Part shown: in pieces, positions 1 to 64,000 of the stretch
Layout of the letters: every line of letters begins with the position of its first letter
How positions within the stretch are numbered: the stretch's first letter is position 1
Assembly: GCF_004799685.1 (NCBI RefSeq)
Contig: NZ_CP031311.1
Span: 2,597,355 to 2,661,354 of the forward strand
DNA from: Halobellus limi
GTDB taxonomy: Archaea > Halobacteriota > Halobacteria > Halobacteriales > Haloferacaceae
Reading direction: 5' to 3'
Length of the DNA: 64,000 nt
The notes under the pieces: generated by a model
The model's input: the letters and a program-made list of their open reading frames with translations, nothing else
What the model was told of the DNA's origin: nothing
Database searches by the model: none
Program-made: the position numbers and the translations under genes

Positions 1-711
1 GAACGCCGTCGGCATGTCGTCCTGGACGGGGTCCTTGTCGACGACGGCCCCGTTGAGGAGTTCGGACTCGCTCGTCGCGCGACCGGTCTGCGTCTCGACG
101 TTGACGTTCGCGAGGTCGACGACGTAGGAGCCGTCGTCGGCCTCGACCGTGACGGCCTCGACGGTCTCGACGACGAGTTCGGCGAGGAGCTCCTTGTTGA
201 GTTCGGAGCTCTTGCCGGTCATCGACGTCTCGGCGACCTTCTGGAGGAGTTCGGTGTCGCCGGGCTCGACGGACTCGGCGATGTCGTCGACCTGGTCGCG
301 GGCCTCCTGGCTCGCGAGGTGGAAGCCCTTGATGATCGCCGTCGGGTGGATGTCCTGTTCGAGGAGGTCCTGGGCGTTCTTCAGGAGTTCACCCGCGATG
401 GCGACCGCCGTCGTCGTCCCGTCGCCGGCCTCGTCCTCCTGAGTCTCGGCGACTTCGACGATCATCTCGGCCGTCGGGTTGTCGATGTCCATCTCCTGGA
501 GGATGGTGACGCCGTCGTTCGTGATGGTCACGTCTCCCATCGAGTCGACGAGCATCTTGTCCATCCCCTTCGGTCCGAGTGTCGAGCGTACCGCCTCGGA
601 GACCGCTCGGGCGGCCTGAATGTTGTATTCCTGAGCGTCCTTGTCCTTGACGCGCTGGGCGTCCTCGCCCATAATGATCATCGGCTGACCCTGCTGCATT
701 CGCTGACTCAT
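1..711 (-). CDS. Thermosome subunit (group II chaperonin), 3' part outside window
   Basis: ATP-dependent protein-folding chaperonin of the archaeal cytosol, forming double rings. About 237 N-terminal residues are visible: the equatorial ATPase domain with [22 protein letters not shown] and the nucleotide-binding GDGTTTAV, running into the intermediate domain. The start [13 protein letters not shown] is taken at 711; an in-frame ATG six bases upstream (717) is an alternative. A strong TATA box lies about 25-31 nt upstream, which fits a leaderless heat-shock-type transcript. The C-terminus lies beyond the left window edge. Family identity is certain; which paralogue (thsA/B/C) cannot be decided. 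Confidence 0.95.
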
Positions 712-736
712 AGACATCGACTGATTGTTTGTGATT

Positions 737-747
737 CTATATAAAAA
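737..747 (-). promoter_or_regulatory. TATA box of the thermosome gene
   Basis: On the minus strand the sequence reads TTTTTATATAG, centred about 25-31 nt upstream of the two candidate thermosome starts. This is the spacing expected for a leaderless haloarchaeal transcript. A purine-rich BRE-like stretch (CCGAAG) precedes it. Confidence 0.7.
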
Positions 748-966
748 CTTCGGTTCAGGGGAGTTAGAAGGACTCCGGGAAGAGCCACCGTACGCCGCGA
801 ATAACGGCGAAAAAGGGACGCTATGCACTAGTATCGTGTGGTAACGATTGGCACTCTCGCTCCGTCTGAAACCGACTACGCTCGGTTTTTATATATCCGG
901 CTGTCCCGTCGAGCGGGTCGAGGCGCGCGACGCAGCGCGCCCCCGTGGCGAGAGCCGGACAGACCG

Positions 967-1770
967 CTACGCTGTCGGCGTCGTGTCGTCGATAGCCCGA
1001 TAAAACGCGACGGAGTAGGCCGCGTAGAACGCGCCGAAGACGGCGATCGCGACCACGTAGACGATGGCGGCCCCGACCAGGAGCGCGGTCGAAAGCTCCG
1101 GGACCGGAAGGGCTGTCGGTCGCGGTGACAGGAGTAGCGAGACCACGCCGCCGATGCCGCCGAACAGGACGCTCCCCACGAGGAGGATCGCCGTGTATCC
1201 ACCGACGCTCAGGAGGTTCCGCCGAACGAGCCCGACGCTTCGCTTGAAAGCCGCGACCACGCCGGCGTCACTCAGGACGATCGCGTGGGCGTAAAACTGG
1301 ACGAAGAAGGCGATCAGGAGATAGGCGAGGACGAACAGGAGGCCGACGGCCGCGAGCGCGCCGAGTCCCACCACGTTGGATGCCGCGTCGAGCGCAAAGA
1401 GGCCGGCGCCGCCGAAGATCGCCGCGAAGAACGCGGCGATCCCCAGCGTGAAGTTCACCGCGAGAACGACAAGGTACGCCACGAGGAGGCTGACGTAGTG
1501 GCGCTTCCCTACGGCGAGGAGCGTCTCGACCCTCGCGGTGCCATCGAGTGCCTCGTCCGCCATCCCGATGAGGCCGCCCTGAAAGAACGGCATAACGAGG
1601 ATCATCACCCCGGTCAATACGAGGGAGACGAGCGCGGCCAAGAGCGGCTGGAAGGCCTGCAAGGCCAGTTGTGGCAGCTGAATCAGGCCGAATATTCCGA
1701 CGAGAGCGGCGAGAATCGGGTTGCGAACCAGTGCACTGGCGGCTGGGCGGAGGGACTTCAGGGCAGCCAT
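967..1770 (-). CDS. Multi-pass membrane protein, haloarchaeal hypothetical
   Basis: Protein of 267 residues with about six hydrophobic segments (near residues 17-40, 45-65, 90-120, 130-160, 185-210 and 225-255) and a small soluble N-terminus. There is no catalytic or transport motif I recognise. It resembles the uncharacterised haloarchaeal membrane proteins of the DUF7847/glycerophosphodiesterase-membrane-domain type, but that is a guess from its look. An ATG at 1770 was preferred over a GTG at 1776 because a TATA-like GTTTAC lies 28 nt upstream of 1770. Confidence 0.7.
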   Translation of the reverse strand: MAALKSLRPAASALVRNPILAALVGIFGLIQLPQLALQAFQPLLAALVSLVLTGVMILVMPFFQGGLIGMADEALDGTARVETLLAVGKRHYVSLLVAYLVVLAVNFTLGIAAFFAAIFGGAGLFALDAASNVVGLGALAAVGLLFVLAYLLIAFFVQFYAHAIVLSDAGVVAAFKRSVGLVRRNLLSVGGYTAILLVGSVLFGGIGGVVSLLLSPRPTALPVPELSTALLVGAAIVYVVAIAVFGAFYAAYSVAFYRAIDDTTPTA

Positions 1771-2047
1771 AGCCACACGGTCTCGGCCGAGCGTCGTAAA
1801 CGTTGGTAGCGGGAGACGATCCGCCGGAGTCGTCGTCTCCCCCGATTCGAGCCCGGCCGACCCGGACGTCGCGAGCGGTCGCAGCGCTCACGGATCGACT
1901 ACGAGAACGACCGGAGCGTGGCTGTCGCCCCCGAGACCGATCTCGACACGGCAGGGGCACGACGGGCGAGGACGGCAACGGCCCGGTCGCACACGACGCA
2001 GTGGCCGCCGAGCGTACCCACCGAAGAACGAACCGACGGTCCCGTCG

Positions 2048-2221
2048 CTACGTCTCGTCCGGGAGTTCGTCGGCGACGAACGGTCGATCGGAGGACGGCT
2101 CGAAGGACGGGAGCTCCTCGTCGGCGTCGAGCGCCTCGATCTCCTCCTCGTAGAGCTCCTCCTGGAGCTGGCTGCGCTTGTTCCGTCCCTTCCGCTCCCG
2201 GCCGTTTTTCGTGTCAGGCAT
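2048..2221 (-). CDS. Small acidic/basic haloarchaeal protein, 57 aa
   Basis: Short gene encoding 57 residues, starting MPDTKNGRERKGRNKRSQLQ and ending in a strongly acidic tail (DADEELPSFEPSSD...DELPDET). The split into a basic N-terminal third and an acidic, probably helical remainder is coherent, and third-position GC is high, as in neighbouring genes. It is probably a conserved haloarchaeal small protein of unknown function. The 270 bp between it and the membrane-protein gene to its left hold no gene I can support. Confidence 0.6.
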   Translation of the reverse strand: MPDTKNGRERKGRNKRSQLQEELYEEEIEALDADEELPSFEPSSDRPFVADELPDET

Positions 2222-2344
2222 TGTCACCCGTGTCGACGATTCCCATACCCATTAACTTTGTGTTGTTCACACTTCTGACGGTACAGGCAGCTATCGCGTA
2301 CGACCGCGAGGACCCGTCGGTGCCGGAGTCGACATCTTGATCGA

Positions 2345-2415
2345 CGTCCGCTCGACGACGACGCGTCTCGCGGGGGAATCGATTCGAGAAAGCGCCAGGA
2401 CAGGGATTTGAACCC
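2345..2415. repeat. 71-bp direct repeat, left copy (tRNA-Ser 3'-end duplicate)
   Basis: Identical over 71 bp to 2488-2558. It contains the last ~23 bases of tRNA-Ser(GGA) (acceptor 3' strand and T-arm) plus 48 bp of flanking DNA. It is followed by a palindrome and an inverted T-arm sequence (GGTTCAAATCC at about 2447-2457), so the unit can fold into a long hairpin. It looks like the scar of an integration or duplication event at the tRNA 3' end. Confidence 0.85.
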
Positions 2416-2487
2416 GATGGCGAGACTCGCTTCGCTCGTCTCGCGTGGTTCAAATCCTCTCGGTGACGACAGCACGTAATCGACTCG

Positions 2488-2558
2488 CGTCCGCTCGACG
2501 ACGACGCGTCTCGCGGGGGAATCGATTCGAGAAAGCGCCAGGACAGGGATTTGAACCC
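2488..2558. repeat. 71-bp direct repeat, right copy (overlaps tRNA-Ser 3' end)
   Basis: Second perfect copy of the 71-bp repeat, 143 bp from the first. Here it runs into the intact tRNA-Ser gene. The segment between the copies holds a GCGAGAC/GTCTCGC palindrome and a reversed T-arm. Confidence 0.85.
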
Positions 2559-2616
2559 TGGATCCCAGAGGGAACACGCTTTCCAGGCGTGCGCCTTACC
2601 ACTCGGCCATCCTGGC
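2536..2616 (-). tRNA. tRNA-Ser (GGA)
   Basis: 81-nt gene with a 7-bp acceptor stem (GCCAGGA/TCCTGGC), discriminator G, anticodon loop CTGGAAA on a CACGC/GCGTG stem, a long class II variable arm (TTCCCTCTGGGAT) and T-loop GGTTCAAATCC. Anticodon GGA reads UCC/UCU serine codons. CCA is not encoded. Confidence 0.95.
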
Positions 2617-2643
2617 TCGATCGGAGGTAGCCTACTGAATCGT

Positions 2644-2847
2644 TTAAGTCCTTCCCTTCGCCGCGAGTCGCGGTTCGGCGGCGTAGGAAACGAGGGACAC
2701 GACCGCCCCGACGACGAGGGCCATCCCGGCGCCGTTCAAGAGGGTGACACCCAGGGGGCCGACGAGCAGGCGGTACCCCTGGACGAGCACGAGGAACGTC
2801 AGCGCGCCGACCGTCCCCCACAGCAGCGACGATCTGGTCCGGTTCAC
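2644..2847 (-). CDS. Two-TM small membrane protein, cotranscribed with ilvA
   Basis: 67-residue protein (MNRTRSSLLWGTVGALTFLV...) with two hydrophobic helices around residues 8-27 and 33-56 and a basic tail. The GTG start overlaps the ilvA stop codon (GTGA), so it is translationally coupled to ilvA. Function unknown; this coupling is the main argument for a real gene. Confidence 0.65.
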   Translation of the reverse strand: MNRTRSSLLWGTVGALTFLVLVQGYRLLVGPLGVTLLNGAGMALVVGAVVSLVSYAAEPRLAAKGRT

Positions 2848-4055
2848 GCCAGCACCTCGACCTCGTATCCCGCGTCCCTCAGTGCCTCCAGCACCTCGTC
2901 GATGTGGTCGTGCCCGCGCGTCTCGATGTCGATCTCGACGTCGGCCTCGTTCATCGCGACGTCGCGGGAGGTCCGGTCGTGCTGGATCGCGTAGATGTTC
3001 GCCCGGCGGTCGGCGATGATCTCGACGAGGTCCTGCAGCGCGCCGGGGCGATCGCGGAGGACCGTCCGGATCTTCAGATAGCGGCCGGTCTCGACGAGTC
3101 CGCGGACCAGGACGGTCGTCAACTGGTTCGTGTCGATGTTGCCGCCGCACAGCGCCGGGACGATCGTCTCGCCCTCCTCGTAGTCGAAGTGCTCGAAGAG
3201 CAGCGCCGCGAGCGGGACCGCGCCGGCCCCCTCGACCAGCGTCTTCGACCGTTCGAGCAGGTACGTCAGCGCGACCGCGATCTCCTCGTCGGAGACGGTC
3301 ACCACCTCGTCGACGCGTTCGCGGATCACCTCGAACGGACGCTCGCCGACCTTCCGGGTGGCGATGCCGTCGGCGATCGTGTTCACGGCGTCGAGTTCGG
3401 CGATCGACCCGGTCCGCAGCGACTCCGGCAGCGACGCCGCGCCCTCGGCCTGGACGCCGATCACGCGCACGTCCGATTTGCGCCCCTTCACCGCGGTCGC
3501 GATCCCGGAGATGAGCCCGCCGCCGCCCACCGGGACGACGACGGTGTCGACCTCCGGGCAGTCGTCGACGATCTCCAGGCCGATCGTCCCCTGTCCGGCC
3601 ATCACCTCGTCGTCGTCGAACGCGTGGACGTACGTCCGGTTCTCTTCGCGTTCGATCTCGTGGGCCTTCGCCTGCGCCTCGTCGTAGTCCGCGCCGTGGA
3701 GGACGGTCTCGCCGCCGTAGCGCTCCGTCGCCTCCACCTTCGAGATGGGCGCGTGCTCCGGCATCACGATCTTCGAGTCGACGTCGAACCGCGACGCCGC
3801 GAGCGCGACCCCCTGGGCGTGGTTGCCCGCGCTCGCCGTGACGACCCCCGCTTCCCGTTCGGCCGGCGAGAGCGTGGTGATCCGGTTGGTCGCCCCGCGG
3901 AGTTTGAACGCGCCGGTCCGCTGGAACGTCTCGAGCTTCAGGTGGACGTCCGCACCGGTCATCTCCGAAAACGTGTAGGAGTACTCGAGCGGCGTCCACC
4001 GGACGACGCCGTCGATCCGCTCGCGGGCGGCCTCGACGTCGGCGAGAGAGAGCAT
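2844..4055 (-). CDS. ilvA: Threonine ammonia-lyase (biosynthetic/catabolic type with ACT domain)
   Basis: PLP enzyme converting threonine to 2-oxobutyrate, the first step of isoleucine synthesis. Of 403 residues, about 1-320 form the fold-type II catalytic domain. The Schiff-base lysine lies in TGAFKLRGA (about K51), the substrate/PLP loop is SAGNHAQG (75-82) and the phosphate-binding glycine loop is VPVGGGGLISG. The C-terminal ~80 residues form one ACT domain (TVLRDRPGALQDLVEII), the usual site of allosteric control. Length and architecture match the archaeal single-ACT form. The stop overlaps the start of the small membrane protein downstream. Confidence 0.93.
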   Translation of the reverse strand: MLSLADVEAARERIDGVVRWTPLEYSYTFSEMTGADVHLKLETFQRTGAFKLRGATNRITTLSPAEREAGVVTASAGNHAQGVALAASRFDVDSKIVMPEHAPISKVEATERYGGETVLHGADYDEAQAKAHEIEREENRTYVHAFDDDEVMAGQGTIGLEIVDDCPEVDTVVVPVGGGGLISGIATAVKGRKSDVRVIGVQAEGAASLPESLRTGSIAELDAVNTIADGIATRKVGERPFEVIRERVDEVVTVSDEEIAVALTYLLERSKTLVEGAGAVPLAALLFEHFDYEEGETIVPALCGGNIDTNQLTTVLVRGLVETGRYLKIRTVLRDRPGALQDLVEIIADRRANIYAIQHDRTSRDVAMNEADVEIDIETRGHDHIDEVLEALRDAGYEVEVLA

Positions 4056-4692
4056 CTCGGTCCCCCGTACCGCGTGGCCGGGCCTAAATGTTCTTCTTGG
4101 TATCCGAACGACACCCGGGCGGCCGCCGTTCGCGGCAGCGATCCGGACCGGCGCCGCTCTCAGGTGTCAAGGGGGAAAGGGGGGAATGCACGCGTGTGAC
4201 GTGCACTTGGGTATGCACCCGCGAGGTACATAAATATCCCCCACGCAGAGTGAAAGTGAAATCGGGCGACAGCGACGGCCTCCCCGCCGCTGTCTGACGT
4301 TCGTCTGTCGTCCGTCTGCTGTGGTGGGTAGTGTTAATCAAACGTCATTATTGAGTGATATTTTCTACACATCAGATCGAATGAGAGCCAAGAGAGTGAC
4401 GCGCCGTCGCTCGGCAGGGGAGCGACGGCTGAACCGGTTACTTATTTGTTCATTGATACTTCTCGATCCACCGACGGGGAGAGTGATCCCCTCCCGTTGG
4501 GGAGCGCTGTTCGGCGCGGTTTCAGACCCGCTGCAGAGAACCGGAGAGACGCGACGCAGGTTCTCCGCTCGGAGCACCGGCAGGTCAGCGTTCTTCGTCG
4601 GGTCCTCGTCTCGCGACGAAACTGCTCCACGAGCGGGGTTTTCTCTCCGAGGAGCGGTACACCGCCGCGAACGACCGTGGCTGAGGACCGGC
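4056..4692. other. Long intergenic region upstream of ilvA, hairpin inside
   Basis: 637 bp with no supportable gene between citrate synthase and ilvA (both minus strand). It contains a perfect 10-bp inverted repeat, GCCGTCGCTC/GAGCGACGGC (4403-4412 and 4420-4429, loop 7), which may end citrate synthase transcription. It also holds a G-run/TATA-like stretch near 4230-4245 (minus strand GGGATATTTATGTACC) that could be the ilvA promoter, with a leader of about 150 nt. ORFs here have no recognisable content. Confidence 0.5.
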
Positions 4693-5832
4693 CTATCGCT
4701 CGTCGAGGTCGGGGAACGTCAGGTCCGTCGGGCCGACGTAACGCGCCCGGGGGCGGATGAGGCGGTTATCGTCGTACTGTTCGAGGACGTGGGCGATCCA
4801 GCCGGCGACGCGGGACATCGCGAAGATCGGCGTGTAAATATCGATCGGGATTCCCATCTGGTAGTACGTCGACGCCGAGTAGAAGTCGACGTTGGGGGCG
4901 AGGCCCTTCTCCTCGGTGATGTACTCCTCGATCGCGACGGAGTAGTCGTACCACTTGGTGTCGCCCGCGGCCTCCGCCAGCGACTTCGACTTCTCGCCGA
5001 GGATCTTCGCGCGGGGGTCCTTGACGTTGTAGACGCGGTGACCGAACCCGGGGACGCGACGCCCCTCTGCGAGGGCGTTCTCGACCCACTCGGTGGGGCC
5101 GACGTCGCTGTCGTCGACTTCCTTCAGCATCCGCATCACGTTGGCGTTCGCGCCGCCGTGAAGCGATCCGGCGAGCGTCCCGACGGCGGCGGTGACGGCG
5201 CTGTGGAGGTCAGAGAGCGTCGAAGCGGTCACCATCGCCGAGAACGTCGAGGCGTTCAGTCCGTGGTCGGCGTGGAGGACGAGCGCCATGTCGAACGTCT
5301 CGGCGAGGACGTCGTCGGGCACCTCGTCGTTGAGCATGTAGAGGAAGTTCGCGGCGTGGTCTAAGTCCGCTCGCGGCTCGACGGGGTCGTCGCCCTGGCG
5401 GATGCGCTGGAACGCGGCGAGGGCGGTCGGGAGTTTCGCGGTGATCCGACACGCCTTCCGGAGGTTCGCGTCGAGATCGGTCACGTCCTGATGGTCGGCG
5501 TCCTCGTCGTACGCCGACAGCGCGGAGACGATGGTCCGGAGGGCCGCCATCGGCACCTCGTCGGCCTCGGCGAGCTTCCGGACCACGGAGAGGACCTCCT
5601 CGTCGAGCGTTCGGCGCTCGGCCATCCACGACTCGAAGTCGGCGAGCTCCGCCGCGTCGGGGAGTTCGTCGTGCCAGAGGAGGTAGACGACTTCCTCGTA
5701 AGACGCCTCGCGGGCCAGGGCCTCGATCGGATACCCGCGGTAGACCAGTTTTCCGGCGTCGCCGTCGATGTAGCTCAGTTCCGACTCGGCGACGAGGACG
5801 CCTTCCAGCCCGCGCTTCAGGTCGTCTGACAT
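4693..5832 (-). CDS. citZ: Citrate (Si)-synthase
   Basis: Condenses acetyl-CoA and oxaloacetate in the TCA cycle. 379 residues, the length of archaeal/Gram-positive type I citrate synthases. Key features are VAESELSYIDGDAGKLVYRG near the N-terminus, LHGGANANVM with a catalytic His, VPGFGHRVYNVKDPRA with a second active-site His and an Arg, and the C-terminal RPRARYVG. The start MSDDLKRGLEG (5832) was preferred over the upstream ATG at 5853 because a T-rich TATA element lies about 27 nt before 5832; the longer start would fall inside the promoter. Confidence 0.94.
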   Translation of the reverse strand: MSDDLKRGLEGVLVAESELSYIDGDAGKLVYRGYPIEALAREASYEEVVYLLWHDELPDAAELADFESWMAERRTLDEEVLSVVRKLAEADEVPMAALRTIVSALSAYDEDADHQDVTDLDANLRKACRITAKLPTALAAFQRIRQGDDPVEPRADLDHAANFLYMLNDEVPDDVLAETFDMALVLHADHGLNASTFSAMVTASTLSDLHSAVTAAVGTLAGSLHGGANANVMRMLKEVDDSDVGPTEWVENALAEGRRVPGFGHRVYNVKDPRAKILGEKSKSLAEAAGDTKWYDYSVAIEEYITEEKGLAPNVDFYSASTYYQMGIPIDIYTPIFAMSRVAGWIAHVLEQYDDNRLIRPRARYVGPTDLTFPDLDER

Positions 5833-5854
5833 ACCTATCAGATTCCCGTCCACG

Positions 5855-5863
5855 TGAAAAAAG
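5855..5863 (-). promoter_or_regulatory. TATA-like element of citrate synthase
   Basis: T-run CTTTTTTCA on the minus strand, centred about 27 nt upstream of the MSDDL start. It decides the start codon chosen for citrate synthase. Confidence 0.45.
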
Positions 5864-5959
5864 CGTTATCGTTTACGGGTGTCGCTCGCGCACAACGCCC
5901 CGGAAGCGCGACGCGGTCGACCACCAAGCGTTTTGGCGCCCCACCCCGAACGGCGAGGT

Positions 5960-7186
5960 ATGGACCCACGGGACGTCGAGTACGAGCCGGTCAGCGTCAA
6001 GGAGGTGCTGGCGGAGATGAAAGACACCGCCGAACTCCTCATCGACCTCTCGTACTCCGCCGTCCTCAACGGGAGCGACGAGATCGCCCGGGAAGTGCTG
6101 GAGCTCGAAGGGCGGATGGACATCCTCCAACTCCAGGGCCGGATGAGCCTCCTGATGGCGGCCCGAAGCCCCGAAGACGCCGAACAACTGGCTCCCGTCC
6201 TCGGCGTGATGGGTGCCGCCGAGAAGATCTCGAACGCCGCCGGCGACATCGCGAAGATCGTCCTCGAAGACATCGGGATGCCCGACGCGATCCGGACCGC
6301 ACTCCCCGAGGCCGTCGAGGTGCTGGTCCGCGCGGCGGTCGACGAGGGCTCCCCGTACGCCGGTCGGACGCTCCTCGATGTCAATATGGAGACCGAGACG
6401 GGGGTTCGCGTCATCGCGATCCGTCGGGAGTCGGCGACCGGCAAGCGCCGGTGGCTGATGAACCCCGGCCCCGACAGCCAACTCCAGCCGAACGACTCGC
6501 TGCTGCTCCGCGGTCCGCGAGACGGCATATCGGCCGTCTACGAGGCGGCGACCGGCGAGCCCTACGAGCCCGCGGAGGCGGTCGAACCGCCGATCGAGGA
6601 CCTCGAACGGGCGATCGACTCGATCACGCTGATGAAAGACATGAGCGAGCTCGCCGTCGACCTGGCCTACGGCGCGGTGCTGTTCGACAGCGAGGGCGTC
6701 GCCGAGGAGGTAAAAGAGCTCGAGGCGGAGGTCGACGCCCTGCAGTCGCGCTTCGAGGCCTGGACGCTCCGCGCGGCGGGCCGCGTCGAGGATCCCGTCC
6801 GGCTCCGCGGCCTCGTCCGCCTGGCGTCGGCGACGGAGGTCATCTCCGACGCCGCCCTCGAAATCAGCGAGGGCGTCCTCCGCGGCATCGACGCCCATCC
6901 GGTGGTCGCCGCCGCCGTCGAGGAGTCCGACGAGGTGATCGTTCGGCTCTCGGTCGCGTCCGACGCCCAGCTCGCGGGCACCACGCTCGGCGAGCGGATG
7001 GTCAAGACCGAGACGGGGATGCGCGTCATCGCCGTCCGCCGCGGCGAGAGCGGCGAGGAGTGGGTCGTCCAGCCCGGACCGGAGACCGAACTCCGCGGCG
7101 GCGACGTCATCATCGCGAAGGGGACGCGCGCGGGCGCAGAGCGGCTGAGCGAACTCGTCGGCGACGTTCAGGAGTTCGACGAGTAG
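5960..7186 (+). CDS. Duplicated PhoU-TrkA_C protein (potassium channel/transport regulator)
   Basis: Cytosolic protein of 408 residues built as two tandem modules. Each has a helical PhoU-like segment (about 8-100 and 215-310) followed by an RCK_C/TrkA-C domain (about 120-195 and 330-400; GRTLLDVNMETETGVRVIAI and its copy LGERMVKTETGMRVIAV). RCK_C domains bind small ligands such as cyclic dinucleotides and gate K+ channels and transporters. No membrane segment is present, so it probably regulates a separately encoded partner. Start MDPRDVEYEPV follows a T-rich promoter element at about -27. Confidence 0.8.
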   Translation: MDPRDVEYEPVSVKEVLAEMKDTAELLIDLSYSAVLNGSDEIAREVLELEGRMDILQLQGRMSLLMAARSPEDAEQLAPVLGVMGAAEKISNAAGDIAKIVLEDIGMPDAIRTALPEAVEVLVRAAVDEGSPYAGRTLLDVNMETETGVRVIAIRRESATGKRRWLMNPGPDSQLQPNDSLLLRGPRDGISAVYEAATGEPYEPAEAVEPPIEDLERAIDSITLMKDMSELAVDLAYGAVLFDSEGVAEEVKELEAEVDALQSRFEAWTLRAAGRVEDPVRLRGLVRLASATEVISDAALEISEGVLRGIDAHPVVAAAVEESDEVIVRLSVASDAQLAGTTLGERMVKTETGMRVIAVRRGESGEEWVVQPGPETELRGGDVIIAKGTRAGAERLSELVGDVQEFDE

Positions 7187-7245
7187 CGCTCGGAGGCAGA
7201 ACGCGGCAGCGTCAGAGAGAGAGAGGCGGCAGCGTCCGGACGAGA

Positions 7246-7536
7246 TTACAACTCCCGAGTCAGTCGCACGGCCTCGACGACGGTCAGTACCGACGCCACC
7301 AGCAGCGCCGTCGACGTCGCGAGGACGAACGCGAGCACCAGAAACCACCCTTCGGGACCCAACACGGGGTACTCGCGCGTCCCCGCGAACGGTCCGAACA
7401 CCTCGAACACGCGGACCAGGTAGGCGAGGACCGCCAGGGCGATGCCCGCGGCGACGCCGACGGTCGCGTTCCGCGGGACCGACAGCGCGCTGACCAGCCC
7501 CGACTGCGGCGGCCGGTCCGGGACCTCGTCGCTCAT
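7246..7536 (-). CDS. Small two-TM haloarchaeal membrane protein
   Basis: 96 residues: polar N-terminus (MSDEVPDRPPQSG), a hydrophobic helix at about 26-45, a short exposed loop with GPFAGTREYPVLG, and a second helix at about 62-85 ending EAVRLTREL. No enzymatic motif. Convergent with the PhoU/TrkA-C gene. Function unknown. Confidence 0.65.
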   Translation of the reverse strand: MSDEVPDRPPQSGLVSALSVPRNATVGVAAGIALAVLAYLVRVFEVFGPFAGTREYPVLGPEGWFLVLAFVLATSTALLVASVLTVVEAVRLTREL

Positions 7537-7675
7537 ACTCGCTCGTTACGGTGCGGTCGGCAAAGCGTCGTCGGTCGCGATCGGCCGTTCGCGCGGGGGC
7601 CGGAGAACGGTGGATAGACGACGGCGAGCGGCGGAGACCGAACCCCTAAAGTCCGACCCCTCCGAGTGTCGGACA

Positions 7676-8632
7676 ATGACGACACTCGGCACGGCGAGTG
7701 CGGCCCCCGGCGAGATCGACACGGGCCGTCTGGCGGTGGGCGAATCCCGCGACGGGACGGAGGTGGGCCTTCCCTGTGCGGTCGTGAACGGCGCTACCGA
7801 CGGGAAGACGCTCTACTTGCAGGCGGCCTCGGACGGCGACGAACTGAACGGCGTCGGCGTCGTCAGCCGCGTCGTCCCCCGGCTCGATCCCGCGGAACTC
7901 TCGGGGACGCTCCTCGTCGTCGGCGTGGTCAACTACCACGCGTTTCAGGTCGCAGAGCACCGGAACCCGATCGACGACACGAAGATGAACCGCGCGTACC
8001 CCGGCGACGAGCGGGGAACCTCCTCGGAGCGCATCGCCGCGGCGACGTTCGACGCGGCGACGCGCGCGGACCTGATCTTGGACCTCCACCAGGGCTCGAC
8101 GTCGCGGATGATCGACGAGGTACGGGTCCGCTGCGGCCGTCGCCACCGAATGCACGGGGAGTGTCTCGAACTCGCGAAGACGTTCGGCTGCGGCTACGTC
8201 CTCGATCAGAAGGGCCCGGAAGGACAGCTGGCCCGCGCCGGACCGGACGAGGGGATTCCGACGATCGACCCCGAACTCGGCGGCTGCGTCGGCTGGGACG
8301 AAGAGAGCATCCGGGCGGGCGTCGAGGGCGTGTTCAACGTCCTCCGCGAGTACGACTTCCTCGACGGCGACGCCACCGCGTCGCAGCAGACGCGCGCGAA
8401 GGGATTCGATCAGTACGGTTCCCCGAGCGGCGGACTCGTGCGGTTCGAGGCCGACCTGGGTGATCGGGTCTCCGCCGGCGACCTCCTCTTCGAGGTGATC
8501 GACGTCTTCGGCGAACTGCAGGCCCGCGTGACAGCCAACAGCGACGGCGTCTTCTGGCGGACCCGCCGCCTCCCGCAGGTCGCGACCGGCGAGTACGTCT
8601 GCTCTGTCGGCACCAACGTCGACACGTACTGA
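7676..8632 (+). CDS. Succinylglutamate desuccinylase/aspartoacylase-family deacylase
   Basis: 318-residue zinc-dependent deacylase of the AstE/AspA (M14-like) family. Visible motifs are SDGDELNG (first metal-binding loop), NPIDDTKMNRAYPG and DLHQGS (third metal ligand His), plus a C-terminal beta domain (SPSGGLVRFEADLGDRVSAGD) typical of haloarchaeal members. The family's first-loop motif is normally HGxE; here His is replaced by Asp. The substrate cannot be predicted. Start ATG at 7676 follows a TATA-like CCCTAAAG at about -28. Confidence 0.8.
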   Translation: MTTLGTASAAPGEIDTGRLAVGESRDGTEVGLPCAVVNGATDGKTLYLQAASDGDELNGVGVVSRVVPRLDPAELSGTLLVVGVVNYHAFQVAEHRNPIDDTKMNRAYPGDERGTSSERIAAATFDAATRADLILDLHQGSTSRMIDEVRVRCGRRHRMHGECLELAKTFGCGYVLDQKGPEGQLARAGPDEGIPTIDPELGGCVGWDEESIRAGVEGVFNVLREYDFLDGDATASQQTRAKGFDQYGSPSGGLVRFEADLGDRVSAGDLLFEVIDVFGELQARVTANSDGVFWRTRRLPQVATGEYVCSVGTNVDTY

Positions 8633-8656
8633 GCGACCGTCGAGGCTCATCCACCG

Positions 8657-9760
8657 ATGCCACTTCCACCGACGCTCGAACTCGTCTGTTCGGTCTGTGA
8701 GGAGACGCACGACGGGTGGACCTGGCGGTGTGACTGCGGCGCGCCGCTGGACTTCGCGTCGTCGTCGGCGAAGCACCGAAAACGGACGGCCCCACCGGCG
8801 TCGTGGGCGGACACCCGCGCCGGGCTGTGGGCCTTCCGCGACTTCCTCCCGGTCGGTCCGCACGTGACGCTCGGCGAGGGGCTGACGCCGCTCGTCGACG
8901 CGCCCGAGTGGGACGCGGCGTTCAAACTGGAGTACGTCTTCCCGACGGGATCGTTCAAGGACCGGGGCGCGACGGTGACGCTCTCTGTCGCCGCCGAACT
9001 CGGCGTCGACCGGGTCGTCGAGGACTCCTCGGGCAACGCGGGCGCGGCCATCGCGACCTACGCTGCCCGCGCCGGTCTCGACGCCGAGATCTACGTTCCC
9101 GCGTCGGTCAAGCCCGGAAAACGCCGCGCGATCGAACGGACCGGCGCGACAGTCGTCCCGATCGAGGGGAGCCGCGAGGACGTCACGGCCGCCTGCGTGG
9201 CGGCCGTCGACGCCGGGGACGCGTGGTACGCCTCCCACGCGTGGAACCCGGCCTTCTTCGCGGGCACGGCGACGTTCGCGTACGAGGTCTGCGCCCAGCG
9301 CGACTGGACCGCGCCGGACGCCGTCGTGACGCCGCTCGGCCACGGCACGCTCTTTCTCGGCGCCTACCGCGGCTTCCGCGACCTCTACGACGCCGGCTGG
9401 ATCGAGTCGATGCCGCGCCTCCTGGGCGCGCAGGCGGCCGGCTCCGCCCCGATCACGGCGGAACTGCACGGCGAGGCGGCGGCCGCCGGCGAAAACGACG
9501 TCGCCGACGGGATCCAGATCCGTGAGCCGGTCCGGAAATCACAGATCCTGGCGGCGATCGACGACACCGGCGGCGACGCGGTCGCCCTCCCCTCGCGAGC
9601 GGTCGAGCGCGAACTCGACAGACTCCACAGCGAGGGGTTCTACGTCGAACCCACCTGCGCCGTCGCGCCCGCGGCGCTCGACGTCTACCGCGAGCGCGGC
9701 GTCGTCGCTGCCGACGACGACGTCGTGGTCCCGCTCACCGGGAGCGGGCTGAAAACGTAG
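8657..9760 (+). CDS. Threonine synthase-like PLP enzyme
   Basis: 367 residues. The N-terminus has a zinc-ribbon-like CSVCEETHDGWTWRCDCG, as in archaeal threonine synthases. The fold-type II PLP core follows, with the Schiff-base lysine in TGSFKDRGA and the phosphate loop SSGNAGAA. Threonine synthase makes threonine from O-phosphohomoserine, but haloarchaea usually carry several paralogues, so the substrate here is uncertain. It starts 24 nt after the deacylase gene on the same strand and may be cotranscribed with it. Confidence 0.8.
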   Translation: MPLPPTLELVCSVCEETHDGWTWRCDCGAPLDFASSSAKHRKRTAPPASWADTRAGLWAFRDFLPVGPHVTLGEGLTPLVDAPEWDAAFKLEYVFPTGSFKDRGATVTLSVAAELGVDRVVEDSSGNAGAAIATYAARAGLDAEIYVPASVKPGKRRAIERTGATVVPIEGSREDVTAACVAAVDAGDAWYASHAWNPAFFAGTATFAYEVCAQRDWTAPDAVVTPLGHGTLFLGAYRGFRDLYDAGWIESMPRLLGAQAAGSAPITAELHGEAAAAGENDVADGIQIREPVRKSQILAAIDDTGGDAVALPSRAVERELDRLHSEGFYVEPTCAVAPAALDVYRERGVVAADDDVVVPLTGSGLKT

Positions 9761-9982
9761 GCGTCCGAAGTATTGGGGGCGAGAAGATCGTTTTGTGGTC
9801 TCACAGCTACGTGAGAACCGACGTGGGGATCTTGCGGATCACACCCTGTGAGAACTCATATAGATTATCGTAGCAATCCATCGATTCGGTTTCATCCGAA
9901 GCGAATACCGCGGCCAGTCGAGGGTCTGTAGACGGCCGGTTGGCCGCGATACTCCCTACTAGAGTCTATCTCAGCGGTTGAT

Positions 9983-10231
9983 TCACTCTCCCTGCTGGAC
10001 CTCGAAGATCTCCTCTGCGGTGAGGCCGTGAGCTTCGCGGTGTACCCTCTCACCCGCTTCTTTGCTGGGGCCTTCGAACAGGCAGAAGACGGCGTCTTGG
10101 TCCTCGTCGACCCAGTAATTCAGATATTTCACTCCGTGCTTTTCTTGCGTTTCGAGGTCCTTTTTGTGGGCCTCTGCAACGTCCTCAGCACTACCGCCGA
10201 CGTTCCTGTGAACGTCCATATATAAGGGCAT
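9983..10231 (-). CDS. DUF4242 / SCO4226-type nickel-binding protein
   Basis: 82 residues of ferredoxin-like alpha/beta fold: MPLYMDVHRNVGGSAEDVAE, then HGVKYLNYWVDEDQDAVFC and HREAHGLTAEEIFEV. This matches the DUF4242 family, whose characterised member SCO4226 binds nickel. The role in haloarchaea is unknown. It has its own leaderless promoter and is convergent with the PLP enzyme; the 222 bp between them hold a TCTCAC/GTGAGA hairpin (about 9800-9816), which may end transcription. Confidence 0.82.
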   Translation of the reverse strand: MPLYMDVHRNVGGSAEDVAEAHKKDLETQEKHGVKYLNYWVDEDQDAVFCLFEGPSKEAGERVHREAHGLTAEEIFEVQQGE

Positions 10232-10257
10232 AGTCGTATCCTGTTACGACGCCTCAG

Positions 10258-10265
10258 AGTATAAA
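10258..10265 (-). promoter_or_regulatory. TATA box of the DUF4242 gene
   Basis: TTTATACT on the minus strand, about 30 nt upstream of the ATG at 10231, at the edge of a very AT-rich stretch (10255-10292). Confidence 0.6.
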
Positions 10266-10532
10266 GATATCTAATAATTATTATATATTTACCTGAAGTC
10301 CTCTGTATAAGTGGAACTCCCGTGAACCGCCTCGGGGTCAAGCCCAGGGGCATTCGCATTGCATATCTGTAGATCGTAGTGATTTCACACCCGCTATGTC
10401 GAGCATCCGCGAGCGGGCGCAGTGAGCGAGCAAGTTCACCGACGGAGCCGCCGAAGTTCCCGGGAGCGACCGACAGGAGAGAATAGGTGCACGCAAGAGC
10501 CCCGCTCTTCCGGAGACGGCGGAGTCGGACGC

Positions 10533-10605
10533 TTTTTGATCCAGATTTTTGCAAGCGAGTGGTCGCGCGCAGCGCGACCCGACGCAGCAAAAAGTGGGAT
10601 CGAAA
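10533..10605. repeat. Dispersed palindromic (REP-like) element, copy 1
   Basis: Imperfect inverted repeat with outer arms GATCCAGATTTTTGC (10538-10552) and GCAAAAAGTGGGATC (10587-10601; 12 of 15 pair) and an inner perfect hairpin GGTCGCGC/GCGCGACC (10561-10579). A related element with the same outer arms lies at 30217-30307. It sits just past the stop of the methyltransferase gene. The region 10270-10530 upstream has no gene I can support. Confidence 0.7.
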
Positions 10606-10611
10606 GACGAC

Positions 10612-11442
10612 TTACCGCCGACTCATCTGCTCGTCCCAGTCGATCCACTCCTGCTCCCACCCGGTCTTCGCGAAGTAGCCCGGCTCGTTGGCCCGCTGGG
10701 CGTCCTCGCGTTCGGTCCGGTTCCGGGCGGGCGCGCTGCCCTGCTCGCCGTCGACCAGCAGGGGTTTGAACGCCACCGGCCCGCACCGCTCGACGACCTC
10801 GCCGTCGTCGTCGACGACGGCGAGCGACTGCTCGGGGCCGCCGAGCGGGAGGACGAGTCGCCCGCCGGGCGCGAGCTGCTCGACCAGCCGCTTCGGGGGT
10901 TCGATGGCGGCCGCCTCGACCAGAATCCGGTCGAAGGGCGCGTACTCGGGGAGCCCGCGCGCCCCGTCGCGAGCGTCGACGAGGACGCCGCCGTAGCCGG
11001 CGGATTCGAGGTTCGAGCGCGCGGCGTAGACGAGCCGCCGGTCGATGTCGACCGCGTGCACGCGCGTCTCGCCGACGAGTTCCGCGAGGATCGCCGCCGT
11101 GTAGCCGACGCCCGCGCCGACGACGAGGACGTCGCCGGTCGACTCGGCGTCGTCCGCTGCAATACCGTCTGCGCCCTCCGTCCGGTCCGTTCCCGCCGCG
11201 CCGCCCGCACCGACTGACGCCTCGGCGTTTCGGGCGTTCACGTCGAGCGCCGTCAGGAGGCGCGCGACCATTTCGGGAGCCAGAACCGTGGTTCCGTCCG
11301 CCTCGCTCCGGCCGTCGTAGGGCGCGTCGTCGACGAAGGTCCGGCGGGGGACCGTCCGCATCGCGAGCGCGACGGCGTCGTCGATCGACAGCCGTTCCTC
11401 CAGGCCGTCGACCATCTCTCCGCGCAGATCCCCGGGGTCCAT
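10612..11442 (-). CDS. Protein-L-isoaspartate O-methyltransferase-like protein
   Basis: 276-residue SAM-dependent methyltransferase of the PCMT family. The SAM motif is VLVVGAGVGYTAAILAELVG, with DARDGARGLPEYAPFDRILVEAA downstream. N-terminal MDPGDLRGEMVDGLEERL and an in-frame insert (residues about 85-110) rich in Gly/Ala/Asp separate it from the canonical Pcm encoded upstream. It lacks the canonical SxPHMVA substrate-loop sequence (here VLAPEMVARLL). It may act on another carboxyl or protein substrate. Start ATG 11442 was chosen over the longer ORF. Confidence 0.8.
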   Translation of the reverse strand: MDPGDLRGEMVDGLEERLSIDDAVALAMRTVPRRTFVDDAPYDGRSEADGTTVLAPEMVARLLTALDVNARNAEASVGAGGAAGTDRTEGADGIAADDAESTGDVLVVGAGVGYTAAILAELVGETRVHAVDIDRRLVYAARSNLESAGYGGVLVDARDGARGLPEYAPFDRILVEAAAIEPPKRLVEQLAPGGRLVLPLGGPEQSLAVVDDDGEVVERCGPVAFKPLLVDGEQGSAPARNRTEREDAQRANEPGYFAKTGWEQEWIDWDEQMSRR

Positions 11443-11535
11443 ACGTTGCGCTCGGGCGTGCGTACTAATCAACTGCACGCTCCGGGCCTCGGATCAAGCG
11501 GTGCGCCGCCGGAGTGCGCCGCGTACCTCGACCGC

Positions 11536-12174
11536 TCACCCGCGGATGCGAACGAAGCGGACGCCCCCGTGGTCGCTCCGATCGAAGGATCCGTCCGCGC
11601 GCTTTTCGAGGACGACCAACGTCTGGTTGACGTCGCCGACGGGTGCGACGATCCGTCCGCCGGATCGGAGTTGCGCTCGGATCGCGTCGGGGACGGACGG
11701 GACCGCGCACGTGACGTACGCCCCGTCGAACGGGGCGTACTCGGGCCAACCCTCCCGCCCGTCGCCGACCCGGATCGAGACCCGATCCGCGTAGTCGAGT
11801 CGGCCGAGAGTCCCGCGGGCGTCCGCCGCGAGGTCACCGTCGTACTCGACGGAGTACACGTGCCCGTCGGAGAGCAGTTCGGCCGTCACCGCCGCGTGGT
11901 AGCCGCAGCCGGTTCCGACTTCCAGCACCGCGTCGTCGGGCGCGGGATCGAGCAGTTCGCACATCAGCGCGACCATATGCGGGGCGCTCACGGTCTGGTC
12001 GTTCCCGATTGACAGCGGGCGGTCGTCGTAGGCGCGGTCGCGGCGACCCGCGGGGACGAACTCGTGACGGGGCACCGCGCGGATCGCGTCGGCGACGCGG
12101 TCGCTCTCGACGTAGCCACGGCGGCGCAGTCGCTCGACGAGCGCTCGGCGCGCCTCCGTGTGTTCCTCGCTCAC
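11536..12174 (-). CDS. pcm: Protein-L-isoaspartate O-methyltransferase
   Basis: 212 residues with all PCMT hallmarks: AIRAVPRHEFVP, QTVSAPHMVALMCELL (substrate loop), SAM motif VLEVGTGCGYHAAV, and GDGREGWPEYAPFDGAYVTCA. It methylates L-isoaspartyl residues so that damaged proteins can be repaired. It lies 93 nt upstream of the Pcm-like paralogue on the same strand, and the pair is probably one transcription unit. Confidence 0.92.
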   Translation of the reverse strand: MSEEHTEARRALVERLRRRGYVESDRVADAIRAVPRHEFVPAGRRDRAYDDRPLSIGNDQTVSAPHMVALMCELLDPAPDDAVLEVGTGCGYHAAVTAELLSDGHVYSVEYDGDLAADARGTLGRLDYADRVSIRVGDGREGWPEYAPFDGAYVTCAVPSVPDAIRAQLRSGGRIVAPVGDVNQTLVVLEKRADGSFDRSDHGGVRFVRIRG

Positions 12175-12243
12175 ACGCGGCAGTTGGCGCTCCAGCGAGT
12201 CGAATCTTTCCCCCCGTCCCTGCGCGGTGGCCCGAGGCGCGTA

Positions 12244-12453
12244 TCACGGCCCGAGCGTCCGCTCGACGGCGCTCGTGAGGTCGACGACGCAGAGGACCAC
12301 TCCCCCGGCGACGACGAGCGCGACGGCGGCGAGGAAGCCGACGAATCCGACGACGTCGAACGTCCACACCGGGAAGGCGAGTCCGGCCGCGACGATCGGT
12401 GCGGCGAGCGCGCCTGCGGCTACGAGGAGGGCGTAGGCGGCAGTTCGTGTCAC
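12244..12453 (-). CDS. Small two-TM membrane protein
   Basis: 69 residues, almost wholly hydrophobic (two helices at about 5-28 and 34-60, short polar end SAVERTLGP). Starts with GTG (12453). No function can be assigned. It sits 69 nt upstream of pcm on the same strand. Confidence 0.55.
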   Translation of the reverse strand: MTRTAAYALLVAAGALAAPIVAAGLAFPVWTFDVVGFVGFLAAVALVVAGGVVLCVVDLTSAVERTLGP

Positions 12454-12546
12454 GTCGGCGCCGTGTTCGCCCGACGCCGACCTAAGTGTACCGCCGAGCG
12501 CGGGCGTGAAGACGCCGCTTCCGGACCGAGTAATAAAAAGGCGCGG

Positions 12547-13206
12547 TCACCAGGCCGACCAGGCGGAGGTCGTCTGGTCGGTCCCGTAGAGTCGCTTGAC
12601 GTCCTTCGCGTACACCATATCGCCGTCGTGGTCGAACTTCCCGTGGCGGTACTCCGGGGCGTCATCGCGGACCTGGATGGCCTTGACCTCGAACTCCTCG
12701 TCGCCGAACGTCTCGGTCTCGCCGACGACGAACTCGTGGTCGCCCGGAAGCTGCAGGTCGAAACTCCGCGTGTGCTCGCGGTCGCCCGTCCCCTCCTTCG
12801 GGTTGACGGTCACCTTCACCGTCACGTTGTCGACGGCGCGGGTCCAGACCGTGTCGACGTCCTCGATCGTCGCCTCTTCGGTCCGCTGCTCGGGGCCGAT
12901 CTCGATGCCCGTGACCCGGACGAGCATGATCGCCTCCTCGCTGTCGACGATGAATTCGTCACCGACCGCGACCGTGTCCGTCGGCGGCGCGTCGACGGTC
13001 GTCGAGAACGACTCGCCGTCCTGGGAGACGACAACGTCGCGTTCGACCTCCGTCTCCGAGTCGACCTGGACCTTGTGGACGTGACCGCACTCGGTGCACC
13101 GGACGGTGTGGCGGCCGCCGCCCTCTTTCAGTACCTCGTGGACCGTCGATTCGGCGGACGAACAGGAGGGACATTCGACCGCGATGCGGTCCTGTGGCGT
13201 GCTCAT
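12547..13206 (-). CDS. HVO_0476-family zinc-finger protein
   Basis: 219 residues. The N-terminal zinc ribbon has two CxxC pairs (CPSCSS and CTECGH) followed by a beta-rich domain (VGDEFIVDSEEAIMLVRVTGIE, DHEFVVGETETFGDEEF). This is the archaeal COG1326/HVO_0476 family, with a predicted nucleic-acid-related role but no proven function. The ATG at 13206 starts exactly before the zinc ribbon; longer upstream ORF sequence is low-complexity. Confidence 0.85.
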   Translation of the reverse strand: MSTPQDRIAVECPSCSSAESTVHEVLKEGGGRHTVRCTECGHVHKVQVDSETEVERDVVVSQDGESFSTTVDAPPTDTVAVGDEFIVDSEEAIMLVRVTGIEIGPEQRTEEATIEDVDTVWTRAVDNVTVKVTVNPKEGTGDREHTRSFDLQLPGDHEFVVGETETFGDEEFEVKAIQVRDDAPEYRHGKFDHDGDMVYAKDVKRLYGTDQTTSAWSAW

Positions 13207-13405
13207 ACGGCGTCGTAACCCGTCTGGCCCTAAAAGTCCGCCCTTCCGCCCGCCCCGTGGCAGACGCTGGCGCGCGTCGGCGTCGCGGCGACAGAACGGG
13301 GAGACGACGCCGGCACCGCGGGACGGCGTCGCTGTCGACGACGACGCAGTGTTCCTCGGCGAGGGCGACATCGACACCGCTGGATCGAGTGAACGGCCTC
13401 CCCTG

Positions 13406-13505
13406 CTCGCGGCTTCGCCGCTCGCTCACCGAGGAAGCTCCACTTCCTCCCCGGTCTCGCGGTTTCACCGCTCGCTTATCGAGGAAGCTTCACTTCCTCC
13501 CCGTC
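13406..13505. repeat. Two 50-bp tandem units copying the end of the aminopeptidase gene
   Basis: Units 13406-13455 and 13456-13505 are near identical. The right unit contains the last ten codons and stop of the aminopeptidase gene; the left unit is a downstream copy with its own stop-like TGA. Each unit has two hairpins (GCGG/CCGC and GAGGAAG/CTTCCTC), so together they could act as a double terminator. Confidence 0.8.
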
Positions 13506-14426
13506 CGCCCACACGGTCGGCTCTCGGATGATCCCGTCGAGGTGCAGCGGCGCGTCGGTGTCGCCGCCGATCCCCGCGTCGTCGCCGATGGCGACGTGGA
13601 CCGTCCCCGCGGCCTTCTCGTCGAGGAGGACGGAACCGACGAGGTCGGTGACGCCGACGTTGGTGCCGATGCCCAACTCCGCGAGGTTGTAGGCGTCGCG
13701 GCCGACCTCCTCGGCGGCCGCCTCGACCTGGCTTCGGATCTCGTCGTCGGAGATGTCGGTCACGTAGCCCTCTTCGACCTCGAACCGGAGTTCCTGACCC
13801 TCGTCGAGCAGGCCGTGCGGCCGCATCGTCCCGTCGACGACGTAGGTGCCGTTCGCGTCCGTCGGCGAGACGAACACCTCGCCCGCGGGCAGGTTCGAGA
13901 AGCCGCCGGCGTCGTGGACGATGCCGGTGTCGGTGTTCCACGCCCTGTCTCCCGGTTCGAACGTGATGTCCGTCCCCGCGGGCGCGGTCACGCGGATCTC
14001 CTCGGCGTCTTCGACCTGCGCGAGCACCTCCCGGCAGTGCTGGGCGATGGCGTCGTAGTCGGCGTCGAGTCCCGTCAGGAACACGTCCTCGGTGATTCCG
14101 GGCAGCGTCGCCCCGCGAGCGCCCGTGTCGCAGGCGTTCCCGCGGGCGCGGGTGTGGCTGATGCTCTTCGTCGTCGGCGCGAGGAACACGTCCGCCTCGG
14201 CCATCGCGGCGGCGACCGGTCCCGGCGGTTCCTCGCCGTGCTGGTCGCCAGGCGGGTACTGCAGGATCGTCGTCTCCTCGGCGACCGCGGCAGCGGCCTC
14301 GTAGAGGGCCTCGCCGATCGCCCGTCGCTCGTCGTCGGTGACGATCACGCACGATTCGGCGGCGTCGAGGGCCATACACTGCTCGACCGCTGTCGTCGCG
14401 GCGGTCGCGAGTCCGTCGTTCGACAT
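13476..14426 (-). CDS. M29-type aminopeptidase (PepS/AmpS-like)
   Basis: 316 residues related to the archaeal aminopeptidase T group (COG2309). Motifs include SISHTRARGNACDTGARGA, GDRAWNTDTGIVHDAGG, NLPAGEVFVSPT, and near the C-terminus NLAELGIGTN, VHVAIGDDAGIGG and HLDGIIREPTV. The last blocks carry the Glu/His/Asp metal ligands of the family. It releases N-terminal amino acids in the cytosol. The start MSNDGLATAA (14426) was chosen because the upstream in-frame sequence is low-complexity. It is divergent from the type II GAPDH gene across 226 bp. Confidence 0.8.
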   Translation of the reverse strand: MSNDGLATAATTAVEQCMALDAAESCVIVTDDERRAIGEALYEAAAAVAEETTILQYPPGDQHGEEPPGPVAAAMAEADVFLAPTTKSISHTRARGNACDTGARGATLPGITEDVFLTGLDADYDAIAQHCREVLAQVEDAEEIRVTAPAGTDITFEPGDRAWNTDTGIVHDAGGFSNLPAGEVFVSPTDANGTYVVDGTMRPHGLLDEGQELRFEVEEGYVTDISDDEIRSQVEAAAEEVGRDAYNLAELGIGTNVGVTDLVGSVLLDEKAAGTVHVAIGDDAGIGGDTDAPLHLDGIIREPTVWADGEEVKLPR

Positions 14427-14652
14427 ACCACCGTCTGGGGCCCCCGCGGAGTTAGACGTTCGGATCGGTTCCGAGTCGGACACGGATCCGCCCCGAGTCG
14501 GACGGTGAAGCGTCCGCTCCGGGGCCGGCGTTCGCGACTCCGCCGGCCGGTACTCGGATCCGGGGAAATCGTCCGCGTTACTCGACGGGGAGTTAATTTC
14601 TCTCCGATATGCTCCGAAATAACTATGCGTGTGCTCGCCGGATATTTTCGTA

Positions 14653-15723
14653 ATGATACGAGTGGGTGTCAACGGCTACGGAACGATCGGGAAGCGTGTC
14701 GCCGATGCCGTCGCGGCCCAGCCCGATATGGAAGTCGCTGGCGTCGCCAAGACGCAACCCAACTTCGAGGCCCACACCGCCGTCGAGCGCGGCTACTCGA
14801 TGTACGCGGCGATTCCGGAACGCGCGCCGCTGTTCGGCGACGCGGGCATCGAGACCGCGGGCGTCGTCGACGAACTGGTCGCCGACGCCGACGTGATCGT
14901 CGACGCCACGCCGTCGGGGATCGGCGCGGAGAACCGATCGCTCTACGCCTCCTACGACACGCCCGCGATCTTCCAGGGCGGCGAGGACGCGAGCGTCGCC
15001 CAGGTGAGTTTCAACGCGCGGGCGAACTACGACGACGCCCGGGGGGCGGACTCCGTCCGCGTGGTCTCCTGTAACACGACGGGGCTCTCCCGGCTCGTCG
15101 CGCCGCTCGAGGAGGAGTACGGCGTCGAGAAGGTCCGCGCGACGCTCGTCCGGCGCGGCGGCGACCCGAGCCAGCACTCCCGCGGCCCGATCAACGACAT
15201 CCTCCCGAACCCGATCGAGATCCCCTCCCACCACGGCCCGGACGTCCAGACCATCTTCCCCGAGCTCTCGATCGACACGATGGGGCTGAAGGTGCCGGCG
15301 ACGCTGATGCACGTCCACGCGGTCAACGTCACGCTCGAATCCGACGTGACGGCCGCGCACGTCCGCCAGCTCCTGGAGGACCAATCGCGGATCTACGTCA
15401 TTCCGGAGGGGTTGGGCCTCGACGGCGCCGGGAAGCTGAAGGACTTCGCGCTCGACGCCGGCCGGCCGCGCGGCGACCTCTGGGAGAACTGCCTGTGGGG
15501 CGAGTCGATCGCCACCGAGGGGCGGGACCTCTATCTCTTCCAGGCGGTCCACCAAGAGTCCGACGTCGTCCCCGAGAACGTCGACGCCATCCGCGCGGTG
15601 ACCGACAGCGCCGACGCCGCCGAGAGCATCGAGCGGACGAACCGGACGATCGGCGTCGGCCTCGCGGGCGACCCCTCGGGCTTCAACGACTCCCAGGTCG
15701 AGGCCGAGGCCGCGGACGACTGA
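14653..15723 (+). CDS. gap: Type II (archaeal) glyceraldehyde-3-phosphate dehydrogenase
   Basis: 356-residue phosphorylating GAPDH of the archaeal type: Rossmann [17 protein letters not shown] at the N-terminus, catalytic cysteine in [10 protein letters not shown], and [17 protein letters not shown]. In haloarchaea the type II enzyme is associated with the gluconeogenic direction and the type I enzyme with glycolysis (known from Haloferax work). Both are encoded in this window with pgk between them. Start [10 protein letters not shown] at 14653 with an AT-rich element at about -30. Confidence 0.93.
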
Positions 15724-15799
15724 GCGAGCCGGGTCGACCGCGCGGTCTCGGCCGGGATGACCGCCACCAGATCTCGGAGTCTCCAACCCCTGAACCGGA

Positions 15800-15806
15800 T
15801 TTATTA
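15800..15806 (+). promoter_or_regulatory. TATA box for the DUF2391 gene
   Basis: TTTATTA centred 27 nt upstream of a GTG at 15830. It fixes that GTG as the start of a leaderless transcript. Confidence 0.6.
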
Positions 15807-15829
15807 CGCCCTGTTCCGTGGGGGGACTC

Positions 15830-16540
15830 GTGAGCGACGACGACCAGTCTCGCGGTTCCGGATCGCCCCGTTCCGACCAGCCACCCGATTCCGGACCGCC
15901 CCGGTCGGACCGCGCCAGTCGGGCGGCGCGGGACCTCGAAGACGACAGCGAGGACGGCGAGTACGAGGTCGACTCGGCCGACGAGGAGCTACAGCACCTC
16001 CTCGAGGAGTTCGACGCGCTCGCGGAGACCGTCGACTCTCCGGCCGAACGGGCGCGGGTCCGACGCGCCCGACGCGCGGCGGTCATAGCAACCACCGCAG
16101 CGGCCGAAGCCGCCGACGCCCCAGTCTTCGGCCGCGTCATCCGGGGCTTCGACCGGAGCGACCTCGCAGAAGCGTTCCTGGGGTCGTTCCTGTTCGGGGT
16201 GCCGATGTTCGTCGAGGGCGGGACGAACGAGGTGGGGGCGTTCCTCGCGAGGCGGCCGCTCTTTCTGTTCGGGACCGTCCTGAGCGCGATCGGACTCGTC
16301 GTCGGAATCCTCTACGTCGCGGAGATACAGGACGTCCGCGTCCACAACCCCATCCTCGGCGTCGTTCCGCGGCGACTCGTCGGCGTCCTCGGCGTCTCGT
16401 TTCTCACCGCCGTCGCCGCGATGACGGCGTGGGGACGCATCGCGTGGTCGGAGCCGACGCTGGCGTTCGCGACGGTCGCCGTCGCCTTCGTCCCGATGAG
16501 CGTCGGCGCGGCGCTCGGCGACATCCTGCCGGGGACGTGA
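15830..16540 (+). CDS. DUF2391-family integral membrane protein
   Basis: 236 residues. Residues 1-75 are polar and acidic (Ser/Arg/Asp-rich, then EEFDALAETVDSPAERARVRRARR). After that come several membrane helices: FLGSFLFGVPMFVEGG, LFLFGTVLSAIGLVVGILYV, RRLVGVLGVSFLTAVAAM, TLAFATVAVAFVPMSVGAALGD. The core matches the DUF2391/TIGR02587 putative membrane family; function unknown. GTG start supported by the TATA box. Confidence 0.75.
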   Translation: MSDDDQSRGSGSPRSDQPPDSGPPRSDRASRAARDLEDDSEDGEYEVDSADEELQHLLEEFDALAETVDSPAERARVRRARRAAVIATTAAAEAADAPVFGRVIRGFDRSDLAEAFLGSFLFGVPMFVEGGTNEVGAFLARRPLFLFGTVLSAIGLVVGILYVAEIQDVRVHNPILGVVPRRLVGVLGVSFLTAVAAMTAWGRIAWSEPTLAFATVAVAFVPMSVGAALGDILPGT

Positions 16541-16615
16541 GATCGGACCGGCCGTCGCCGCAGGTCGAACGGGGCGGAGCGCGGGTCGAGCGGACGCGCA
16601 GCCAGAGAACTCGCG

Positions 16616-17122
16616 CTACGCCGTGAGCCCGAAGAACGTCACGTCGCCGGCGTCGGTGTCGAGGATCGCGACGTGGTAGGCCTCGTCCGCGCCGGGGAAC
16701 GGTAGCCCGCCGGGGTTGACGTGGACCGTCCCGTCGCGCTCTTCGCACGTTCGCTGGTGGGTGTGCCCGCGGACGACGTAGTCGTAGGTCCCGCAGTCGA
16801 CGAGCGCGTCGACGAGTCGCTCGCTCGTCCCGTGGTAGACGGCGACGTCGACGTCGCCGTCGGAGCCCTCGAAGGTCAGGTGCGCGCTCTCGCCGTGGTG
16901 CGTTCCGAACTCGTCGATCGTTTCCGCGAGCGCGCACTCGCCGTCGTTGTTGCCGCGGACGGCGTGGAACTCGAAGTCGGCGTCGAAGGTCGCCGCCGTG
17001 AAGGGCGCGACGACGTCGCCGCAGTGGACGACGGCGTCGACGTCCTCGGCTTCGAACGTTTCGACCGCGCTCCGGGCCAGATCGAGGTTGTCGTGGGTGT
17101 CCGAACAGAGTCCGACGAGCAT
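16616..17122 (-). CDS. YfcE/MJ0936-type metallophosphoesterase
   Basis: 168-residue calcineurin-like phosphodiesterase. It shows the di-metal motifs in order: CSDTHDN, CGDVV, GNND, VYHG and GHTHQ, then NPGGL. MJ0936-type enzymes hydrolyse phosphodiesters with broad specificity; the natural substrate is not known. It is on the minus strand downstream of pgk. Confidence 0.9.
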   Translation of the reverse strand: MLVGLCSDTHDNLDLARSAVETFEAEDVDAVVHCGDVVAPFTAATFDADFEFHAVRGNNDGECALAETIDEFGTHHGESAHLTFEGSDGDVDVAVYHGTSERLVDALVDCGTYDYVVRGHTHQRTCEERDGTVHVNPGGLPFPGADEAYHVAILDTDAGDVTFFGLTA

Positions 17123-17140
17123 AGCTTCGGGTTCGGCGTT

Positions 17141-17276
17141 CTCCCGCTTCAGCGCTTCGGCGGCGCCGGAGGTGCGGGCGTGGGGACGGCGACCGCGGCA
17201 GCGTACGGCGGAGGGAGGAGAGATGACGACCGCGGCAGCGGCACGAGGGACAGTCTACTCCCGCTTCAGCGCTTCG
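17141..17276. repeat. Duplicated pgk gene tail
   Basis: CTCCCGCTTCAGCGCTTCG occurs at 17141-17159 and again at 17258-17276, where it encodes the last pgk codons (EALKRE). A second short repeat, GACCGCGGCAGCG, occurs at 17191-17203 and 17228-17240. The copies lie just downstream of the pgk stop. Confidence 0.7.
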
Positions 17277-18487
17277 ACGCCAGCCAGCGGCTGCCCGGTC
17301 AGCGCGCGGATGTACGCCCCGCCGGCGATCGAGACGTGGCCGAAGTCGGCCTCGTCCATCCCGTACATCTCGATCGCGCGGGAGGTGTCGCCGCCGCCGA
17401 CGACCGAGAAGCAGTCCGTCTCCGCGATGGCCTCCAGCACCGTCACGGTGCCGACCGAGAAGCGCTCGTCCTCGAAGACGCCGAGCGCGCCCTTCACGAA
17501 GACCGCCTCCGACTCGCGGACGACGTCGGCGTACCCCTCGGCCGTGTCGGTACCGACGTCCAGGAAGGAGACGTCCTTCTCCTCGATCGCCTCGACGTCG
17601 ATCTCGGCGCGCTCGTCGGCGTCGTCCTCGTACGCCAGGTCCGTCGCGAGCGTGATCTGGTCGCCGCGCTCGTCGAGCATCTCCTCAACGACCTCGTGGT
17701 TCTGCTCCCACTGGGAGTCGTAGAGGTCGGCCTCGGGATCGAGGTCGAAGCCGACCGGGTGACCGGCCGCCCGGAGGAACAGCTCGCCCGCGATGCCGCC
17801 GAGGAGGAAGTCGTCGACTTTGGTCCCTAAGTTGTTCATCACGTCGATCACGTCGGTGGCCTTCGTGCCGCCGACGACCATCGTCACCCGGCCGTCGAAC
17901 TCCTTTCCGGCGATGGCGGTGTTGGCCTCGTACTCGGTCTCCATCACGCGGCCCGCATAGGACGGAAGCACGAGCGGGAAGCCGACGAGCGAGGCGTGCG
18001 AGCGGTGTGCTGCGGAATAAGCGTCGTTGACGTAGGCGTCGAAGTGCGGCGCGAGCGACTGCACGAACTCCGTCTCGGCCTTGGTTTCGGGCTCTTCCTC
18101 GGGCAGTTCGTCGTCGCACATCCGCGTGTTCTCGAGCAGGAGGATCTCGCCGGCGTCGAGGGCGTCGATGGCGTCGATCGCTTCTCCTCCATATGTGTCG
18201 GCGACGAACTCGACGTCGCGGCCGACGTGTGAGGCGAGGATCTCGGCGTGGCCCGACAGCGAGACGAAGTCGTCGCGGCCGGGGCGGCCCTGGTGCGCCA
18301 GGAGGACGACGCGGTGGCCCGCCTCGGCGAGTTCGCGCACGGTCTTCGCGTGCCGTTCGAAGCGGCGGTTGTCCTGCGGTTCGCCGCCCTCGATCGGGGA
18401 GTTCAGATCGAGGCGGACGAGCACGCGCTGGTCGGAGGCGAGGTCGTCGAGCGTGTCGAACGTGGACGTGGCGGTGGATTCGGACAT
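17255..18487 (-). CDS. pgk: Phosphoglycerate kinase
   Basis: 410 residues. The N-terminal domain has VRLDLNSPIEGG and DNRRFERH (3-phosphoglycerate site), VVLLAHQGRPG and LLENTRM. The C-terminal nucleotide domain has VVGGTKATDV, FVKGALGVFEDERFSVGT and FSVVGGGDTSRAI. It interconverts 1,3-bisphosphoglycerate and 3-phosphoglycerate with ATP/ADP. It follows the type I GAPDH gene with 183 bp between them, so it may have its own promoter (minus-strand AAGTAATC at about 18516-18524). Confidence 0.95.
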   Translation of the reverse strand: MSESTATSTFDTLDDLASDQRVLVRLDLNSPIEGGEPQDNRRFERHAKTVRELAEAGHRVVLLAHQGRPGRDDFVSLSGHAEILASHVGRDVEFVADTYGGEAIDAIDALDAGEILLLENTRMCDDELPEEEPETKAETEFVQSLAPHFDAYVNDAYSAAHRSHASLVGFPLVLPSYAGRVMETEYEANTAIAGKEFDGRVTMVVGGTKATDVIDVMNNLGTKVDDFLLGGIAGELFLRAAGHPVGFDLDPEADLYDSQWEQNHEVVEEMLDERGDQITLATDLAYEDDADERAEIDVEAIEEKDVSFLDVGTDTAEGYADVVRESEAVFVKGALGVFEDERFSVGTVTVLEAIAETDCFSVVGGGDTSRAIEMYGMDEADFGHVSIAGGAYIRALTGQPLAGVEALKRE

Positions 18488-18539
18488 GTGTTTCTGTCTG
18501 AGAGTGTCGTGAGGAGATTACTTAGTCGTGGTCGAACCG

Positions 18540-18670
18540 GGAGCCGGTTCGCGGGAGTCGTCGCCGGCGGGTCCGGACTGAACGCGGGAGCCGTCGCCGG
18601 TGCTTCGAGCCGAACGCGGGAGTCGTAACCGGCGACGAACCCGAGGCGGATCGAACGCGGAGCCTCCGGT
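18540..18670. repeat. ~33-bp tandem repeats after the type I GAPDH gene
   Basis: About four degenerate units built on GAACGCGGGAGYCGTCGCCGG lie between the GAPDH stop (18671) and pgk. The gene-end sequence CAGTCGTGGGTGAC has a partial echo, TTAGTCGTGGTCG, at about 18522. No gene lies here. Confidence 0.65.
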
Positions 18671-19723
18671 TCAGTCGTGGGTGACGTAGTGCGCGACGTC
18701 GAGCATCCGGTTGGAGAAACCGTACTCGTTGTCGTACCACGTCAGGATCTTGTAGAGGCCGCCGTCGTTGACCTGATTCGTCGAGTTCAGGTCGACCGTC
18801 GAGGAGAAGGGCAGCCCCAGGATGTCGGTGGAGACGACCTCGTCGTCGGTGTAGCCGAGGACGCCCGCCAGCGGGCCCGAGTCGGCGGCGTCGCGGAAGG
18901 CGTCGTTGATCTCCCCGGTCGAGGGCGCCGCGTCGAGGGAGACGACCAGTTCCGTGATCGAGCCGTTCGGGACGGGCACGCGGATCGCCATCCCGTCGAG
19001 TTTGCCTTCGAGCTGGGGCAGGATCTCCGTCGTCGCCGCCGCGGCCCCCGTCGAGGTGGGGACGATGTTCTCGGCGGCGGCGCGGCCGCGACGCGTCTTC
19101 GACATCGGGCCGTCGACGAGGTTCTGGCTGCCGGTGTAGGCGTGGACGGTCGTCAGCAGGCCGCTCTCGATGCCGAACTCGTCGTCGAGCACCTTCGCGA
19201 CGGGGCTGACGGAGTTCGTCGTACAGGAGGCGTTCGAGACGACGTCCTCGCCGGCGTACTCGTCGTGGTTGACGCCGTAGACGATCTGCTTGACGGGCTC
19301 TTCCCCCTTCGGGGGCGCGGAGATGACGACCTTGTCCGCGCCGGCGTCGAGGTGCGCAGAGGCGTCCTCTTTCGTGCGGAAGATGCCGGTACACTCCAGG
19401 GCGACGTCGACGTCGAGGTCGTCCCATGGGAGGTTCGTGGGATCCTGGACGTTGTACAGCGGGACCGACGTGTCGCCGGCGACGAGGCTGTCGCCCTCGC
19501 GGGAGACGTCGTCGGCGCGACCCATCACGGTGTCGTACTTCGCGAGATACGCCATGTCGTCGAAGTCCATCACGTCGTTGATGCCGACGAGTTCGACCTT
19601 CGGGTGCTCCCGTACCGCCCGGAAGACGTTGCGACCGATTCGACCGAAACCGTTCAGGCCGACCCGAACGGTCTCGGAGTCGTCGACGGCTGCACCGGTG
19701 CTCAGATTCGATCGTTCACTCAT
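18671..19723 (-). CDS. gap: Type I glyceraldehyde-3-phosphate dehydrogenase
   Basis: 350-residue bacterial-type GAPDH: VGLNGFGRIGRNVFRA (NAD-binding), catalytic SNASCTTNSVSPVAKVL, and NGSITELVVSL and TWYDNEYGFSNRMLD at the C-terminus. It is the glycolytic-type enzyme in haloarchaea. The start MSERSNLSTG (19723) leaves about ten non-conserved residues before the Rossmann fold. The upstream ATG (19765) is rejected because promoter-like sequence lies between. Confidence 0.94.
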   Translation of the reverse strand: MSERSNLSTGAAVDDSETVRVGLNGFGRIGRNVFRAVREHPKVELVGINDVMDFDDMAYLAKYDTVMGRADDVSREGDSLVAGDTSVPLYNVQDPTNLPWDDLDVDVALECTGIFRTKEDASAHLDAGADKVVISAPPKGEEPVKQIVYGVNHDEYAGEDVVSNASCTTNSVSPVAKVLDDEFGIESGLLTTVHAYTGSQNLVDGPMSKTRRGRAAAENIVPTSTGAAAATTEILPQLEGKLDGMAIRVPVPNGSITELVVSLDAAPSTGEINDAFRDAADSGPLAGVLGYTDDEVVSTDILGLPFSSTVDLNSTNQVNDGGLYKILTWYDNEYGFSNRMLDVAHYVTHD

Positions 19724-19732
19724 AACTGAGTA
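19717..19732 (-). promoter_or_regulatory. Possible TrmB-type operator at the GAPDH start
   Basis: The minus strand reads TACTCAGTTATGAGTG across the ATG. This fits TACT-N7-GAGT, close to the TACT-N7/8-GAGTA motif described for the sugar regulator TrmB in Halobacterium. A single short match, so tentative. Confidence 0.3.
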
Positions 19733-20123
19733 CACTTCGTCCTCATACTTGAATCCCGGTGTCATCGGATTCGAGAGAGCAAAGAAACAATTCGACGGGT
19801 ATAGAGCCTCTTTCTCCTCTGTAGGTTCTTCGGGTCCGTATTTCTGTCGCAGAGTGAACGAAAACTTCGTTCACAAGGAAACAGTATCGATCAGTATGTA
19901 ACAAATAACAGGAGAAACGCAAACAGAACCGATCACGTTCGATCGGTCTCGGAGTGACGCTCGTCGGAACCGAGTGCGTGGGACGGAACAGTCGCTCGGG
20001 ACGAGCGGTTGGTGGGCGAAAAGTTATCCGGGTCGTCGAATCGGAGGGCGACCGGCCGATGAACGGTACTAGATTCCGCCGGGGGGAGAAGGTTTTTCAT
20101 CGGAACCGACCTAGAGAGCGACG
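19724..20123. other. Divergent promoter region between GAPDH and Hsp20
   Basis: 400 bp without a gene. It holds a perfect palindrome, TGAACGAAAACTTCGTTCA (19855-19873), AT-rich tracts around 19880-19915, and a T-rich TATA-like GGTTTTTCATC (about 20089-20099) placed 27-30 nt before the Hsp20 start. Confidence 0.5.
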
Positions 20124-20486
20124 ATGAGAGACGACCGCGACGACCCGTTCGACGACTTCTTCGACGGAATCGAACGGATGATGGACGAAATGACCGGCAG
20201 CGACGCCACCGGATTCGCCTCCGAGACGCACGTCGACGTCTACGACGAGGGCGAGGACCTCCGACTCGTCGCCGACCTCCCGGGCGTCACGAAAGACGCC
20301 GTCGAACTCAAGTGCGACGGCGAGGTCCTCACGATTTCGGCCGCCGGCGACCGTCGCGAGTACGACGAGCGGATCCGACTCCCCGCGCGCGTCGACGAAC
20401 ACAGCGCCAGCGCGTCGTTCAACAACGGGATTCTCCAAGTGACGCTCCAGAAGGTCGACGACTCCGCGTCGATCGACCTCGAGTAG
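20124..20486 (+). CDS. Hsp20/alpha-crystallin small heat-shock protein
   Basis: 120 residues. A short acidic N-terminus (DDPFDDFFDGIERMMDEM) is followed by the alpha-crystallin domain: VDVYDEGEDLRLVADLPGV, LKCDGEVLTISA, RIRLPARVD and the closing NNGILQVTLQK. ATP-independent holdase that prevents aggregation of unfolded proteins. Lacks a long C-terminal IxI tail. Confidence 0.92.
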   Translation: MRDDRDDPFDDFFDGIERMMDEMTGSDATGFASETHVDVYDEGEDLRLVADLPGVTKDAVELKCDGEVLTISAAGDRREYDERIRLPARVDEHSASASFNNGILQVTLQKVDDSASIDLE

Positions 20487-20761
20487 GCCGCAGGCTCGGC
20501 GAACTCGCGCAGGCCTTCGGTTCACGACGCCGTCTAGGCTGTGATATCCGCCGCTATTCGCACGGGTGGTTTCTCGGCTCCGAACACACACGTCGCAGTC
20601 GATCGGACCGACGTTCGTCCCGCCGATGCCGTCCCGACGAGATAGCCCATCGGCTGCGAACCGCGCGACGGGACAGCGCGTCGGCTACGGGAGCGGGTCG
20701 GCCCGAGAAATCGGTCGGTCGGGGATCGCGGCGGCCGGCATCGAGGCGGGGCGGAAGCGCC

Positions 20762-21292
20762 TTACGAGACCAGCAGCTTCTCGCCCTTCTCGACGTCGAT
20801 GCGGCACGGCGGCGACATCTTGTTGTACGCGCGGCGGAGCGCGTCCTTCGCGACGTCGGCGTCCTCGGGATCGCAGTAGACGGTGAAGACCCGCTCGCCG
20901 TTCTGGATCCGGGCGGCGGTGCCGACGGGCTTGCCGAACGCCTGCCGCATTCCGTCGGAGACGCGGTCCGCGCCCGCGCCGGTCGCCTGCTTGTTCTCCC
21001 GGAGGATCTGGTGGGGGAACTTCCGGAGGACCATCTTGTAGTTCTCCTGGCCGACCTCCTTGAGCATCACGCGATTCGCCGACAGGCGCGCGGATTCGAG
21101 CGAGCCGTGGCGGACCTGACACTCCTCTTCGAGTCGGAGGCTGATCTGGACCGGGTAGTCCTGCGGACCGGTCTGGAGGTTGCCCATATTGTGCTGTGCG
21201 ATCTTCGAGCCCGGGATCCCTGTGACGTAGTCGCGTCGCGTGTACGACGGCTTCGACAGTTCCCGGTACATTGAGGCGGGTTTGTCGGACAT
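20762..21292 (-). CDS. rpl10e: Large-subunit ribosomal protein L10e (uL16)
   Basis: 176 residues starting [20 protein letters not shown] and containing [14 protein letters not shown], the conserved archaeal/eukaryotic L10e/uL16 signature. [16 protein letters not shown] and the tRNA-contacting loop region [18 protein letters not shown] follow. It is part of the 50S subunit near the peptidyl-transferase centre. The 275 bp between it and Hsp20 hold no gene. Confidence 0.95.
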
Positions 21293-21408
21293 AGTTACTT
21301 GTGCGGAACAACGCCTATTCGACCTAAAAGCGCTTCGAACTGTTCGCCGCGGGAGCGGGGAGTCGCGTTCGCCCCGGCAGGTGATCGAAAATACAGCTAT
21401 AGTAGTGG

Positions 21409-21912
21409 TTAGAAATAGTTGCTCACTTTTGGAAGAGAAAGCTGGTCGAGAGCGGTATCGATCGCCGTCGTGAGCTCGTTGAGCGAGTCAAAGAATCGGT
21501 TGCTGAGAGCGTCTTGGAGTTGTCTCCAGCACTCTTCGACAGGATTGAGTTCCGGCGAATACGCCGGCAACGTGACGAAGGCGAGGTCGTCACGGGCCGC
21601 CAGGTCCGTGACGGCCGACGCCTGGAAGTACGGCGCACCATCCAATACGACGATCAAATCTTCTTCGAATTCTTCGCATAACGCGAGAATGAAATGTTTC
21701 GCGTGATCGGCGGTGACGTACTCCTCGAACCGTGAGAAAAAGCAGTCACCGTCTTCGGTGATCGCACCAAGTAGACACGTCCAGTCGTGTTGACCGGACA
21801 GTTCGACACTCGGCCGCGTGCCGCGCGGAAACCACGCGGGACGCGGCTCGACCTGCACAGATTTCTTGGTTTGGTCGATACAGACTACTGTGGCGTCCAT
21901 CTCCCGCCGCTT
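21409..21912 (-). CDS. IS630 transposase, downstream -1 frame (DDE catalytic part)
   Basis: 167 residues read from the A7 slip site onward. All three catalytic acids are present: D in VVCIDQT, D in VVLDGAPYF and E in [11 protein letters not shown], the IS630/Tc1 DDE pattern. It has no good start of its own at the joint, so it is expected to be made by frameshifting from the upstream frame. If the frame change is instead a mutation, the element is dead. Confidence 0.75.
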
Positions 21913-22424
21913 TTTTTGATCTCGTCGTGGAACTCTTCCTGGTCGGATTCCTCGGCTTCGGCGGCTGTTCGACGTGGTTTTTGATAACTGAGTCCAGCTT
22001 CTTTGAGCAACCGCCGACAACTCGGGATCGAGTATTCGACGCTGTACGTTTCTTCGAGAAATTCTTGGGCGAGCGCCGGCGTCCACGCCGGCGCGTCGAT
22101 CCCGACTTCTTCAGGAGACTCGTTGACGGTTTGTTCGAACTCTTCTTGCTGTGATTCTGAGAGTTTTCTTTTTCTCCCGGATCGATGATCATCGGAGACG
22201 GCTTGCTCAAGCGACTCGTCGGTGTCGAGTCGCTTGAGCCAGCTATAGATCGTCCGTCGTTGAACATCGTACCACTCGGCTAGTTCAGTCTGCGAAACAC
22301 CGTTTTTGTACGCTATTGCCGCTAAGAGCCGTTGCGTTGGTTTCTTTCCGTCCACGTTGTCGAGGGTGTCTTGCAGTTCCTCGACGGAGATCTCGTCGAG
22401 ATGATCCACTAGTAGTTGCAACAC
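21885..22424 (-). CDS. IS630 transposase, upstream frame (helix-turn-helix part)
   Basis: 179 residues in frame 0. It has a helix-turn-helix domain (VSQTELAEWYDVQRRTIYSW) and a second DNA-binding region (YSVEYSIPSCRRLLKEAGLSY). It runs through a run of seven A (21917-21911) and stops shortly after (GGRWTPQ). The catalytic residues lie in the -1 frame downstream. A -1 slip at the A7 run would join the two into a 338-residue protein, the normal size for the family. Confidence 0.8.
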   Translation of the reverse strand: MLQLLVDHLDEISVEELQDTLDNVDGKKPTQRLLAAIAYKNGVSQTELAEWYDVQRRTIYSWLKRLDTDESLEQAVSDDHRSGRKRKLSESQQEEFEQTVNESPEEVGIDAPAWTPALAQEFLEETYSVEYSIPSCRRLLKEAGLSYQKPRRTAAEAEESDQEEFHDEIKKSGGRWTPQ

Positions 22425-22484
22425 ACTCTGAGTAAAAAATTCTACCGGATATTATATATTCGTCGCCACGACGTCCTCGGACCT

Positions 22485-23111
22485 GTGATACTCGTCCTCG
22501 AAAACGAGGTCACCCCCGACGCCACCTCGAAGCCGCGGGCGCGGACGTCGAGGTGTACCCGTACGCCGACGCCGGCGGCCATCCCGTCGCGCTCGCCGAC
22601 GCCGACGGGGTCGTCCTCTCCGGAAGCACCGCGGGCGTCTACGAACGGAGGCGTACCTCTGGATGGACGAGTTGCGCGCGCTGGTCCGAGGCTTCGTCGA
22701 CGAGGAGGTGCCGACGCTCGGCGTCTGCTTCGGCCACCAGCTCGTCAACGACGCGCTGGACGGGCGCGTCGAACACCGCGGTCTCCGGAAGGGGATCGAA
22801 ACGCTCCGCTTCGCCGACGACCCGCTCTTCGAGGCGGTCGGGGCCCGCGTTCCGATGGTTCAGGCGATTTCGTGACTGAACTCGGCGACGGGACGGAGCG
22901 TATCGCTACGGCCGGCTACTACGAGATCCTCGGCAGCCGGCACCGCGACGCGCCGCTGTGGACGGTTCAGTACCACCCGGAGTTCACGGCGGCGCTCCTG
23001 CCGCGGATCGAGGCCGACTTCGGCTGGTCGACGAACGATTCGGATCGGGACTTCGACGACGCCTCCGTCGAGCGGACGCTCGGGAACTTCGTTCGGCTGG
23101 CGACCGGGTGA
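22485..23111 (+). pseudogene. Class I glutamine amidotransferase, frameshifted
   Basis: A GMP-synthase-like amidotransferase broken by at least three frameshifts (near 22520, 22645 and 22865). Pieces in order: GTG start VILVLENEVTPD; VEVYPYADAGGHPVALADAD and GVVLSGSTAGVYER; MDELRALVRGFVDEEVPTLG with catalytic Cys in GVCFGHQLV; and finally FVTELGDGTERIATAGY and the catalytic His in YHPEF. The original promoter (ATATTATATATT at 22449-22460) is still 27 nt upstream of the GTG. Confidence 0.8.
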
Positions 23112-23129
23112 ACGGCCGCCGCCCGAGCG

Positions 23130-23879
23130 TCACTCGGAGCCATCGGCTCGCTCGGGGACGGCCGATTCGGGCGGGTCGACCGGGACGAACTCCAGGCCCA
23201 GTTCGTCGAGCAGCGCCGCCGCCCGGTCGGTGACCGAGGGCGCGACGAGCAGTCCGCGGACGCCCTCGTCGGGGAACTCTTCGTCGACGGCCTCGACGTA
23301 GCGCCGGAGCTGACTCGCCGCGGAGGGACCGACGCGGCGGCGCTTCAGTTCCACGACGACCGGCCGTCCCGCCTCGTCCTCGCCGAACACGTCGACCGGG
23401 CCGGCGGCCGTCTCGCGCTCGGTCGCCGTCGGGACGAAGCCGGGGTCCACCAGGTCGGGGTCGTCGAGGATCCGCCCTCGAAGGTCCTCCTCGCTGCCGG
23501 TCAGTCGCAGGTCGCTCCGGTCGCTCACCTCGTAGGCGGTCGCCTGCTCGATCCGCTCGAAGTCGACGTCCAGGCGCTCGTCCGGAGAGGACCGCTCGCT
23601 GCGGATCCGGAGTCGACCGTCCCGGACGCTCGCGCGGTGGACGCATCCGGGCGGTTGCCAGTTCACCGGCTTTCGGTTCTCGTCGGTGTGGACGAGCACC
23701 GTCCCGTCGGGCTTGCAGACGACGAGCCGGTCGCCCGGGCCGAGGCTCGAGGCCGCCCGTCCGTCGTACTCGACGCTGCACCGACCGAACACGGTCACCA
23801 TCCGGCCGTCGCCGAACGCGGATTCGAGCAGGCCCAGCGCGTCCCGGTGGGTCGGGCGGTGGAGCGTCGTCACGGACAT
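23130..23879 (-). CDS. nucS: Endonuclease NucS (EndoMS)
   Basis: 249 residues. The N-terminal half is the beta-barrel DNA-binding/dimer domain (VTVFGRCSVEYDGRA, GDRLVVCKPDGTVLVHTD). The C-terminal half is the RecB-like nuclease with GPVDVFGEDEAGRPVVVELK, giving the catalytic D...ExK, then RRYVEAVDEEFP. NucS cleaves mismatched or branched DNA and is the mismatch-specific nuclease of many archaea and actinobacteria. Start MSVTTLHRP at 23879. Confidence 0.93.
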   Translation of the reverse strand: MSVTTLHRPTHRDALGLLESAFGDGRMVTVFGRCSVEYDGRAASSLGPGDRLVVCKPDGTVLVHTDENRKPVNWQPPGCVHRASVRDGRLRIRSERSSPDERLDVDFERIEQATAYEVSDRSDLRLTGSEEDLRGRILDDPDLVDPGFVPTATERETAAGPVDVFGEDEAGRPVVVELKRRRVGPSAASQLRRYVEAVDEEFPDEGVRGLLVAPSVTDRAAALLDELGLEFVPVDPPESAVPERADGSE

Positions 23880-23919
23880 CGGTCTGGTCGATCGGTTGGC
23901 GCTCGGCGAATAAAAGTCG

Positions 23920-24027
23920 CGCGTCGGCGATCCTCGGCGTGGTCGCCTGTCGGCGCCGTCGGCACGATCACGCGTCGGCGATCCCGGGACGGTCGCCTGT
24001 CGCCGCCGCCGGGACGAACCGGCGTCA
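23920..24027. repeat. ~51-bp tandem repeat at the end of the VanZ-like gene
   Basis: Units starting CGCGTCGGCGATCC at 23920 and 23971 (period 51), each with GGTCGCCTGTCG, then a partial third (GGCGTCACCGACGCG) that overlaps the last codons of the VanZ-like gene. It fills the space between nucS and that gene. Confidence 0.65.
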
Positions 24028-24555
24028 CCGACGCGCCCGGGACAGCAGTCCGCGAGCGCCGACGCCCGCCGTCGCGCCGACCGTGTTCAGCACGGCGTCG
24101 GCGGCGCTGGCGGTTCGCGCCGCCAGCGGGGCCTGGAGGAGTTCGACGCCGAGGCCGACGGCGGCGGCGACCGCGACGGCGGCGATGGCGATTTGGACGC
24201 CGGCGGCGGTCTCGGACCCGGCGACGGACTCCACATCGCTGCCGTCGGAACCGGGGCTGGTCCCGACATCGCCGCCGTCGTGCTCGATCCCGGCCCCGAC
24301 GCCGTCCGCGACGAGCCACGCGAGCACGCCGTAGCCGACGACGTGCGAGAGGGCGAAGACGTCGACGCCGAAGGGCGCACCGGTCGCCGCGCCGCCCGCC
24401 GAGGCGCTCGGCGAAGGATCGACGAGGCCGAAGACGGCCGCGGGGTCGACGACCGACGCGAGGACGACGAGGGCGATCCACGCGACCGCGGTGCGGCGTG
24501 CCCGTCGTCGCGAGCGCGCTTCGCGAGACCGACCACTGTGCACTCGACCGGTCAC
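24025..24555 (-). CDS. VanZ-like family membrane protein
   Basis: 176 residues with three or four helices: VAWIALVVLASVV, ALSHVVGYGVLAWLVADGVGA, VQIAIAAVAVAAAVGLGVEL, and the VanZ signature ELLQAPLAARTASAADAVLN followed by a last helix. VanZ itself confers low-level teicoplanin resistance, but most homologues have no known role. The GTG start overlaps the stop of the aldo/keto reductase gene (GTGA), so the two are coupled; GTG at 24543 is an alternative. Confidence 0.75.
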   Translation of the reverse strand: MTGRVHSGRSREARSRRRARRTAVAWIALVVLASVVDPAAVFGLVDPSPSASAGGAATGAPFGVDVFALSHVVGYGVLAWLVADGVGAGIEHDGGDVGTSPGSDGSDVESVAGSETAAGVQIAIAAVAVAAAVGLGVELLQAPLAARTASAADAVLNTVGATAGVGARGLLSRARR

Positions 24556-25397
24556 CGCAGTTCGCTCACCATCCCGTCGAGCATCGCCGCGCCGGACTTG
24601 AGCAGCGACGGCTTCGTGAGCGTGTCCACTTCGTCGCGGGTGAGCTTGAAGTCGAAGAGCGCGAGGTTCTCGCGCAGGTGCTCCTCGGAGGCCGACTTGG
24701 GAATGACGACGACGCCGCGGTGCTGGGTCGCCCACCGGAGCGCGACCTGCGCGGGCGTCCGGTCGTACTTCTCGGCGAGTCGCTGCACGTCCTCGTCGTC
24801 GAGGACCTTCCCGCGGGCCAGCGGGCTGTAGGCGGTGAGGAGCATCCCCTCGGACTGGCAGTAGCCGAGCATCCCGCGCTGGGGCTTGTAGGGGTGAAAC
24901 TGCACCTGGTTCGTGACGAGCGGCGTCTCCGCGGCCGAGCGCGCGCGGTCCAGAAACACCTGCGGGAAGTTGCTGACGCCGGCGTTGTACACCAGCCCCA
25001 TCTCCACGAGGCGGTCCATCGCCGCCGCCGTCTCCGAGACGGACACGAGCGGGTTCGGCCAGTGGAGCAACAGGAGGTCCACGTAGGCGGTGTCGAGTCG
25101 GTCGAGGCTCTCCTTCGTCGATGCGAGGGCGTCGTCGTAGCCGGCGTTGCGCGGGGAGAGCTTCGTCGTCAGGAACACCTCGTCGCGGTCGACGTCGGCG
25201 TCGTCGATGGCGCGACCGACCTCCGTCTCGTTCTCGTACAACTGCGCGGTGTCGACGTGTCGGTACCCGAGCTCCAGCGCCGTCGAGACCGTCTCGTAAC
25301 ACGATTCGCCAGTGAGTTGCCAGGTCCCGAGCCCCACCTTCGGGACGCGCGCCCCGTACGCCTCGGCGTACTCCATCTCGACGTCGGCCTCGTCCAT
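24552..25397 (-). CDS. Aldo/keto reductase
   Basis: 281-residue NADPH-dependent (beta/alpha)8 oxidoreductase. The catalytic tetrad is visible: D and Y in HVDTAQLYENE, K in FLTTKLSP, H in LLLLHWPNPL. NADPH contacts follow in NAGVSNFPQ, TAYSPLARGKVL and VVIPKSAS. It reduces aldehydes or ketones; the substrate is unknown. Confidence 0.92.
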   Translation of the reverse strand: MDEADVEMEYAEAYGARVPKVGLGTWQLTGESCYETVSTALELGYRHVDTAQLYENETEVGRAIDDADVDRDEVFLTTKLSPRNAGYDDALASTKESLDRLDTAYVDLLLLHWPNPLVSVSETAAAMDRLVEMGLVYNAGVSNFPQVFLDRARSAAETPLVTNQVQFHPYKPQRGMLGYCQSEGMLLTAYSPLARGKVLDDEDVQRLAEKYDRTPAQVALRWATQHRGVVVIPKSASEEHLRENLALFDFKLTRDEVDTLTKPSLLKSGAAMLDGMVSELR

Positions 25398-25619
25398 ACT
25401 CGTCTTGCGTGCTCCGTCGATGAGAACGTGTCGGCGGACGCAACGGGCTGGCGGACGCTCGATTCCGGCTCTGCGACGCCCCCGCCCTAGACGGCGTCGC
25501 GACTCGGCGTGTGACTCGAAATGAGAATAGTTCAGAGAACTGCCGCAACCGAACCGGACTCGTCTGCCCGCTCGCCCGCCAGCCTCCGACCGCTACCGTG
25601 CGTCTCGTTGACTTCCTGT

Positions 25620-25814
25620 TTACAGGCGCTCGAGGTTCGTCGCACGCGGACCCTTGTCCGCCTGCTCGATATCGAACTCGACTTCCTGACCCTCTTCGAG
25701 GTCCGGGCCGCCGATGTCTTCCATGTGGAAGAAGACGTCCTCGTCCGCGTCGTCAGTCGAAATGAAGCCGTAACCGCCCGTGTCGTTGAAGAAGTCAACC
25801 TTACCGTTTGCCAT
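25620..25814 (-). CDS. cspA: Cold-shock-domain protein
   Basis: 64-residue single cold-shock domain: NGKVDFFNDTGGYGFIST (RNP1), EDVFFHMEDI (RNP2) and GQEVEFDIEQADKGPRATNL. It binds single-stranded RNA/DNA as an RNA chaperone. Strongly acidic, as usual for haloarchaea. Confidence 0.95.
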   Translation of the reverse strand: MANGKVDFFNDTGGYGFISTDDADEDVFFHMEDIGGPDLEEGQEVEFDIEQADKGPRATNLERL

Positions 25815-25942
25815 TGCAACCGTACCGAGAGCCCCGCGATGTATAACTGTTGTGCGGTGCGTGATACCACGGGCTGTGACACGCGTCAGTTACCCACGAC
25901 TGCAATCACCAGCCAGTGATCCCGCGGGTCGAGCGTCCGGAT

Positions 25943-26029
25943 CCGACGGCCTCGTCGACTCACTCAAACAACCGACGACCTCGCCGCCTCACTCAAGTAA
26001 CCGAACGACCTCGTCGACTCACCGCCCGA
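25943..26029. repeat. 29-bp tandem repeats at the end of the FNT/USP gene
   Basis: Three units beginning CCGACGGCCTCGTCGACTCA (25943), CCGACGACCTCGCCGCCTCA (25972) and CCGAACGACCTCGTCGACTC (26001). The last overlaps the stop (26019-26021) and final codons of the gene. Located between its stop and cspA. Confidence 0.75.
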
Positions 26030-27881
26030 ACAGCCGTTCGAGCAGCGGTCGCTCGGAGGGCCGCTCTGCCAGCAGCACCGAACAGTCGACGTCGTTGACG
26101 ACGTCGTAGTGCAGCGAGTCGGTCAGCAGCCGGGAGAGCAGGCCGCGCTCGGTCGCTCCGAGGATCAACAGGCTGTGGTCGGCCGCCTCGCGCTCGATGA
26201 CCGTCTCCACGTCACCGGCCTCGACGAGCAGGTCGGCGCCGGTGAGTTCGTGCTCCAGCGCCCAGGTTTCGAGGAACTGCTCGCCCGCCTCGACGTCCGC
26301 CTCGGAGTCGACGACGTGGAGCAGCGACACGGCCGACCCGACCGTGGATTGGAGCATCCCGACGACCTCGGCGCTCAGATCCGAGTCCGGACCGCCGTAG
26401 GTCGGCAAGAGGATGTCGGAGGGGTCGAAGCCGCGGTCTTTGACGATCAGGAAGTCACACGGCAACTGGTTCGTGAGCTCTTCGAGCGGCCGCTCGGCGC
26501 GGGCGTCGCTCCACAGTCGGTTCTCCTCCCAGCCCAGCAGGACGAGATCCGGATCCGTCCGACGGGCGGCGTTGAACACCTCCTCGAACGAGCGGTTGGT
26601 GACGACCATCGAGGTCTCGAAGTTCACGTCGTATCCCGCCGCGGTCTCACGGATCGGCTGCATCAGTCGCTCGGATTCGCCGGAGATCCGCTGTCGCTGC
26701 TGATAGCTCGGATCGGCCGGGCGGTGGCCCGGCGTCTGGATCACGTGCACCGCGTGGACGGTCGCCGACTCCTTCGCGCTCGCGAGCGTACAGGCCAGGT
26801 CGACCAGACCCGCCTCCGTCCGCGGGTTCGCGATCGGGACCATAATACGGAAGTCCCCGTCCCGCGAGAGCGATCGCTCGGAGGGGTCCAGTATCGGGAC
26901 GTACGAGCGGCCGACGAGGCGGCCGAACAGCCACTCCCGCGGTGTCAGGCGGCGCTCGATCCCCTCGAACCGGGCGGATTCGAGGCGGTCCTCGCTCGTC
27001 TGGAAGTAGTTCACCAGCGTGACGAGCGCGACGCCGCCGATCGTGTTTCCGAGGAGGACCGGAAGGACGAAGTCGATCAGGCCGGCCGCGAACGCCAGCT
27101 CCCCGTACAACACGAGATACCAGGCCTCCGAGAACGCGACGACCGAGTGGAACAGACCGCCCACGGGGATCGAGAGAAAGGCGAGGTAGGTGACCACGAT
27201 CCGCGAGATCGTATCGCGCGAACTGAACCCGACCCAGACCACGCCCGCGACGATGAGACCCGCGAAGACCGCCTTCGAGAACAGCGCCCACCAGCCCACC
27301 TCGAACGCGCCGTGGCGGGCGAGATAGAGCGCCTCCTCGGCGGCCGCGGGGTCGAACACGCCGCCCCGGGCGAGCACGAGCGTCCCGATCGCGCCGCCGA
27401 GGAAGTTCCCGAAGAGCACGATCGTCCAGTGACGCAACAGCGCCGGGAGGCTCGCGATCCGCTCGAGGGTCAGCGCGACCGGCGGCAGGGTGTTCTCGGT
27501 GTAGAGCTGGTACCCGCCGATGATGATGTAGATGAACCCCAGCGGGTACAGGAGCGCTCCGACGATCTTGTTGTCGGTCGTCGCCGACACCGAGGCGTAG
27601 AGGAGGAAGGTGATGCTGATCGCGAACCCCGCGGCGATGGCGCTGAAGAACAGTTCGCGGCCGGTCGAGGTGACCTCCTCGTCGGCGGCGGCGACGATCC
27701 GCTGGAACACCTCATCGGCCGAAAACCGGTCGCGGACGGCCTCTCCGACCGCCGGAGCGCCCATCCGGGAGCGCTCGACCGCCTCCCGAACCGACTCGTC
27801 CAGGTCCGTGCGGTCCGGGAACTCGTCCATCCCTCTCCGTTCGGGGGGCGGTCCCCCGTCGTCGTGATCCGAGTCGTCCAT
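26019..27881 (-). CDS. Formate/nitrite transporter fused to two universal stress domains
   Basis: 620 residues. After a polar N-terminus (about 60 residues) come six membrane helices of the FNT family (about 85-330), with GNFLGGAIGTLVLARG and VLLGNTIGGVALVTLVNYF carrying the conserved Asn-Gly pore motifs. Two USP-type alpha/beta domains follow: about 365-510 (RIMVPIANPRTEAGLVDLA) and 515-610 (DILLPTYGGPDSD..., LLILGATERGLLSRLL). FNT proteins pass formate, nitrite or related anions; the USP domains suggest nucleotide-linked control. Start MDDSDHDDGG (27881). Confidence 0.87.
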   Translation of the reverse strand: MDDSDHDDGGPPPERRGMDEFPDRTDLDESVREAVERSRMGAPAVGEAVRDRFSADEVFQRIVAAADEEVTSTGRELFFSAIAAGFAISITFLLYASVSATTDNKIVGALLYPLGFIYIIIGGYQLYTENTLPPVALTLERIASLPALLRHWTIVLFGNFLGGAIGTLVLARGGVFDPAAAEEALYLARHGAFEVGWWALFSKAVFAGLIVAGVVWVGFSSRDTISRIVVTYLAFLSIPVGGLFHSVVAFSEAWYLVLYGELAFAAGLIDFVLPVLLGNTIGGVALVTLVNYFQTSEDRLESARFEGIERRLTPREWLFGRLVGRSYVPILDPSERSLSRDGDFRIMVPIANPRTEAGLVDLACTLASAKESATVHAVHVIQTPGHRPADPSYQQRQRISGESERLMQPIRETAAGYDVNFETSMVVTNRSFEEVFNAARRTDPDLVLLGWEENRLWSDARAERPLEELTNQLPCDFLIVKDRGFDPSDILLPTYGGPDSDLSAEVVGMLQSTVGSAVSLLHVVDSEADVEAGEQFLETWALEHELTGADLLVEAGDVETVIEREAADHSLLILGATERGLLSRLLTDSLHYDVVNDVDCSVLLAERPSERPLLERLFGR

Positions 27882-28066
27882 CGTGTTACGGCACCGGACC
27901 GGGGTGACTTGATAGTAGTGCTTGTCCGGATTGTCTCGGGACCACCTCAGGACATCTGGAGGAAACTCGCAGGCCAACGGGTCCTCGGAAAACGTGAGAG
28001 TGAGGAGACCACTCCGACGAAGCCGAGCCATCAAGTATTCACGTCGTGATCCGCGATCCCGAAAGC

Positions 28067-28603
28067 GTGCAACGACGAGACTTCCTCGCAGCCGCGTCGA
28101 TAGGGATCGCAGCGACGGCCGGATGCGCGTCGATTACCGGGACAGACAACGGATCGGATGGAGAATCGGGTTCGGGTGACGGATCCGAGGAAGTCGAGCG
28201 GATCGAACTGGAAGACGATGCGCCCGAAGCGGCCGGTGCGCAGACGCTTCGCGTCCCCGTCGCGGAGTCGATCGCGGGGCAGACACTCTCCGCCGTCGCG
28301 GCGACATATCCGCGCGAGCGGTTCGTCGTCGACAGCGCCAGCCACGACGCCATCACCGTCGGCGTCGATCAGGACGGTGACGAAACGCTCGACGAGGAGT
28401 TTGGTTCCGACGCCATCAGCGGTGCCAACAACAACGCCTACTCGTTCACGGTCACGATGGACACGGCCTACGAGTTGCGCGAGGGCGACGTCGTCATCCT
28501 CGACTATCCGACGATCAGTAACCCGCAGGAGGCCGGTGAGTACGACGCGACGGTCGTCCTCAACGATCAGCAGGAGACGACTGTCTCCGTCGCGATCGAG
28601 TAG
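28067..28603 (+). CDS. Tat-secreted lipoprotein, haloarchaeal hypothetical
   Basis: 178 residues with a twin-arginine signal at the N-terminus (VQRRDFLAAASIGIAATAGC, GTG start) including a lipobox Cys. A Gly/Ser/Asp/Glu linker (TGTDNGSDGESGSGDGSEE) and a beta-rich extracellular domain follow. GTG at 28067 is preferred over GTG 28046 because AAGTATTCAC lies at about -27. Likely anchored on the outside of the membrane; role unknown. Confidence 0.75.
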   Translation: MQRRDFLAAASIGIAATAGCASITGTDNGSDGESGSGDGSEEVERIELEDDAPEAAGAQTLRVPVAESIAGQTLSAVAATYPRERFVVDSASHDAITVGVDQDGDETLDEEFGSDAISGANNNAYSFTVTMDTAYELREGDVVILDYPTISNPQEAGEYDATVVLNDQQETTVSVAIE

Positions 28604-28693
28604 TCTCGGCGAGAGGCCGGAGACGGCCGGGGCCGACGCACGAATCGCCGAACAGACAAGATTGAAGTCCGTTTGTACCCTCCCAGCAGAGGA

Positions 28694-29395
28694 ATGAGAC
28701 TCTTCTCGTCGAAGGCGGACCGCTGGCGCGGAATCCTCATTCTCCTCGTGGTTTCGGTCGCGTTTTTCGGACTCTACGTCGCGACGCGCCGGTACGCGTC
28801 GTTCGTGTTCGACGCCGCGGAACTCCGCGCGTGGATCGCACAGTTCGGCGTCTTCGCGCCGCTCGTCTTCGTCTTCCTGCAGGCGCTGCAGGTCGTCGTC
28901 GCGCCGATCCCCGGACAGGTCGTCGCGCTCGTCGCGGGCTACCTGTTCGGTCCGTTCTGGGGGACGGTCTACAGCCTCACGGGCGTCCTGATCGGCAGCG
29001 CGGTGGCGTTCAGCCTCGCGAAGCGCTACGGCCGCTCGTTCGTCGAGGACATCCTCCACGAGGACGTGGTGAACCGCTTCGACGAGTTCGTCGAGCGCGT
29101 CGGCGCACCGGGACTGTTCGCGTTCGTCATCATCCCCGGTCTCCCCGACGACGCGATCTGCTTTCTGTCCGGGCTGACGCCGCTTCGGCTCCGGACGTTC
29201 ATCGCGGTGATCAGCGTCGGTCGCCTCCCCGCGTACGTGATCACCGTCTACGCCGGCGGGGAACTGGCGAGCGGGCGGTTCCTCGAAGGGATCGCGCTCG
29301 TCGGCGTCGTGATCGCGCTCTCGGCGATCGGCTACTTCAAGCAGGAGGCCGTGCGGGACCTGGTTCGTCGGCTGGAACTGCGGTTCCAGCTTTGA
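28694..29395 (+). CDS. TVP38/TMEM64 (DedA-like) membrane protein
   Basis: 233 residues with five to six helices. It shows the SNARE-associated/VTT signature: APIPGQVVALVAGYLFGPFWG, LIGSAVAFSLAKRYGRSF and FVIIPGLPDDAICFLSGLTPL. Homologues are linked to lipid scrambling and membrane homeostasis. It starts MRLFSSKADRW, downstream of the lipoprotein gene. Confidence 0.88.
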   Translation: MRLFSSKADRWRGILILLVVSVAFFGLYVATRRYASFVFDAAELRAWIAQFGVFAPLVFVFLQALQVVVAPIPGQVVALVAGYLFGPFWGTVYSLTGVLIGSAVAFSLAKRYGRSFVEDILHEDVVNRFDEFVERVGAPGLFAFVIIPGLPDDAICFLSGLTPLRLRTFIAVISVGRLPAYVITVYAGGELASGRFLEGIALVGVVIALSAIGYFKQEAVRDLVRRLELRFQL

Positions 29396-29475
29396 ACGGC
29401 GGCGGGTCGATCCGAACCGACCGCGACCCGCTGGATCGCGTCGGCGGTTGACCCCGCCGGACCGGCACCGTCAAC

Positions 29476-29700
29476 TTACTGGTAGGGCTCCTCGTCGCGG
29501 TGCGCGTCGGGGTTCTCCTGTTCTTTCGCCTCCTCTTCGCGGACCTCCGATTCCTGTTCGATGCTCCGCTCTTTCTCGGCCTTCTCGATCTCGCTGTTGG
29601 CTTCGTTCGCCGCTTCCTCGACCTCTTCGTCCTGTTCGTCGTCGGCAGTTTCCAGTTCGGTGTCTTCCTCGATGTCGAGGCCGTGTTCGTCGTCTGTCAT
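29476..29700 (-). CDS. Small, highly acidic protein (74 aa)
   Basis: 74 residues, mostly Glu/Asp/Lys/Gln (MTDDEHGLDIEEDTELETAD, then EANSEIEKAEKERSIEQESE), predicted to be one long charged helix or disordered. Codon third positions are GC-rich and the ATG is well placed, so it is probably real. Function unknown. Confidence 0.55.
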   Translation of the reverse strand: MTDDEHGLDIEEDTELETADDEQDEEVEEAANEANSEIEKAEKERSIEQESEVREEEAKEQENPDAHRDEEPYQ

Positions 29701-29845
29701 CGCGCCCGCGTTTGGGACTGAAGACGGAAGAGTCCGGTGCGGGGCCGCCCGTAGTCCAAGTCGAGAGCGGGCCGAACAGGAGTCGCGTATTCCGGGTGCT
29801 GCCCCGGATGGAGTGCGCCGAAACGGCCTCACTCGGGGGACTGGA

Positions 29846-29870
29846 GACAGCTCGATCTTCAGTCGAGTGC
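29846..29870. repeat. tRNA-Phe anticodon-arm fragment
   Basis: 25 bp identical to 30035-30059, the anticodon arm of tRNA-Phe. It is an isolated piece with no acceptor stem; no functional tRNA can fold from it. Confidence 0.85.
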
Positions 29871-29905
29871 GGAGGCTACTCGAATGGAAACCGTGTAGAA
29901 ACCGG

Positions 29906-29968
29906 ATGCCGCCTCCCGGATTGTGAACCTCACTCGCAAATCACAGATTTGCTCGCTGGTTCAAATCC
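29906..29968. repeat. tRNA-Phe 3'-end fragment with inverted T-arm hairpin
   Basis: ATGCCGCCTCCCGGATT (29906-29922) equals the tRNA-Phe 3' end. A one-base-altered T-arm (GGATTGTGAACC), a GCAAATC/GATTTGC palindrome and an inverted T-arm (GGTTCAAATCC) follow. The arrangement is the same as beside tRNA-Ser at 2345-2457. Confidence 0.8.
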
Positions 29969-30009
29969 GCCCAGGTGTCAGTTTCACTGCTCACGTCGTT
30001 CGCAGGAAA

Positions 30010-30083
30010 ATGCCGCCTCCCGGATTTGAACCGGGGACAGCTCGATCTTCAGTCGAGTGCTCTCCCAGTCTGAGCTAAGGCGG
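30010..30083 (-). tRNA. tRNA-Phe (GAA)
   Basis: 74-nt gene: acceptor GCCGCCT/AGGCGGC, discriminator A, D-arm TAGCTCAGACTGGGAGAGC, anticodon loop CTGAAGA on a CTCGA/TCGAG stem, T-arm CCGGTTCAAATCCGG. Its 5' end faces the island and its 3' end faces the tRNA fragments. Confidence 0.96.
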
Positions 30084-30104
30084 CACGCATTTCGATCGAT
30101 GCCG

Positions 30105-30116
30105 AGTATATAAAAA
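30105..30116 (-). promoter_or_regulatory. TATA box of tRNA-Phe
   Basis: TTTTTTATATAC on the minus strand, about 27 nt upstream of the mature 5' end. Confidence 0.75.
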
Positions 30117-30216
30117 AGGGTTTCGGATCGCCGCGCCGTCAGCGGAGTTCGACGATAGCGCTCTACAGATTACGCGGCACTGGGGCCGTCGGTCGGATCC
30201 GACGTGCAGTACTTTT

Positions 30217-30307
30217 GATCCAGCTTTTGCCAGCGTGAGACGGCAAAGCCTTCTCGCTGGCCGTAGACGAGGGCTTCCGGCGGCAGCCCGCAGCGCAAAA
30301 GGTGGAT
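30217..30307. repeat. Dispersed palindromic (REP-like) element, copy 2
   Basis: Outer arms GATCCAGCTTTTGC (30217-30230) and GCAAAAGGTGGAT (30295-30307; 12 of 13 pair). They share their ends with the element at 10533-10605 but have a different centre (CCAGCGTGAGACGG...). It ends exactly at the left attachment repeat of the island. Confidence 0.7.
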
Positions 30308-30320
30308 GGGCTCGGGCGGA
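30306..30320. repeat. attL, left attachment repeat
   Basis: ATGGGCTCGGGCGGA, identical to the tRNA-Val 3' end, followed by non-tRNA sequence (ACAAGCG). It is the tRNA end displaced by integration. Confidence 0.8.
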
Positions 30321-30398
30321 ACAAGCGCGGATCGCGTGCGTTTCCTTCCCTGTCGGTTTCGGCGTCCTCCAGTCTCCTAACGGGGTTCTGTGAGACCG

Positions 30399-31397
30399 AT
30401 GAAAACAGAACACGACGAACTCGATCCGTTGGAGCCGGACCGCGCGCAAGAGCTGTACCTGAAACAGAAAGAGATGGACGCATCGAAGAAGACGGTGCAG
30501 TCGCACAAATATCGACTGAACGCCTTCGTTCGATGGTGTGACGAGAACGACATAGATAACCTGAATGACTTGACCGGTCGCGACCTACAGGAGTATCGCC
30601 TGTGGCGACAGGATGACGCCGATTTGAAGAAAATCACCTTGACCCAACAGATGAGCACCATCCGGGTTTTCATCAAGTGGTGTGGCTCGATGGAAGCCGT
30701 CCCTGCGGATCTCTACGAGAAGGTTATGATTCCACGAGTGACTCCGGAGGAAGAGCGGTCCGAAGAGATGCTTGAGGCTGAAACTGCGGAAGCCATTCGA
30801 GAGCACCTAATGAGATACCACTATGCTTCGTTTGAGCAGACGATATTCGTGCTTCTCTGGGAGACAGGTATGCGGTTAGGTGGTGCTCATTCGTTGGATA
30901 TCGAAGACATAGATCTCGAAAACAGACGGCTTGCACTCGTTCATCGTCCCGAACAGGGCACGGAGTTAAAGAACGGTGGTGCCGGCGAGCGACCAATTGC
31001 GATTACGGAGGGCCTCGCCGAGATATTGCAGGAATTCATCGAAAACACACGGAAGAGAATCACCGACGAATATGGTCGCGATCCACTGTTTACATCGTCT
31101 CGCGGGAGAAGGTCTCGGAGTAGTCTGAGGCGGGCCGTGTATCGAGTCACTGCACCTTGTTTCAGGAATGAGCCTTGTCCCGGTTGTACAGGTAAGGACG
31201 ACAAGAAGTGTCCAGAAGCGGTCAGTCCGCATCCGATTCGTCGAGGTAGCATTACTCACTTCCTCACGAAGGACATTCCGACTGAGATCGTTAGCGACCG
31301 GATGAATGTGAGTCGTGACGTTCTCGATAAACACTACGATCGACGTTCTGAAGAGGTGAAACTAGAGCAACGAAGAGGGTACCTCGATAATATCTAA
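30399..31397 (+). CDS. Tyrosine recombinase (integrase) of the island
   Basis: 332 residues. N-terminal SAM-like core-binding domain (KTVQSHKYRLNAFVRWCDEN), then the catalytic domain with the first Arg in ETGMRLGGAHSLD, HPIRRGSITHF (H-x-x-R) and the nucleophile Tyr in DKHYDRR. A CPGC...KKC cluster lies before the H-x-x-R box, as is usual in haloarchaeal integrases. It catalyses site-specific integration/excision, here most likely at tRNA-Val. Start MKTEHDELDP (30399); a GTG at 30390 is possible. Confidence 0.92.
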   Translation: MKTEHDELDPLEPDRAQELYLKQKEMDASKKTVQSHKYRLNAFVRWCDENDIDNLNDLTGRDLQEYRLWRQDDADLKKITLTQQMSTIRVFIKWCGSMEAVPADLYEKVMIPRVTPEEERSEEMLEAETAEAIREHLMRYHYASFEQTIFVLLWETGMRLGGAHSLDIEDIDLENRRLALVHRPEQGTELKNGGAGERPIAITEGLAEILQEFIENTRKRITDEYGRDPLFTSSRGRRSRSSLRRAVYRVTAPCFRNEPCPGCTGKDDKKCPEAVSPHPIRRGSITHFLTKDIPTEIVSDRMNVSRDVLDKHYDRRSEEVKLEQRRGYLDNI

Positions 31398-31520
31398 TCT
31401 ACTCTCTACAACTCTCAATTGAACGAAAGAGAGACTACAACATCTCTTCTGGGTTTGATGGTCCCAGATGTACTCAGTATAGGGCAACAACTTACCGAAC
31501 GGTTCGTTCCTCAAACTGGC

Positions 31521-32276
31521 TCAACTAGACTGTGCCCTCCAGAGCGTTTCTTCAAGTTGATCACGCAATTGAATAACCATCTGAGGAAGGCTATCATAGA
31601 GGCGGGTATCCCTGAGTTGGAATGACGGCCCCCCTACTCCGAGCGCGCCAAATACCCGACCATCTGGATTATGAACAGCGGCTCCAACTGCCTTAGTTCC
31701 CTTGTCAAATTCGCTATCTACTATCGCATACCCTCTCTCTTTAATTTCTGCTAGTTCCGTGTGTAATTTCTCTGGGTCGGTGATTGTTTGCTCAGTCTCT
31801 GCCGGAAGCCCCCAGCGGTCAATTACCGCTTCAATTCGGTGTTCTGGGAACTCAGCTAATGCTGCTTTTCCAGCAGCGGTGTTATGCATATAGTACCGGT
31901 TACCAATGTCGAAATCGTTCTCAGCATATATCGTATACAATCGCCCATTTTCGATGGACAAAAAATGGACGTCTTCATCTATTCTCTGTGACAATTCCTT
32001 CATTTCATCGATTACAACCCGTGAGTGAGGATGCGACCGCCAAACGCTGCTACCAAAATGGAGCAACTCCATTCCGAGCCGATATTCGCCATTATGTTCA
32101 ACAACCAGTCCTTCATTTTCTAATGTTTTGAGCTGGGAAAATACGGAACTTTTTGGTTTATCTATGCTTTGAGCGATCGTTGTTAGTGTATTGGCCTCAT
32201 TGCGTTTGATCAATCGGAGTATTTGTAACGACGTCTGGGTTGTCTTCAGCAATCTCGGGCTGCTATCTGATGGCAT
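31521..32276 (-). CDS. IclR-family transcriptional regulator
   Basis: 251 residues. N-terminal winged helix (TSLQILRLIKRNEANTLT, IAQSIDKPKSSVFSQLKTLE, GEYRLG), then the IclR effector domain (YYMHNTAAGKAALAEFPE, GYAIVDSEFDKGTKAVGAAV, ALGVGGPSFQL). IclR proteins sense small metabolites and usually control adjacent catabolic genes. It is divergent from the transporter/ammonia-lyase-like genes, with palindromes TTCGCATTATGTGAA between them. Start MPSDSSPRLL (32276). Confidence 0.9.
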   Translation of the reverse strand: MPSDSSPRLLKTTQTSLQILRLIKRNEANTLTTIAQSIDKPKSSVFSQLKTLENEGLVVEHNGEYRLGMELLHFGSSVWRSHPHSRVVIDEMKELSQRIDEDVHFLSIENGRLYTIYAENDFDIGNRYYMHNTAAGKAALAEFPEHRIEAVIDRWGLPAETEQTITDPEKLHTELAEIKERGYAIVDSEFDKGTKAVGAAVHNPDGRVFGALGVGGPSFQLRDTRLYDSLPQMVIQLRDQLEETLWRAQSS

Positions 32277-32308
32277 AGCCCCTACCAAGTCCCTGTGGCA
32301 GATAATAT

Positions 32309-32323
32309 TTCGCATTATGTGAA
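32309..32323. promoter_or_regulatory. Putative IclR operator 1
   Basis: TTCGCATTATGTGAA, an imperfect palindrome (TTCRCA-N3-TGYGAA), 33 nt upstream of the IclR start; likely autoregulatory. Confidence 0.5.
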
Positions 32324-32384
32324 TACCCATATAGACTGGCTAAGATCATTATAAATTGTGTGACGTTACCACTGGCCTTGGTAG

Positions 32385-32399
32385 TCCCCATTATGCGAA
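32385..32399. promoter_or_regulatory. Putative IclR operator 2
   Basis: TCCCCATTATGCGAA; the right half (CATTATGCGAA) matches operator 1. Confidence 0.4.
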
Positions 32400-32511
32400 T
32401 ATGGGTAGAGTCGGGGCTCTTCGATTTACTAAGGCACCTAGCAGAAATCGACCGACACAGCGGAGATAATGCAGTCTCTGTAGAGCTGAAATACAAGGAA
32501 CCAATAGATCT

Positions 32512-32526
32512 TTCACATAATGAGAA
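32512..32526. promoter_or_regulatory. Putative IclR operator 3
   Basis: TTCACATAATGAGAA, the same palindrome read from the other strand. A half-site, CCGCATTAT, follows at 32563-32571, next to the promoter of the transporter unit (TAATTATAAG at about 32586-32595). Confidence 0.5.
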
Positions 32527-32657
32527 CTTCTCACTAAATTTTCTTTTATTTGATCTTATATTCCGCATTATTTTGGACAATTAGGTAATTATAAGTGGGT
32601 AGGTATTGAGGGATAGACTGATCTGTATGATAGCAGGTCACACGATGGAGGATCCCG

Positions 32658-32759
32658 ATGAGGAATTCAGATAAAGCAAACAATCAGGATCAGTTGTCGA
32701 GACGAATAGTCAGGAAGGCGGCGGAAGCAACACACCGTCTAGGATACATTCAGAGGTAA
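32658..32759 (+). CDS. 33-residue small ORF before the transporter
   Basis: Encodes MRNSDKANNQDQLSRRIVRK and a further 13 residues, basic and probably helical. A Shine-Dalgarno GGAGG ends six bases before its ATG, and its stop lies six bases before the BCCT start. It could be a real small protein or a translated leader. No membrane helix. Confidence 0.4.
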   Translation: MRNSDKANNQDQLSRRIVRKAAEATHRLGYIQR

Positions 32760-32765
32760 TCACAA

Positions 32766-34391
32766 ATGAGTACAGACGATAGAAACTATGTAGAAAAGTT
32801 CCGTTCTGAAACCAATCCCATAGTTTTCGCAGGGGGCGTATTACTGACAGTCGCGATAATCGCAGCACTGGGCGCAAAGCCGGCTGTCACCGGAGAATTC
32901 CTTTCATCGGCCAATTCTTGGGTTGTCTCGAACCTAGGTTGGTTCTATCTCTGGGTGATTTTCCTAGCCTTCGTGTTCGCAATATTCCTCCTCTTAGGTC
33001 CGTGGGGACAAATCAAGCTGGGGTCTCCAGATGAAGAACCGGAGTTCTCTTACTGGAAGTATTTCGTAATGATGTTTACAGCCGGAATGGCTGGCGGCCT
33101 CGCCTTCTGGGGACCAGGGGAAGGTCTCGTCCATTATAGTACAGCACCACCATTACTGGAGGCAGGTGCTGGGACACAGGAGATTATGCCCGGTGCGTTA
33201 CAGTATGCGATCTTCCACACCGGCCTCTCTCCGTGGTCTGTATACGTGGTTTTTGGAGTAGTAATAGCGTTCTTCGCGTACCGCCGAGGAGCCTCACTCA
33301 GACCTGCAGTCCTCTTAGCACCATTCATCGGTGCTGATAATTTAGATGGCTTCCTCGGAAAATCCGTTGACATCCTAATCACGGTGATTTCTGTCGCTGG
33401 TATCACCGTATCATTCGGAGCGGGCATCACACAACTCCTGTCAGGACTCGGTTACAACTGGGGAATTGAGGTAGGAGACATCGGCACGGTCGTGATCACA
33501 TTGTTAGCTACGATCGTTGTCACAACTTCGGCGTCGCTCGGCATCAGACGTGGCATCCGGCGATTAGCCACCTTCAACATCTACCTCTTCATCGGATTGA
33601 TGCTCTCGGTGCTAATATTTGGTCCACTGACGTTCCTTCTAAACCTTGGAACACTAACAGTTTCAAGCTACTTTACCAACTTCATCGAAATGAGCCTATT
33701 TATCGGCTCCAGTCCAGAAGCGGTTCAATGGCTTAGCAGTTGGACGCTGTTCTTCTGGCCCTGGTGGCTCTCATTTGGGCCGATGATCGGGATATTCATC
33801 GCCCGCATCTCGCGTGGCAGAAAGATCCGGGAAGTCGTGTTCGCTGCGTTGGTCGTAGCGTTCGCTATAACTGTCCCGTGGTTCGTCACGATGAGTGGAA
33901 CCTCTATATGGCTTCAATCAACCGGTCAGGCTGATCTAATGGCAGTTTTCGGCGAGTATGGTGTAGAAGCGATAGGATTCAGTCTGTTCGAGGCGTTGAT
34001 GCCGTTCCCTCAAGTCTTCTCAGCGCTATTTCTTCTACTGGTGTTCAGCTTTTTAGCAACGACTATTGACTCGTCAACACTTAGCGTAGCGATGCTTACT
34101 GTCGACGGAAATGAAGATCCATCGACCATCAATCGAGTTATATGGGGTGTCTTGATTGGTCTGCTCACATCGATCTTGATGGTAGTTGGTGGGTTCGGAG
34201 CGCTTCAAGCCTTCATCATCCTTGTTGGCCTCCCGTCTGCTATTCTCTGTGCTGTTGCATTAATCGGAATGACAATCGAATTCGAACGAGAATTCCCGGT
34301 CATTCTGTCGAGTAAAACATGGGAAATGCAAAGTGAAGAAGTGAGTACAGAGGCAGGAGAACAGAAATTAGCTGGTGAGGCTGATGATTGA
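32766..34391 (+). CDS. BCCT-family (betaine/choline/carnitine-type) transporter
   Basis: 541 residues, about 12 membrane helices. The family hallmarks are visible: the TM4 segment MAGGLAFWGPGEGLVHY (glycine stretch and aromatic residues of the substrate box) and the TM8 signature WTLFFWPWWLSFGPMIGIFIARISRG. BCCT proteins carry compounds with a quaternary ammonium group, driven by Na+ or H+ or by exchange. In a haloarchaeon it could serve osmoprotection, but its place in an IclR-controlled pair with a lyase-like enzyme suggests catabolic uptake. Confidence 0.93.
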   Translation: MSTDDRNYVEKFRSETNPIVFAGGVLLTVAIIAALGAKPAVTGEFLSSANSWVVSNLGWFYLWVIFLAFVFAIFLLLGPWGQIKLGSPDEEPEFSYWKYFVMMFTAGMAGGLAFWGPGEGLVHYSTAPPLLEAGAGTQEIMPGALQYAIFHTGLSPWSVYVVFGVVIAFFAYRRGASLRPAVLLAPFIGADNLDGFLGKSVDILITVISVAGITVSFGAGITQLLSGLGYNWGIEVGDIGTVVITLLATIVVTTSASLGIRRGIRRLATFNIYLFIGLMLSVLIFGPLTFLLNLGTLTVSSYFTNFIEMSLFIGSSPEAVQWLSSWTLFFWPWWLSFGPMIGIFIARISRGRKIREVVFAALVVAFAITVPWFVTMSGTSIWLQSTGQADLMAVFGEYGVEAIGFSLFEALMPFPQVFSALFLLLVFSFLATTIDSSTLSVAMLTVDGNEDPSTINRVIWGVLIGLLTSILMVVGGFGALQAFIILVGLPSAILCAVALIGMTIEFEREFPVILSSKTWEMQSEEVSTEAGEQKLAGEADD

Positions 34392-34523
34392 AGAGCTATA
34401 TGTCTTGGAAAACCGAAAGGAGGCAGACCAAGCAAACTTATTTTCTATCTAAATTTCTGAACCACCACTTCATCCTCTCCACGAACAGCCCTATAAAACA
34501 ATGAACCAGAGAATTAAATTACA

Positions 34524-35999
34524 ATGATTACCGTAAACGGCAGTCTGACAATCCAAGACGTAGTTGCAGTAGCGCGTAATGAGGAACGGGTCAAATTAGC
34601 CTCCAAAGCAGTGGATCGGATGGCTAATTCTCGTAAGGCGGTTGACGATATCGTCAACTCGGATGACCGACGAGTGTACGGAGTGAATACGGGATACGGT
34701 GAGCTGAACGATAAAGAGATCTCACCGGAAATGATGACCCAGCATGAAGAAAACGTCATCAGATCCAACATCACAATCGGAGATCCGCTAGAAACTGACG
34801 TAGTTCGGGCAACAATGCTTGTCCGGGCAAACGCGTTTGCAGTGGGTCGATCTGGTGTCCGTCCAGTCGTTGCGGAACGGTTATTGGAATTATTGAACGC
34901 CGGAATCCATCCCATAGTTAGATCTCAAGGGAATACCGAAGATTACGGGTATTCGTCGGCGGTTGGTCGGGCTCTGATCGGTGAAGGTGAAGTGACGTAC
35001 AAAGACGAGACAATGTCTGCAGGTGAGGCTCTATCCAAGGAGGGAATTGACACCTTGTCTCTCCAGCCTAGAGAGGGACTTGCTTTGATGAGCGGGACTT
35101 CCTATACTCCCGGCCGGCTCGCACTACTGGTCAAGGATGTCAGAAGACTAGTAGAAGCTGCCGATGTCGCAGGTGCACTTTCGTTTTCGCTCGTCGGAAA
35201 AGAACCGGGAGCATTCTCTAGTCGAATTGGTGAGGTTCGTCCTTACGAGGGGTTCAAAGAAAGTGCTAGCATCATTAGAGAAGTAACTGGTATTGATGCG
35301 ACTAATCGCCGGCAGACCTCACAAGACCCCCTCTCACTCCGCTGTATGCCACAGGTCCACGGGTCTCTCCGCGAATTCTTGTCGACTGCCGAGTCATTGA
35401 TTAGAACTGAACTTCAGAGTGCAACTGATAACCCCCTTATTTTCCCAGATGGTGCGGTTTTCTCTTGCGGGAATTTCAACGCCCAACACCTATCGACGGC
35501 CGCTGACTCGTTAGCGCAATCTGTCACGAAAGTCGGTCGAATCAGTGAACGGAGGGCTGGATTGCTTGTCGAAGGTAACGGAGATCTGCCGTCGGCACTA
35601 ACCGACAACGTTGGTATTGGTCAGGGAATGGTACGAGCTCATTACTCTGCTGCATCACTGGCGGCAGAGGCATCGACAGTAGATACGGCGAGCACTCAAA
35701 TCGCTGACGTACCAATGGGGAAGGAAGACATTCAGGGTTTAGGTGCATTAGCAGTCAATAATTTGGCTTCTGTCGTCGAAACTGTAACGTATATAATAGC
35801 AATTGAATTATTATTTATTATCCGAGCTCATAAAATGTTGCAGAAACAAAGAGATACAGACTCAACAATTCCAAGGGACTTCTTAGCAGAACTCGATAGA
35901 GACACAGTCGAACCCGACAATGAGTGTATTCACGCTATTGCAGAAAGAATCTTAGACGGAACACTACACCGAGTGAGAGATAATTCAAACAAAGTCTAA
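34524..35999 (+). CDS. Histidase/aromatic ammonia-lyase homologue lacking the MIO triad
   Basis: 491 residues, aligning end to end with HutH-type lyases: YGVNTGYGEL, GEALSKEGIDTLSLQPREG, TSQDPLSLRCMPQVHGS, SCGNFNAQH and GKEDIQG. In HutH the cofactor MIO forms from Ala-Ser-Gly (GSVGASGDL); here the aligned site reads RSQGNTEDY, so Asn-Thr-Glu replaces the triad. HutH His83, Asn195 and Tyr280 positions are Asn, Ser and Leu; Tyr53, Gln277, Arg283, Phe329 and Glu414 are kept. It should not be a normal histidine ammonia-lyase. MIO-independent ergothionase, which releases trimethylamine from a histidine betaine, is the closest known precedent and fits the BCCT neighbour; this is inference. Confidence 0.85.
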   Translation: MITVNGSLTIQDVVAVARNEERVKLASKAVDRMANSRKAVDDIVNSDDRRVYGVNTGYGELNDKEISPEMMTQHEENVIRSNITIGDPLETDVVRATMLVRANAFAVGRSGVRPVVAERLLELLNAGIHPIVRSQGNTEDYGYSSAVGRALIGEGEVTYKDETMSAGEALSKEGIDTLSLQPREGLALMSGTSYTPGRLALLVKDVRRLVEAADVAGALSFSLVGKEPGAFSSRIGEVRPYEGFKESASIIREVTGIDATNRRQTSQDPLSLRCMPQVHGSLREFLSTAESLIRTELQSATDNPLIFPDGAVFSCGNFNAQHLSTAADSLAQSVTKVGRISERRAGLLVEGNGDLPSALTDNVGIGQGMVRAHYSAASLAAEASTVDTASTQIADVPMGKEDIQGLGALAVNNLASVVETVTYIIAIELLFIIRAHKMLQKQRDTDSTIPRDFLAELDRDTVEPDNECIHAIAERILDGTLHRVRDNSNKV

Positions 36000-36202
36000 T
36001 CACTTAATAATATAATATATTTTAGTTTACATATTATTGTCGGCTGTTAAATAAACGAAGAGGTGATTGAGCCCTTCGCACACTCGTTCTAATGAATGAT
36101 TCACTAGCGGGTTCGTGAAAACGACACCAAAGATTCCATTCCAAAACAAGGCCAACAATATGACGGCAAGAGAACTATAATCCCTCTTCCGAAACCAACA
36201 AA

Positions 36203-37294
36203 CTATTCTTTGGTATCTTCATTCACAGGGGACCCACCGTCCGTCATAGCATACTGGGTGAGGTTAGCTTCGAGAGCTTCCCGTCGACGGCGTGACTTCC
36301 GTTCCTCAGTTCGCTGGTCGTAGTGCTTGTCAAGCACGGGAACCGAGACGTCGACTCGGTCACTCAGCAATTCTTTCGGTACACCCTCATCCAACTGGTG
36401 CATAATCGACCACTTGCGCATCGGATGAGTGCTAAAACTCGATGGACACTTTGCTGCGCTCGAATTTTGCGTTGCATCACAGTCAGACAGCTCTCTATCG
36501 TGCGGACAGTCGTTCGAGTAACCACACGGTCGAGTCATTTTGTAGAAATCACGTCGTATGGTTGTTGTCGAAGGGCGACCAGAAGGCGTTGTGAATAGGG
36601 GCTTACGACCGTATTTGTCGACGACTTCGTGCCGTGTGTACTCGATGTAGTCGTCAATAAAGGCCCGTAGTCCGTCGGAGATGTTGACGATCCGTTCACC
36701 ATCGGAACCGTTCTTGAGCGGCGTTCCGTACTCTTCACGGCTTTCCGGACGGTGGCGGAGGTGAATCACTCGGTTTTCAGGATCGAAATCGTCGAAATCG
36801 ATAGCACGCACGGCACCCATACGAAGACCGATCTCAGCGATTAACTCGAACTCAACGTGCTGCCTCGATGCGTACTCGAATCGACGGAAGTAGGATCGAA
36901 TCCCCTCTACTTCATCACTCTCAGGGACGAACTCGTTGACTTCCTCGTTCGGTGGTACGTTCGGCATCGGAACGCGCTCTGAAAGGTCGGCGTGGACCGC
37001 ATCGATATCCTCACAGAACTGGAGGAAGACACTTAGGATGGCGAGGTTCCCGTTGAGACTGAGCGTATTCAACCCCGTATTGTTCTTCCGCCAAGTTTTG
37101 AATTTCATCAGCGTTCGACCGCTGATGTCGTTCATATTATCGACATCGACCTCTTCCGTCCAGTCGATGAACGTACCGAGAGCCGAGGCGTGCTTTCGTC
37201 GGGTCGCGGTTCGCAGGTCGTCCACTCGGTGTTCGAGATACCAATCGAGGGCTTCCTGCGGCGCGAGCGGTTTCAGTTCTCTGCCAGCCATCAT
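36203..37294 (-). CDS. Second tyrosine recombinase
   Basis: 363 residues: SAM-like domain (TATRRKHASALGTFIDWTEE), first Arg in EIGLRMGAVRAID, HPMRKWSIMHQ (H-x-x-R), nucleophile in DKHYDQR. A CGYSNDCPHDRELSDCD Cys-rich insert precedes the H-x-x-R box. The start MMAGRELKPL is fixed by a TATA box (TATTTATA, 37315-37322) about 25 nt upstream; a longer ORF from 37330 would begin before the promoter. Points away from the first integrase, so the island may be composite. The 200 bp downstream (36000-36200) hold no gene. Confidence 0.88.
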   Translation of the reverse strand: MMAGRELKPLAPQEALDWYLEHRVDDLRTATRRKHASALGTFIDWTEEVDVDNMNDISGRTLMKFKTWRKNNTGLNTLSLNGNLAILSVFLQFCEDIDAVHADLSERVPMPNVPPNEEVNEFVPESDEVEGIRSYFRRFEYASRQHVEFELIAEIGLRMGAVRAIDFDDFDPENRVIHLRHRPESREEYGTPLKNGSDGERIVNISDGLRAFIDDYIEYTRHEVVDKYGRKPLFTTPSGRPSTTTIRRDFYKMTRPCGYSNDCPHDRELSDCDATQNSSAAKCPSSFSTHPMRKWSIMHQLDEGVPKELLSDRVDVSVPVLDKHYDQRTEERKSRRRREALEANLTQYAMTDGGSPVNEDTKE

Positions 37295-37560
37295 CGCATC
37301 CGATTCAGCGTGGGTATAAATACGGCCCAATTAATTGGGATTGGTGATTGATCGAAATTGGTGGCTGTAATCTGAAAATTGGTGATGAGAGGAGAGCATT
37401 AGCTGTATTTTTCATTTCGGTCCTCTTTCAGACCTAGTCATAGTCTCGCGCGCGCTCCGCAGTCCCGTCACGAATTTCGAGCAACCCTTCTCACGAGCTC
37501 CAAATATTGATCCTCCTCTATTCTCGGGACAGCTTCATTGGTGGTTTCCCCATCTACAGT

Positions 37561-37691
37561 GATTGGTAATCCCGAAATAGTACTAATTGCGAATTCCCGT
37601 AGCAGACGAATTGGCAATCCCCCGTGTTTAACGAATTAGCCATCCTCAGTATAGCGAATTAGCAATCCCGGGATTGCCGACGTTAGCAATC
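37561..37691. repeat. Iteron-like repeat block
   Basis: At least five copies of a GAATTRGCAATCCC-type motif: GATTGGTAATCCC (37561), CGAATTGGCAATCCC (37607), CGAATTAGCCATCC (37632), CGAATTAGCAATCCC (37655) and TTAGCAATC (37683). A palindrome AATCCCGGGATT (37664-37675) is included. They lie directly upstream of the promoter of the next gene. Further AATTGG repeats occur at 37330-37390. Confidence 0.7.
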
Positions 37692-37696
37692 ATCGA

Positions 37697-37703
37697 TTAT
37701 ATA
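37697..37703 (+). promoter_or_regulatory. TATA box of the 98-aa gene
   Basis: TTATATA, 28 nt upstream of the ATG at 37728 and just after the repeat block. Confidence 0.6.
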
Positions 37704-37727
37704 CACATTCGACAAGAGAGCGAATAT

Positions 37728-38024
37728 ATGGATCGAAGGCTAGAGCTGCGAATTAAAGGCCATCTCTACGAAATACGTGAGGTCAACGATCAAGTGCTCA
37801 GTTCGAGACAAGGGTTCCCGATGGCGGAGAAGGGATATCAAAAGACGCTCAAAAGTGTAGCTAGCTGCTCGAATTCTGAATTAGTGGATCGGGTTGCGAA
37901 CAACATCAAGGAACAGATTCGCTCTCGCGAGGAGCGTCCCAGTAATCGATCTATCCGTCGGGACGCTCGGATGCTTCTCGCCGACGAAGGCATCGTTGCG
38001 GATAACTATCTCAACGCGGCCTAA
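37728..38024 (+). CDS. 98-aa protein of unknown function, iteron-linked
   Basis: Starts MDRRLELRIKGHLYEIREVN. Basic, mostly helical by residue pattern, with a C-terminal SREERPSNRSIRRDARMLLA. No recognised domain. The repeats upstream suggest a DNA-binding element protein (replication, excision or autorepression), but nothing in the sequence proves this. Confidence 0.6.
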   Translation: MDRRLELRIKGHLYEIREVNDQVLSSRQGFPMAEKGYQKTLKSVASCSNSELVDRVANNIKEQIRSREERPSNRSIRRDARMLLADEGIVADNYLNAA

Positions 38025-38107
38025 TCTCGAAGACAGACAGTCTCCAAACTGCTATTTTCTACCGTATGGAATAGCAGCCTTCGAGCGAGGTGTTGGTCCT
38101 TCCAACC

Positions 38108-38370
38108 TCAGGGCGGTGTGAGTTCGTCTGCGTTGAAGACACGGGTCAGGTCATCGATTATTGCTTTATCAACGGTAGTGATGTTGGTTACCTGGCCTTC
38201 GATATAGGGTGAACTGCTGAGATCGTTCAACGTATCATAGTTGACCAAGATGTCCAGATGGTCGGGTACGTTGTCGTATTGGAAGCCTGAAGCCGCTGTC
38301 GAGACAATCGGGTTCCACTATACCCAAGATTTTATACAGTTCTTCGACGAGTCGGTGTACAACGAGCCTT
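38108..38370 (-). pseudogene. Remnant of a coding sequence
   Basis: The minus strand reads as two frame-shifted pieces: VHRLVEELYKILGIVEPDCL, then about 65 residues including FQYDNVPDHLDILVNYDTL and ending RVFNADELTPP before TGA. No start codon and at least one frame break. The parent family is not recognised. Confidence 0.4.
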
Positions 38371-38463
38371 GATCAGTTGAGAGATCGAAGTCTGTCGGTC
38401 TGTTCCCCATTGCTTACCACAAAACACGATACACCTCGCTGTAATACGGAAGGTAACGAGATT

Positions 38464-39498
38464 ATGCCGCCCTCGAATAATCAGGACTTGATGAGTTATA
38501 ATGAAGATACGGGACGATTCCAATTTGGACCCGATCTGAAGGCCAATATCGAAGAGAAGCTTAGCGATCTCCCCGATGAGGCATATGATCGGCTGTTAGA
38601 TCTTGTCCGTCTTGAGCCTACCAGTAACTCTAAGCTGAAGAATCAGTGGAATATGGCTTCGGGAAGCGAGGTCCACCAGTACCTGGAATCAGAACTGAAT
38701 CCATTCTACTACAGGGGTGATAATAGCTACATCCGCGTGACAAAAGAGGCGAAAGATTTTGTCCGTCAAAATAGTGGTCTAAACCAGTACGTGACAGAAG
38801 AGTCAGGCAGCTCCGAGGATGTGTCAGAAAACATCCGCAACCGAGACCTCTTGATGGATCTGGTTACGGTAGCACAGAGCCTTGGCCATCTACCGGACGA
38901 AAAAGAAATTGAGGCTAATTCTAGCTACTCTTCTGACCGATTTCGTAATGAGTTTGGAGGCTTGTTTGAGGCTTGCCAGGAGGCAGGTATCGTTCCGGAT
39001 TCAGTGACGAAGGACGACTATACGGCGGTAACAGAGAATAAAAAGGAGCAGGAGGCATCGCAAGCAGAAGACAGAGAATCGGAATATTCCACAAGTGATC
39101 CCTCGGCGGCGGAGCTGGTTGAGGAGTTACAATGGGTCAATCAAAATATTGAGACAGTTCCGTCTCCTAGTGATATGAACGAGTTGGGTATTTTTACTGG
39201 TCCTAAATATCAGGATCAGTTCGGGTCTTGGGATGAGGCACTTGATGCTGCGGGAATTGATAAGGGAGAAATGTTGCTACAGGATATGGATCGTGTAGCT
39301 GGCGAGGTCGCCAAAGACTTGACCCAGTCAGAAATGAATGAATACGGACGACACAGCTCAACGATGATAGCCCGTTACTTTGGGGGGTGGACTGAAGCTA
39401 AGGAGAGACTTCAAGAGTGGCGAAAAGAGAAGGAAAACGATTCATCGGAGGAATTTGATAATATGGTCAACGACCGTTTGGACGATATCCTGGGATAG
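38464..39498 (+). CDS. Winged-helix-like protein with homing-endonuclease-associated repeats
   Basis: 344 residues. Residues about 15-100 look like a winged helix (DEAYDRLLDLVRLEPTSNSK...). Three repeats follow: about 115-165 (LLMDLVTVAQSLGHLPDEKE), 210-265 (LVEELQWVNQNIETVPSPSD) and 275-325 (SEMNEYGRHSSTMIARYFGG). They have the spacing and GG/GSWxEA pattern of the HNH-repeat (homing-endonuclease-associated) DNA-binding module; no HNH catalytic motif is seen. Converges with the 3' end of the pbe genes, only 5 bp apart. Likely a DNA-binding regulator or accessory factor. Confidence 0.65.
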   Translation: MPPSNNQDLMSYNEDTGRFQFGPDLKANIEEKLSDLPDEAYDRLLDLVRLEPTSNSKLKNQWNMASGSEVHQYLESELNPFYYRGDNSYIRVTKEAKDFVRQNSGLNQYVTEESGSSEDVSENIRNRDLLMDLVTVAQSLGHLPDEKEIEANSSYSSDRFRNEFGGLFEACQEAGIVPDSVTKDDYTAVTENKKEQEASQAEDRESEYSTSDPSAAELVEELQWVNQNIETVPSPSDMNELGIFTGPKYQDQFGSWDEALDAAGIDKGEMLLQDMDRVAGEVAKDLTQSEMNEYGRHSSTMIARYFGGWTEAKERLQEWRKEKENDSSEEFDNMVNDRLDDILG

Positions 39499-39503
39499 CC
39501 TTC

Positions 39504-39986
39504 TTACTGGTCTACAAGGACGTCTTCTAAACGGTCTTCCCACTTCTGATCAGCTTCGTCGATGAAAGCGAGGAGGTCGAACTCGTCTTTCAAACTAATG
39601 TCCTGGTTTATTGCTTCTACGCCAGCATCGGCGTACTGCAGAGCCAGTTCCCAGAGCTCGCTGTCATCCGGGTCCTCGTCGCTGTGTTCCAGTTCGATGA
39701 GTTTGTAAATAAACTCGATTCCTTCCCGGTATTCGTTTTCTGAAGAACCGCCGACCCGGTTCACCTGAATGAAGTCTTGGGAGTAGCTGCCTTCGGACTC
39801 TGTACGCGGATCGTCTCGTAGAAAACCGAGGACTAGGCCTGCTGTGAAAAGTTCGTAGTTCGTGTCGAAGGGGTAGTCGTTCTTGTCGGTTACTTTGACG
39901 TTGTCGTTTTTGCGGGCGGTCCGAAGCACCATATTCCGGTAGATGTCGAATCGGGCTGTTTTGAGCCGTCTAGCAGTAGTACTCAT
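39504..39986 (-). CDS. pbeD: PbeD-like protein, last gene of the Dnd-Pbe operon
   Basis: 160 residues starting MSTTARRLKTARFDIYRNMV, mixed alpha/beta with an acidic C-terminal half. No catalytic motif is recognised. Assigned by position: the fourth gene after dndA, ATGA-overlapped with pbeC, as in the described archaeal DndCDEA-PbeABCD order. N-terminal LKTARFDIYRNMVLRTARKN is reminiscent of DndE-type DNA-binding helices. Confidence 0.6.
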   Translation of the reverse strand: MSTTARRLKTARFDIYRNMVLRTARKNDNVKVTDKNDYPFDTNYELFTAGLVLGFLRDDPRTESEGSYSQDFIQVNRVGGSSENEYREGIEFIYKLIELEHSDEDPDDSELWELALQYADAGVEAINQDISLKDEFDLLAFIDEADQKWEDRLEDVLVDQ

Positions 39987-42046
39987 TTGGCAAGCACCCG
40001 CTTGAGCTCGGTTTCTGATTCAATAGGGCTAATTTCAGAGGATTCGGGGTCGTCTTTTCGCTGGTGGATCTCTAGGTGGCTGGAGATGTTGTCGCCCATT
40101 TGCTCGATATCCTCTTTATCAAGTTCCCCGGGCTGGTAGAGGATGATAACTTGGTCACGGAAGTTGGGGAAGTAGTCGATCAGGTTCTCTTTGTGTTCTG
40201 GGTCGAGCCTGCCGATTGGCGTGTCGATGACGACCGGTGCTTCCCGAGCAGTGAACTTGTTGAGTCCAGCTATGAAGGAGTAGGCAATAATCTGACGAGC
40301 GCCTTTGCTGGGGTTCTGTTCTTCGATGTCTCGGTTGCCGGAGATTGTCTTAACGTCGAGTTCGTAGTCTTTGCTAATGGTAAGACCTTCGTAGACGTCG
40401 TTTTTGTTGGTGAGTTCTTGGAAGATTTTGGAGGCGTGTTTTTCGACGCTTTCACGTTGGGTTTCAACGTATTTGTCCCGAATTTCTTCCCAGGCATCAG
40501 CGCACTCGTCGGAGAGTTTCATCAGGGTGCGGTAGCGCTGTTCCTCTTCGTCGGCGGCTTCCATCGAGTTGACTGTCTGTTCCAATTCTCGCTTCTCTTC
40601 CTCAAGCTCGCTGATATCGTCTTCCAGGGTATCGATTGTGGTCTTCAGACCGCCGATCTCTTCGTCGAGAGTCTCCTTCATGTCTCGCAGAGATTCAGCT
40701 TCTTTGGCAGTGACGGTTGCTTTCTCGATATCGTCTTCCAGAGATTCTTTTTCGTCTTTGAGGGCGGTGATATCCTCTTTCAGGCTCTCGATATCCTCTT
40801 GAATGGAGACGTACTCGCTCTTAGCCTGGTTGACGTTCAGGTTCTCTGGGTAGTCGCCAGAGGTGAGACACTCAAGGTGGTCTGAGGCGAATCCTTGGAG
40901 TTCGGAGATGGTACTCATCTCGTCGTTCCGCAGCTGTTCAAGAGTGTGTTCTAAGGTCTCCTCGGCTTCTTCATCGATATCGGCTCCGCAGAGGCAGTTG
41001 TCCCGGCCAATAAGGTACTCAATGGTATCTTCCATCCCGGAGACGATGGAGACATCGTAGTTATCGATGGTGTGTTTTGCACCGATACCGATCATTAGTG
41101 GGCCGAGACGGGAGTGGAGTTCACGGCGTTCCCCACGTTTCTCGTCCAGTTTGTCCTGTAGCCCGTCTTCTTGATCGGTGCCTTCGATTTCTTCTTTGAT
41201 TTCGTTAACTCGATCCTGTTTGCCGGCTACACCAGAGGCTTCTGCAAGATCATCTTCGATTTGACTGCGGCGTTTCTCCTTCTGGCGAAGTTCGGTTTCG
41301 GCTGAGTCCTTCTCGGTCTTCTTCGCCTCGATGTCGCTCTTGACGCTACTGATATCCTCTGAAAGGCCTTGCAGTTCCTCTACGTCCTCTGCTTTGTCCT
41401 TCCATTCATCCTGGTAGTAGTCCTTCCCATCATCCCTGAGGTCGTGAATCGCGTTCTGAATCTCCCGAATCCCGAGAACAGTTTCAATTGCTTCTCGGAC
41501 ATCGGCTTCGGAGTCATTGTAGGATCCGGCGTATCGGTCGAGTTCCTCGCCGTCGAAGAAGAAGAAATCTGAGGCGCTTTCTGGGAGGATGCCATTGATG
41601 AACCGGTTGTACTTCTTGGCAGGGTCTTCGTTCGGTGCCTGATCGATTACTGTTTCCTTGCCTTCGCTGACGCTGGGCTTTTTGACGTTGACGTAGCAGG
41701 AGTTCCAATCCCGCTGATCAGGGTCATCGACTTGGTCGAACTCGATAACCCGCTCAATTTCGTAGACGTTCTGGTTATGGGTGAATTCGAGAGTGACGCT
41801 GGCTTCTCCTAATCCTTCTTTTGCGGCTTTCCGGTTGATTGCTTGCCGGCGTTTCTCTGATTTCTCTGCGTTACCGCCCTCGAATCCGTAAAGGCAGAAA
41901 CGCATCGCAGTGAAAAACGCAGTCTTCCCTCGGTCGTTTTTCGCTCCCATAAGGATTAGAGGAGAGTCACTGCTGGTTTGGAGGTCGACGGTGACCTCCT
42001 TGTAGAAGGGCATAAAGTTCTTGATAATCGCTTTCTGAACTTTCAT
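39983..42046 (-). CDS. pbeC: PbeC-like Rad50/SMC-type ATPase
   Basis: 687 residues. Walker A GAKNDRGKT (about 34-42), FFFFDGEELDRYAG (about 170), a long coiled coil (about 220-550) interrupted by a short CLCG and a later Cys, signature SKGARQI and Walker B VVIDTPIGRLD. The architecture is the same as DndD. In the Pbe module it takes part in blocking replication of unmodified viral DNA, without cutting it (known from the published archaeal system). Start MKVQKAIIKNF. Confidence 0.75.
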   Translation of the reverse strand: MKVQKAIIKNFMPFYKEVTVDLQTSSDSPLILMGAKNDRGKTAFFTAMRFCLYGFEGGNAEKSEKRRQAINRKAAKEGLGEASVTLEFTHNQNVYEIERVIEFDQVDDPDQRDWNSCYVNVKKPSVSEGKETVIDQAPNEDPAKKYNRFINGILPESASDFFFFDGEELDRYAGSYNDSEADVREAIETVLGIREIQNAIHDLRDDGKDYYQDEWKDKAEDVEELQGLSEDISSVKSDIEAKKTEKDSAETELRQKEKRRSQIEDDLAEASGVAGKQDRVNEIKEEIEGTDQEDGLQDKLDEKRGERRELHSRLGPLMIGIGAKHTIDNYDVSIVSGMEDTIEYLIGRDNCLCGADIDEEAEETLEHTLEQLRNDEMSTISELQGFASDHLECLTSGDYPENLNVNQAKSEYVSIQEDIESLKEDITALKDEKESLEDDIEKATVTAKEAESLRDMKETLDEEIGGLKTTIDTLEDDISELEEEKRELEQTVNSMEAADEEEQRYRTLMKLSDECADAWEEIRDKYVETQRESVEKHASKIFQELTNKNDVYEGLTISKDYELDVKTISGNRDIEEQNPSKGARQIIAYSFIAGLNKFTAREAPVVIDTPIGRLDPEHKENLIDYFPNFRDQVIILYQPGELDKEDIEQMGDNISSHLEIHQRKDDPESSEISPIESETELKRVLAK

Positions 42047-42050
42047 AGTG

Positions 42051-42260
42051 CTAATCCTCCATACTCCACCCGTTGTCGACGTAGTTCTCTAGTATCTGTC
42101 TTAATTCCGATGGAAGCCCCGCCCTCCGGTCCATCGTCACCATTTCTTTTTCGAGGACGTAGATCTCTTTCAGTAAACCCTCAGGGATATTCCGCTCGTC
42201 GGCCTGTTCAGCGATTAGTTTCTCAATCTCTGGGTCGATTTCCTCTTCGTCAGTACTCAT
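42051..42260 (-). CDS. pbeB: PbeB-like small protein
   Basis: 69 residues (MSTDEEEIDPEIEKLIAEQA...), acidic and helical; no domain recognised. It overlaps the pbeA stop by four bases and ends four bases before pbeC, so it is tightly coupled to both. Confidence 0.6.
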   Translation of the reverse strand: MSTDEEEIDPEIEKLIAEQADERNIPEGLLKEIYVLEKEMVTMDRRAGLPSELRQILENYVDNGWSMED

Positions 42261-44413
42261 ATTAGTGCTAGATGCCCCAGTCCGTACGGCTCAAGTTGTT
42301 CTCTAAGCATCTGTCGGATCTTTTCTTGATTGTCGGCAGAGTCCATAAGAACTCGACTTCGATGGAGTTCCTTCTTCACAAATTCCCTGGCCATGTTGTT
42401 ACCCTGCTCTGCGATGAGGCCAGGCAACGTGATCATATCATAGACCGATGCTTTCGATTTATCTTCACTTTTTCGAAGAACACGTCCCCGTCGTTGAATG
42501 AATTGTCTCTCATTACTTGAACTGGCGATGATAATCGCTGTCGGACAATCGGGTACATCTACCCCTTCATCCAGGCAGTTAATTGCCAGCAGGTAGTCTA
42601 CCATCCCATTATTGAACTGGTGGAAGGCACTGGCTTTCTTGTCATCGTCCATATCGGAGACGAACACTGCGTAGGAGTCCTCGCCCTTCTTCCGGTTCAG
42701 CTGGTCTTTGATTTGGTCAACCTGCTGATTGTCCTCGCAGAAGATGATGGCAGGGGTGGGATGGTATGTCTCAAGGAAGCGACCGAATCGGTGAGGCTTG
42801 TTCTCTGCTTTCTTCAGAATCTTGGCCCTATCTCTGGAGAGTCGTTCTTGTTTCTCCCTAAGTTTTTGAACCGACTTACTCGGGTTGTTGCTGTTTAGTT
42901 CGCTGGTGACTTGGCCGATTCGCTGGCTGTAGCTTTTGTATCTCTCGTATTCTTCCTCGTTGAGATCGCAGATTATGGGGTAGTAGTCGTAGCTGGATAG
43001 GTAGTTGTTCTCGATGGCTTCGGCGGTTTCGAACCGGAAGATGATATCGTCAAAGTAGTTCATAATCTTCCGGTTGCCTGCGTCGTCGAATCTGCGTTCA
43101 GGAGTCGCGGAGAGGCCGATACGTCGTCCTGCGTCTATTTCGAAGAGTTGGCTGAAGGTGTCTGCTCCGTATCGGTGGACTTCGTCAGCGACTATTTGCA
43201 GGCGGTTGGGGGGGACTCCGCGGAGGAAGCTTCGGAATGCGTCTCCGACTGCTGTGTGGATTGTCGTTAGAATGAACTGCTTAGGCCGGTCGTGGATTAC
43301 ATCCGTGCTTTCGGTTCGGTATGGATTGACCAGGCCAAGCATCTCTTGTCGCCAGTCCGTTTCTCCGCTGCAGACGAGGATTTCGGAATCTTCGATCAAC
43401 TCTTCGATGTCCTCTTTCCATTGATTGAGTAGAGTGGTTGTGGGGACAACGACCAGAGTTACTCTATTGTCGGCATCGAGATTGGCGGCCGCTATTGCAG
43501 CTCGGGTCTTTCCAGTCCCAGTCGCTAATGCGAAGATACCGTGATAGTCGTTTGCGATCCATTCGTCTATGGATTGTTCCTGGTGTTCCCAGAGCGGGAT
43601 TTCCTCTTCTTCGCTTTCCCCGGTGTCCTCCTTGTTGAACAGCTCGAGGTCTGGACGACCATCGACGGTTTCTGGACTGTGTTCTTTCAGCCCAGATTCT
43701 ACTGCGTCAGGTAGCTCTTTGACGGTTACTCGGGATTCCTCGTTGTTCCAAAGTTTGTTGAAGGATTCCCGTTTCTCGGAGGTCCGCATGTCGAGGCCAG
43801 GCCACCAGTTGGTGTAGACGTCGAAGGACTCGAAGTTGTCTGTCCAAGCTAATTCGGTCTCGTTGATGGAACCAAAGAAGGCCACCTGGTTACCGTGGTC
43901 GTCTGAAAAAACTCCCAATTTCTCGTGGTAGTGGCTGAACGGGTTGAGATCATCCGCATCGGTCATATAGGCAATACGGATTTCCAGCATCTCTTCTTCG
44001 AGCATCCAGGCGAGGCATTTGAAACGATCCCGTTTCAGGTAGTCCTCGAATTGTTCAGTTGAAAGCCCTCGGTGGAGGGCGTTCTCTATGACTTCGTTCT
44101 CGTCGAGATCGGTTTCTGGTTCTGAGGCTTGCTCCAGTACTTCGATGTCTTCGGGTTTGAGACGAGGGCTGACGATCAGCCGCATTTTACCATCGTTCAG
44201 AACCAGTTTGGATATCCCCTGAGCTGCGAGGACTAGTGATTTGCTGTCAAAGTAGCCAGCTGCCCGGTCGTATTGGTTCGCATTTCTAAGGCAGGGGATG
44301 TAGAAATCGTTCAGGATATCGTCGTTACCCGACCGATAGCTGTTTTGGAGGGAAAGAACTCTAAGACCTTGTTTTTCTTCCTCGGTCTGCTCAGAAGTTG
44401 TTCCGTCACCCAT
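42257..44413 (-). CDS. pbeA: PbeA-like superfamily 2 helicase with PLD-type domain
   Basis: 718 residues. The N-terminal ~250 residues resemble a phospholipase D-like domain (HEKLGVFSDDHGN..., FFGSINETE: the H-x-K and G-S-x-N half-sites). The helicase follows: Walker A ATGTGKTRAA, VVVPTTTLLNQW, DExH ADEVHRYG, SATPE, NCLDEGVDVPD and arginine-finger motif QRRGRVLR. Start MGDGTTSEQTE (44413) was chosen because the upstream extension is the antisense of dndA. Expected to work with PbeB-D as the restriction-like arm. Confidence 0.75.
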   Translation of the reverse strand: MGDGTTSEQTEEEKQGLRVLSLQNSYRSGNDDILNDFYIPCLRNANQYDRAAGYFDSKSLVLAAQGISKLVLNDGKMRLIVSPRLKPEDIEVLEQASEPETDLDENEVIENALHRGLSTEQFEDYLKRDRFKCLAWMLEEEMLEIRIAYMTDADDLNPFSHYHEKLGVFSDDHGNQVAFFGSINETELAWTDNFESFDVYTNWWPGLDMRTSEKRESFNKLWNNEESRVTVKELPDAVESGLKEHSPETVDGRPDLELFNKEDTGESEEEEIPLWEHQEQSIDEWIANDYHGIFALATGTGKTRAAIAAANLDADNRVTLVVVPTTTLLNQWKEDIEELIEDSEILVCSGETDWRQEMLGLVNPYRTESTDVIHDRPKQFILTTIHTAVGDAFRSFLRGVPPNRLQIVADEVHRYGADTFSQLFEIDAGRRIGLSATPERRFDDAGNRKIMNYFDDIIFRFETAEAIENNYLSSYDYYPIICDLNEEEYERYKSYSQRIGQVTSELNSNNPSKSVQKLREKQERLSRDRAKILKKAENKPHRFGRFLETYHPTPAIIFCEDNQQVDQIKDQLNRKKGEDSYAVFVSDMDDDKKASAFHQFNNGMVDYLLAINCLDEGVDVPDCPTAIIIASSSNERQFIQRRGRVLRKSEDKSKASVYDMITLPGLIAEQGNNMAREFVKKELHRSRVLMDSADNQEKIRQMLREQLEPYGLGHLALI

Positions 44414-44439
44414 TGCTTGGATATGTGTAGGAATGTTTG

Positions 44440-45621
44440 TCAGCTTATTTGTAGCTTCCGCAGGCGGGAGACGCTCTGAATAACCTGATCTGTGGCGTGC
44501 TCGATTTCTTCCTTGGTGTTGTCTTTCCCAAGGCCGAACCGGACTGCTGAGTGCCAGCGTTCTTCGTCGCCGCCTATGGCTTGGAGTACGTGTGAGGCTT
44601 CGACCTTGCCGGTTGTACAGGCTGAGCCGGCTGAGACGGCTAGCTCTGGTTGTAGATTCTGAACGAGAGCTTTGTTTTCGACGCCGAGGAAGCTGACGTT
44701 CAGGTTGTTGGGGATCCGCTTCTCCGGGTGGCCGTTGAGCACGACATCGTCGAGTTTGCTGTTGAAGCGGTCCCACATATAGGACGTGAGTTCGTCGACG
44801 TGCTGACGGCGTTCATCCATCTCTTTGTCGGCCAGCTGTACAGCCTTCCCAAGTCCGACAATGGAGGGGACATTCAGGGTGCCGGAGCGCCAGCCTCGTT
44901 CGTGGCCACCGCCGTGGATGAGTGGGTCGAGTTTGACTTTGGGGTTGCGTCGGCGGACATAGAGAGCTCCGATGCCTTTTGGTCCGTAGATCTTGTGGGC
45001 AGAGATCGACATCAGGTCAATCCCCATCTCTTCGACGTCGATGGGGACGTAGCCCACTGCTTGGACTGCGTCAGTGTGGAAGAAGACCTCGTTGTCTTTG
45101 GCGACTTTCCCGATTTCTTTGAGAGGTGCGATAGTTCCGATCTCGTTGTTGGCGGCCATTATCGAGATCAGGAGTGTATCGTCTCGGATGGCCTCTTCCA
45201 CGTCATCAGGGTTGATCAGTCCGTTTTCGTCGACGGGGAGGTAGGTAACGTCGAAGCCACGTTCTTCTAACACCTCACAGGCTTCGAGAACAGCTTCGTG
45301 CTCGGTTTCTCCGGTGATGATGTGGTTGCCTTTGTCTTTTCTCTCAGCGTAGTCAGCGACGCCCTTGGTAGCTAAGTTGTCGGACTCTGTTGCGCCGCTT
45401 GTGAAGATGATTTCTTCCTTTCGACAGTTGAGCACCTCCGAGATCTGTTCCCTGGCCTGTTCGACGCCTTCCTTTGCTTTGGCTCCGTAGAGATGATCGT
45501 CGCTGGCTGGGTTTCCGAAGTTCTCCGTGAGGTACGGCGTCATCTCTTCGGCTACCCGCTCATCTACCGGTGTAGTGGCGTGATGATCGAGGTACACCGC
45601 GTCGTCAAGAGCCGGAGTCAT
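44440..45621 (-). CDS. dndA: Cysteine desulfurase DndA
   Basis: 393-residue IscS/NifS-type PLP enzyme: YLDHHATTPVD, TSGATESDNLA, the PLP lysine in SISAHKIYGPKG, and catalytic Cys in SAGSACTTGKVEASHVL. It supplies sulfur for DNA phosphorothioation through DndC. The four-base overlap with dndE places it inside the operon. Confidence 0.93.
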   Translation of the reverse strand: MTPALDDAVYLDHHATTPVDERVAEEMTPYLTENFGNPASDDHLYGAKAKEGVEQAREQISEVLNCRKEEIIFTSGATESDNLATKGVADYAERKDKGNHIITGETEHEAVLEACEVLEERGFDVTYLPVDENGLINPDDVEEAIRDDTLLISIMAANNEIGTIAPLKEIGKVAKDNEVFFHTDAVQAVGYVPIDVEEMGIDLMSISAHKIYGPKGIGALYVRRRNPKVKLDPLIHGGGHERGWRSGTLNVPSIVGLGKAVQLADKEMDERRQHVDELTSYMWDRFNSKLDDVVLNGHPEKRIPNNLNVSFLGVENKALVQNLQPELAVSAGSACTTGKVEASHVLQAIGGDEERWHSAVRFGLGKDNTKEEIEHATDQVIQSVSRLRKLQIS

Positions 45622-46031
45622 GGTAGCCCACTATCCGGTTCCACATCGGTATCTTCTTTCAAGCTATTGGGGATCAAGGCTTGGAAGTCGCTGAGGTCGC
45701 TGATGTTTCCGTGAACACGGATCACTCCACGGTTCAGATGGGCTACGAACTCGTCGTATAGATCTTCCTCCGGGTCTTTGTCCTCCTGAATCAGCCGCTC
45801 TTTCAGGAGGGCCATATAGAGTGCGTCGTGTTCTCCCAGTAGGGTGTACCGGTTGAACGTCTGACCGTCGTTATCGTATTCCTGTGGGTTTGGCGGCCGT
45901 GGTTCGTTCAGGGAGTAGCAGAGGCCGATTCTGCAGAGGTAGTTCGGTGTGAGTCCGGTATTCCCTTTCAGCATTCGTAGCCGATTCGTGGCGTCTGTCC
46001 CGATCTGGATCCGGTTGAACTCTTTGCTCAT
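45618..46031 (-). CDS. dndE: DndE, DNA-binding phosphorothioation protein
   Basis: 137 residues with the DndE signature FNRIQIGTDATNRLRMLKGN followed by TGLTPNYLCRIGLCYSLNEP. The family binds nicked or double-stranded DNA and is needed for sulfur insertion. The C-terminal ~25 residues are an acidic extension. Confidence 0.9.
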   Translation of the reverse strand: MSKEFNRIQIGTDATNRLRMLKGNTGLTPNYLCRIGLCYSLNEPRPPNPQEYDNDGQTFNRYTLLGEHDALYMALLKERLIQEDKDPEEDLYDEFVAHLNRGVIRVHGNISDLSDFQALIPNSLKEDTDVEPDSGLP

Positions 46032-48055
46032 TGGGGAACACCTTCTAAGTCGATTTCCTCGGCTTGGTCAGGGCTTGACCAGAAGTAACCTCGACTGACG
46101 GACGTGTAGCCTTCTTGCTGGTTGTAGTCCAGGTGGTAGGACTGAGTAACGTCGTCGTTCAGCTGGTCGTAGTATTCGTCGTCGATTTCCGTGTCGGTGG
46201 AGAAGACTAGGACTTGGTGTGCTGCTTCCGGGAAGAAGTTCTCCACGAGGTTTTCTCGGTGTGCTTTGTCGAGGCGTCCGAGCGGAGTGTCGACGATGAA
46301 AGGAAGTGGTCTGCCAGAGATCTCTGCCAGTGCCCAGAGCAGAGCAGTTGCGAAGATCTGGCGTTCGCCGGCGGAGAGTTCCGACTGGGGTTTGTGGTTC
46401 CCGTGTTTGGTTTTGACCTGAATGTTGAGTTCTTCTTCGTCGACTTCGATACCTTCGTAGAAGTCGCTCTTGTTAGACAGGGCAAGATATCGTTCAGTAA
46501 GGGCGTCCTCCAGATTTCGGAGTTTTTCCTTAGCCAGGTCTTCCCGGTATTCGCTCAGAACATCTTGAACGTCGGAGGCAAGGTCAGCCCGTTCTGAAAT
46601 GGTTTCCTCGTCTTCCTTACGGTCGAGTTTGTTGTCGATTTGGTTCCCAAGGCGGGAGGTCCGGGTTTCGAGTGTACTCAGTTCCTCTTCGATATCCTCG
46701 AGATCGGATTTGAGGGATTCTTTCTCTTCTATCAGTTCGTTCAGTTCTTCGATTAGAGGGGAGATGTCCTCTTCTTCGGGAGCACGTCCGAGCTGTGATT
46801 CGATATCCTGCAGCTCTCGAACCATGCTCTCGAGTTCACTGGATTTGGAGCCGAGGTTTTCAGGTACTTCGTTCAGTGCTTGGTCGACGACACCATACAT
46901 CTCTCGGCGCTGGGATTCAGAGAATTGGTGGAGGAGTTGAGTGTCCTCATCGTCGACTTGGAATCGGTTCTTGATCTCTGACTGAAGTCGCGTCTTGATC
47001 TCTTCAGCTTGGTCGTCAGGGACATCAAGGTCACTGAAGACTTCGCCATTCAGTGCTTCGTCAAGTTCGCTGTCCAGTCGTTCGCGGGCGGCAGCAGTTT
47101 CCTGCTTCTCGCTTTCTTCTTTCAACCGGTTAACTACGCTTTTGCAGAGGTCAGGTGCTAGTGCGAAGGGGTATGCATCGGTGGCGATTTCACGGATGTC
47201 TTCTTCGACGTTCTCGATTTTCGCGTTGAGTTCTGCTCTACGTTCTTTCAGCTCTTCGCGTTTGTCGGCGTAGGCACCTCCCTCTTGGGCGATATCTGCT
47301 TCCTTGCTGTCAATCTCTGTTTCCAGTTCAGCAAGGCGGCCTTCTTTGTCCTCTTTTTCATCTTTTAGCTCCTGACGGCGGTTTTCCAGTTCTTCTTTTT
47401 CTTTACGGAGCTCTTTGATCTCATCGTTGAGGCCTTCAAGACCGCTTTCGTCGAGTTTTCTGGAGCGGTAGATGGAGAGGTCAGCGTCAAGTCGGTCAAC
47501 GAGATCGAGGCCGAGCAGGGAGAAGAGTGAGTCCTCGAAGCTTTCGTCATCTTCGATAGCGGTAGCCAGCTCTTGGACTTTCTCCCCGTCGAAGAAGAAT
47601 AGTTGGGATACTCCCGGCGGGATCAGCTCTTTCAGGAAGTCTTCCCACTGGTCTTTGTCTAGGTCGGACGGAAGTTTTCCGTTTCGCCGTACCTCAAGGT
47701 TCTCGACGATGCTCTTGCCGCGGTCGCGCCAAGATCGTTCTACGCTGTAGTGGTCGACCTCGCCCATGTAGGCGTACTCAAATTCGAGGCGGATCGATGC
47801 TTCATCAGCAGAGTGGTCCGAGTATTCGTGGAGTTTCCCTCTGATGTGTTCTTTGTAGTCCGATTCGCTGACTCGTCGACCTAACGCGCTTCGACCGTGT
47901 AGACAGATCTGGATTCCTCGGAACAGGGTGGTTTTCCCGGCTCCGTTTGAACCGCCGAAAAGGATGATCGGGGATTCCTGTGAGGTAGAAAGTTGGAACT
48001 CGTTTCTGCCGCGATATGGTCCGAAATCGTTGATGACCAGCTTTGTCAGTTTCAT
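46028..48055 (-). CDS. dndD: DndD, SMC-like ATPase of phosphorothioation
   Basis: 675 residues: Walker A GGSNGAGKTT (about 34-43), LFFFDGEKVQELA, long coiled coil (about 205-510), signature SAGERQIFATALLWALAEIS and Walker B FIVDTPLGRLDKAHREN. ATPase thought to open or remodel DNA for DndC/DndE. It overlaps dndE by four bases. Confidence 0.93.
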   Translation of the reverse strand: MKLTKLVINDFGPYRGRNEFQLSTSQESPIILFGGSNGAGKTTLFRGIQICLHGRSALGRRVSESDYKEHIRGKLHEYSDHSADEASIRLEFEYAYMGEVDHYSVERSWRDRGKSIVENLEVRRNGKLPSDLDKDQWEDFLKELIPPGVSQLFFFDGEKVQELATAIEDDESFEDSLFSLLGLDLVDRLDADLSIYRSRKLDESGLEGLNDEIKELRKEKEELENRRQELKDEKEDKEGRLAELETEIDSKEADIAQEGGAYADKREELKERRAELNAKIENVEEDIREIATDAYPFALAPDLCKSVVNRLKEESEKQETAAARERLDSELDEALNGEVFSDLDVPDDQAEEIKTRLQSEIKNRFQVDDEDTQLLHQFSESQRREMYGVVDQALNEVPENLGSKSSELESMVRELQDIESQLGRAPEEEDISPLIEELNELIEEKESLKSDLEDIEEELSTLETRTSRLGNQIDNKLDRKEDEETISERADLASDVQDVLSEYREDLAKEKLRNLEDALTERYLALSNKSDFYEGIEVDEEELNIQVKTKHGNHKPQSELSAGERQIFATALLWALAEISGRPLPFIVDTPLGRLDKAHRENLVENFFPEAAHQVLVFSTDTEIDDEYYDQLNDDVTQSYHLDYNQQEGYTSVSRGYFWSSPDQAEEIDLEGVPQ

Positions 48056-48072
48056 TGATGAGAGGTGGGGGA

Positions 48073-49554
48073 TCAGGTCTGCGACTCAGACGTATACTGC
48101 CAGTTTTCAACGTTCTCTTCGCCTTCGATATCAGCTACGATCTCTTCCATCGGACGCCAGTCCTCTCGCATAACCTTGTCAATCTCGTTGTAGATAGAGG
48201 CCCGGCGCTTCATACCATGGTGCTGAAGCTCAGTGTCCAGGAGGCGCTGCACCAGTTCGGGAGGAACGTCGTGCTTGTCTGCGATTTCTTTGAGCAGTTT
48301 AGCTTCAGTTTCTCCGAACGCTCCGTAGTCGTCTTGGACCCAGCCGATGTCCTCTTCCATCGCCTCTCTGTAGATTTTGGGAACGGAGTCTTCCCAGTCT
48401 GCTCGTTCCTCTCTCCAAATCCGGCGGATTTCCCGTAGTTCCTCATCCCGGATCAGATCCATCTCTTCGTCGTCCGGGATCTGTTCGTTGACCTCTTTCT
48501 GGGTTTCCAGCAGCTTTCTCAGTAGGTCTTTGCAGAACTCAAACTTGTGGGCTCGGGGGATGATCCCGTTGTCGCCGTTGGTTTTGGTTTTGACGTAGCC
48601 GTGTTGCCGGCCTTTGACCTGCCTGTATTTTGGTTTCTCGTCAGGGTCTTGAGTAGATTTCAGGAAGTCTCGGAACTCGAGGAGTGGTTCCATCCACTCA
48701 TCGCCTTCGTCGATCATATTCTGCATCGCCTTGTCTTCGGAGACGACGGTGCAGGTCCAGCAACCGAATCGGCTGTTACCGCAGGACGGTGTTTTTGTGT
48801 CGATGACCATCGGGCATTCGTCGTCGGCCTCTTGGTACAGGGCTGCGAGGTCGCGGTTTTCCTTGCCCCAGGGACATTCGACTTGGAGGAGGTAGGACCA
48901 GACGTCGTCGACGATCCAGTCTTCGATTGGTGTGTAGACGAAGGCGTTGGCGAATTTGTTGTGGCGGGAGAGGATGCTGCCGTCGATGCTGTGCAGATCC
49001 ATAACCTGCTCTCTCGTTGCACTTTCTGCTTTTCGGACTCCGAGGACGACGATTACTTCGCCGTGTTCTGAGACTTTGTTCTCGATGAAGCGGTCAGCTG
49101 GGTCGATTTTTAGGCGTTCGGTACACCAGCGGAAGGTCTGGTTGGGTGCTGGGTAGCCTCGACCGATTAGGTTGACCCAGAATGAGTCGTCAACCTTCGG
49201 GGTTACTTTGTGGGCTTCGAAGGGAAGATCTTCTTTCTCGGCGTATTCGTTGATGTTTTCAAGTGTACTGGTGATGTGGTTTACAATCTTGGGAGTTTCA
49301 ACGAGTGTGTCGCTAGAGATGACGTGTATAGGTTTAGTTTGCTGCTCATCTGGGATTTCTTTGATAGCGTACCAGATGAGTTGTAGGGCGGTGGTCGAGT
49401 CTTTACCGCCGCTGTACCCGATTACCCAAGGACGCTCGTCCGCGAGATAGGCTTCCCGAATTTCCTCATAGATATCCTCGAGAGAGCGACTGTCGAATAC
49501 GGACTCACCTTTCTCCTGACCCGTATTTGAAACGTCGAGATTGTCAGTACTCAT
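48073..49554 (-). CDS. dndC: DndC, PAPS-reductase-like sulfurtransferase
   Basis: 493 residues. PP-loop IGYSGGKDSTTAL (about 45-57), WCTERLKI, GVRKAESATREQ, and a Cys cluster C...CWTC (about 255-270) that is expected to hold a 4Fe-4S cluster. It activates the DNA backbone phosphate for sulfur transfer. First of the four modification genes, 17 nt before dndD. Confidence 0.94.
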   Translation of the reverse strand: MSTDNLDVSNTGQEKGESVFDSRSLEDIYEEIREAYLADERPWVIGYSGGKDSTTALQLIWYAIKEIPDEQQTKPIHVISSDTLVETPKIVNHITSTLENINEYAEKEDLPFEAHKVTPKVDDSFWVNLIGRGYPAPNQTFRWCTERLKIDPADRFIENKVSEHGEVIVVLGVRKAESATREQVMDLHSIDGSILSRHNKFANAFVYTPIEDWIVDDVWSYLLQVECPWGKENRDLAALYQEADDECPMVIDTKTPSCGNSRFGCWTCTVVSEDKAMQNMIDEGDEWMEPLLEFRDFLKSTQDPDEKPKYRQVKGRQHGYVKTKTNGDNGIIPRAHKFEFCKDLLRKLLETQKEVNEQIPDDEEMDLIRDEELREIRRIWREERADWEDSVPKIYREAMEEDIGWVQDDYGAFGETEAKLLKEIADKHDVPPELVQRLLDTELQHHGMKRRASIYNEIDKVMREDWRPMEEIVADIEGEENVENWQYTSESQT

Positions 49555-49626
49555 TACTTAGACTCTTGTTTATAGTTCCCTCATAGAAGCCACTTGTATC
49601 TACCGTTGCGGCACCCACCGGTTCCA

Positions 49627-50088
49627 CTACGATCCGTCGATTTTCCATTGTATACTCACCATATCGAGGTCTGTTTTTTTGAGTGATGACGCACCTTTTT
49701 CGATTGCCTGTCGAACTGATATCTCGTCCTTCATCAGGAAGATATCGTAGTTCTTTCTGCGTTGATGTGCTAGTGAGTTTCTGAGTATGTCTGATGAATC
49801 TACCTTCTTGTTTTGGACAACGCAGTATTCCTGTGGTTGGTCAGCGACCTCCAGGTCGTAGAAGAAATTATTCAAGATTTGTCTCACTTCCGATAGCTCT
49901 TCTCCCGGCACTTCGAACCGGTACTTGTCAGAGTCATAGTATTTGTCGAGTTGCTGGAAGAGGTCATCTTTATCGAAGTACTGTTTGAACAGGTACGTCT
50001 GGCCGAACTCAAAGACAGTGATCCGCTCTTGTTCTACATCGAAGGTGGGCATATCTGAATGGGCGGCTGGCGTGTTTGAGTGTAGCAC
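49627..50088 (-). CDS. Unknown protein heading the dnd operon
   Basis: 153 residues from GTG 50088 (141 from ATG 50052, MPTFDVEQERITVFEFG). The N-terminal part looks beta-rich, with a helical region EELSEVRQILNNFFYDLEV. It has no similarity I recognise to DndB or other Dnd proteins. Only 72 nt upstream of dndC and behind the only good promoter of the cluster, so it is probably cotranscribed. Start uncertain. Confidence 0.6.
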   Translation of the reverse strand: MLHSNTPAAHSDMPTFDVEQERITVFEFGQTYLFKQYFDKDDLFQQLDKYYDSDKYRFEVPGEELSEVRQILNNFFYDLEVADQPQEYCVVQNKKVDSSDILRNSLAHQRRKNYDIFLMKDEISVRQAIEKGASSLKKTDLDMVSIQWKIDGS

Positions 50089-50128
50089 GTCTACTCTCTA
50101 ATAGTTCATCTAAGCGAAGTGAAAGTGA

Positions 50129-50166
50129 AATATAAGGAAAACTGTACGGTGAACCCATTGTACGGT
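50129..50166 (-). promoter_or_regulatory. Promoter and direct-repeat site of the dnd-pbe operon
   Basis: Minus-strand TATA element TTATATTT (about 50128-50135). Just upstream is a direct repeat of TGTACGGT on the plus strand (50143-50150 and 50159-50166, 16-bp period), a plausible regulator site. Confidence 0.5.
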
Positions 50167-50191
50167 AAGGAAGAGATTTTGCCTTGGGTTA

Positions 50192-50875
50192 TTACAGATC
50201 GAGGAGTTGGATGTCGTGGTAGTCTAGTACGAACTTCAGTCCGAGGAGTAGTCCGATGAAGGCACCTAGGAAGTGGGTGACGTCGTCAGCACCGGACACC
50301 ATTCCAAGGATTACAACTGTTTCTCGAGCTTTGACCAAGCCGAAGAAGACGGCAGCCGCGTGGAGAGTTCTCAGGTCGAGCACCCTGTCGTATCCCACCT
50401 CCAGCAATCGGCTGATGGAGTGGACGAGCAGCCAGGATGTGAGGCCGAATGTGGCTCCGCTTGCTCCGACTGATCCTACAGATCCTATTGCCAGTGGTGC
50501 CCAGGCAGCGAGGTATCCGACTCCAAGGTAGAAGGTGTAGAGGAAGCTGCGGTCGTACTGGTATTCTAGATAGGTCCCAGCGACGAGGAGGACGCCGAGA
50601 TTATCGGTCAGGTGTCTTGGTCCTTGGTGGATGAACGGCCCAATTGTTGCGGCGAGGAAGATCTTCGCTTCTCTGGAAAGCGATGTAAGCAGTGCCCGTG
50701 ATGTGGAGTAGTCCAGGGCGTTGGCGGCGATCATTTCTGCTTGGAAGATTGCAACCAAGAGAGCAGTAAGAGTGATCGTTCCGATAACCTGATTTCGGAG
50801 CTGGGTGGCCGAGCTTAGAACTTGGAAGAAGAATCTTGTGAGCTGAGATCTGGTTTTTTGATGGTCGGCGGGCAT
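50192..50875 (-). CDS. Rhomboid-family intramembrane serine protease
   Basis: 227 residues, six or seven helices. It carries the rhomboid residues: HLTDNLGVLL (H-x-x-x-N), GASGATFGLTS (serine nucleophile in GxSG) and DDVTHFLGAFIGLLLG (catalytic His with GxxxG). The start MPADHQKTRSQ (50875) fits a TATTTAAA box about 36 nt upstream. Rhomboids cut transmembrane segments; the partner is unknown, but its place beside the defence operon is notable. Confidence 0.8.
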   Translation of the reverse strand: MPADHQKTRSQLTRFFFQVLSSATQLRNQVIGTITLTALLVAIFQAEMIAANALDYSTSRALLTSLSREAKIFLAATIGPFIHQGPRHLTDNLGVLLVAGTYLEYQYDRSFLYTFYLGVGYLAAWAPLAIGSVGSVGASGATFGLTSWLLVHSISRLLEVGYDRVLDLRTLHAAAVFFGLVKARETVVILGMVSGADDVTHFLGAFIGLLLGLKFVLDYHDIQLLDL

Positions 50876-50907
50876 TCTTGTCCTTGTATTGTGGCTTCTG
50901 CCGGACC

Positions 50908-50915
50908 TATTTAAA
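50908..50915 (-). promoter_or_regulatory. TATA box of the rhomboid gene
   Basis: TTTAAATA on the minus strand; predicts a transcript start near 50885 and supports the ATG at 50875. Confidence 0.55.
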
Positions 50916-51040
50916 CAGATTTCATCCACCATTTGATATGTGGTGAAACAGTTTGACCTGTAAAGTCGATACTAAGGACGGTTTATTGATCCTGTAGATT
51001 GGTCTGATACTTCAACTAATTTCATCTGGACGCTATTGTA

Positions 51041-52120
51041 TCAGAAGTCATCCAATGCCCGTTGGTATATTTTATATCGGTCTGCTACGTGAGCAGCACC
51101 TTCTGAAACACCTTCTTCACAGGACTCCTGATAGTACCTAAGCTCTCGCCCAAACTTATCAATACCAAACGCGCAAATGAGTGCGACTTCTGCAGTAGAG
51201 ATTGCAGAGTAGGCTAACAGTCGGACTGCCCTGTCGATGAACTTGATGTAGCCCGGCCCGTACAGCCGGCTGAATATTCCGCCATGTTCGTAGTTGGCCC
51301 ATTCTCGGAGTAGCTTGAATACGTGGTAGAAAGTAGAGGTGTCACGCCCATTATCCCATGTGCTGATATTTTTTGCTTTGCTATATACCGCATTCATCTG
51401 ACGCTCATAGTGATTTGAATATTTTTCCTCACGCTGATTACGGATTTCAGGAATCCATTCTTCGTCTTCAACGCCAATAAAGTACGGAAATGGTTTCCTG
51501 AAGTCGAAGAATTGCCCAGAAGAGGGAGCAAAATTAAACGGATACCCATAAAGACCACGGGTTCGTGAGGACATAAACTGATTAGAGTGTTTTCTTAACG
51601 TAGCTTGATGCGAATTGGATAACTCAGAATCATCTTTAGTACGGATGATTGCTGAGGCAGACTTGTATAGTGCGTAATAGCACATCGTGATTCGCCATTC
51701 AGCAGTTTTCATCCTCTCTTCGGGTCCAGCATCAACCGGGTCACTCAAACAATATTCATCCCTCCAAGCATTAGTCAAATTCCGGAAAGCTTTCTCGGCA
51801 TAGATTCTATCTGAACCAGAGCGATTGCGAAAAAACCCCAGAAGTTGACCTCGATTTTCCACAGCGAATTCAAGAGTTGCATAAATAATGTGCTCCTTCA
51901 GCCGTTCAACGTCACTATCGTTACTTGCCTCAGCTAAATTCAAACCCCAGACGCTCTGCTCATCTGAATTGATTTCAGAGGTCGGTGCAACAGAGTTGTC
52001 CAGGCCCATATTCTGGTCTCGACCATACTCATAGGCCCAATAATATCCGTTTGCTATTGTTTTAAAAAATTGACCTACGGGTATCGCCTGCTCCGTAAAT
52101 CTCCGAGCAGTATGCGACAT
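51041..52120 (-). CDS. Protein of unknown function (359 aa)
   Basis: Largely helical, soluble protein. Notable stretches: EHIIYATLEFAVENRGQLLG, WRITMCYYALYKSASAIIR (reminiscent of HEPN-type helices) and LREWANYEHGGIFSRLYGPG. No catalytic signature is identified. AT-rich codon use, typical of the island. Could belong to a defence or toxin-type family, but this rests on context only. Confidence 0.6.
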   Translation of the reverse strand: MSHTARRFTEQAIPVGQFFKTIANGYYWAYEYGRDQNMGLDNSVAPTSEINSDEQSVWGLNLAEASNDSDVERLKEHIIYATLEFAVENRGQLLGFFRNRSGSDRIYAEKAFRNLTNAWRDEYCLSDPVDAGPEERMKTAEWRITMCYYALYKSASAIIRTKDDSELSNSHQATLRKHSNQFMSSRTRGLYGYPFNFAPSSGQFFDFRKPFPYFIGVEDEEWIPEIRNQREEKYSNHYERQMNAVYSKAKNISTWDNGRDTSTFYHVFKLLREWANYEHGGIFSRLYGPGYIKFIDRAVRLLAYSAISTAEVALICAFGIDKFGRELRYYQESCEEGVSEGAAHVADRYKIYQRALDDF

Positions 52121-52188
52121 TTCTCTATACTGTATCCGTACATAACTAATTACTTCCCTTTGTATCTGGAGCTATACTGAATACCAAT

Positions 52189-52911
52189 CTAGGCCGAAAT
52201 ACTCAGTTCTCGTGCCTCCTCGGGATTCGTCTTTATTCGTTTAATACGCTCTGCAGATTCGAGATTTTTTGTTAATGTGAGTAGTTCTCGTCCCCGCAAT
52301 TCAAGCCACGTCGTGCCAAAATTACTCCGCTCCGCCTCAGTTGCAGGAATCCAATAACAGTCTCCGATGAATTCCTTGCTTCCCTTGGACGCGAACGCGA
52401 ATGCTGTCGTCTCTTTCGGTATCGAGGTCAACGCGTCCTGAGCAGCAATCAGATACTTGCTCCCTAATACGACGAAGACCAAGTGGTAGCCCTTGGCAAG
52501 GATTTGCCGGAGGTCCTGAGGGATATTCTTCTCCCGGCCAACAGCCGCTACTAACTCGTTGTTGGTCATCGCATCTACGTCGAGGTTCATCCGTTCTGCC
52601 CGTTGACGAACCTGCTCAATCTCGTTGAATGTACATTCATAGGGCGGAATCTCTGTTCCAGCAGAGAGGACACCAAACCCGGCAGAGATGATACGCCAAT
52701 CCACATTGGCGAACTTCGAAAGCTGTTGTACAGCTGATTCGATATGTTCGTGTTCGCGTCCCGTGTACATCTCAGCCGCCGAAGCGACAGCACCGGGATA
52801 CTCTTTCAGTAACTCTGTCCGCTCCCGCGAATCTATCTCTTCGGGGCCGATAACGGCATCAAATCGCTTCGTTCCGGAGCAAGGCGAAATAACGAGAACA
52901 TCAGTTCCCAT
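52189..52911 (-). CDS. YaaA/DUF6884-like protein
   Basis: 240 residues starting MGTDVLVISPCSGTKRFDAV. The N-terminal SPCSGTK, AEMYTGREHEHIE and WRIISAGFGVLSAGT pattern resembles the C-x-x-x-K...LY...ISAxxGL pattern of DUF6884/YaaA-type and queuosine/archaeosine-transferase-related proteins found in DNA-modification loci. Assignment tentative. It is divergent from the GIY-YIG-like gene with 83 bp between. Confidence 0.5.
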   Translation of the reverse strand: MGTDVLVISPCSGTKRFDAVIGPEEIDSRERTELLKEYPGAVASAAEMYTGREHEHIESAVQQLSKFANVDWRIISAGFGVLSAGTEIPPYECTFNEIEQVRQRAERMNLDVDAMTNNELVAAVGREKNIPQDLRQILAKGYHLVFVVLGSKYLIAAQDALTSIPKETTAFAFASKGSKEFIGDCYWIPATEAERSNFGTTWLELRGRELLTLTKNLESAERIKRIKTNPEEARELSISA

Positions 52912-52994
52912 TGGTGTATTCTTGTTTCGAATGACTACTCAGAGAACGAAACTCTTTGTGGACGTACCGGAGTAGCATATGTTAAGAGACAACG

Positions 52995-53705
52995 ATGGCA
53001 CGACGTGAGGATATTGACCGGCTCTATGCACTCCTTGACGAATTAGAGCAGACAGTCGGCGGAAAACAGAAGCTCAAGGACTGCACCGGCTATATGGATT
53101 GGCCCGACCGAGGCGTCTACTTCTTCTTTGCATCTGACGAACGCGCCGACGCCGGCGACCAACTTCGAATTACTCGTATCGGGACTCACGCTGTCTCCGA
53201 GGGAAGCAGAACTTCACTCTGGGACCGACTCAGAACGCATCGCGGAGCAAATCGGGGAACCTACGAAGGTGGCGGGAACCATCGAGGCTCCGTCTTCCGG
53301 AAACGAGTCGGTGAGGCCTTCCTGGCGCGTGATTCCCTGGATGATGAGTATCCCCACTGGGGGGAAGGGTCGAGCGCGAAACGGGACCGACGACGCAGGG
53401 AATTGGAGTTGGAGCGCCGAGTGAGCGACTACATCCGGGACCTGCCGTTCCTCTGGCTGAACGTCGACGACGAACCGAGCGCCGAGAGCCGGCGAGCGTA
53501 TATCGAGCAGAACACGATCGCGCTCCTGAGTAACTACCAGCGAGAGGCCGTCGATGCTCGTTCAGATGGTTGGCTCGGTAACCACAGTCGAAGCGAGAAG
53601 ATCCGCAAATCGGGACTGTGGAACGTCAACCACGTCGACGAAGAGTACGACGCTGCGTTCCTCGACGACTTCGCAGATGCAGTCGAGGAGACGACTCCTC
53701 CGTGA
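52995..53705 (+). CDS. GIY-YIG-like nuclease-family protein
   Basis: 236 residues. WPDRGVYFFFASDERADAGD, then RITRIGTHAVSEGSRTSLWD and RLRTHRGANRGTYEGGGNHR with GSVFRKRVGEA give a GIY-YIG-type pattern (GVYFFF / RVGTHA, Arg, conserved HRGS). A helical C-terminal part carries the motif IEQNTIALLSNYQ. Possibly a DNA nuclease or binding protein. Higher GC than the dnd genes, so perhaps acquired separately. Confidence 0.6.
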   Translation: MARREDIDRLYALLDELEQTVGGKQKLKDCTGYMDWPDRGVYFFFASDERADAGDQLRITRIGTHAVSEGSRTSLWDRLRTHRGANRGTYEGGGNHRGSVFRKRVGEAFLARDSLDDEYPHWGEGSSAKRDRRRRELELERRVSDYIRDLPFLWLNVDDEPSAESRRAYIEQNTIALLSNYQREAVDARSDGWLGNHSRSEKIRKSGLWNVNHVDEEYDAAFLDDFADAVEETTPP

Positions 53706-53995
53706 CTCACGCAACTCGGTAATTGGTCGACCTCGGCACTCATAGGCAATTCCTCGCTCTAGAAACCAAGTGTTCGCCGTCCAGGCAGCTAACCTGAACA
53801 CTACCTAGCCGATACCTTGATACGCCAGCGCGCGGTCGGATAACGCAGAACCCCAGACGGAGGCGAGGGCCAGTCGACAACCGATTGGGTTCGGGAAAAT
53901 CGAACCGCGTCGCTACGCGGACAAAAATTGGGAAAATTGGGCTACATCGCTTCTACGCGATGAAATCGGTGCCTTAGGAACCGTGCGTGATTCGT
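53706..53995. other. Right end of the island with three hairpins
   Basis: No gene. Three perfect 6-bp-stem hairpins lie within 75 bp: GGTTCG/CGAACC (53888-53906), CCGCGT/ACGCGG (53905-53920) and CATCGC/GCGATG (53945-53962). AAATTGGG and AAATTGGG-like repeats lie between them. Could be recombinase arm sites or terminators. Confidence 0.55.
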
Positions 53996-54010
53996 ATGGG
54001 CTCGGGCGGA
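53996..54010. repeat. attR, right attachment repeat inside tRNA-Val
   Basis: ATGGGCTCGGGCGGA, the 3' acceptor and T-stem end of tRNA-Val; identical to 30306-30320. Confidence 0.8.
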
Positions 54011-54069
54011 TTCGAACCACCGATCTCTTCCTTGTAAGGGAAGCGTCATAACCACTAGACCACGAGCCC
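53997..54069 (-). tRNA. tRNA-Val (UAC)
   Basis: 73-nt gene: acceptor GGGCTCG/CGAGCCC, discriminator A, D-arm TGGTCTAGTGGTTATGAC, anticodon loop CTTACAA on CTTCC/GGAAG, T-arm GGTGGTTCGAATCCGCC. Its 3' end faces the island, so it is the integration target and has been kept intact. Confidence 0.95.
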
Positions 54070-54156
54070 GCACGTCGTAGAAATCCGCACGCGGGTAAAA
54101 CGGTTTCCAATCCCGAACGGCGGAATCCTTACCTCCGCGCGTCCGAACTGCGGGGT

Positions 54157-54684
54157 ATGGTCGATCGGTCGCGACTCGGGGCCGCCGTCCTCGCCGTCGC
54201 CCTCCTCCTGGCGGTCGGCATCGTCGCGGTCGCGATAAATCCGGGGCTCCTCCCGACCGGCGAGTACGAGCGAACGACGGTGGACGTCGTCGATGCCGAG
54301 GACGGCGAACCGTTGGCGACGGTGACCGTCCGCGTCGCCGACACGCGGTCGAAGCGCTACACCGGGCTCAGCGACACCGACTCCCTCGGCCCGGACGAGG
54401 GAATGCTGTTCGTCCACGACGAGGAGGACGAGTACGCCTACGTGATGCGCGAGATGGCGTTCCCGATCGACATCGTCTTCGTCGACGCCGAGGGGAGGAT
54501 CACGACGATTCACCGCGCGGAACTCCCGTCGGAGGGGACGTCCGGCGACGACCTCGAACGCTACCGCGGCCGCGGGAGGTACGTCCTCGAAGTGCCGTAC
54601 AACTACACCGACGACCACGGCATCGAGGTCGGCGATCGGGTCCGAATCGACGGCGAATGGGGGCCGCCGTCGAACGGGTCGTGA
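54157..54684 (+). CDS. DUF192-family exported protein
   Basis: 175 residues with one N-terminal membrane segment (LGAAVLAVALLLAVGIVAVA), probably an anchor or signal. The DUF192 domain follows: VADTRSKRYTGLSDTDSLGP, GMLFVHDEEDEYAYVMREMA, FPIDIVFVDAEGRI, and GRYVLEVPYNYTDDHGIEVG. Outside-facing beta-rich domain of unknown role. Confidence 0.88.
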   Translation: MVDRSRLGAAVLAVALLLAVGIVAVAINPGLLPTGEYERTTVDVVDAEDGEPLATVTVRVADTRSKRYTGLSDTDSLGPDEGMLFVHDEEDEYAYVMREMAFPIDIVFVDAEGRITTIHRAELPSEGTSGDDLERYRGRGRYVLEVPYNYTDDHGIEVGDRVRIDGEWGPPSNGS

Positions 54685-54735
54685 GACCGTCCCGAAACCG
54701 AAAGCCCGAGGGTCCACGCGCGCGTCTCGCGACGT

Positions 54736-55014
54736 ATGAGCGACCAGACCGCCGCGGTCGACGCCCTCGATGTCCTCGACGGCTGGCACGCCGAGGAGTA
54801 CGCCGCCCGGGCGCACTACCGCGGCGCGGGCGATCGCTACAGCATCGAGTTCTACGGGCCCTCCGAGTGCGTCCTCTACTGGAAGGTGAAGGGCGACGGC
54901 GAGACCGCCGTCCCCGTCGGCCGCGACACCGTCCCGGACCCGCTCCGGAGGCGCATCCGCGAGGACCTCGACGACGCCGGCATCGATCCCGCGATAGAGG
55001 AGCGATCGGTGTAG
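54736..55014 (+). CDS. Conserved small haloarchaeal protein (92 aa)
   Basis: 92 residues: MSDQTAAVDALDVLDGWHAE then YRGAGDRYSIEFYGPSECVLYW, a compact alpha/beta protein with no named domain I recognise. High-GC codon use and tight packing between neighbours argue for a real gene. Confidence 0.65.
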   Translation: MSDQTAAVDALDVLDGWHAEEYAARAHYRGAGDRYSIEFYGPSECVLYWKVKGDGETAVPVGRDTVPDPLRRRIREDLDDAGIDPAIEERSV

Positions 55015-55115
55015 CCGTGGGCAGGTGATCGTGTCGCTCGAACAGACGGATCGGCCCGCTCGCACGGCCTGCTTCGATGGAACCCTTTAGTACCGACGAG
55101 GCCTGAGACACGGTG

Positions 55116-57059
55116 ATGGACAGTCCCCTCCGGGAGGACGACCCCTTCGAGCGCCAGCGCGAGCGCGCGGAGAACCCGATGCGGCGGCTCTTCGACGAGT
55201 ACGGCCGGGAGAACGCGTTCGCCTTCGTCGTCGGGCTGACGTCCAGCGTCGTCGCTCGCCTGCTCGACCTCCTCCCGCCGGTCCTCCTGACGGTCGCAGT
55301 CGACTCGATCTTCTTCGACGAGCGGCCGTTCTCGCTGTGGATCGTCCCCGACGCGTGGCTGCCGGCGACGGGGGCCGAACAGCTCTTCCTCTCGGTGGGA
55401 CTGATCGTGCTCGCCTTCTTCGGCGGGGCGGCGTTCCACTGGACGCGGAACTGGGGGTGGAACTCCTTCGCCCAGCACATCCAGCACGCGGTCCGGACCG
55501 ACACCTACGACAAGATGCAGCGGCTGAATATGGACTTCTTCGCCGACAAGCAGACCGGCGAGATGATGTCGATCCTCTCGAACGACGTGAACAGATTAGA
55601 GCGCTTTCTCAACGACGGGATGAACTCGGCGTTCCGCCTCGGCGTGATGGTGCTCGGCATCGCCGCGATCCTCCTCTACTGGAACTGGCAACTGGCGGTC
55701 GTCACGCTGACGGTCGTCCCGCTGATCGGCTACTTCACCTACCGGTTCGTCAGAACGATCCAGCCGAAGTACGCCGACGTGCGCTCCTCCGTGGGACAGC
55801 TGAACTCCCGGCTGGAGAACAACCTCGGCGGCATCCAGGTGATCAAGTCCTCGAACACCGAGGACTTCGAGTCCGACCGCGTCGACGACGTCTCCCAGGA
55901 GTACTTCGACGCCAACTGGGACGCGATCGGCACGCGGATCAAGTTCTTCCCGGGCCTGCGACTCCTCTCGGGGATCGGGTTCATCCTCACCTTCTTCCTC
56001 GGCGGAATCTGGGTCCTGACCTACCAGCAGACCGGCAGCGCGCCGCTGTTTTTCACCGGGCGGCTGACCCCCGGGGAGTTCGTCGGCTTCATCCTCCTCA
56101 CCCAGCGGTTCATCTGGCCGATGGCGCAGTTCGGACAGATCATCAATATGTACCAGCGCGCGTACGCCTCCGCCGCCCGCATCTTCGGGCTGATGGACGA
56201 ACCCGCCCAGATCGCCGAGGACCCCGACGCCGAGGACCTCGTCGTCGAGGAGGGACGCGTCGTCTACGACGACGTGCACTTCGGCTACGACGAGGACGAG
56301 ACGATAATCGAGGACGTCTCGTTCACCGTCGAGGGCGGCGAGACGCTCGCGCTCGTCGGTCCCACGGGCGCGGGGAAGTCGACGGTGCTCAAACTCCTCC
56401 TCCGGATGTACGACGTGGACGAGGGCTCGATCTCGATCGACGGCACCGACATCCGCGACGTGACGGTGCCGAGCCTCCGGCGGTCGATCGGGTACGTCAG
56501 CCAGGACACGTTTATGTTCTACGGCACGGTCGAGGAGAACATCCGCTACGGGACGTTCGGCGCGACTCACGAGGAGGTCGTCGAGGCCGCGAAGGCCGCC
56601 GAGGCCCACGAGTTCATCACGAACCTCCCCGACGGCTACGACACCGAGATCGGCGAGCGCGGCGTGAAGCTCTCGGGCGGCCAGCGCCAGCGGCTCTCGA
56701 TCGCCCGCGCGGTCCTCCGCGACCCCGACATCCTCGTGCTCGACGAGGCGACCTCCGACGTCGACACCGAGACGGAGATGCTCATCCAGCGGTCGCTGGA
56801 CCGCCTGACCGAGGACCGCACGACGTTCAGTATCGCACATCGCCTCTCGACGATCAAGGACGCCGACGGGATCGTCGTCCTGGAGGACGGCCGAATCGTC
56901 GAGCGGGGTACTCACGACGAACTGATCGCGAACGACGGCCTCTACGCACACCTGTGGGGCGTGCAGGCGGGGGAGATCGACGAACTCCCCGACGAGTTCG
57001 TCGAACGCGCCAGTCGGCGGGCCTCGCGGACGGAGGTCGAGTCCGACGCCGACGACTGA
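55116..57059 (+). CDS. ABC exporter (fused permease and ATPase)
   Basis: 647 residues. Six-helix transmembrane domain (about 30-340) with MQRLNMDFFADKQTGEMMSI coupling region, then the ATPase: Walker A LVGPTGAGKST, Q-loop YVSQDTFMF, signature LSGGQRQRLSIARA, Walker B ILVLDEATSDVD and H-loop IAHRLSTI. MsbA/lipid or drug exporter type; substrate unknown. ATG at 55116 lies 27 nt after a TTTAGTA element. Confidence 0.92.
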   Translation: MDSPLREDDPFERQRERAENPMRRLFDEYGRENAFAFVVGLTSSVVARLLDLLPPVLLTVAVDSIFFDERPFSLWIVPDAWLPATGAEQLFLSVGLIVLAFFGGAAFHWTRNWGWNSFAQHIQHAVRTDTYDKMQRLNMDFFADKQTGEMMSILSNDVNRLERFLNDGMNSAFRLGVMVLGIAAILLYWNWQLAVVTLTVVPLIGYFTYRFVRTIQPKYADVRSSVGQLNSRLENNLGGIQVIKSSNTEDFESDRVDDVSQEYFDANWDAIGTRIKFFPGLRLLSGIGFILTFFLGGIWVLTYQQTGSAPLFFTGRLTPGEFVGFILLTQRFIWPMAQFGQIINMYQRAYASAARIFGLMDEPAQIAEDPDAEDLVVEEGRVVYDDVHFGYDEDETIIEDVSFTVEGGETLALVGPTGAGKSTVLKLLLRMYDVDEGSISIDGTDIRDVTVPSLRRSIGYVSQDTFMFYGTVEENIRYGTFGATHEEVVEAAKAAEAHEFITNLPDGYDTEIGERGVKLSGGQRQRLSIARAVLRDPDILVLDEATSDVDTETEMLIQRSLDRLTEDRTTFSIAHRLSTIKDADGIVVLEDGRIVERGTHDELIANDGLYAHLWGVQAGEIDELPDEFVERASRRASRTEVESDADD

Positions 57060-57179
57060 ACGTCGAAATCAATGATCGAGTACCGACGCCGACCACTGAA
57101 CGCCGACGTCGATGATTGAGTACCGACATCGACCACTAAACGCCGACGCCGACAGTTGAGTACCGACGCCGACGACCGA
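57041..57179. repeat. 40-bp tandem repeats copying the ABC gene end
   Basis: About 3.5 units (57041-57079, 57080-57119, 57120-57159, 57160-57179). The first contains the gene's last codons (SDADD) and TGA stop. Later units repeat GTACCGACGCCGACCACTGA with small changes, so the stop-codon motif recurs downstream. Confidence 0.85.
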
Positions 57180-57220
57180 GTCGTCTTCCGTGTTCGCTCC
57201 CAGCCGGTGCGGCACCTCCG

Positions 57221-58027
57221 CTAGTCGAGTTCCGCCCGGAGCGCCTCGTTCATCGCGTCGACGGGGCCGTCCCGTCCGGTCCACAGCTCGAACGCCTGGA
57301 CGCCCTGGAACAGCAGCATCCAGGCCCCGTCGATAGTGGTCGCACCCGCCGCCGCGGCCTCTCGCAGGAGCCGGGTCTCGATCGGCGTGTAGACGGCGTC
57401 GAGGACCGCGAGGTCGCCGTGGAGATGGTCGGCCGGGACCGGCGTCTCGTCGACGTCGGGTTCCATCCCGACGCTCGTCGCGTTGACCAGGAGGTCGGCG
57501 TCGGCGACCCGATCGAGCGTGTCGAGGCCGCCGGCGGTCGCGCCGGGGACGTCGGCGGCGAGCGACTCCGCCCGTTCGACCGTGCGGTTCGCGACGTGGA
57601 CCGACGCGCCGGCGTCGGCGAGGGCGAACGCGGCCGCCCGTCCCGCGCCGCCGGCACCGACGAGGACGGCGTCGCGGCCGTCGATGGAGACGTCGTGGTG
57701 GGCGAACGACCGCTCGACGCCGGCGACGTCGGTGTTGTGCCCCGTCGGTGTCTCGCCGGAGAAGTCGATCGTGTTCACCGCGCCGACGCGCCGGGCGACG
57801 TCGTCGAGGTCGACCGCGTCGAGGACGTCCCGCTTGAACGGGATCGTGACGTTCAGTCCCGCGATGCCGAGCGTGTCCGCGGCGGCCACCGCGTCGGCGG
57901 CGGCGTCGCGGTCGGGCTCGAAGGTGACGTAGCGCGCGTCGACGTCGAGCGCCTCGTAGGCGGCCTCGTGCATCGGCGGCGACAGCGAGTGTTCGACCGG
58001 GTTGCCGAGGAGTCCGTAGACCTGCAT
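57221..58027 (-). CDS. aroE: Shikimate dehydrogenase
   Basis: 268 residues: [20 protein letters not shown] (shikimate site), [15 protein letters not shown] with the catalytic Lys, [15 protein letters not shown] with the catalytic Asp, NADP-binding [27 protein letters not shown], and [12 protein letters not shown]. Reduces 3-dehydroshikimate for aromatic amino acid synthesis. Confidence 0.95.
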
Positions 58028-58174
58028 ACGAACGCGTCGCCCCGCGAGCGAATTAAATGGTGGTTCGGCGGCCAGTCTCGCCCGCCGGTCGGGGAAGCGG
58101 TCCGGGACCGCTCTCTCGCCGCCCGCTCGCACCGAACCGCAAGAGATAGGCCGGTCAGTGAGCCACATCGGACA

Positions 58175-59497
58175 ATGACTTCTCGCTTGCGCCACCCGCT
58201 CACCGCCGCGGGCGGAGCGCTCCTCCTGACGCTCCCGTGGGTCGTCTCGTGGGCGACGGGGGCGTCCGACGGGTTCGCGCCGCTGACTATCGTGAGCGTC
58301 GCCGGGCTCGCCGTCCTCGGCGCGTCGTTCCTCCTGGCGTGGGGCGCGGAGACGGCCGAGAAGGACGTCCCGCGGGCGTTCGCCATCGCCGTCCTCGCCG
58401 TGCTCGCGGTCGCGCCGGAGTACGCCGTCGACGCGCTCTACGCGTGGCAGGCGGCGACCGATCCGTCGAAGGCGAACCTCGCGGTCGCGAACATGACCGG
58501 CGCGAACCGCATCCTCATCGGCCTGGGCTGGTCGGGGATCGCGCTGTTCTCGATCTACAAGGCCACGTCCGGGTCGCGGGCGGACACGAGCGTCGTGAAC
58601 CGCGAGGGGCGGTTCCGCGACGCGGTGAGACTCGACCCGAGCATCTCGACGGAGATCCTCTTTCTCTTCCTCGCGACGGTCTTCGCCTTCTTCGTCCCGC
58701 TCAACGGCGGCATCGACATCATCGACACGGTCGTTCTCGTGGGGTTGTACGTCACCTACATCGCGATCATCATCCGCGGCGACGTCGAGGACCACGACGA
58801 GCAGATCGGCGTCCCCGCGTACTTCCAGGCGAAGCCGCGGGGCGTCCGGGTCCCGATTGTCCTCGCGCTGTTCGTCTACTCGGGCTTCCTGATCTTCACC
58901 GCGGTCGAGCCGTTCGCCCACGGCCTGGAGTCGCTGGGACTGCGGTTCGGCATCCCCGAGTTCTTCATGATCCAGTGGATCGCGCCGCTGGCCTCCGAGA
59001 GCCCGGAGCTGATCGTGACCGCCTACCTGGTGAACAAGGCGCGCTCGACCGCCGCGTTCAACGCGCTCATCTCCTCGAAGCTGAACCAGTGGACGCTCCT
59101 GATCGGGACGCTCTCGGTGGTCTACAGCCTCTCGCTCGGCGCGTACGGCGTCCTCCCGTTCGACTTCAAGCAGGCCGCCGAGATCTGGCTCACCGCGGCG
59201 CAGAGCTTCTTCGCGCTCGCCATCCTCGTGAACTTCCGGATCAGCGTCCGCGAGGCGGTGACGCTTCTCGTCCTCTTCGTCTCGCAGGTCGCCATCGAGT
59301 TCGTCCTCATCCAGACGTTCCCGGCGGCGCTCGCCGAGCAGTACTCGATCTACCTCTTGCTCGCCTACTCCGCGGTCTACATCGCCCTCGGGGCGGGCCT
59401 CCTCGTCAGCCGTCGCGGCGACCTCCGCCTGCTCGCGAAGCACACCGTCGCCAACGTCCGCGGGACCCCGCTGCCGGAGCCCGAGCGGGCCGATTGA
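58175..59497 (+). CDS. Na+/Ca2+ exchanger-family transporter
   Basis: 440 residues, about 11 helices, with the two alpha-repeats of CaCA transporters: [15 protein letters not shown]...[11 protein letters not shown] and [20 protein letters not shown]...[16 protein letters not shown]. The second repeat keeps the acidic ESPE motif; the first has a Tyr in place of the usual Leu (APEY). Cation:Ca2+ or cation:H+ exchange across the membrane. Confidence 0.87.
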
Positions 59498-59624
59498 TGC
59501 GGGGCCGTCCGCTCGGATTCGCCACTGCGGGGGTCGCTGCCGAGTCCGACGCGGCGCTCGGGTAGCGTCGCCGACGAACGGCGGTCGAGCGGCGCCGCCG
59601 ACGGACGTCCGTGCTCCGAGACTC

Positions 59625-59630
59625 TTTATA
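59625..59630 (+). promoter_or_regulatory. TATA box of dtdA
   Basis: TTTATA centred 26-27 nt before the GTG start at 59654; decides that start. Confidence 0.6.
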
Positions 59631-59653
59631 CCGAGAAGGGCCCACTCCCGGTC

Positions 59654-61066
59654 GTGATCGGACTGGTCGTCAGCCGCGCGGACTCGGCATCGGTCAACAT
59701 CGGGGAGGCGCTGCGGTCGCTCGCGGAGTGGGAGCGCCGCGAGGACCCAACGCGGAGCGACGCCGACGGCGGCGGGACGTACTACCGCCACGGCGACTTC
59801 GAGCTCCGCGAGTTCGACGAGTGGCACCTCGAACTCGGCGGCGTCGCCGACGCGTTCTCGGAACGCCCCGAGTTCGTCGCCTTCCTCTCCCGGCACGCGG
59901 GCGAGACGGGGCCGCTCCTGACGGCGCACTTCACCGGCAACTTCGGCCCGGCGGAGTACGGGGGCGAGCCGGGCGAACTCTCGCGCGCCTGCCCGAACGT
60001 CCAGCGCGCGGTCGTCGAGGCGTTCGACCGCCACGCGCCCGACGGCTACGAGGTCGGCATCGAGTGCACGCACCACGGCCCGAGCGACGTGGGCGCGCCC
60101 TCGCTGTTCGTCGAACTCGGGAGCAGCGAGTCCGAGTGGGAGGACCTCGACGGCGCGCGGGCGGTGGCCCGCGCCGTGCTGGAACTCTCGGGCGTCGCCG
60201 CCGACGCGTCCGAGTCGGTCTCCGGCGTCGCCGACGGCGCACCCGCCGCCGGGTCGACCGGACGACGTCGACAGATCGTCGGGTTCGGCGGCGGCCACTA
60301 CGCGCCGCAGTTCGAGCGGATCGTCCGCGAGACGGACTGGGCCGTCGGCCACGTCGGGGCCGACTGGGTCCTGAACTCGATGGGGGACCCGTCGGCGAAC
60401 GCCGACGTCGTCGCCCGCGCGTTCGAGCGGTCGGCGGCCGAGCGGGCGCTCGTCGTCGGCGACCGTCCGGATCTGGAAGCCGTCGTCGAGGACCTCGGCC
60501 ACCGCGTCGTGGGGGAGCGGTACCTCCGCGAGACCACCGGCGTCCCCCTCGACCTCGCCGCGTCGCTCGAACGCGACCTCGCGTCGATCGACGACGGGCT
60601 ACGGTTCGGAGCGGACGCGGAGGCAGTCGGAGCGGCCGACACCGAAGGCGGTCTCGGGGCGTCCTACGAGGTCGTCTCCCTCCCCGATGACCTCCTCGCG
60701 GAGGCGTCGGGGATCAACCGCGACGCGGCGTTCGAGGCCGTCGAGTCGCACGCAATCGCGTTCGAGACGGTCGAGGGGGGCACAAAGCCGCGCGGGCGGG
60801 CCGCCGTCGTCGACGGCGACGCCCGCGACGCGCTCGTCGACGCCGTCGCCGCGGTCCTCGAAGCGAAGTACGACGACGTCGAGCGCGGCGACGGCGAGGT
60901 GGTCGCGACGCGGGAGGCGTTCGATCCGGCAGCGGCGGCCGCCGCGGGCGTCCCCGAGGGGCCGGCGTTCGGTCGGTTGTCGTCGGGCGAGCCGGTCGAG
61001 GTCGACGGCGACGAGGTGACGCCCGAGGAGGTCACCGCCGAGGAGACGGCTCGGTTTCCGGTGTGA
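59654..61066 (+). CDS. dtdA: D-aminoacyl-tRNA deacylase (archaeal DtdA)
   Basis: 470 residues. N-terminal [20 protein letters not shown] and [16 protein letters not shown]. The metal/peptidyl-tRNA-hydrolase-like core has [32 protein letters not shown] and [12 protein letters not shown]. Frees tRNA charged with D-amino acids. The C-terminal ~130 residues are an acidic extension after the core. GTG start with a TATA box at -27. Confidence 0.92.
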
Positions 61067-61184
61067 ACGCGGTCGCGGCCCCGAATATCGTGAATCCCGC
61101 CCGCAAACCGCACGCAGCGTCAGACGCCCGTCAGACGAAAGGGGGAACAATAATGAGGCTGTATTCGGTACGAACGGTCATACT

Positions 61185-62351
61185 ATGGACTCCATCGTCG
61201 ACGATGCGATTGACGAGGCCGAGGAGACGGGGGATGGGAACACCGTCGACGGAACCGAGGGCGGGGAGATGCCCCGCACCGGGACGATGACCGACGAGGA
61301 ACTGGAGGAGGTCCTCGTCGACCTACAGACCGACATCACCGTCGTCGGCTGCGGCGGCGCCGGCGGCAACACCGTCAACCGGATGCACGAGGAGGGAATC
61401 GAGGGCGCGACGCTCGTCGCCGCCAACACCGACGTTCAACACCTCGTCGAGATCGAGGCCGACACGAAGATCCTGATGGGCGAGCAAAAGACGCAGGGCC
61501 GCGGTGCGGGGTCGCTCCCGCAGGTGGGCGAGGAAGCGGCGCTGGAGTCCCAAGAGGAGATCTACGACTCGATCGACGGCTCGGATATGGTGTTCGTCAC
61601 GGCCGGTCTCGGCGGCGGAACCGGGACCGGTTCGGCACCGGTCGTCGCGAAGGCCGCCCGGGAAGCGGGCGCGCTCACGATCGCGATCGTCACGACGCCG
61701 TTCACCGCGGAGGGCGAGGTCCGCCGAACCAACGCCGAAGCGGGCCTCGAACGCCTCCGCGACGTCGCCGACACCGTCATCGTCGTCCCGAACGACCGGC
61801 TGCTCGACGCGGTCGGCAAACTGCCGGTCCGGCAGGCGTTCAAGGTGAGCGACGAGGTGCTGATGCGCTCTGTGAAGGGGATCACCGAACTCATCACCAA
61901 GCCCGGCCTCGTGAATCTGGACTTCGCCGACGTGAAGACCGTGATGGAGCGCGGCGGCGTCGCGATGATCGGGCTCGGCGAATCGGACTCCGAATCGAAG
62001 GCGCAGGATTCGGTCAAGAGCGCCCTCCGTTCTCCCCTCTTGGACGTCGACATCTCCGGAGCCAACTCCGCGCTGGTGAACGTCACCGGCGGGTCGGACA
62101 TGAGCATCGAGGAGGCCGAGGGCGTCGTCGAGGAGATCTACGACCGGATCGACCCCGACGCCCGCATCATCTGGGGCACCTCCGTCGACGAGGAGATCGA
62201 CGGCACGATGCGGACGATGATCGTCGTCACGGGCGTCGAGTCGCCGCAGATCTACGGCCGCTCGGACGACGACGAGGCTCAGCCGCAGCCCCAACCGGAA
62301 CCGCAGGCGCCGCCGCAGGGGCAGGGCACCGAGATCGACTACGTCGAATAG
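61185..62351 (+). CDS. ftsZ1: Cell-division tubulin FtsZ1
   Basis: 388 residues. GTPase core with [39 protein letters not shown] (tubulin signature) and VVPNDRLLD. Synergy residues NLDFADV follow, then a Gln/Pro-rich linker ([14 protein letters not shown]) and a short end TEIDYVE. The acidic N-terminal tail of about 45 residues is typical of haloarchaeal FtsZ1, one of two FtsZs that build the division ring. Followed by secE and spt5, a conserved order. Confidence 0.95.
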
Positions 62352-62521
62352 CTCACCGCCGGTCCTCTCCGAACATCCATCGACTCTCAGGAGCCGGAAC
62401 CGCCGTTCGCGTCGCCGCCGCGGCCGGTCGCGCCGGCCGCGCTCGTCGGAATCGCTGTCTCGTCGCCGACGGGCCCGGTATCAATAGATAGAAAAAGCCC
62501 GGCGAACTATCCACACGCAAG

Positions 62522-62695
62522 ATGGACGTCAAGTACGACCTGACCAGCTACGTGCGGGTGCTGAAGCTGGCCAGCACCCCCTCGTGGGAGGAGTTCTCAC
62601 AGATCGGTCTCATAGCCGGTGCCGGCATCGTTCTCGTCGGCTTCCTCGGCTTTCTCATCTACGCGGTGATGAGCTTCCTCCCGGGAGGTGTCTGA
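62522..62695 (+). CDS. secE: Protein translocase subunit SecE
   Basis: 57 residues: [40 protein letters not shown] and a single C-terminal helix to FLPGGV. Matches archaeal SecE/Sec61-gamma (amphipathic helix plus one TM). Gene order secE-spt5 is conserved. The stop lies two bases before the spt5 GTG. Confidence 0.92.
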
Positions 62696-62696
62696 C

Positions 62697-63149
62697 GTGC
62701 CGATATTCTCGGTGAAGACGACGGCCAGCCAGGAGCGAACCGTCGCCGACATGATCGCGAACCGCGAGGAGCCGGAGATCCACGCGGTGTTGGCTCCGGA
62801 CTCGCTGACGAGCTACGTGATGGTGGAATCGGACAACGACGCCGTGATAACGCGAGTCCTCGAGGAGATCCCGCACGCGCGCGGCCTCGTCAAGAGCGGC
62901 GGCGAGGCCGGCCGATCGTCGATGGCGGAGGTCGAGCACTTCCTCTCGCCGACGCCCGACGTCGAAGGCATCGCCGAGGGCGACATCGTCGAACTGATCG
63001 CCGGGCCGTTCAAGGGCGAGAAGGCCCGCGTCCAGCGGATCGACGAGACGAAAGACCAGGTCACCGTCGAACTGTACGAGGCGACCGTCCCGATTCCGGT
63101 CACCGTCCGCGGCGACCAGATCCGCGTCCTCGACAGCGACGAGCGTTGA
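62697..63149 (+). CDS. spt5: Transcription elongation factor Spt5/NusG
   Basis: 150 residues: NGN domain ([34 protein letters not shown]) and KOW domain ([19 protein letters not shown]). Binds RNA polymerase clamp and keeps it processive. GTG start at 62697 gives the conserved MPIFSVK; a GTG at 62688 would add three residues and overlap secE. Confidence 0.94.
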
Positions 63150-63287
63150 CAGGCGAGCGAAGCGCCTAGACACAGAGCGGCGCCGTTTTTTCGCATGAAT
63201 CGTGGCGTGGCCCGCGTTGCCGTCCGCGAGCGCGCTCGCTGTTCGTCGAGTGCGAGCGCCGACGGGTCGTGGCAGACTCGACGGCAC

Positions 63288-63384
63288 GAGCGGAGGGGCG
63301 GCGGACGGCGGCATCGAAACTGACAGCCGAGCGGAGGGCGGCGGACGGCGGCGTCGAAACTGACGGCAGAGCGGGCGGCGGTTA
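63288..63384. repeat. ~41-bp tandem repeats at the end of the zinc-finger gene
   Basis: Units starting GAGCGGAGGGGCGGCGGACG at 63288 and GAGCGGAGGGCGGCGGACGG at 63329, both containing CATCGAAACTGAC or CGTCGAAACTGAC. A third partial unit at 63369 includes the stop (63382-63384). Confidence 0.8.
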
Positions 63385-63684
63385 CAGCGCGTCGCGGCGC
63401 TTGAGTTCCTCGACGACGGCCCTGAGGTCGGCCTCGTCCTCGATGGCGGCCTTGATGTCCTCGCGGACGCGGACGGCAGTCGAGTCGGCGTCGTAGGCGC
63501 GGACGTACTCCGCGCGGGAGTGTTCCTCGAAGGCGTGGCGGATCGCGAAGTAGCCGTCGGGGACGATGCTGCCGCAGACCGTGCACTCGTGGCGGTCGTG
63601 TTCGACCGTCTGGTGGATGATCGCGGATTCGACGTCCTCGAAGCGCTCCGCGCAGCCGTCGATGCCGCACTTCCACAGGGACAT
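63382..63684 (-). CDS. Small C2H2-type zinc-finger protein
   Basis: 100 residues: CGIDGCAERFEDVESAIIHQTVEH (C-x4-C...H-x4-H) and CTVCGSIVPDGYFAIRHAFEEH (C-x2-C...H-x5-H), followed by a helical charged tail. Haloarchaeal C2H2 small proteins are often regulators. Start MSLWKCGIDGC (63684), not the longer ORF. Confidence 0.8.
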   Translation of the reverse strand: MSLWKCGIDGCAERFEDVESAIIHQTVEHDRHECTVCGSIVPDGYFAIRHAFEEHSRAEYVRAYDADSTAVRVREDIKAAIEDEADLRAVVEELKRRDAL

Positions 63685-63773
63685 ACCGCAAGCCACGGCC
63701 ACCGGCGACAAAACCGTTCCGCAGCCGACGGCGAATAGAAATCACTAACAGAACGCCGATCAAACCGGCGGAC

Positions 63774-64000
63774 GTGACCGACACGGCCGCGTCCGGACCG
63801 GGATCGGAAGCCGACGCCGAGTCGAGCGAGGCGGTCTCGGCGCCCGGGGACGACACCGTGCCGGGCGAGGCGGTCTCGGCGTCCACGGACGACGCCGTTC
63901 CGGGGGAGACCCACGTCGACCTCCACGTGAAGGTGCTGAACGACCGGGTCGTCGACCACGCGAAGGCCCGCGGCCTCGACGTGCTCGTGTACGCACCGCA
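63774..64000 (+). CDS. PHP-domain metal-dependent phosphoesterase, N-terminal part
   Basis: Only 75 residues are in the window. The N-terminal ~45 residues are low-complexity and contain an internal duplication (EAVSAPGDDTVPG and EAVSASTDDAVPG). Then the PHP start THVDLHVKVLNDRVVDHAKA with the metal-binding HxH-like HVDLH and the downstream VLVYAP. GTG start at 63774. Phosphoesterase family; truncated by the window edge. Confidence 0.75.
   Translation, partial: MTDTAASGPGSEADAESSEAVSAPGDDTVPGEAVSASTDDAVPGETHVDLHVKVLNDRVVDHAKARGLDVLVYAP

Follow-up and report, generated by a model that had tools for sequence, protein, structure and literature searches.

Gene composition of the operon

In the window (the whole analysed stretch of 64,000 nt of Halobellus limi DNA, contig NZ_CP031311.1), eight genes lie head to tail on the minus strand, from position 49554 to 39504, in the order dndC-dndD-dndE-dndA-pbeA-pbeB-pbeC-pbeD. 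A further conserved gene stands before dndC.

49627..50052, minus strand: conserved gene of a 141-aa protein, lying 72 nt before dndC and without a Pfam or PADLOC family
48073..49554, minus strand: dndC, sulfurtransferase, 493 aa (TIGR03183, 571 bits)
46028..48055, minus strand: dndD, Rad50/SMC-type ATPase of the modification complex (TIGR03185, 530 bits)
45618..46031, minus strand: dndE (TIGR03184, 86 bits; match to PDB 7x4e)
44440..45621, minus strand: dndA, cysteine desulfurase (PADLOC DndA, 571 bits; GSAC motif)
42257..44413, minus strand: pbeA, PLD/HKD nuclease domain and SF2 helicase, 718 aa from ATG (PADLOC PbeA, 709 bits, 1.9e-213; ResIII, Helicase_C)
42051..42260, minus strand: pbeB, 69 aa, homologous to the DndD-docking segment of DndC (PADLOC PbeB, 2.8e-12; PF20306)
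39983..42046, minus strand: pbeC, CxC-type Rad50-like ATPase, DndD paralogue (PADLOC PbeC, 1083 bits, E=0)
39504..39986, minus strand: pbeD, 160 aa, all-helical, possible distant DndE relative (PADLOC PbeD, 4e-63)

All eight reading frames of the operon are open. Neighbouring genes are separated by 17 nt (dndC/dndD), 26 nt (dndA/pbeA) or 4 nt (pbeB/pbeC), or overlap by 4 nt (dndD/dndE, dndE/dndA, pbeA/pbeB and pbeC/pbeD). The original prediction, made from the letters alone, had described eight genes in this position, order and strand with overlaps or gaps up to 26 nt; sequence and profiles bear out each of these points, the last one exactly, as the largest gap (dndA/pbeA) is 26 nt.

The curated NCBIfam cut-offs are exceeded by DndC (TIGR03183), DndD (TIGR03185) and DndE (TIGR03184), and the contiguous dndC, dndD and dndE are accompanied by the cysteine desulfurase gene dndA, which is the gene set of DndCDEA. 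It is followed by the gene set of PbeABCD in order: pbeA (PLD, ResIII, Helicase_C), a small pbeB, pbeC with AAA and coiled-coil parts, and pbeD of the ~150-aa class. The pbe names had been assigned from order and size; they are now backed by the PADLOC profiles PbeA-PbeD, which match all four downstream genes from end to end, so that the proposed check on similarity to published Pbe proteins turned out positive for each of them. PbeB, DndE and DndC are each present in a single copy in the genome. The predicted absence of dndB and dndFGH also holds for the operon: a profile search of the operon genes revealed neither, and a search of the whole genome gave no relative of DndB or DptH, both of which were detected in the positive control. 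The TIGR03238 profile was silent in the positive controls too and is uninformative on absence.

The eight genes stand in the same order in Natronosalvus hydrolyticus and in further haloarchaea. Together with the gene set and the profiles, this bears out the predicted match to the archaeal DndCDEA-PbeABCD system. We therefore regard the locus, with high confidence, as a DndCDEA-PbeABCD phosphorothioation defence operon carried by an integrative element. It is a further location of the system published in 2019, not a new kind of system.

The 141-aa gene upstream of dndC

The gene at 49627-50052 is also found ahead of dndC in seven or more further loci of haloarchaea, and in all eight genomes with matches above 240 bits it stands immediately before dndC. 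Its product carries a C-terminal tail, WK(I/T)(D/N)GS, which is missing in the distant, dnd-free relatives found in many haloarchaea. A confident alpha-beta model was obtained (pLDDT 83); Pfam and PADLOC searches with the protein gave no match, and a structural search with the model gave no significant one. In two loci (L043 and L050) the gene is seemingly split into two frames, and since it is apparently broken there, it is not strictly needed everywhere. The gene, which is undescribed in the papers found by our literature search, is a candidate for an extra component or regulator of the system.

Modification genes and the predicted target site

DndC contains the motifs SGGKDS (at 48) and CGNSRFGCWTC (at 258) and an NQT specificity loop (138-140). 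The motifs are invariant in 17 DndC proteins, with the specificity loop reading NQT or NQN in 15 of the 17. The C-terminal docking segment occupies residues from about 418 to 462, and PF20306 matches residues 418-461. The PDB search for DndC relatives yielded nothing useful. In DndD, Walker A and the LSAGER signature are conserved (15/15) and the CxC motif is lacking. DndE matches the solved DndE structure 7x4e along its full length (E=5e-43). That structure comes from Natronorubrum bangense JCM 10635, which was among the four haloarchaea in the founding paper (PMC6459918). DndA scores strongly as a class-V cysteine desulfurase and has the catalytic Cys335 in its conserved GSAC motif; its TIGR03235 score (472.9) lies just below the cut-off of 480.

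The Halobellus limi DndC, with an NQT loop in the same 138-140 numbering and the motif GATC, is included in PMC12193691, where NQT or TQN loops of DndC are linked to GATC motifs. Since the loop N138-Q139-T140, also found in other loci compared here, is of this kind, the modification site is predicted to be GATC.

The integrative element and its surroundings

The operon is located on an island with a GC content of 48-54%, versus 62-71% outside. Its ends are marked by the following features.

30307..30320, plus strand: 14-nt copy of the tRNA-Val 3' end, left island end
30390..31397, plus strand: tyrosine integrase, left island end (PF00589, 5.7e-11)
53997..54069, minus strand: tRNA-Val, right island end; its last 14 bases (53997-54010) are the presumed attachment repeat

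The 14-nt direct repeat TGGGCTCGGGCGGA occurs at 30307 and at the tRNA-Val 3' end (53997), and we infer that it is the attachment site. The integrase begins ~70 bases past the left copy. The element would thus measure ~23.7 kb (30307-54010). Low GC, the tRNA-Val repeat and the adjoining integrase support the predicted mobile nature of the island.

Other genes of the island and its borders can be listed as follows. The right end bears a second defence candidate (52189-53705), in which a DUF6884/DpdC-like gene (52189-52911, minus strand; PDC-M57A, 1.3e-4) adjoins a PDC-M57B gene (52995-53705, plus strand; 4.6e-79). A gene of a DUF5797 and HNH-associated-repeat protein (38377-39498) is convergent with pbeD and ends 5 nt from its stop; the same neighbour of pbeD is found in loci L001 and L036. 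Metabolic cargo occupies 31521-35999 and includes an IclR-type regulator (31521-32330), a BCCT transporter (32766-34391) and a gene (34524-35999) with a sequence suggestive of an aromatic ammonia-lyase of the histidase type. Fragments of the tRNA-Phe gene (30010-30085) are repeated just outside, at 29840-29870 and 29906-29922, and are perhaps scars of earlier integrations.

PbeA and the question of DNA cleavage

The mechanically called pbeA frame encodes 839 aa from a GTG start at 44776, and the profile match begins only at residue 138. The first in-frame ATG, at 44413, gives 718 aa; the longer frame is too long, and this ATG is the start. ResIII and Helicase_C were found in PbeA. The Pfam PLD match falls below the cut-off (21.9 of 27 bits), with the HKD residues present: H163-x-K and GSxN are invariant in 15 of 15 homologues.

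The original prediction repeated that the system blocks virus replication without cutting. In favour of this, viral DNA cleavage was not seen in a Southern blot for a homologous haloarchaeal locus (PMC6459918); it is one blot only, however, and PbeA retains a complete HKD motif in the present operon. The case of the founding paper against a nuclease motif in PbeA concerns PD-(D/E)XK only (PMC6459918). In a 2024 re-annotation, PbeA is a nuclease-helicase of the HKD type and PbeC an ATPase of the CxC type, while PbeD is classed as a cognate of DndE and the small PbeB as disordered (PMC10853773). The intact HKD motif of our PbeA agrees with the criticism of the no-cleavage view in that study (PMC10853773).

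PbeC and PbeD

PbeC carries its CxC motif (C351-L-C353) at the apex of the coiled coil. The motif is present in all ten PbeC proteins compared, as CxxC in one sequence. The ABC signature of ten aligned PbeC sequences reads S-x-G-A/Q-R/T-Q-I, without the LSxGE form, and that of DndD reads LSAGERQ (15/15). A PDB search for PbeC relatives gave nothing useful.

Comparison of PbeD with the DndE profile was not significant (hhalign probability 2.2%). The best PDB match of the PbeD model (pTM 0.72) is the N. bangense DndE, at a weak E=0.71, so the modelled fold lends the published PbeD-DndE kinship weak support.

PbeB and the C-terminal segment of DndC

The Pfam and PADLOC models of PbeB also match residues 418-462 of DndC. 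In the Halobellus limi genome, PF20306 matches PbeB and DndC only (3.3e-9 and 1.3e-8). Across 391 haloarchaeal genomes, it gives 27 matches above the cut-off, all in frames of PbeB (9) or DndC (18) size; of the 18 DndC-sized frames, 17 were verified to be DndC from their retrieved loci. The relation is reciprocal: among ~7,140 frames, an HMM profile of PbeB retrieves DndC tails and a profile of DndC tails retrieves PbeB proteins. Direct alignment of the two by hhalign gives 97% probability (P=4.7e-11). Sixty column-shuffled PbeB profiles reached at most 9.3 bits on DndC, compared with 31.3 for the real profile.

A function of this segment was described for DndC of E. coli B7A, in which residues 433-482 are predicted to bind the globular domain (head) of DndD and the triple mutation L458D/E462A/R471A abolishes DndD binding in pull-downs (PMC12193691). 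An E. coli DndC fetched for comparison has L458, E462 and R471 in the numbering of that paper. At the mapped places of the interface, the 11 PbeB proteins have I, V or L in 11, E in 10 (Glu or Gln in 11) and R in 11; the counterparts in the window are I33, E37 and R46.

By these profile comparisons, PbeB is homologous to the DndD-docking C-terminal segment of DndC. This relation is not stated in the papers found by a literature search, which covered papers outside subscription. Since the three mutated residues are matched in PbeB, and because DndD and PbeC are paralogues, PbeB probably docks, by analogy, on the PbeC ATPase as its docking module. DndC is missing from nine genomes that carry PbeA/PbeC-type loci, yet in several of them a short frame weakly similar to PbeB lies between pbeA and pbeC; such frames make PbeC, rather than DndD, the likely partner of PbeB. 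The DndC-like form is not universal: in Halorubrum trapanicum, the small protein falls into a different Pfam family (Sp-CxC).

Alternatively, PbeB could be a disordered, fast-evolving regulator restraining the nuclease until a viral trigger removes it, as proposed in PMC10853773. The shortness of PbeB and the strong sequence divergence of the small proteins of other CxC loci speak for such a role. However, the core of haloarchaeal PbeB linked to phosphorothioation (PT) is conserved, aligns to DndC 418-462 and keeps the three interface residues, and deletion of pbeB abolished protection with no toxicity described (PMC6459918), an outcome at odds with a repressor that holds a killer nuclease in check. 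This role is unlikely here, and PbeBCD is probably a paralogue of the modification complex.

The shared docking segment, together with the placement of dnd and pbe genes in one operon, would also allow PbeB to tune modification by competing with DndC for DndD, instead of serving PbeC. But pbeB adjoins pbeC in every locus examined, including those with separate or convergent dnd genes (L038, L039), and candidate small proteins are present in genomes devoid of DndC, which leaves little probability for the competition. That the operon is decayed or silent cargo, as its mobile, low-GC host element might suggest, is very improbable given eight open frames, intact catalytic motifs and a gene order kept in distant haloarchaea.

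We thus favour, with fair though not full confidence, the reading in which PbeB is the DndD-docking module of DndC turned free-standing, and PbeBCD is a duplicated phosphorothioation complex with the sulfurtransferase swapped for a helicase-nuclease.

Proposed organization of the system

In the proposed scheme, sulfur would be supplied by DndA and inserted into the DNA backbone by DndC-DndD-DndE, presumably at GATC, as suggested by the NQT loop of DndC. PbeB-PbeC-PbeD could form a second, paralogous complex on DNA, in which PbeC would take the place of DndD, as is known, and PbeD that of DndE, as published and weakly supported here. PbeB would represent the DndD-docking segment of DndC minus the sulfurtransferase part; it is the homology that stands behind this assignment, and binding is the expected consequence. 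The Pbe complex may therefore have kept the DNA-reading clamp, with the sulfurtransferase replaced by PbeA. This helicase, which bears an HKD nuclease domain, could act on unmarked DNA and stop virus replication.

If this is true, one DNA reader is used twice, for writing the mark and then for punishing its absence. The kinship of PbeB with DndC provides a concrete model of how the complex is assembled, in a system of disputed mechanism (block without cutting versus hidden cleavage), and concerns the smallest essential protein of the system, previously without an assigned role. This kinship and the conserved gene upstream of dndC are what the present analysis adds to the original prediction.

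Comparison with known systems

DndCDEA-PbeABCD was first described by Xiong in 2019 in H. jeotgali A29, a strain later referred to as Natrinema thermotolerans A29, and in three further haloarchaea (PMC6459918). A homologous haloarchaeal locus reduced SNJ1 plaques ~10,000-fold in a PT-dependent manner, without visible DNA cleavage (PMC6459918). The Halobellus limi operon has the same gene set and order as the A29-type system, the same lack of adjacent dndB and dndFGH, the same domain make-up of PbeA and PbeC, and the same predicted GATC target. The protein sizes also agree (PbeB 66 versus 69 aa here, PbeD 152 versus 160 aa here), and no difference in kind was found.

The Pfam family PF20306 (Sp-DndD) includes PbeB; its model also scores haloarchaeal DndC tails above the cut-off, a relation absent from the family description. 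With the CxC ABC-ATPase/DndE-anchored systems (PMC10853773), the operon shares the CxC motif of PbeC and the HKD-helicase fusion of PbeA. The small protein is called disordered in those systems, whereas here it is a homologue of the DndC tail.
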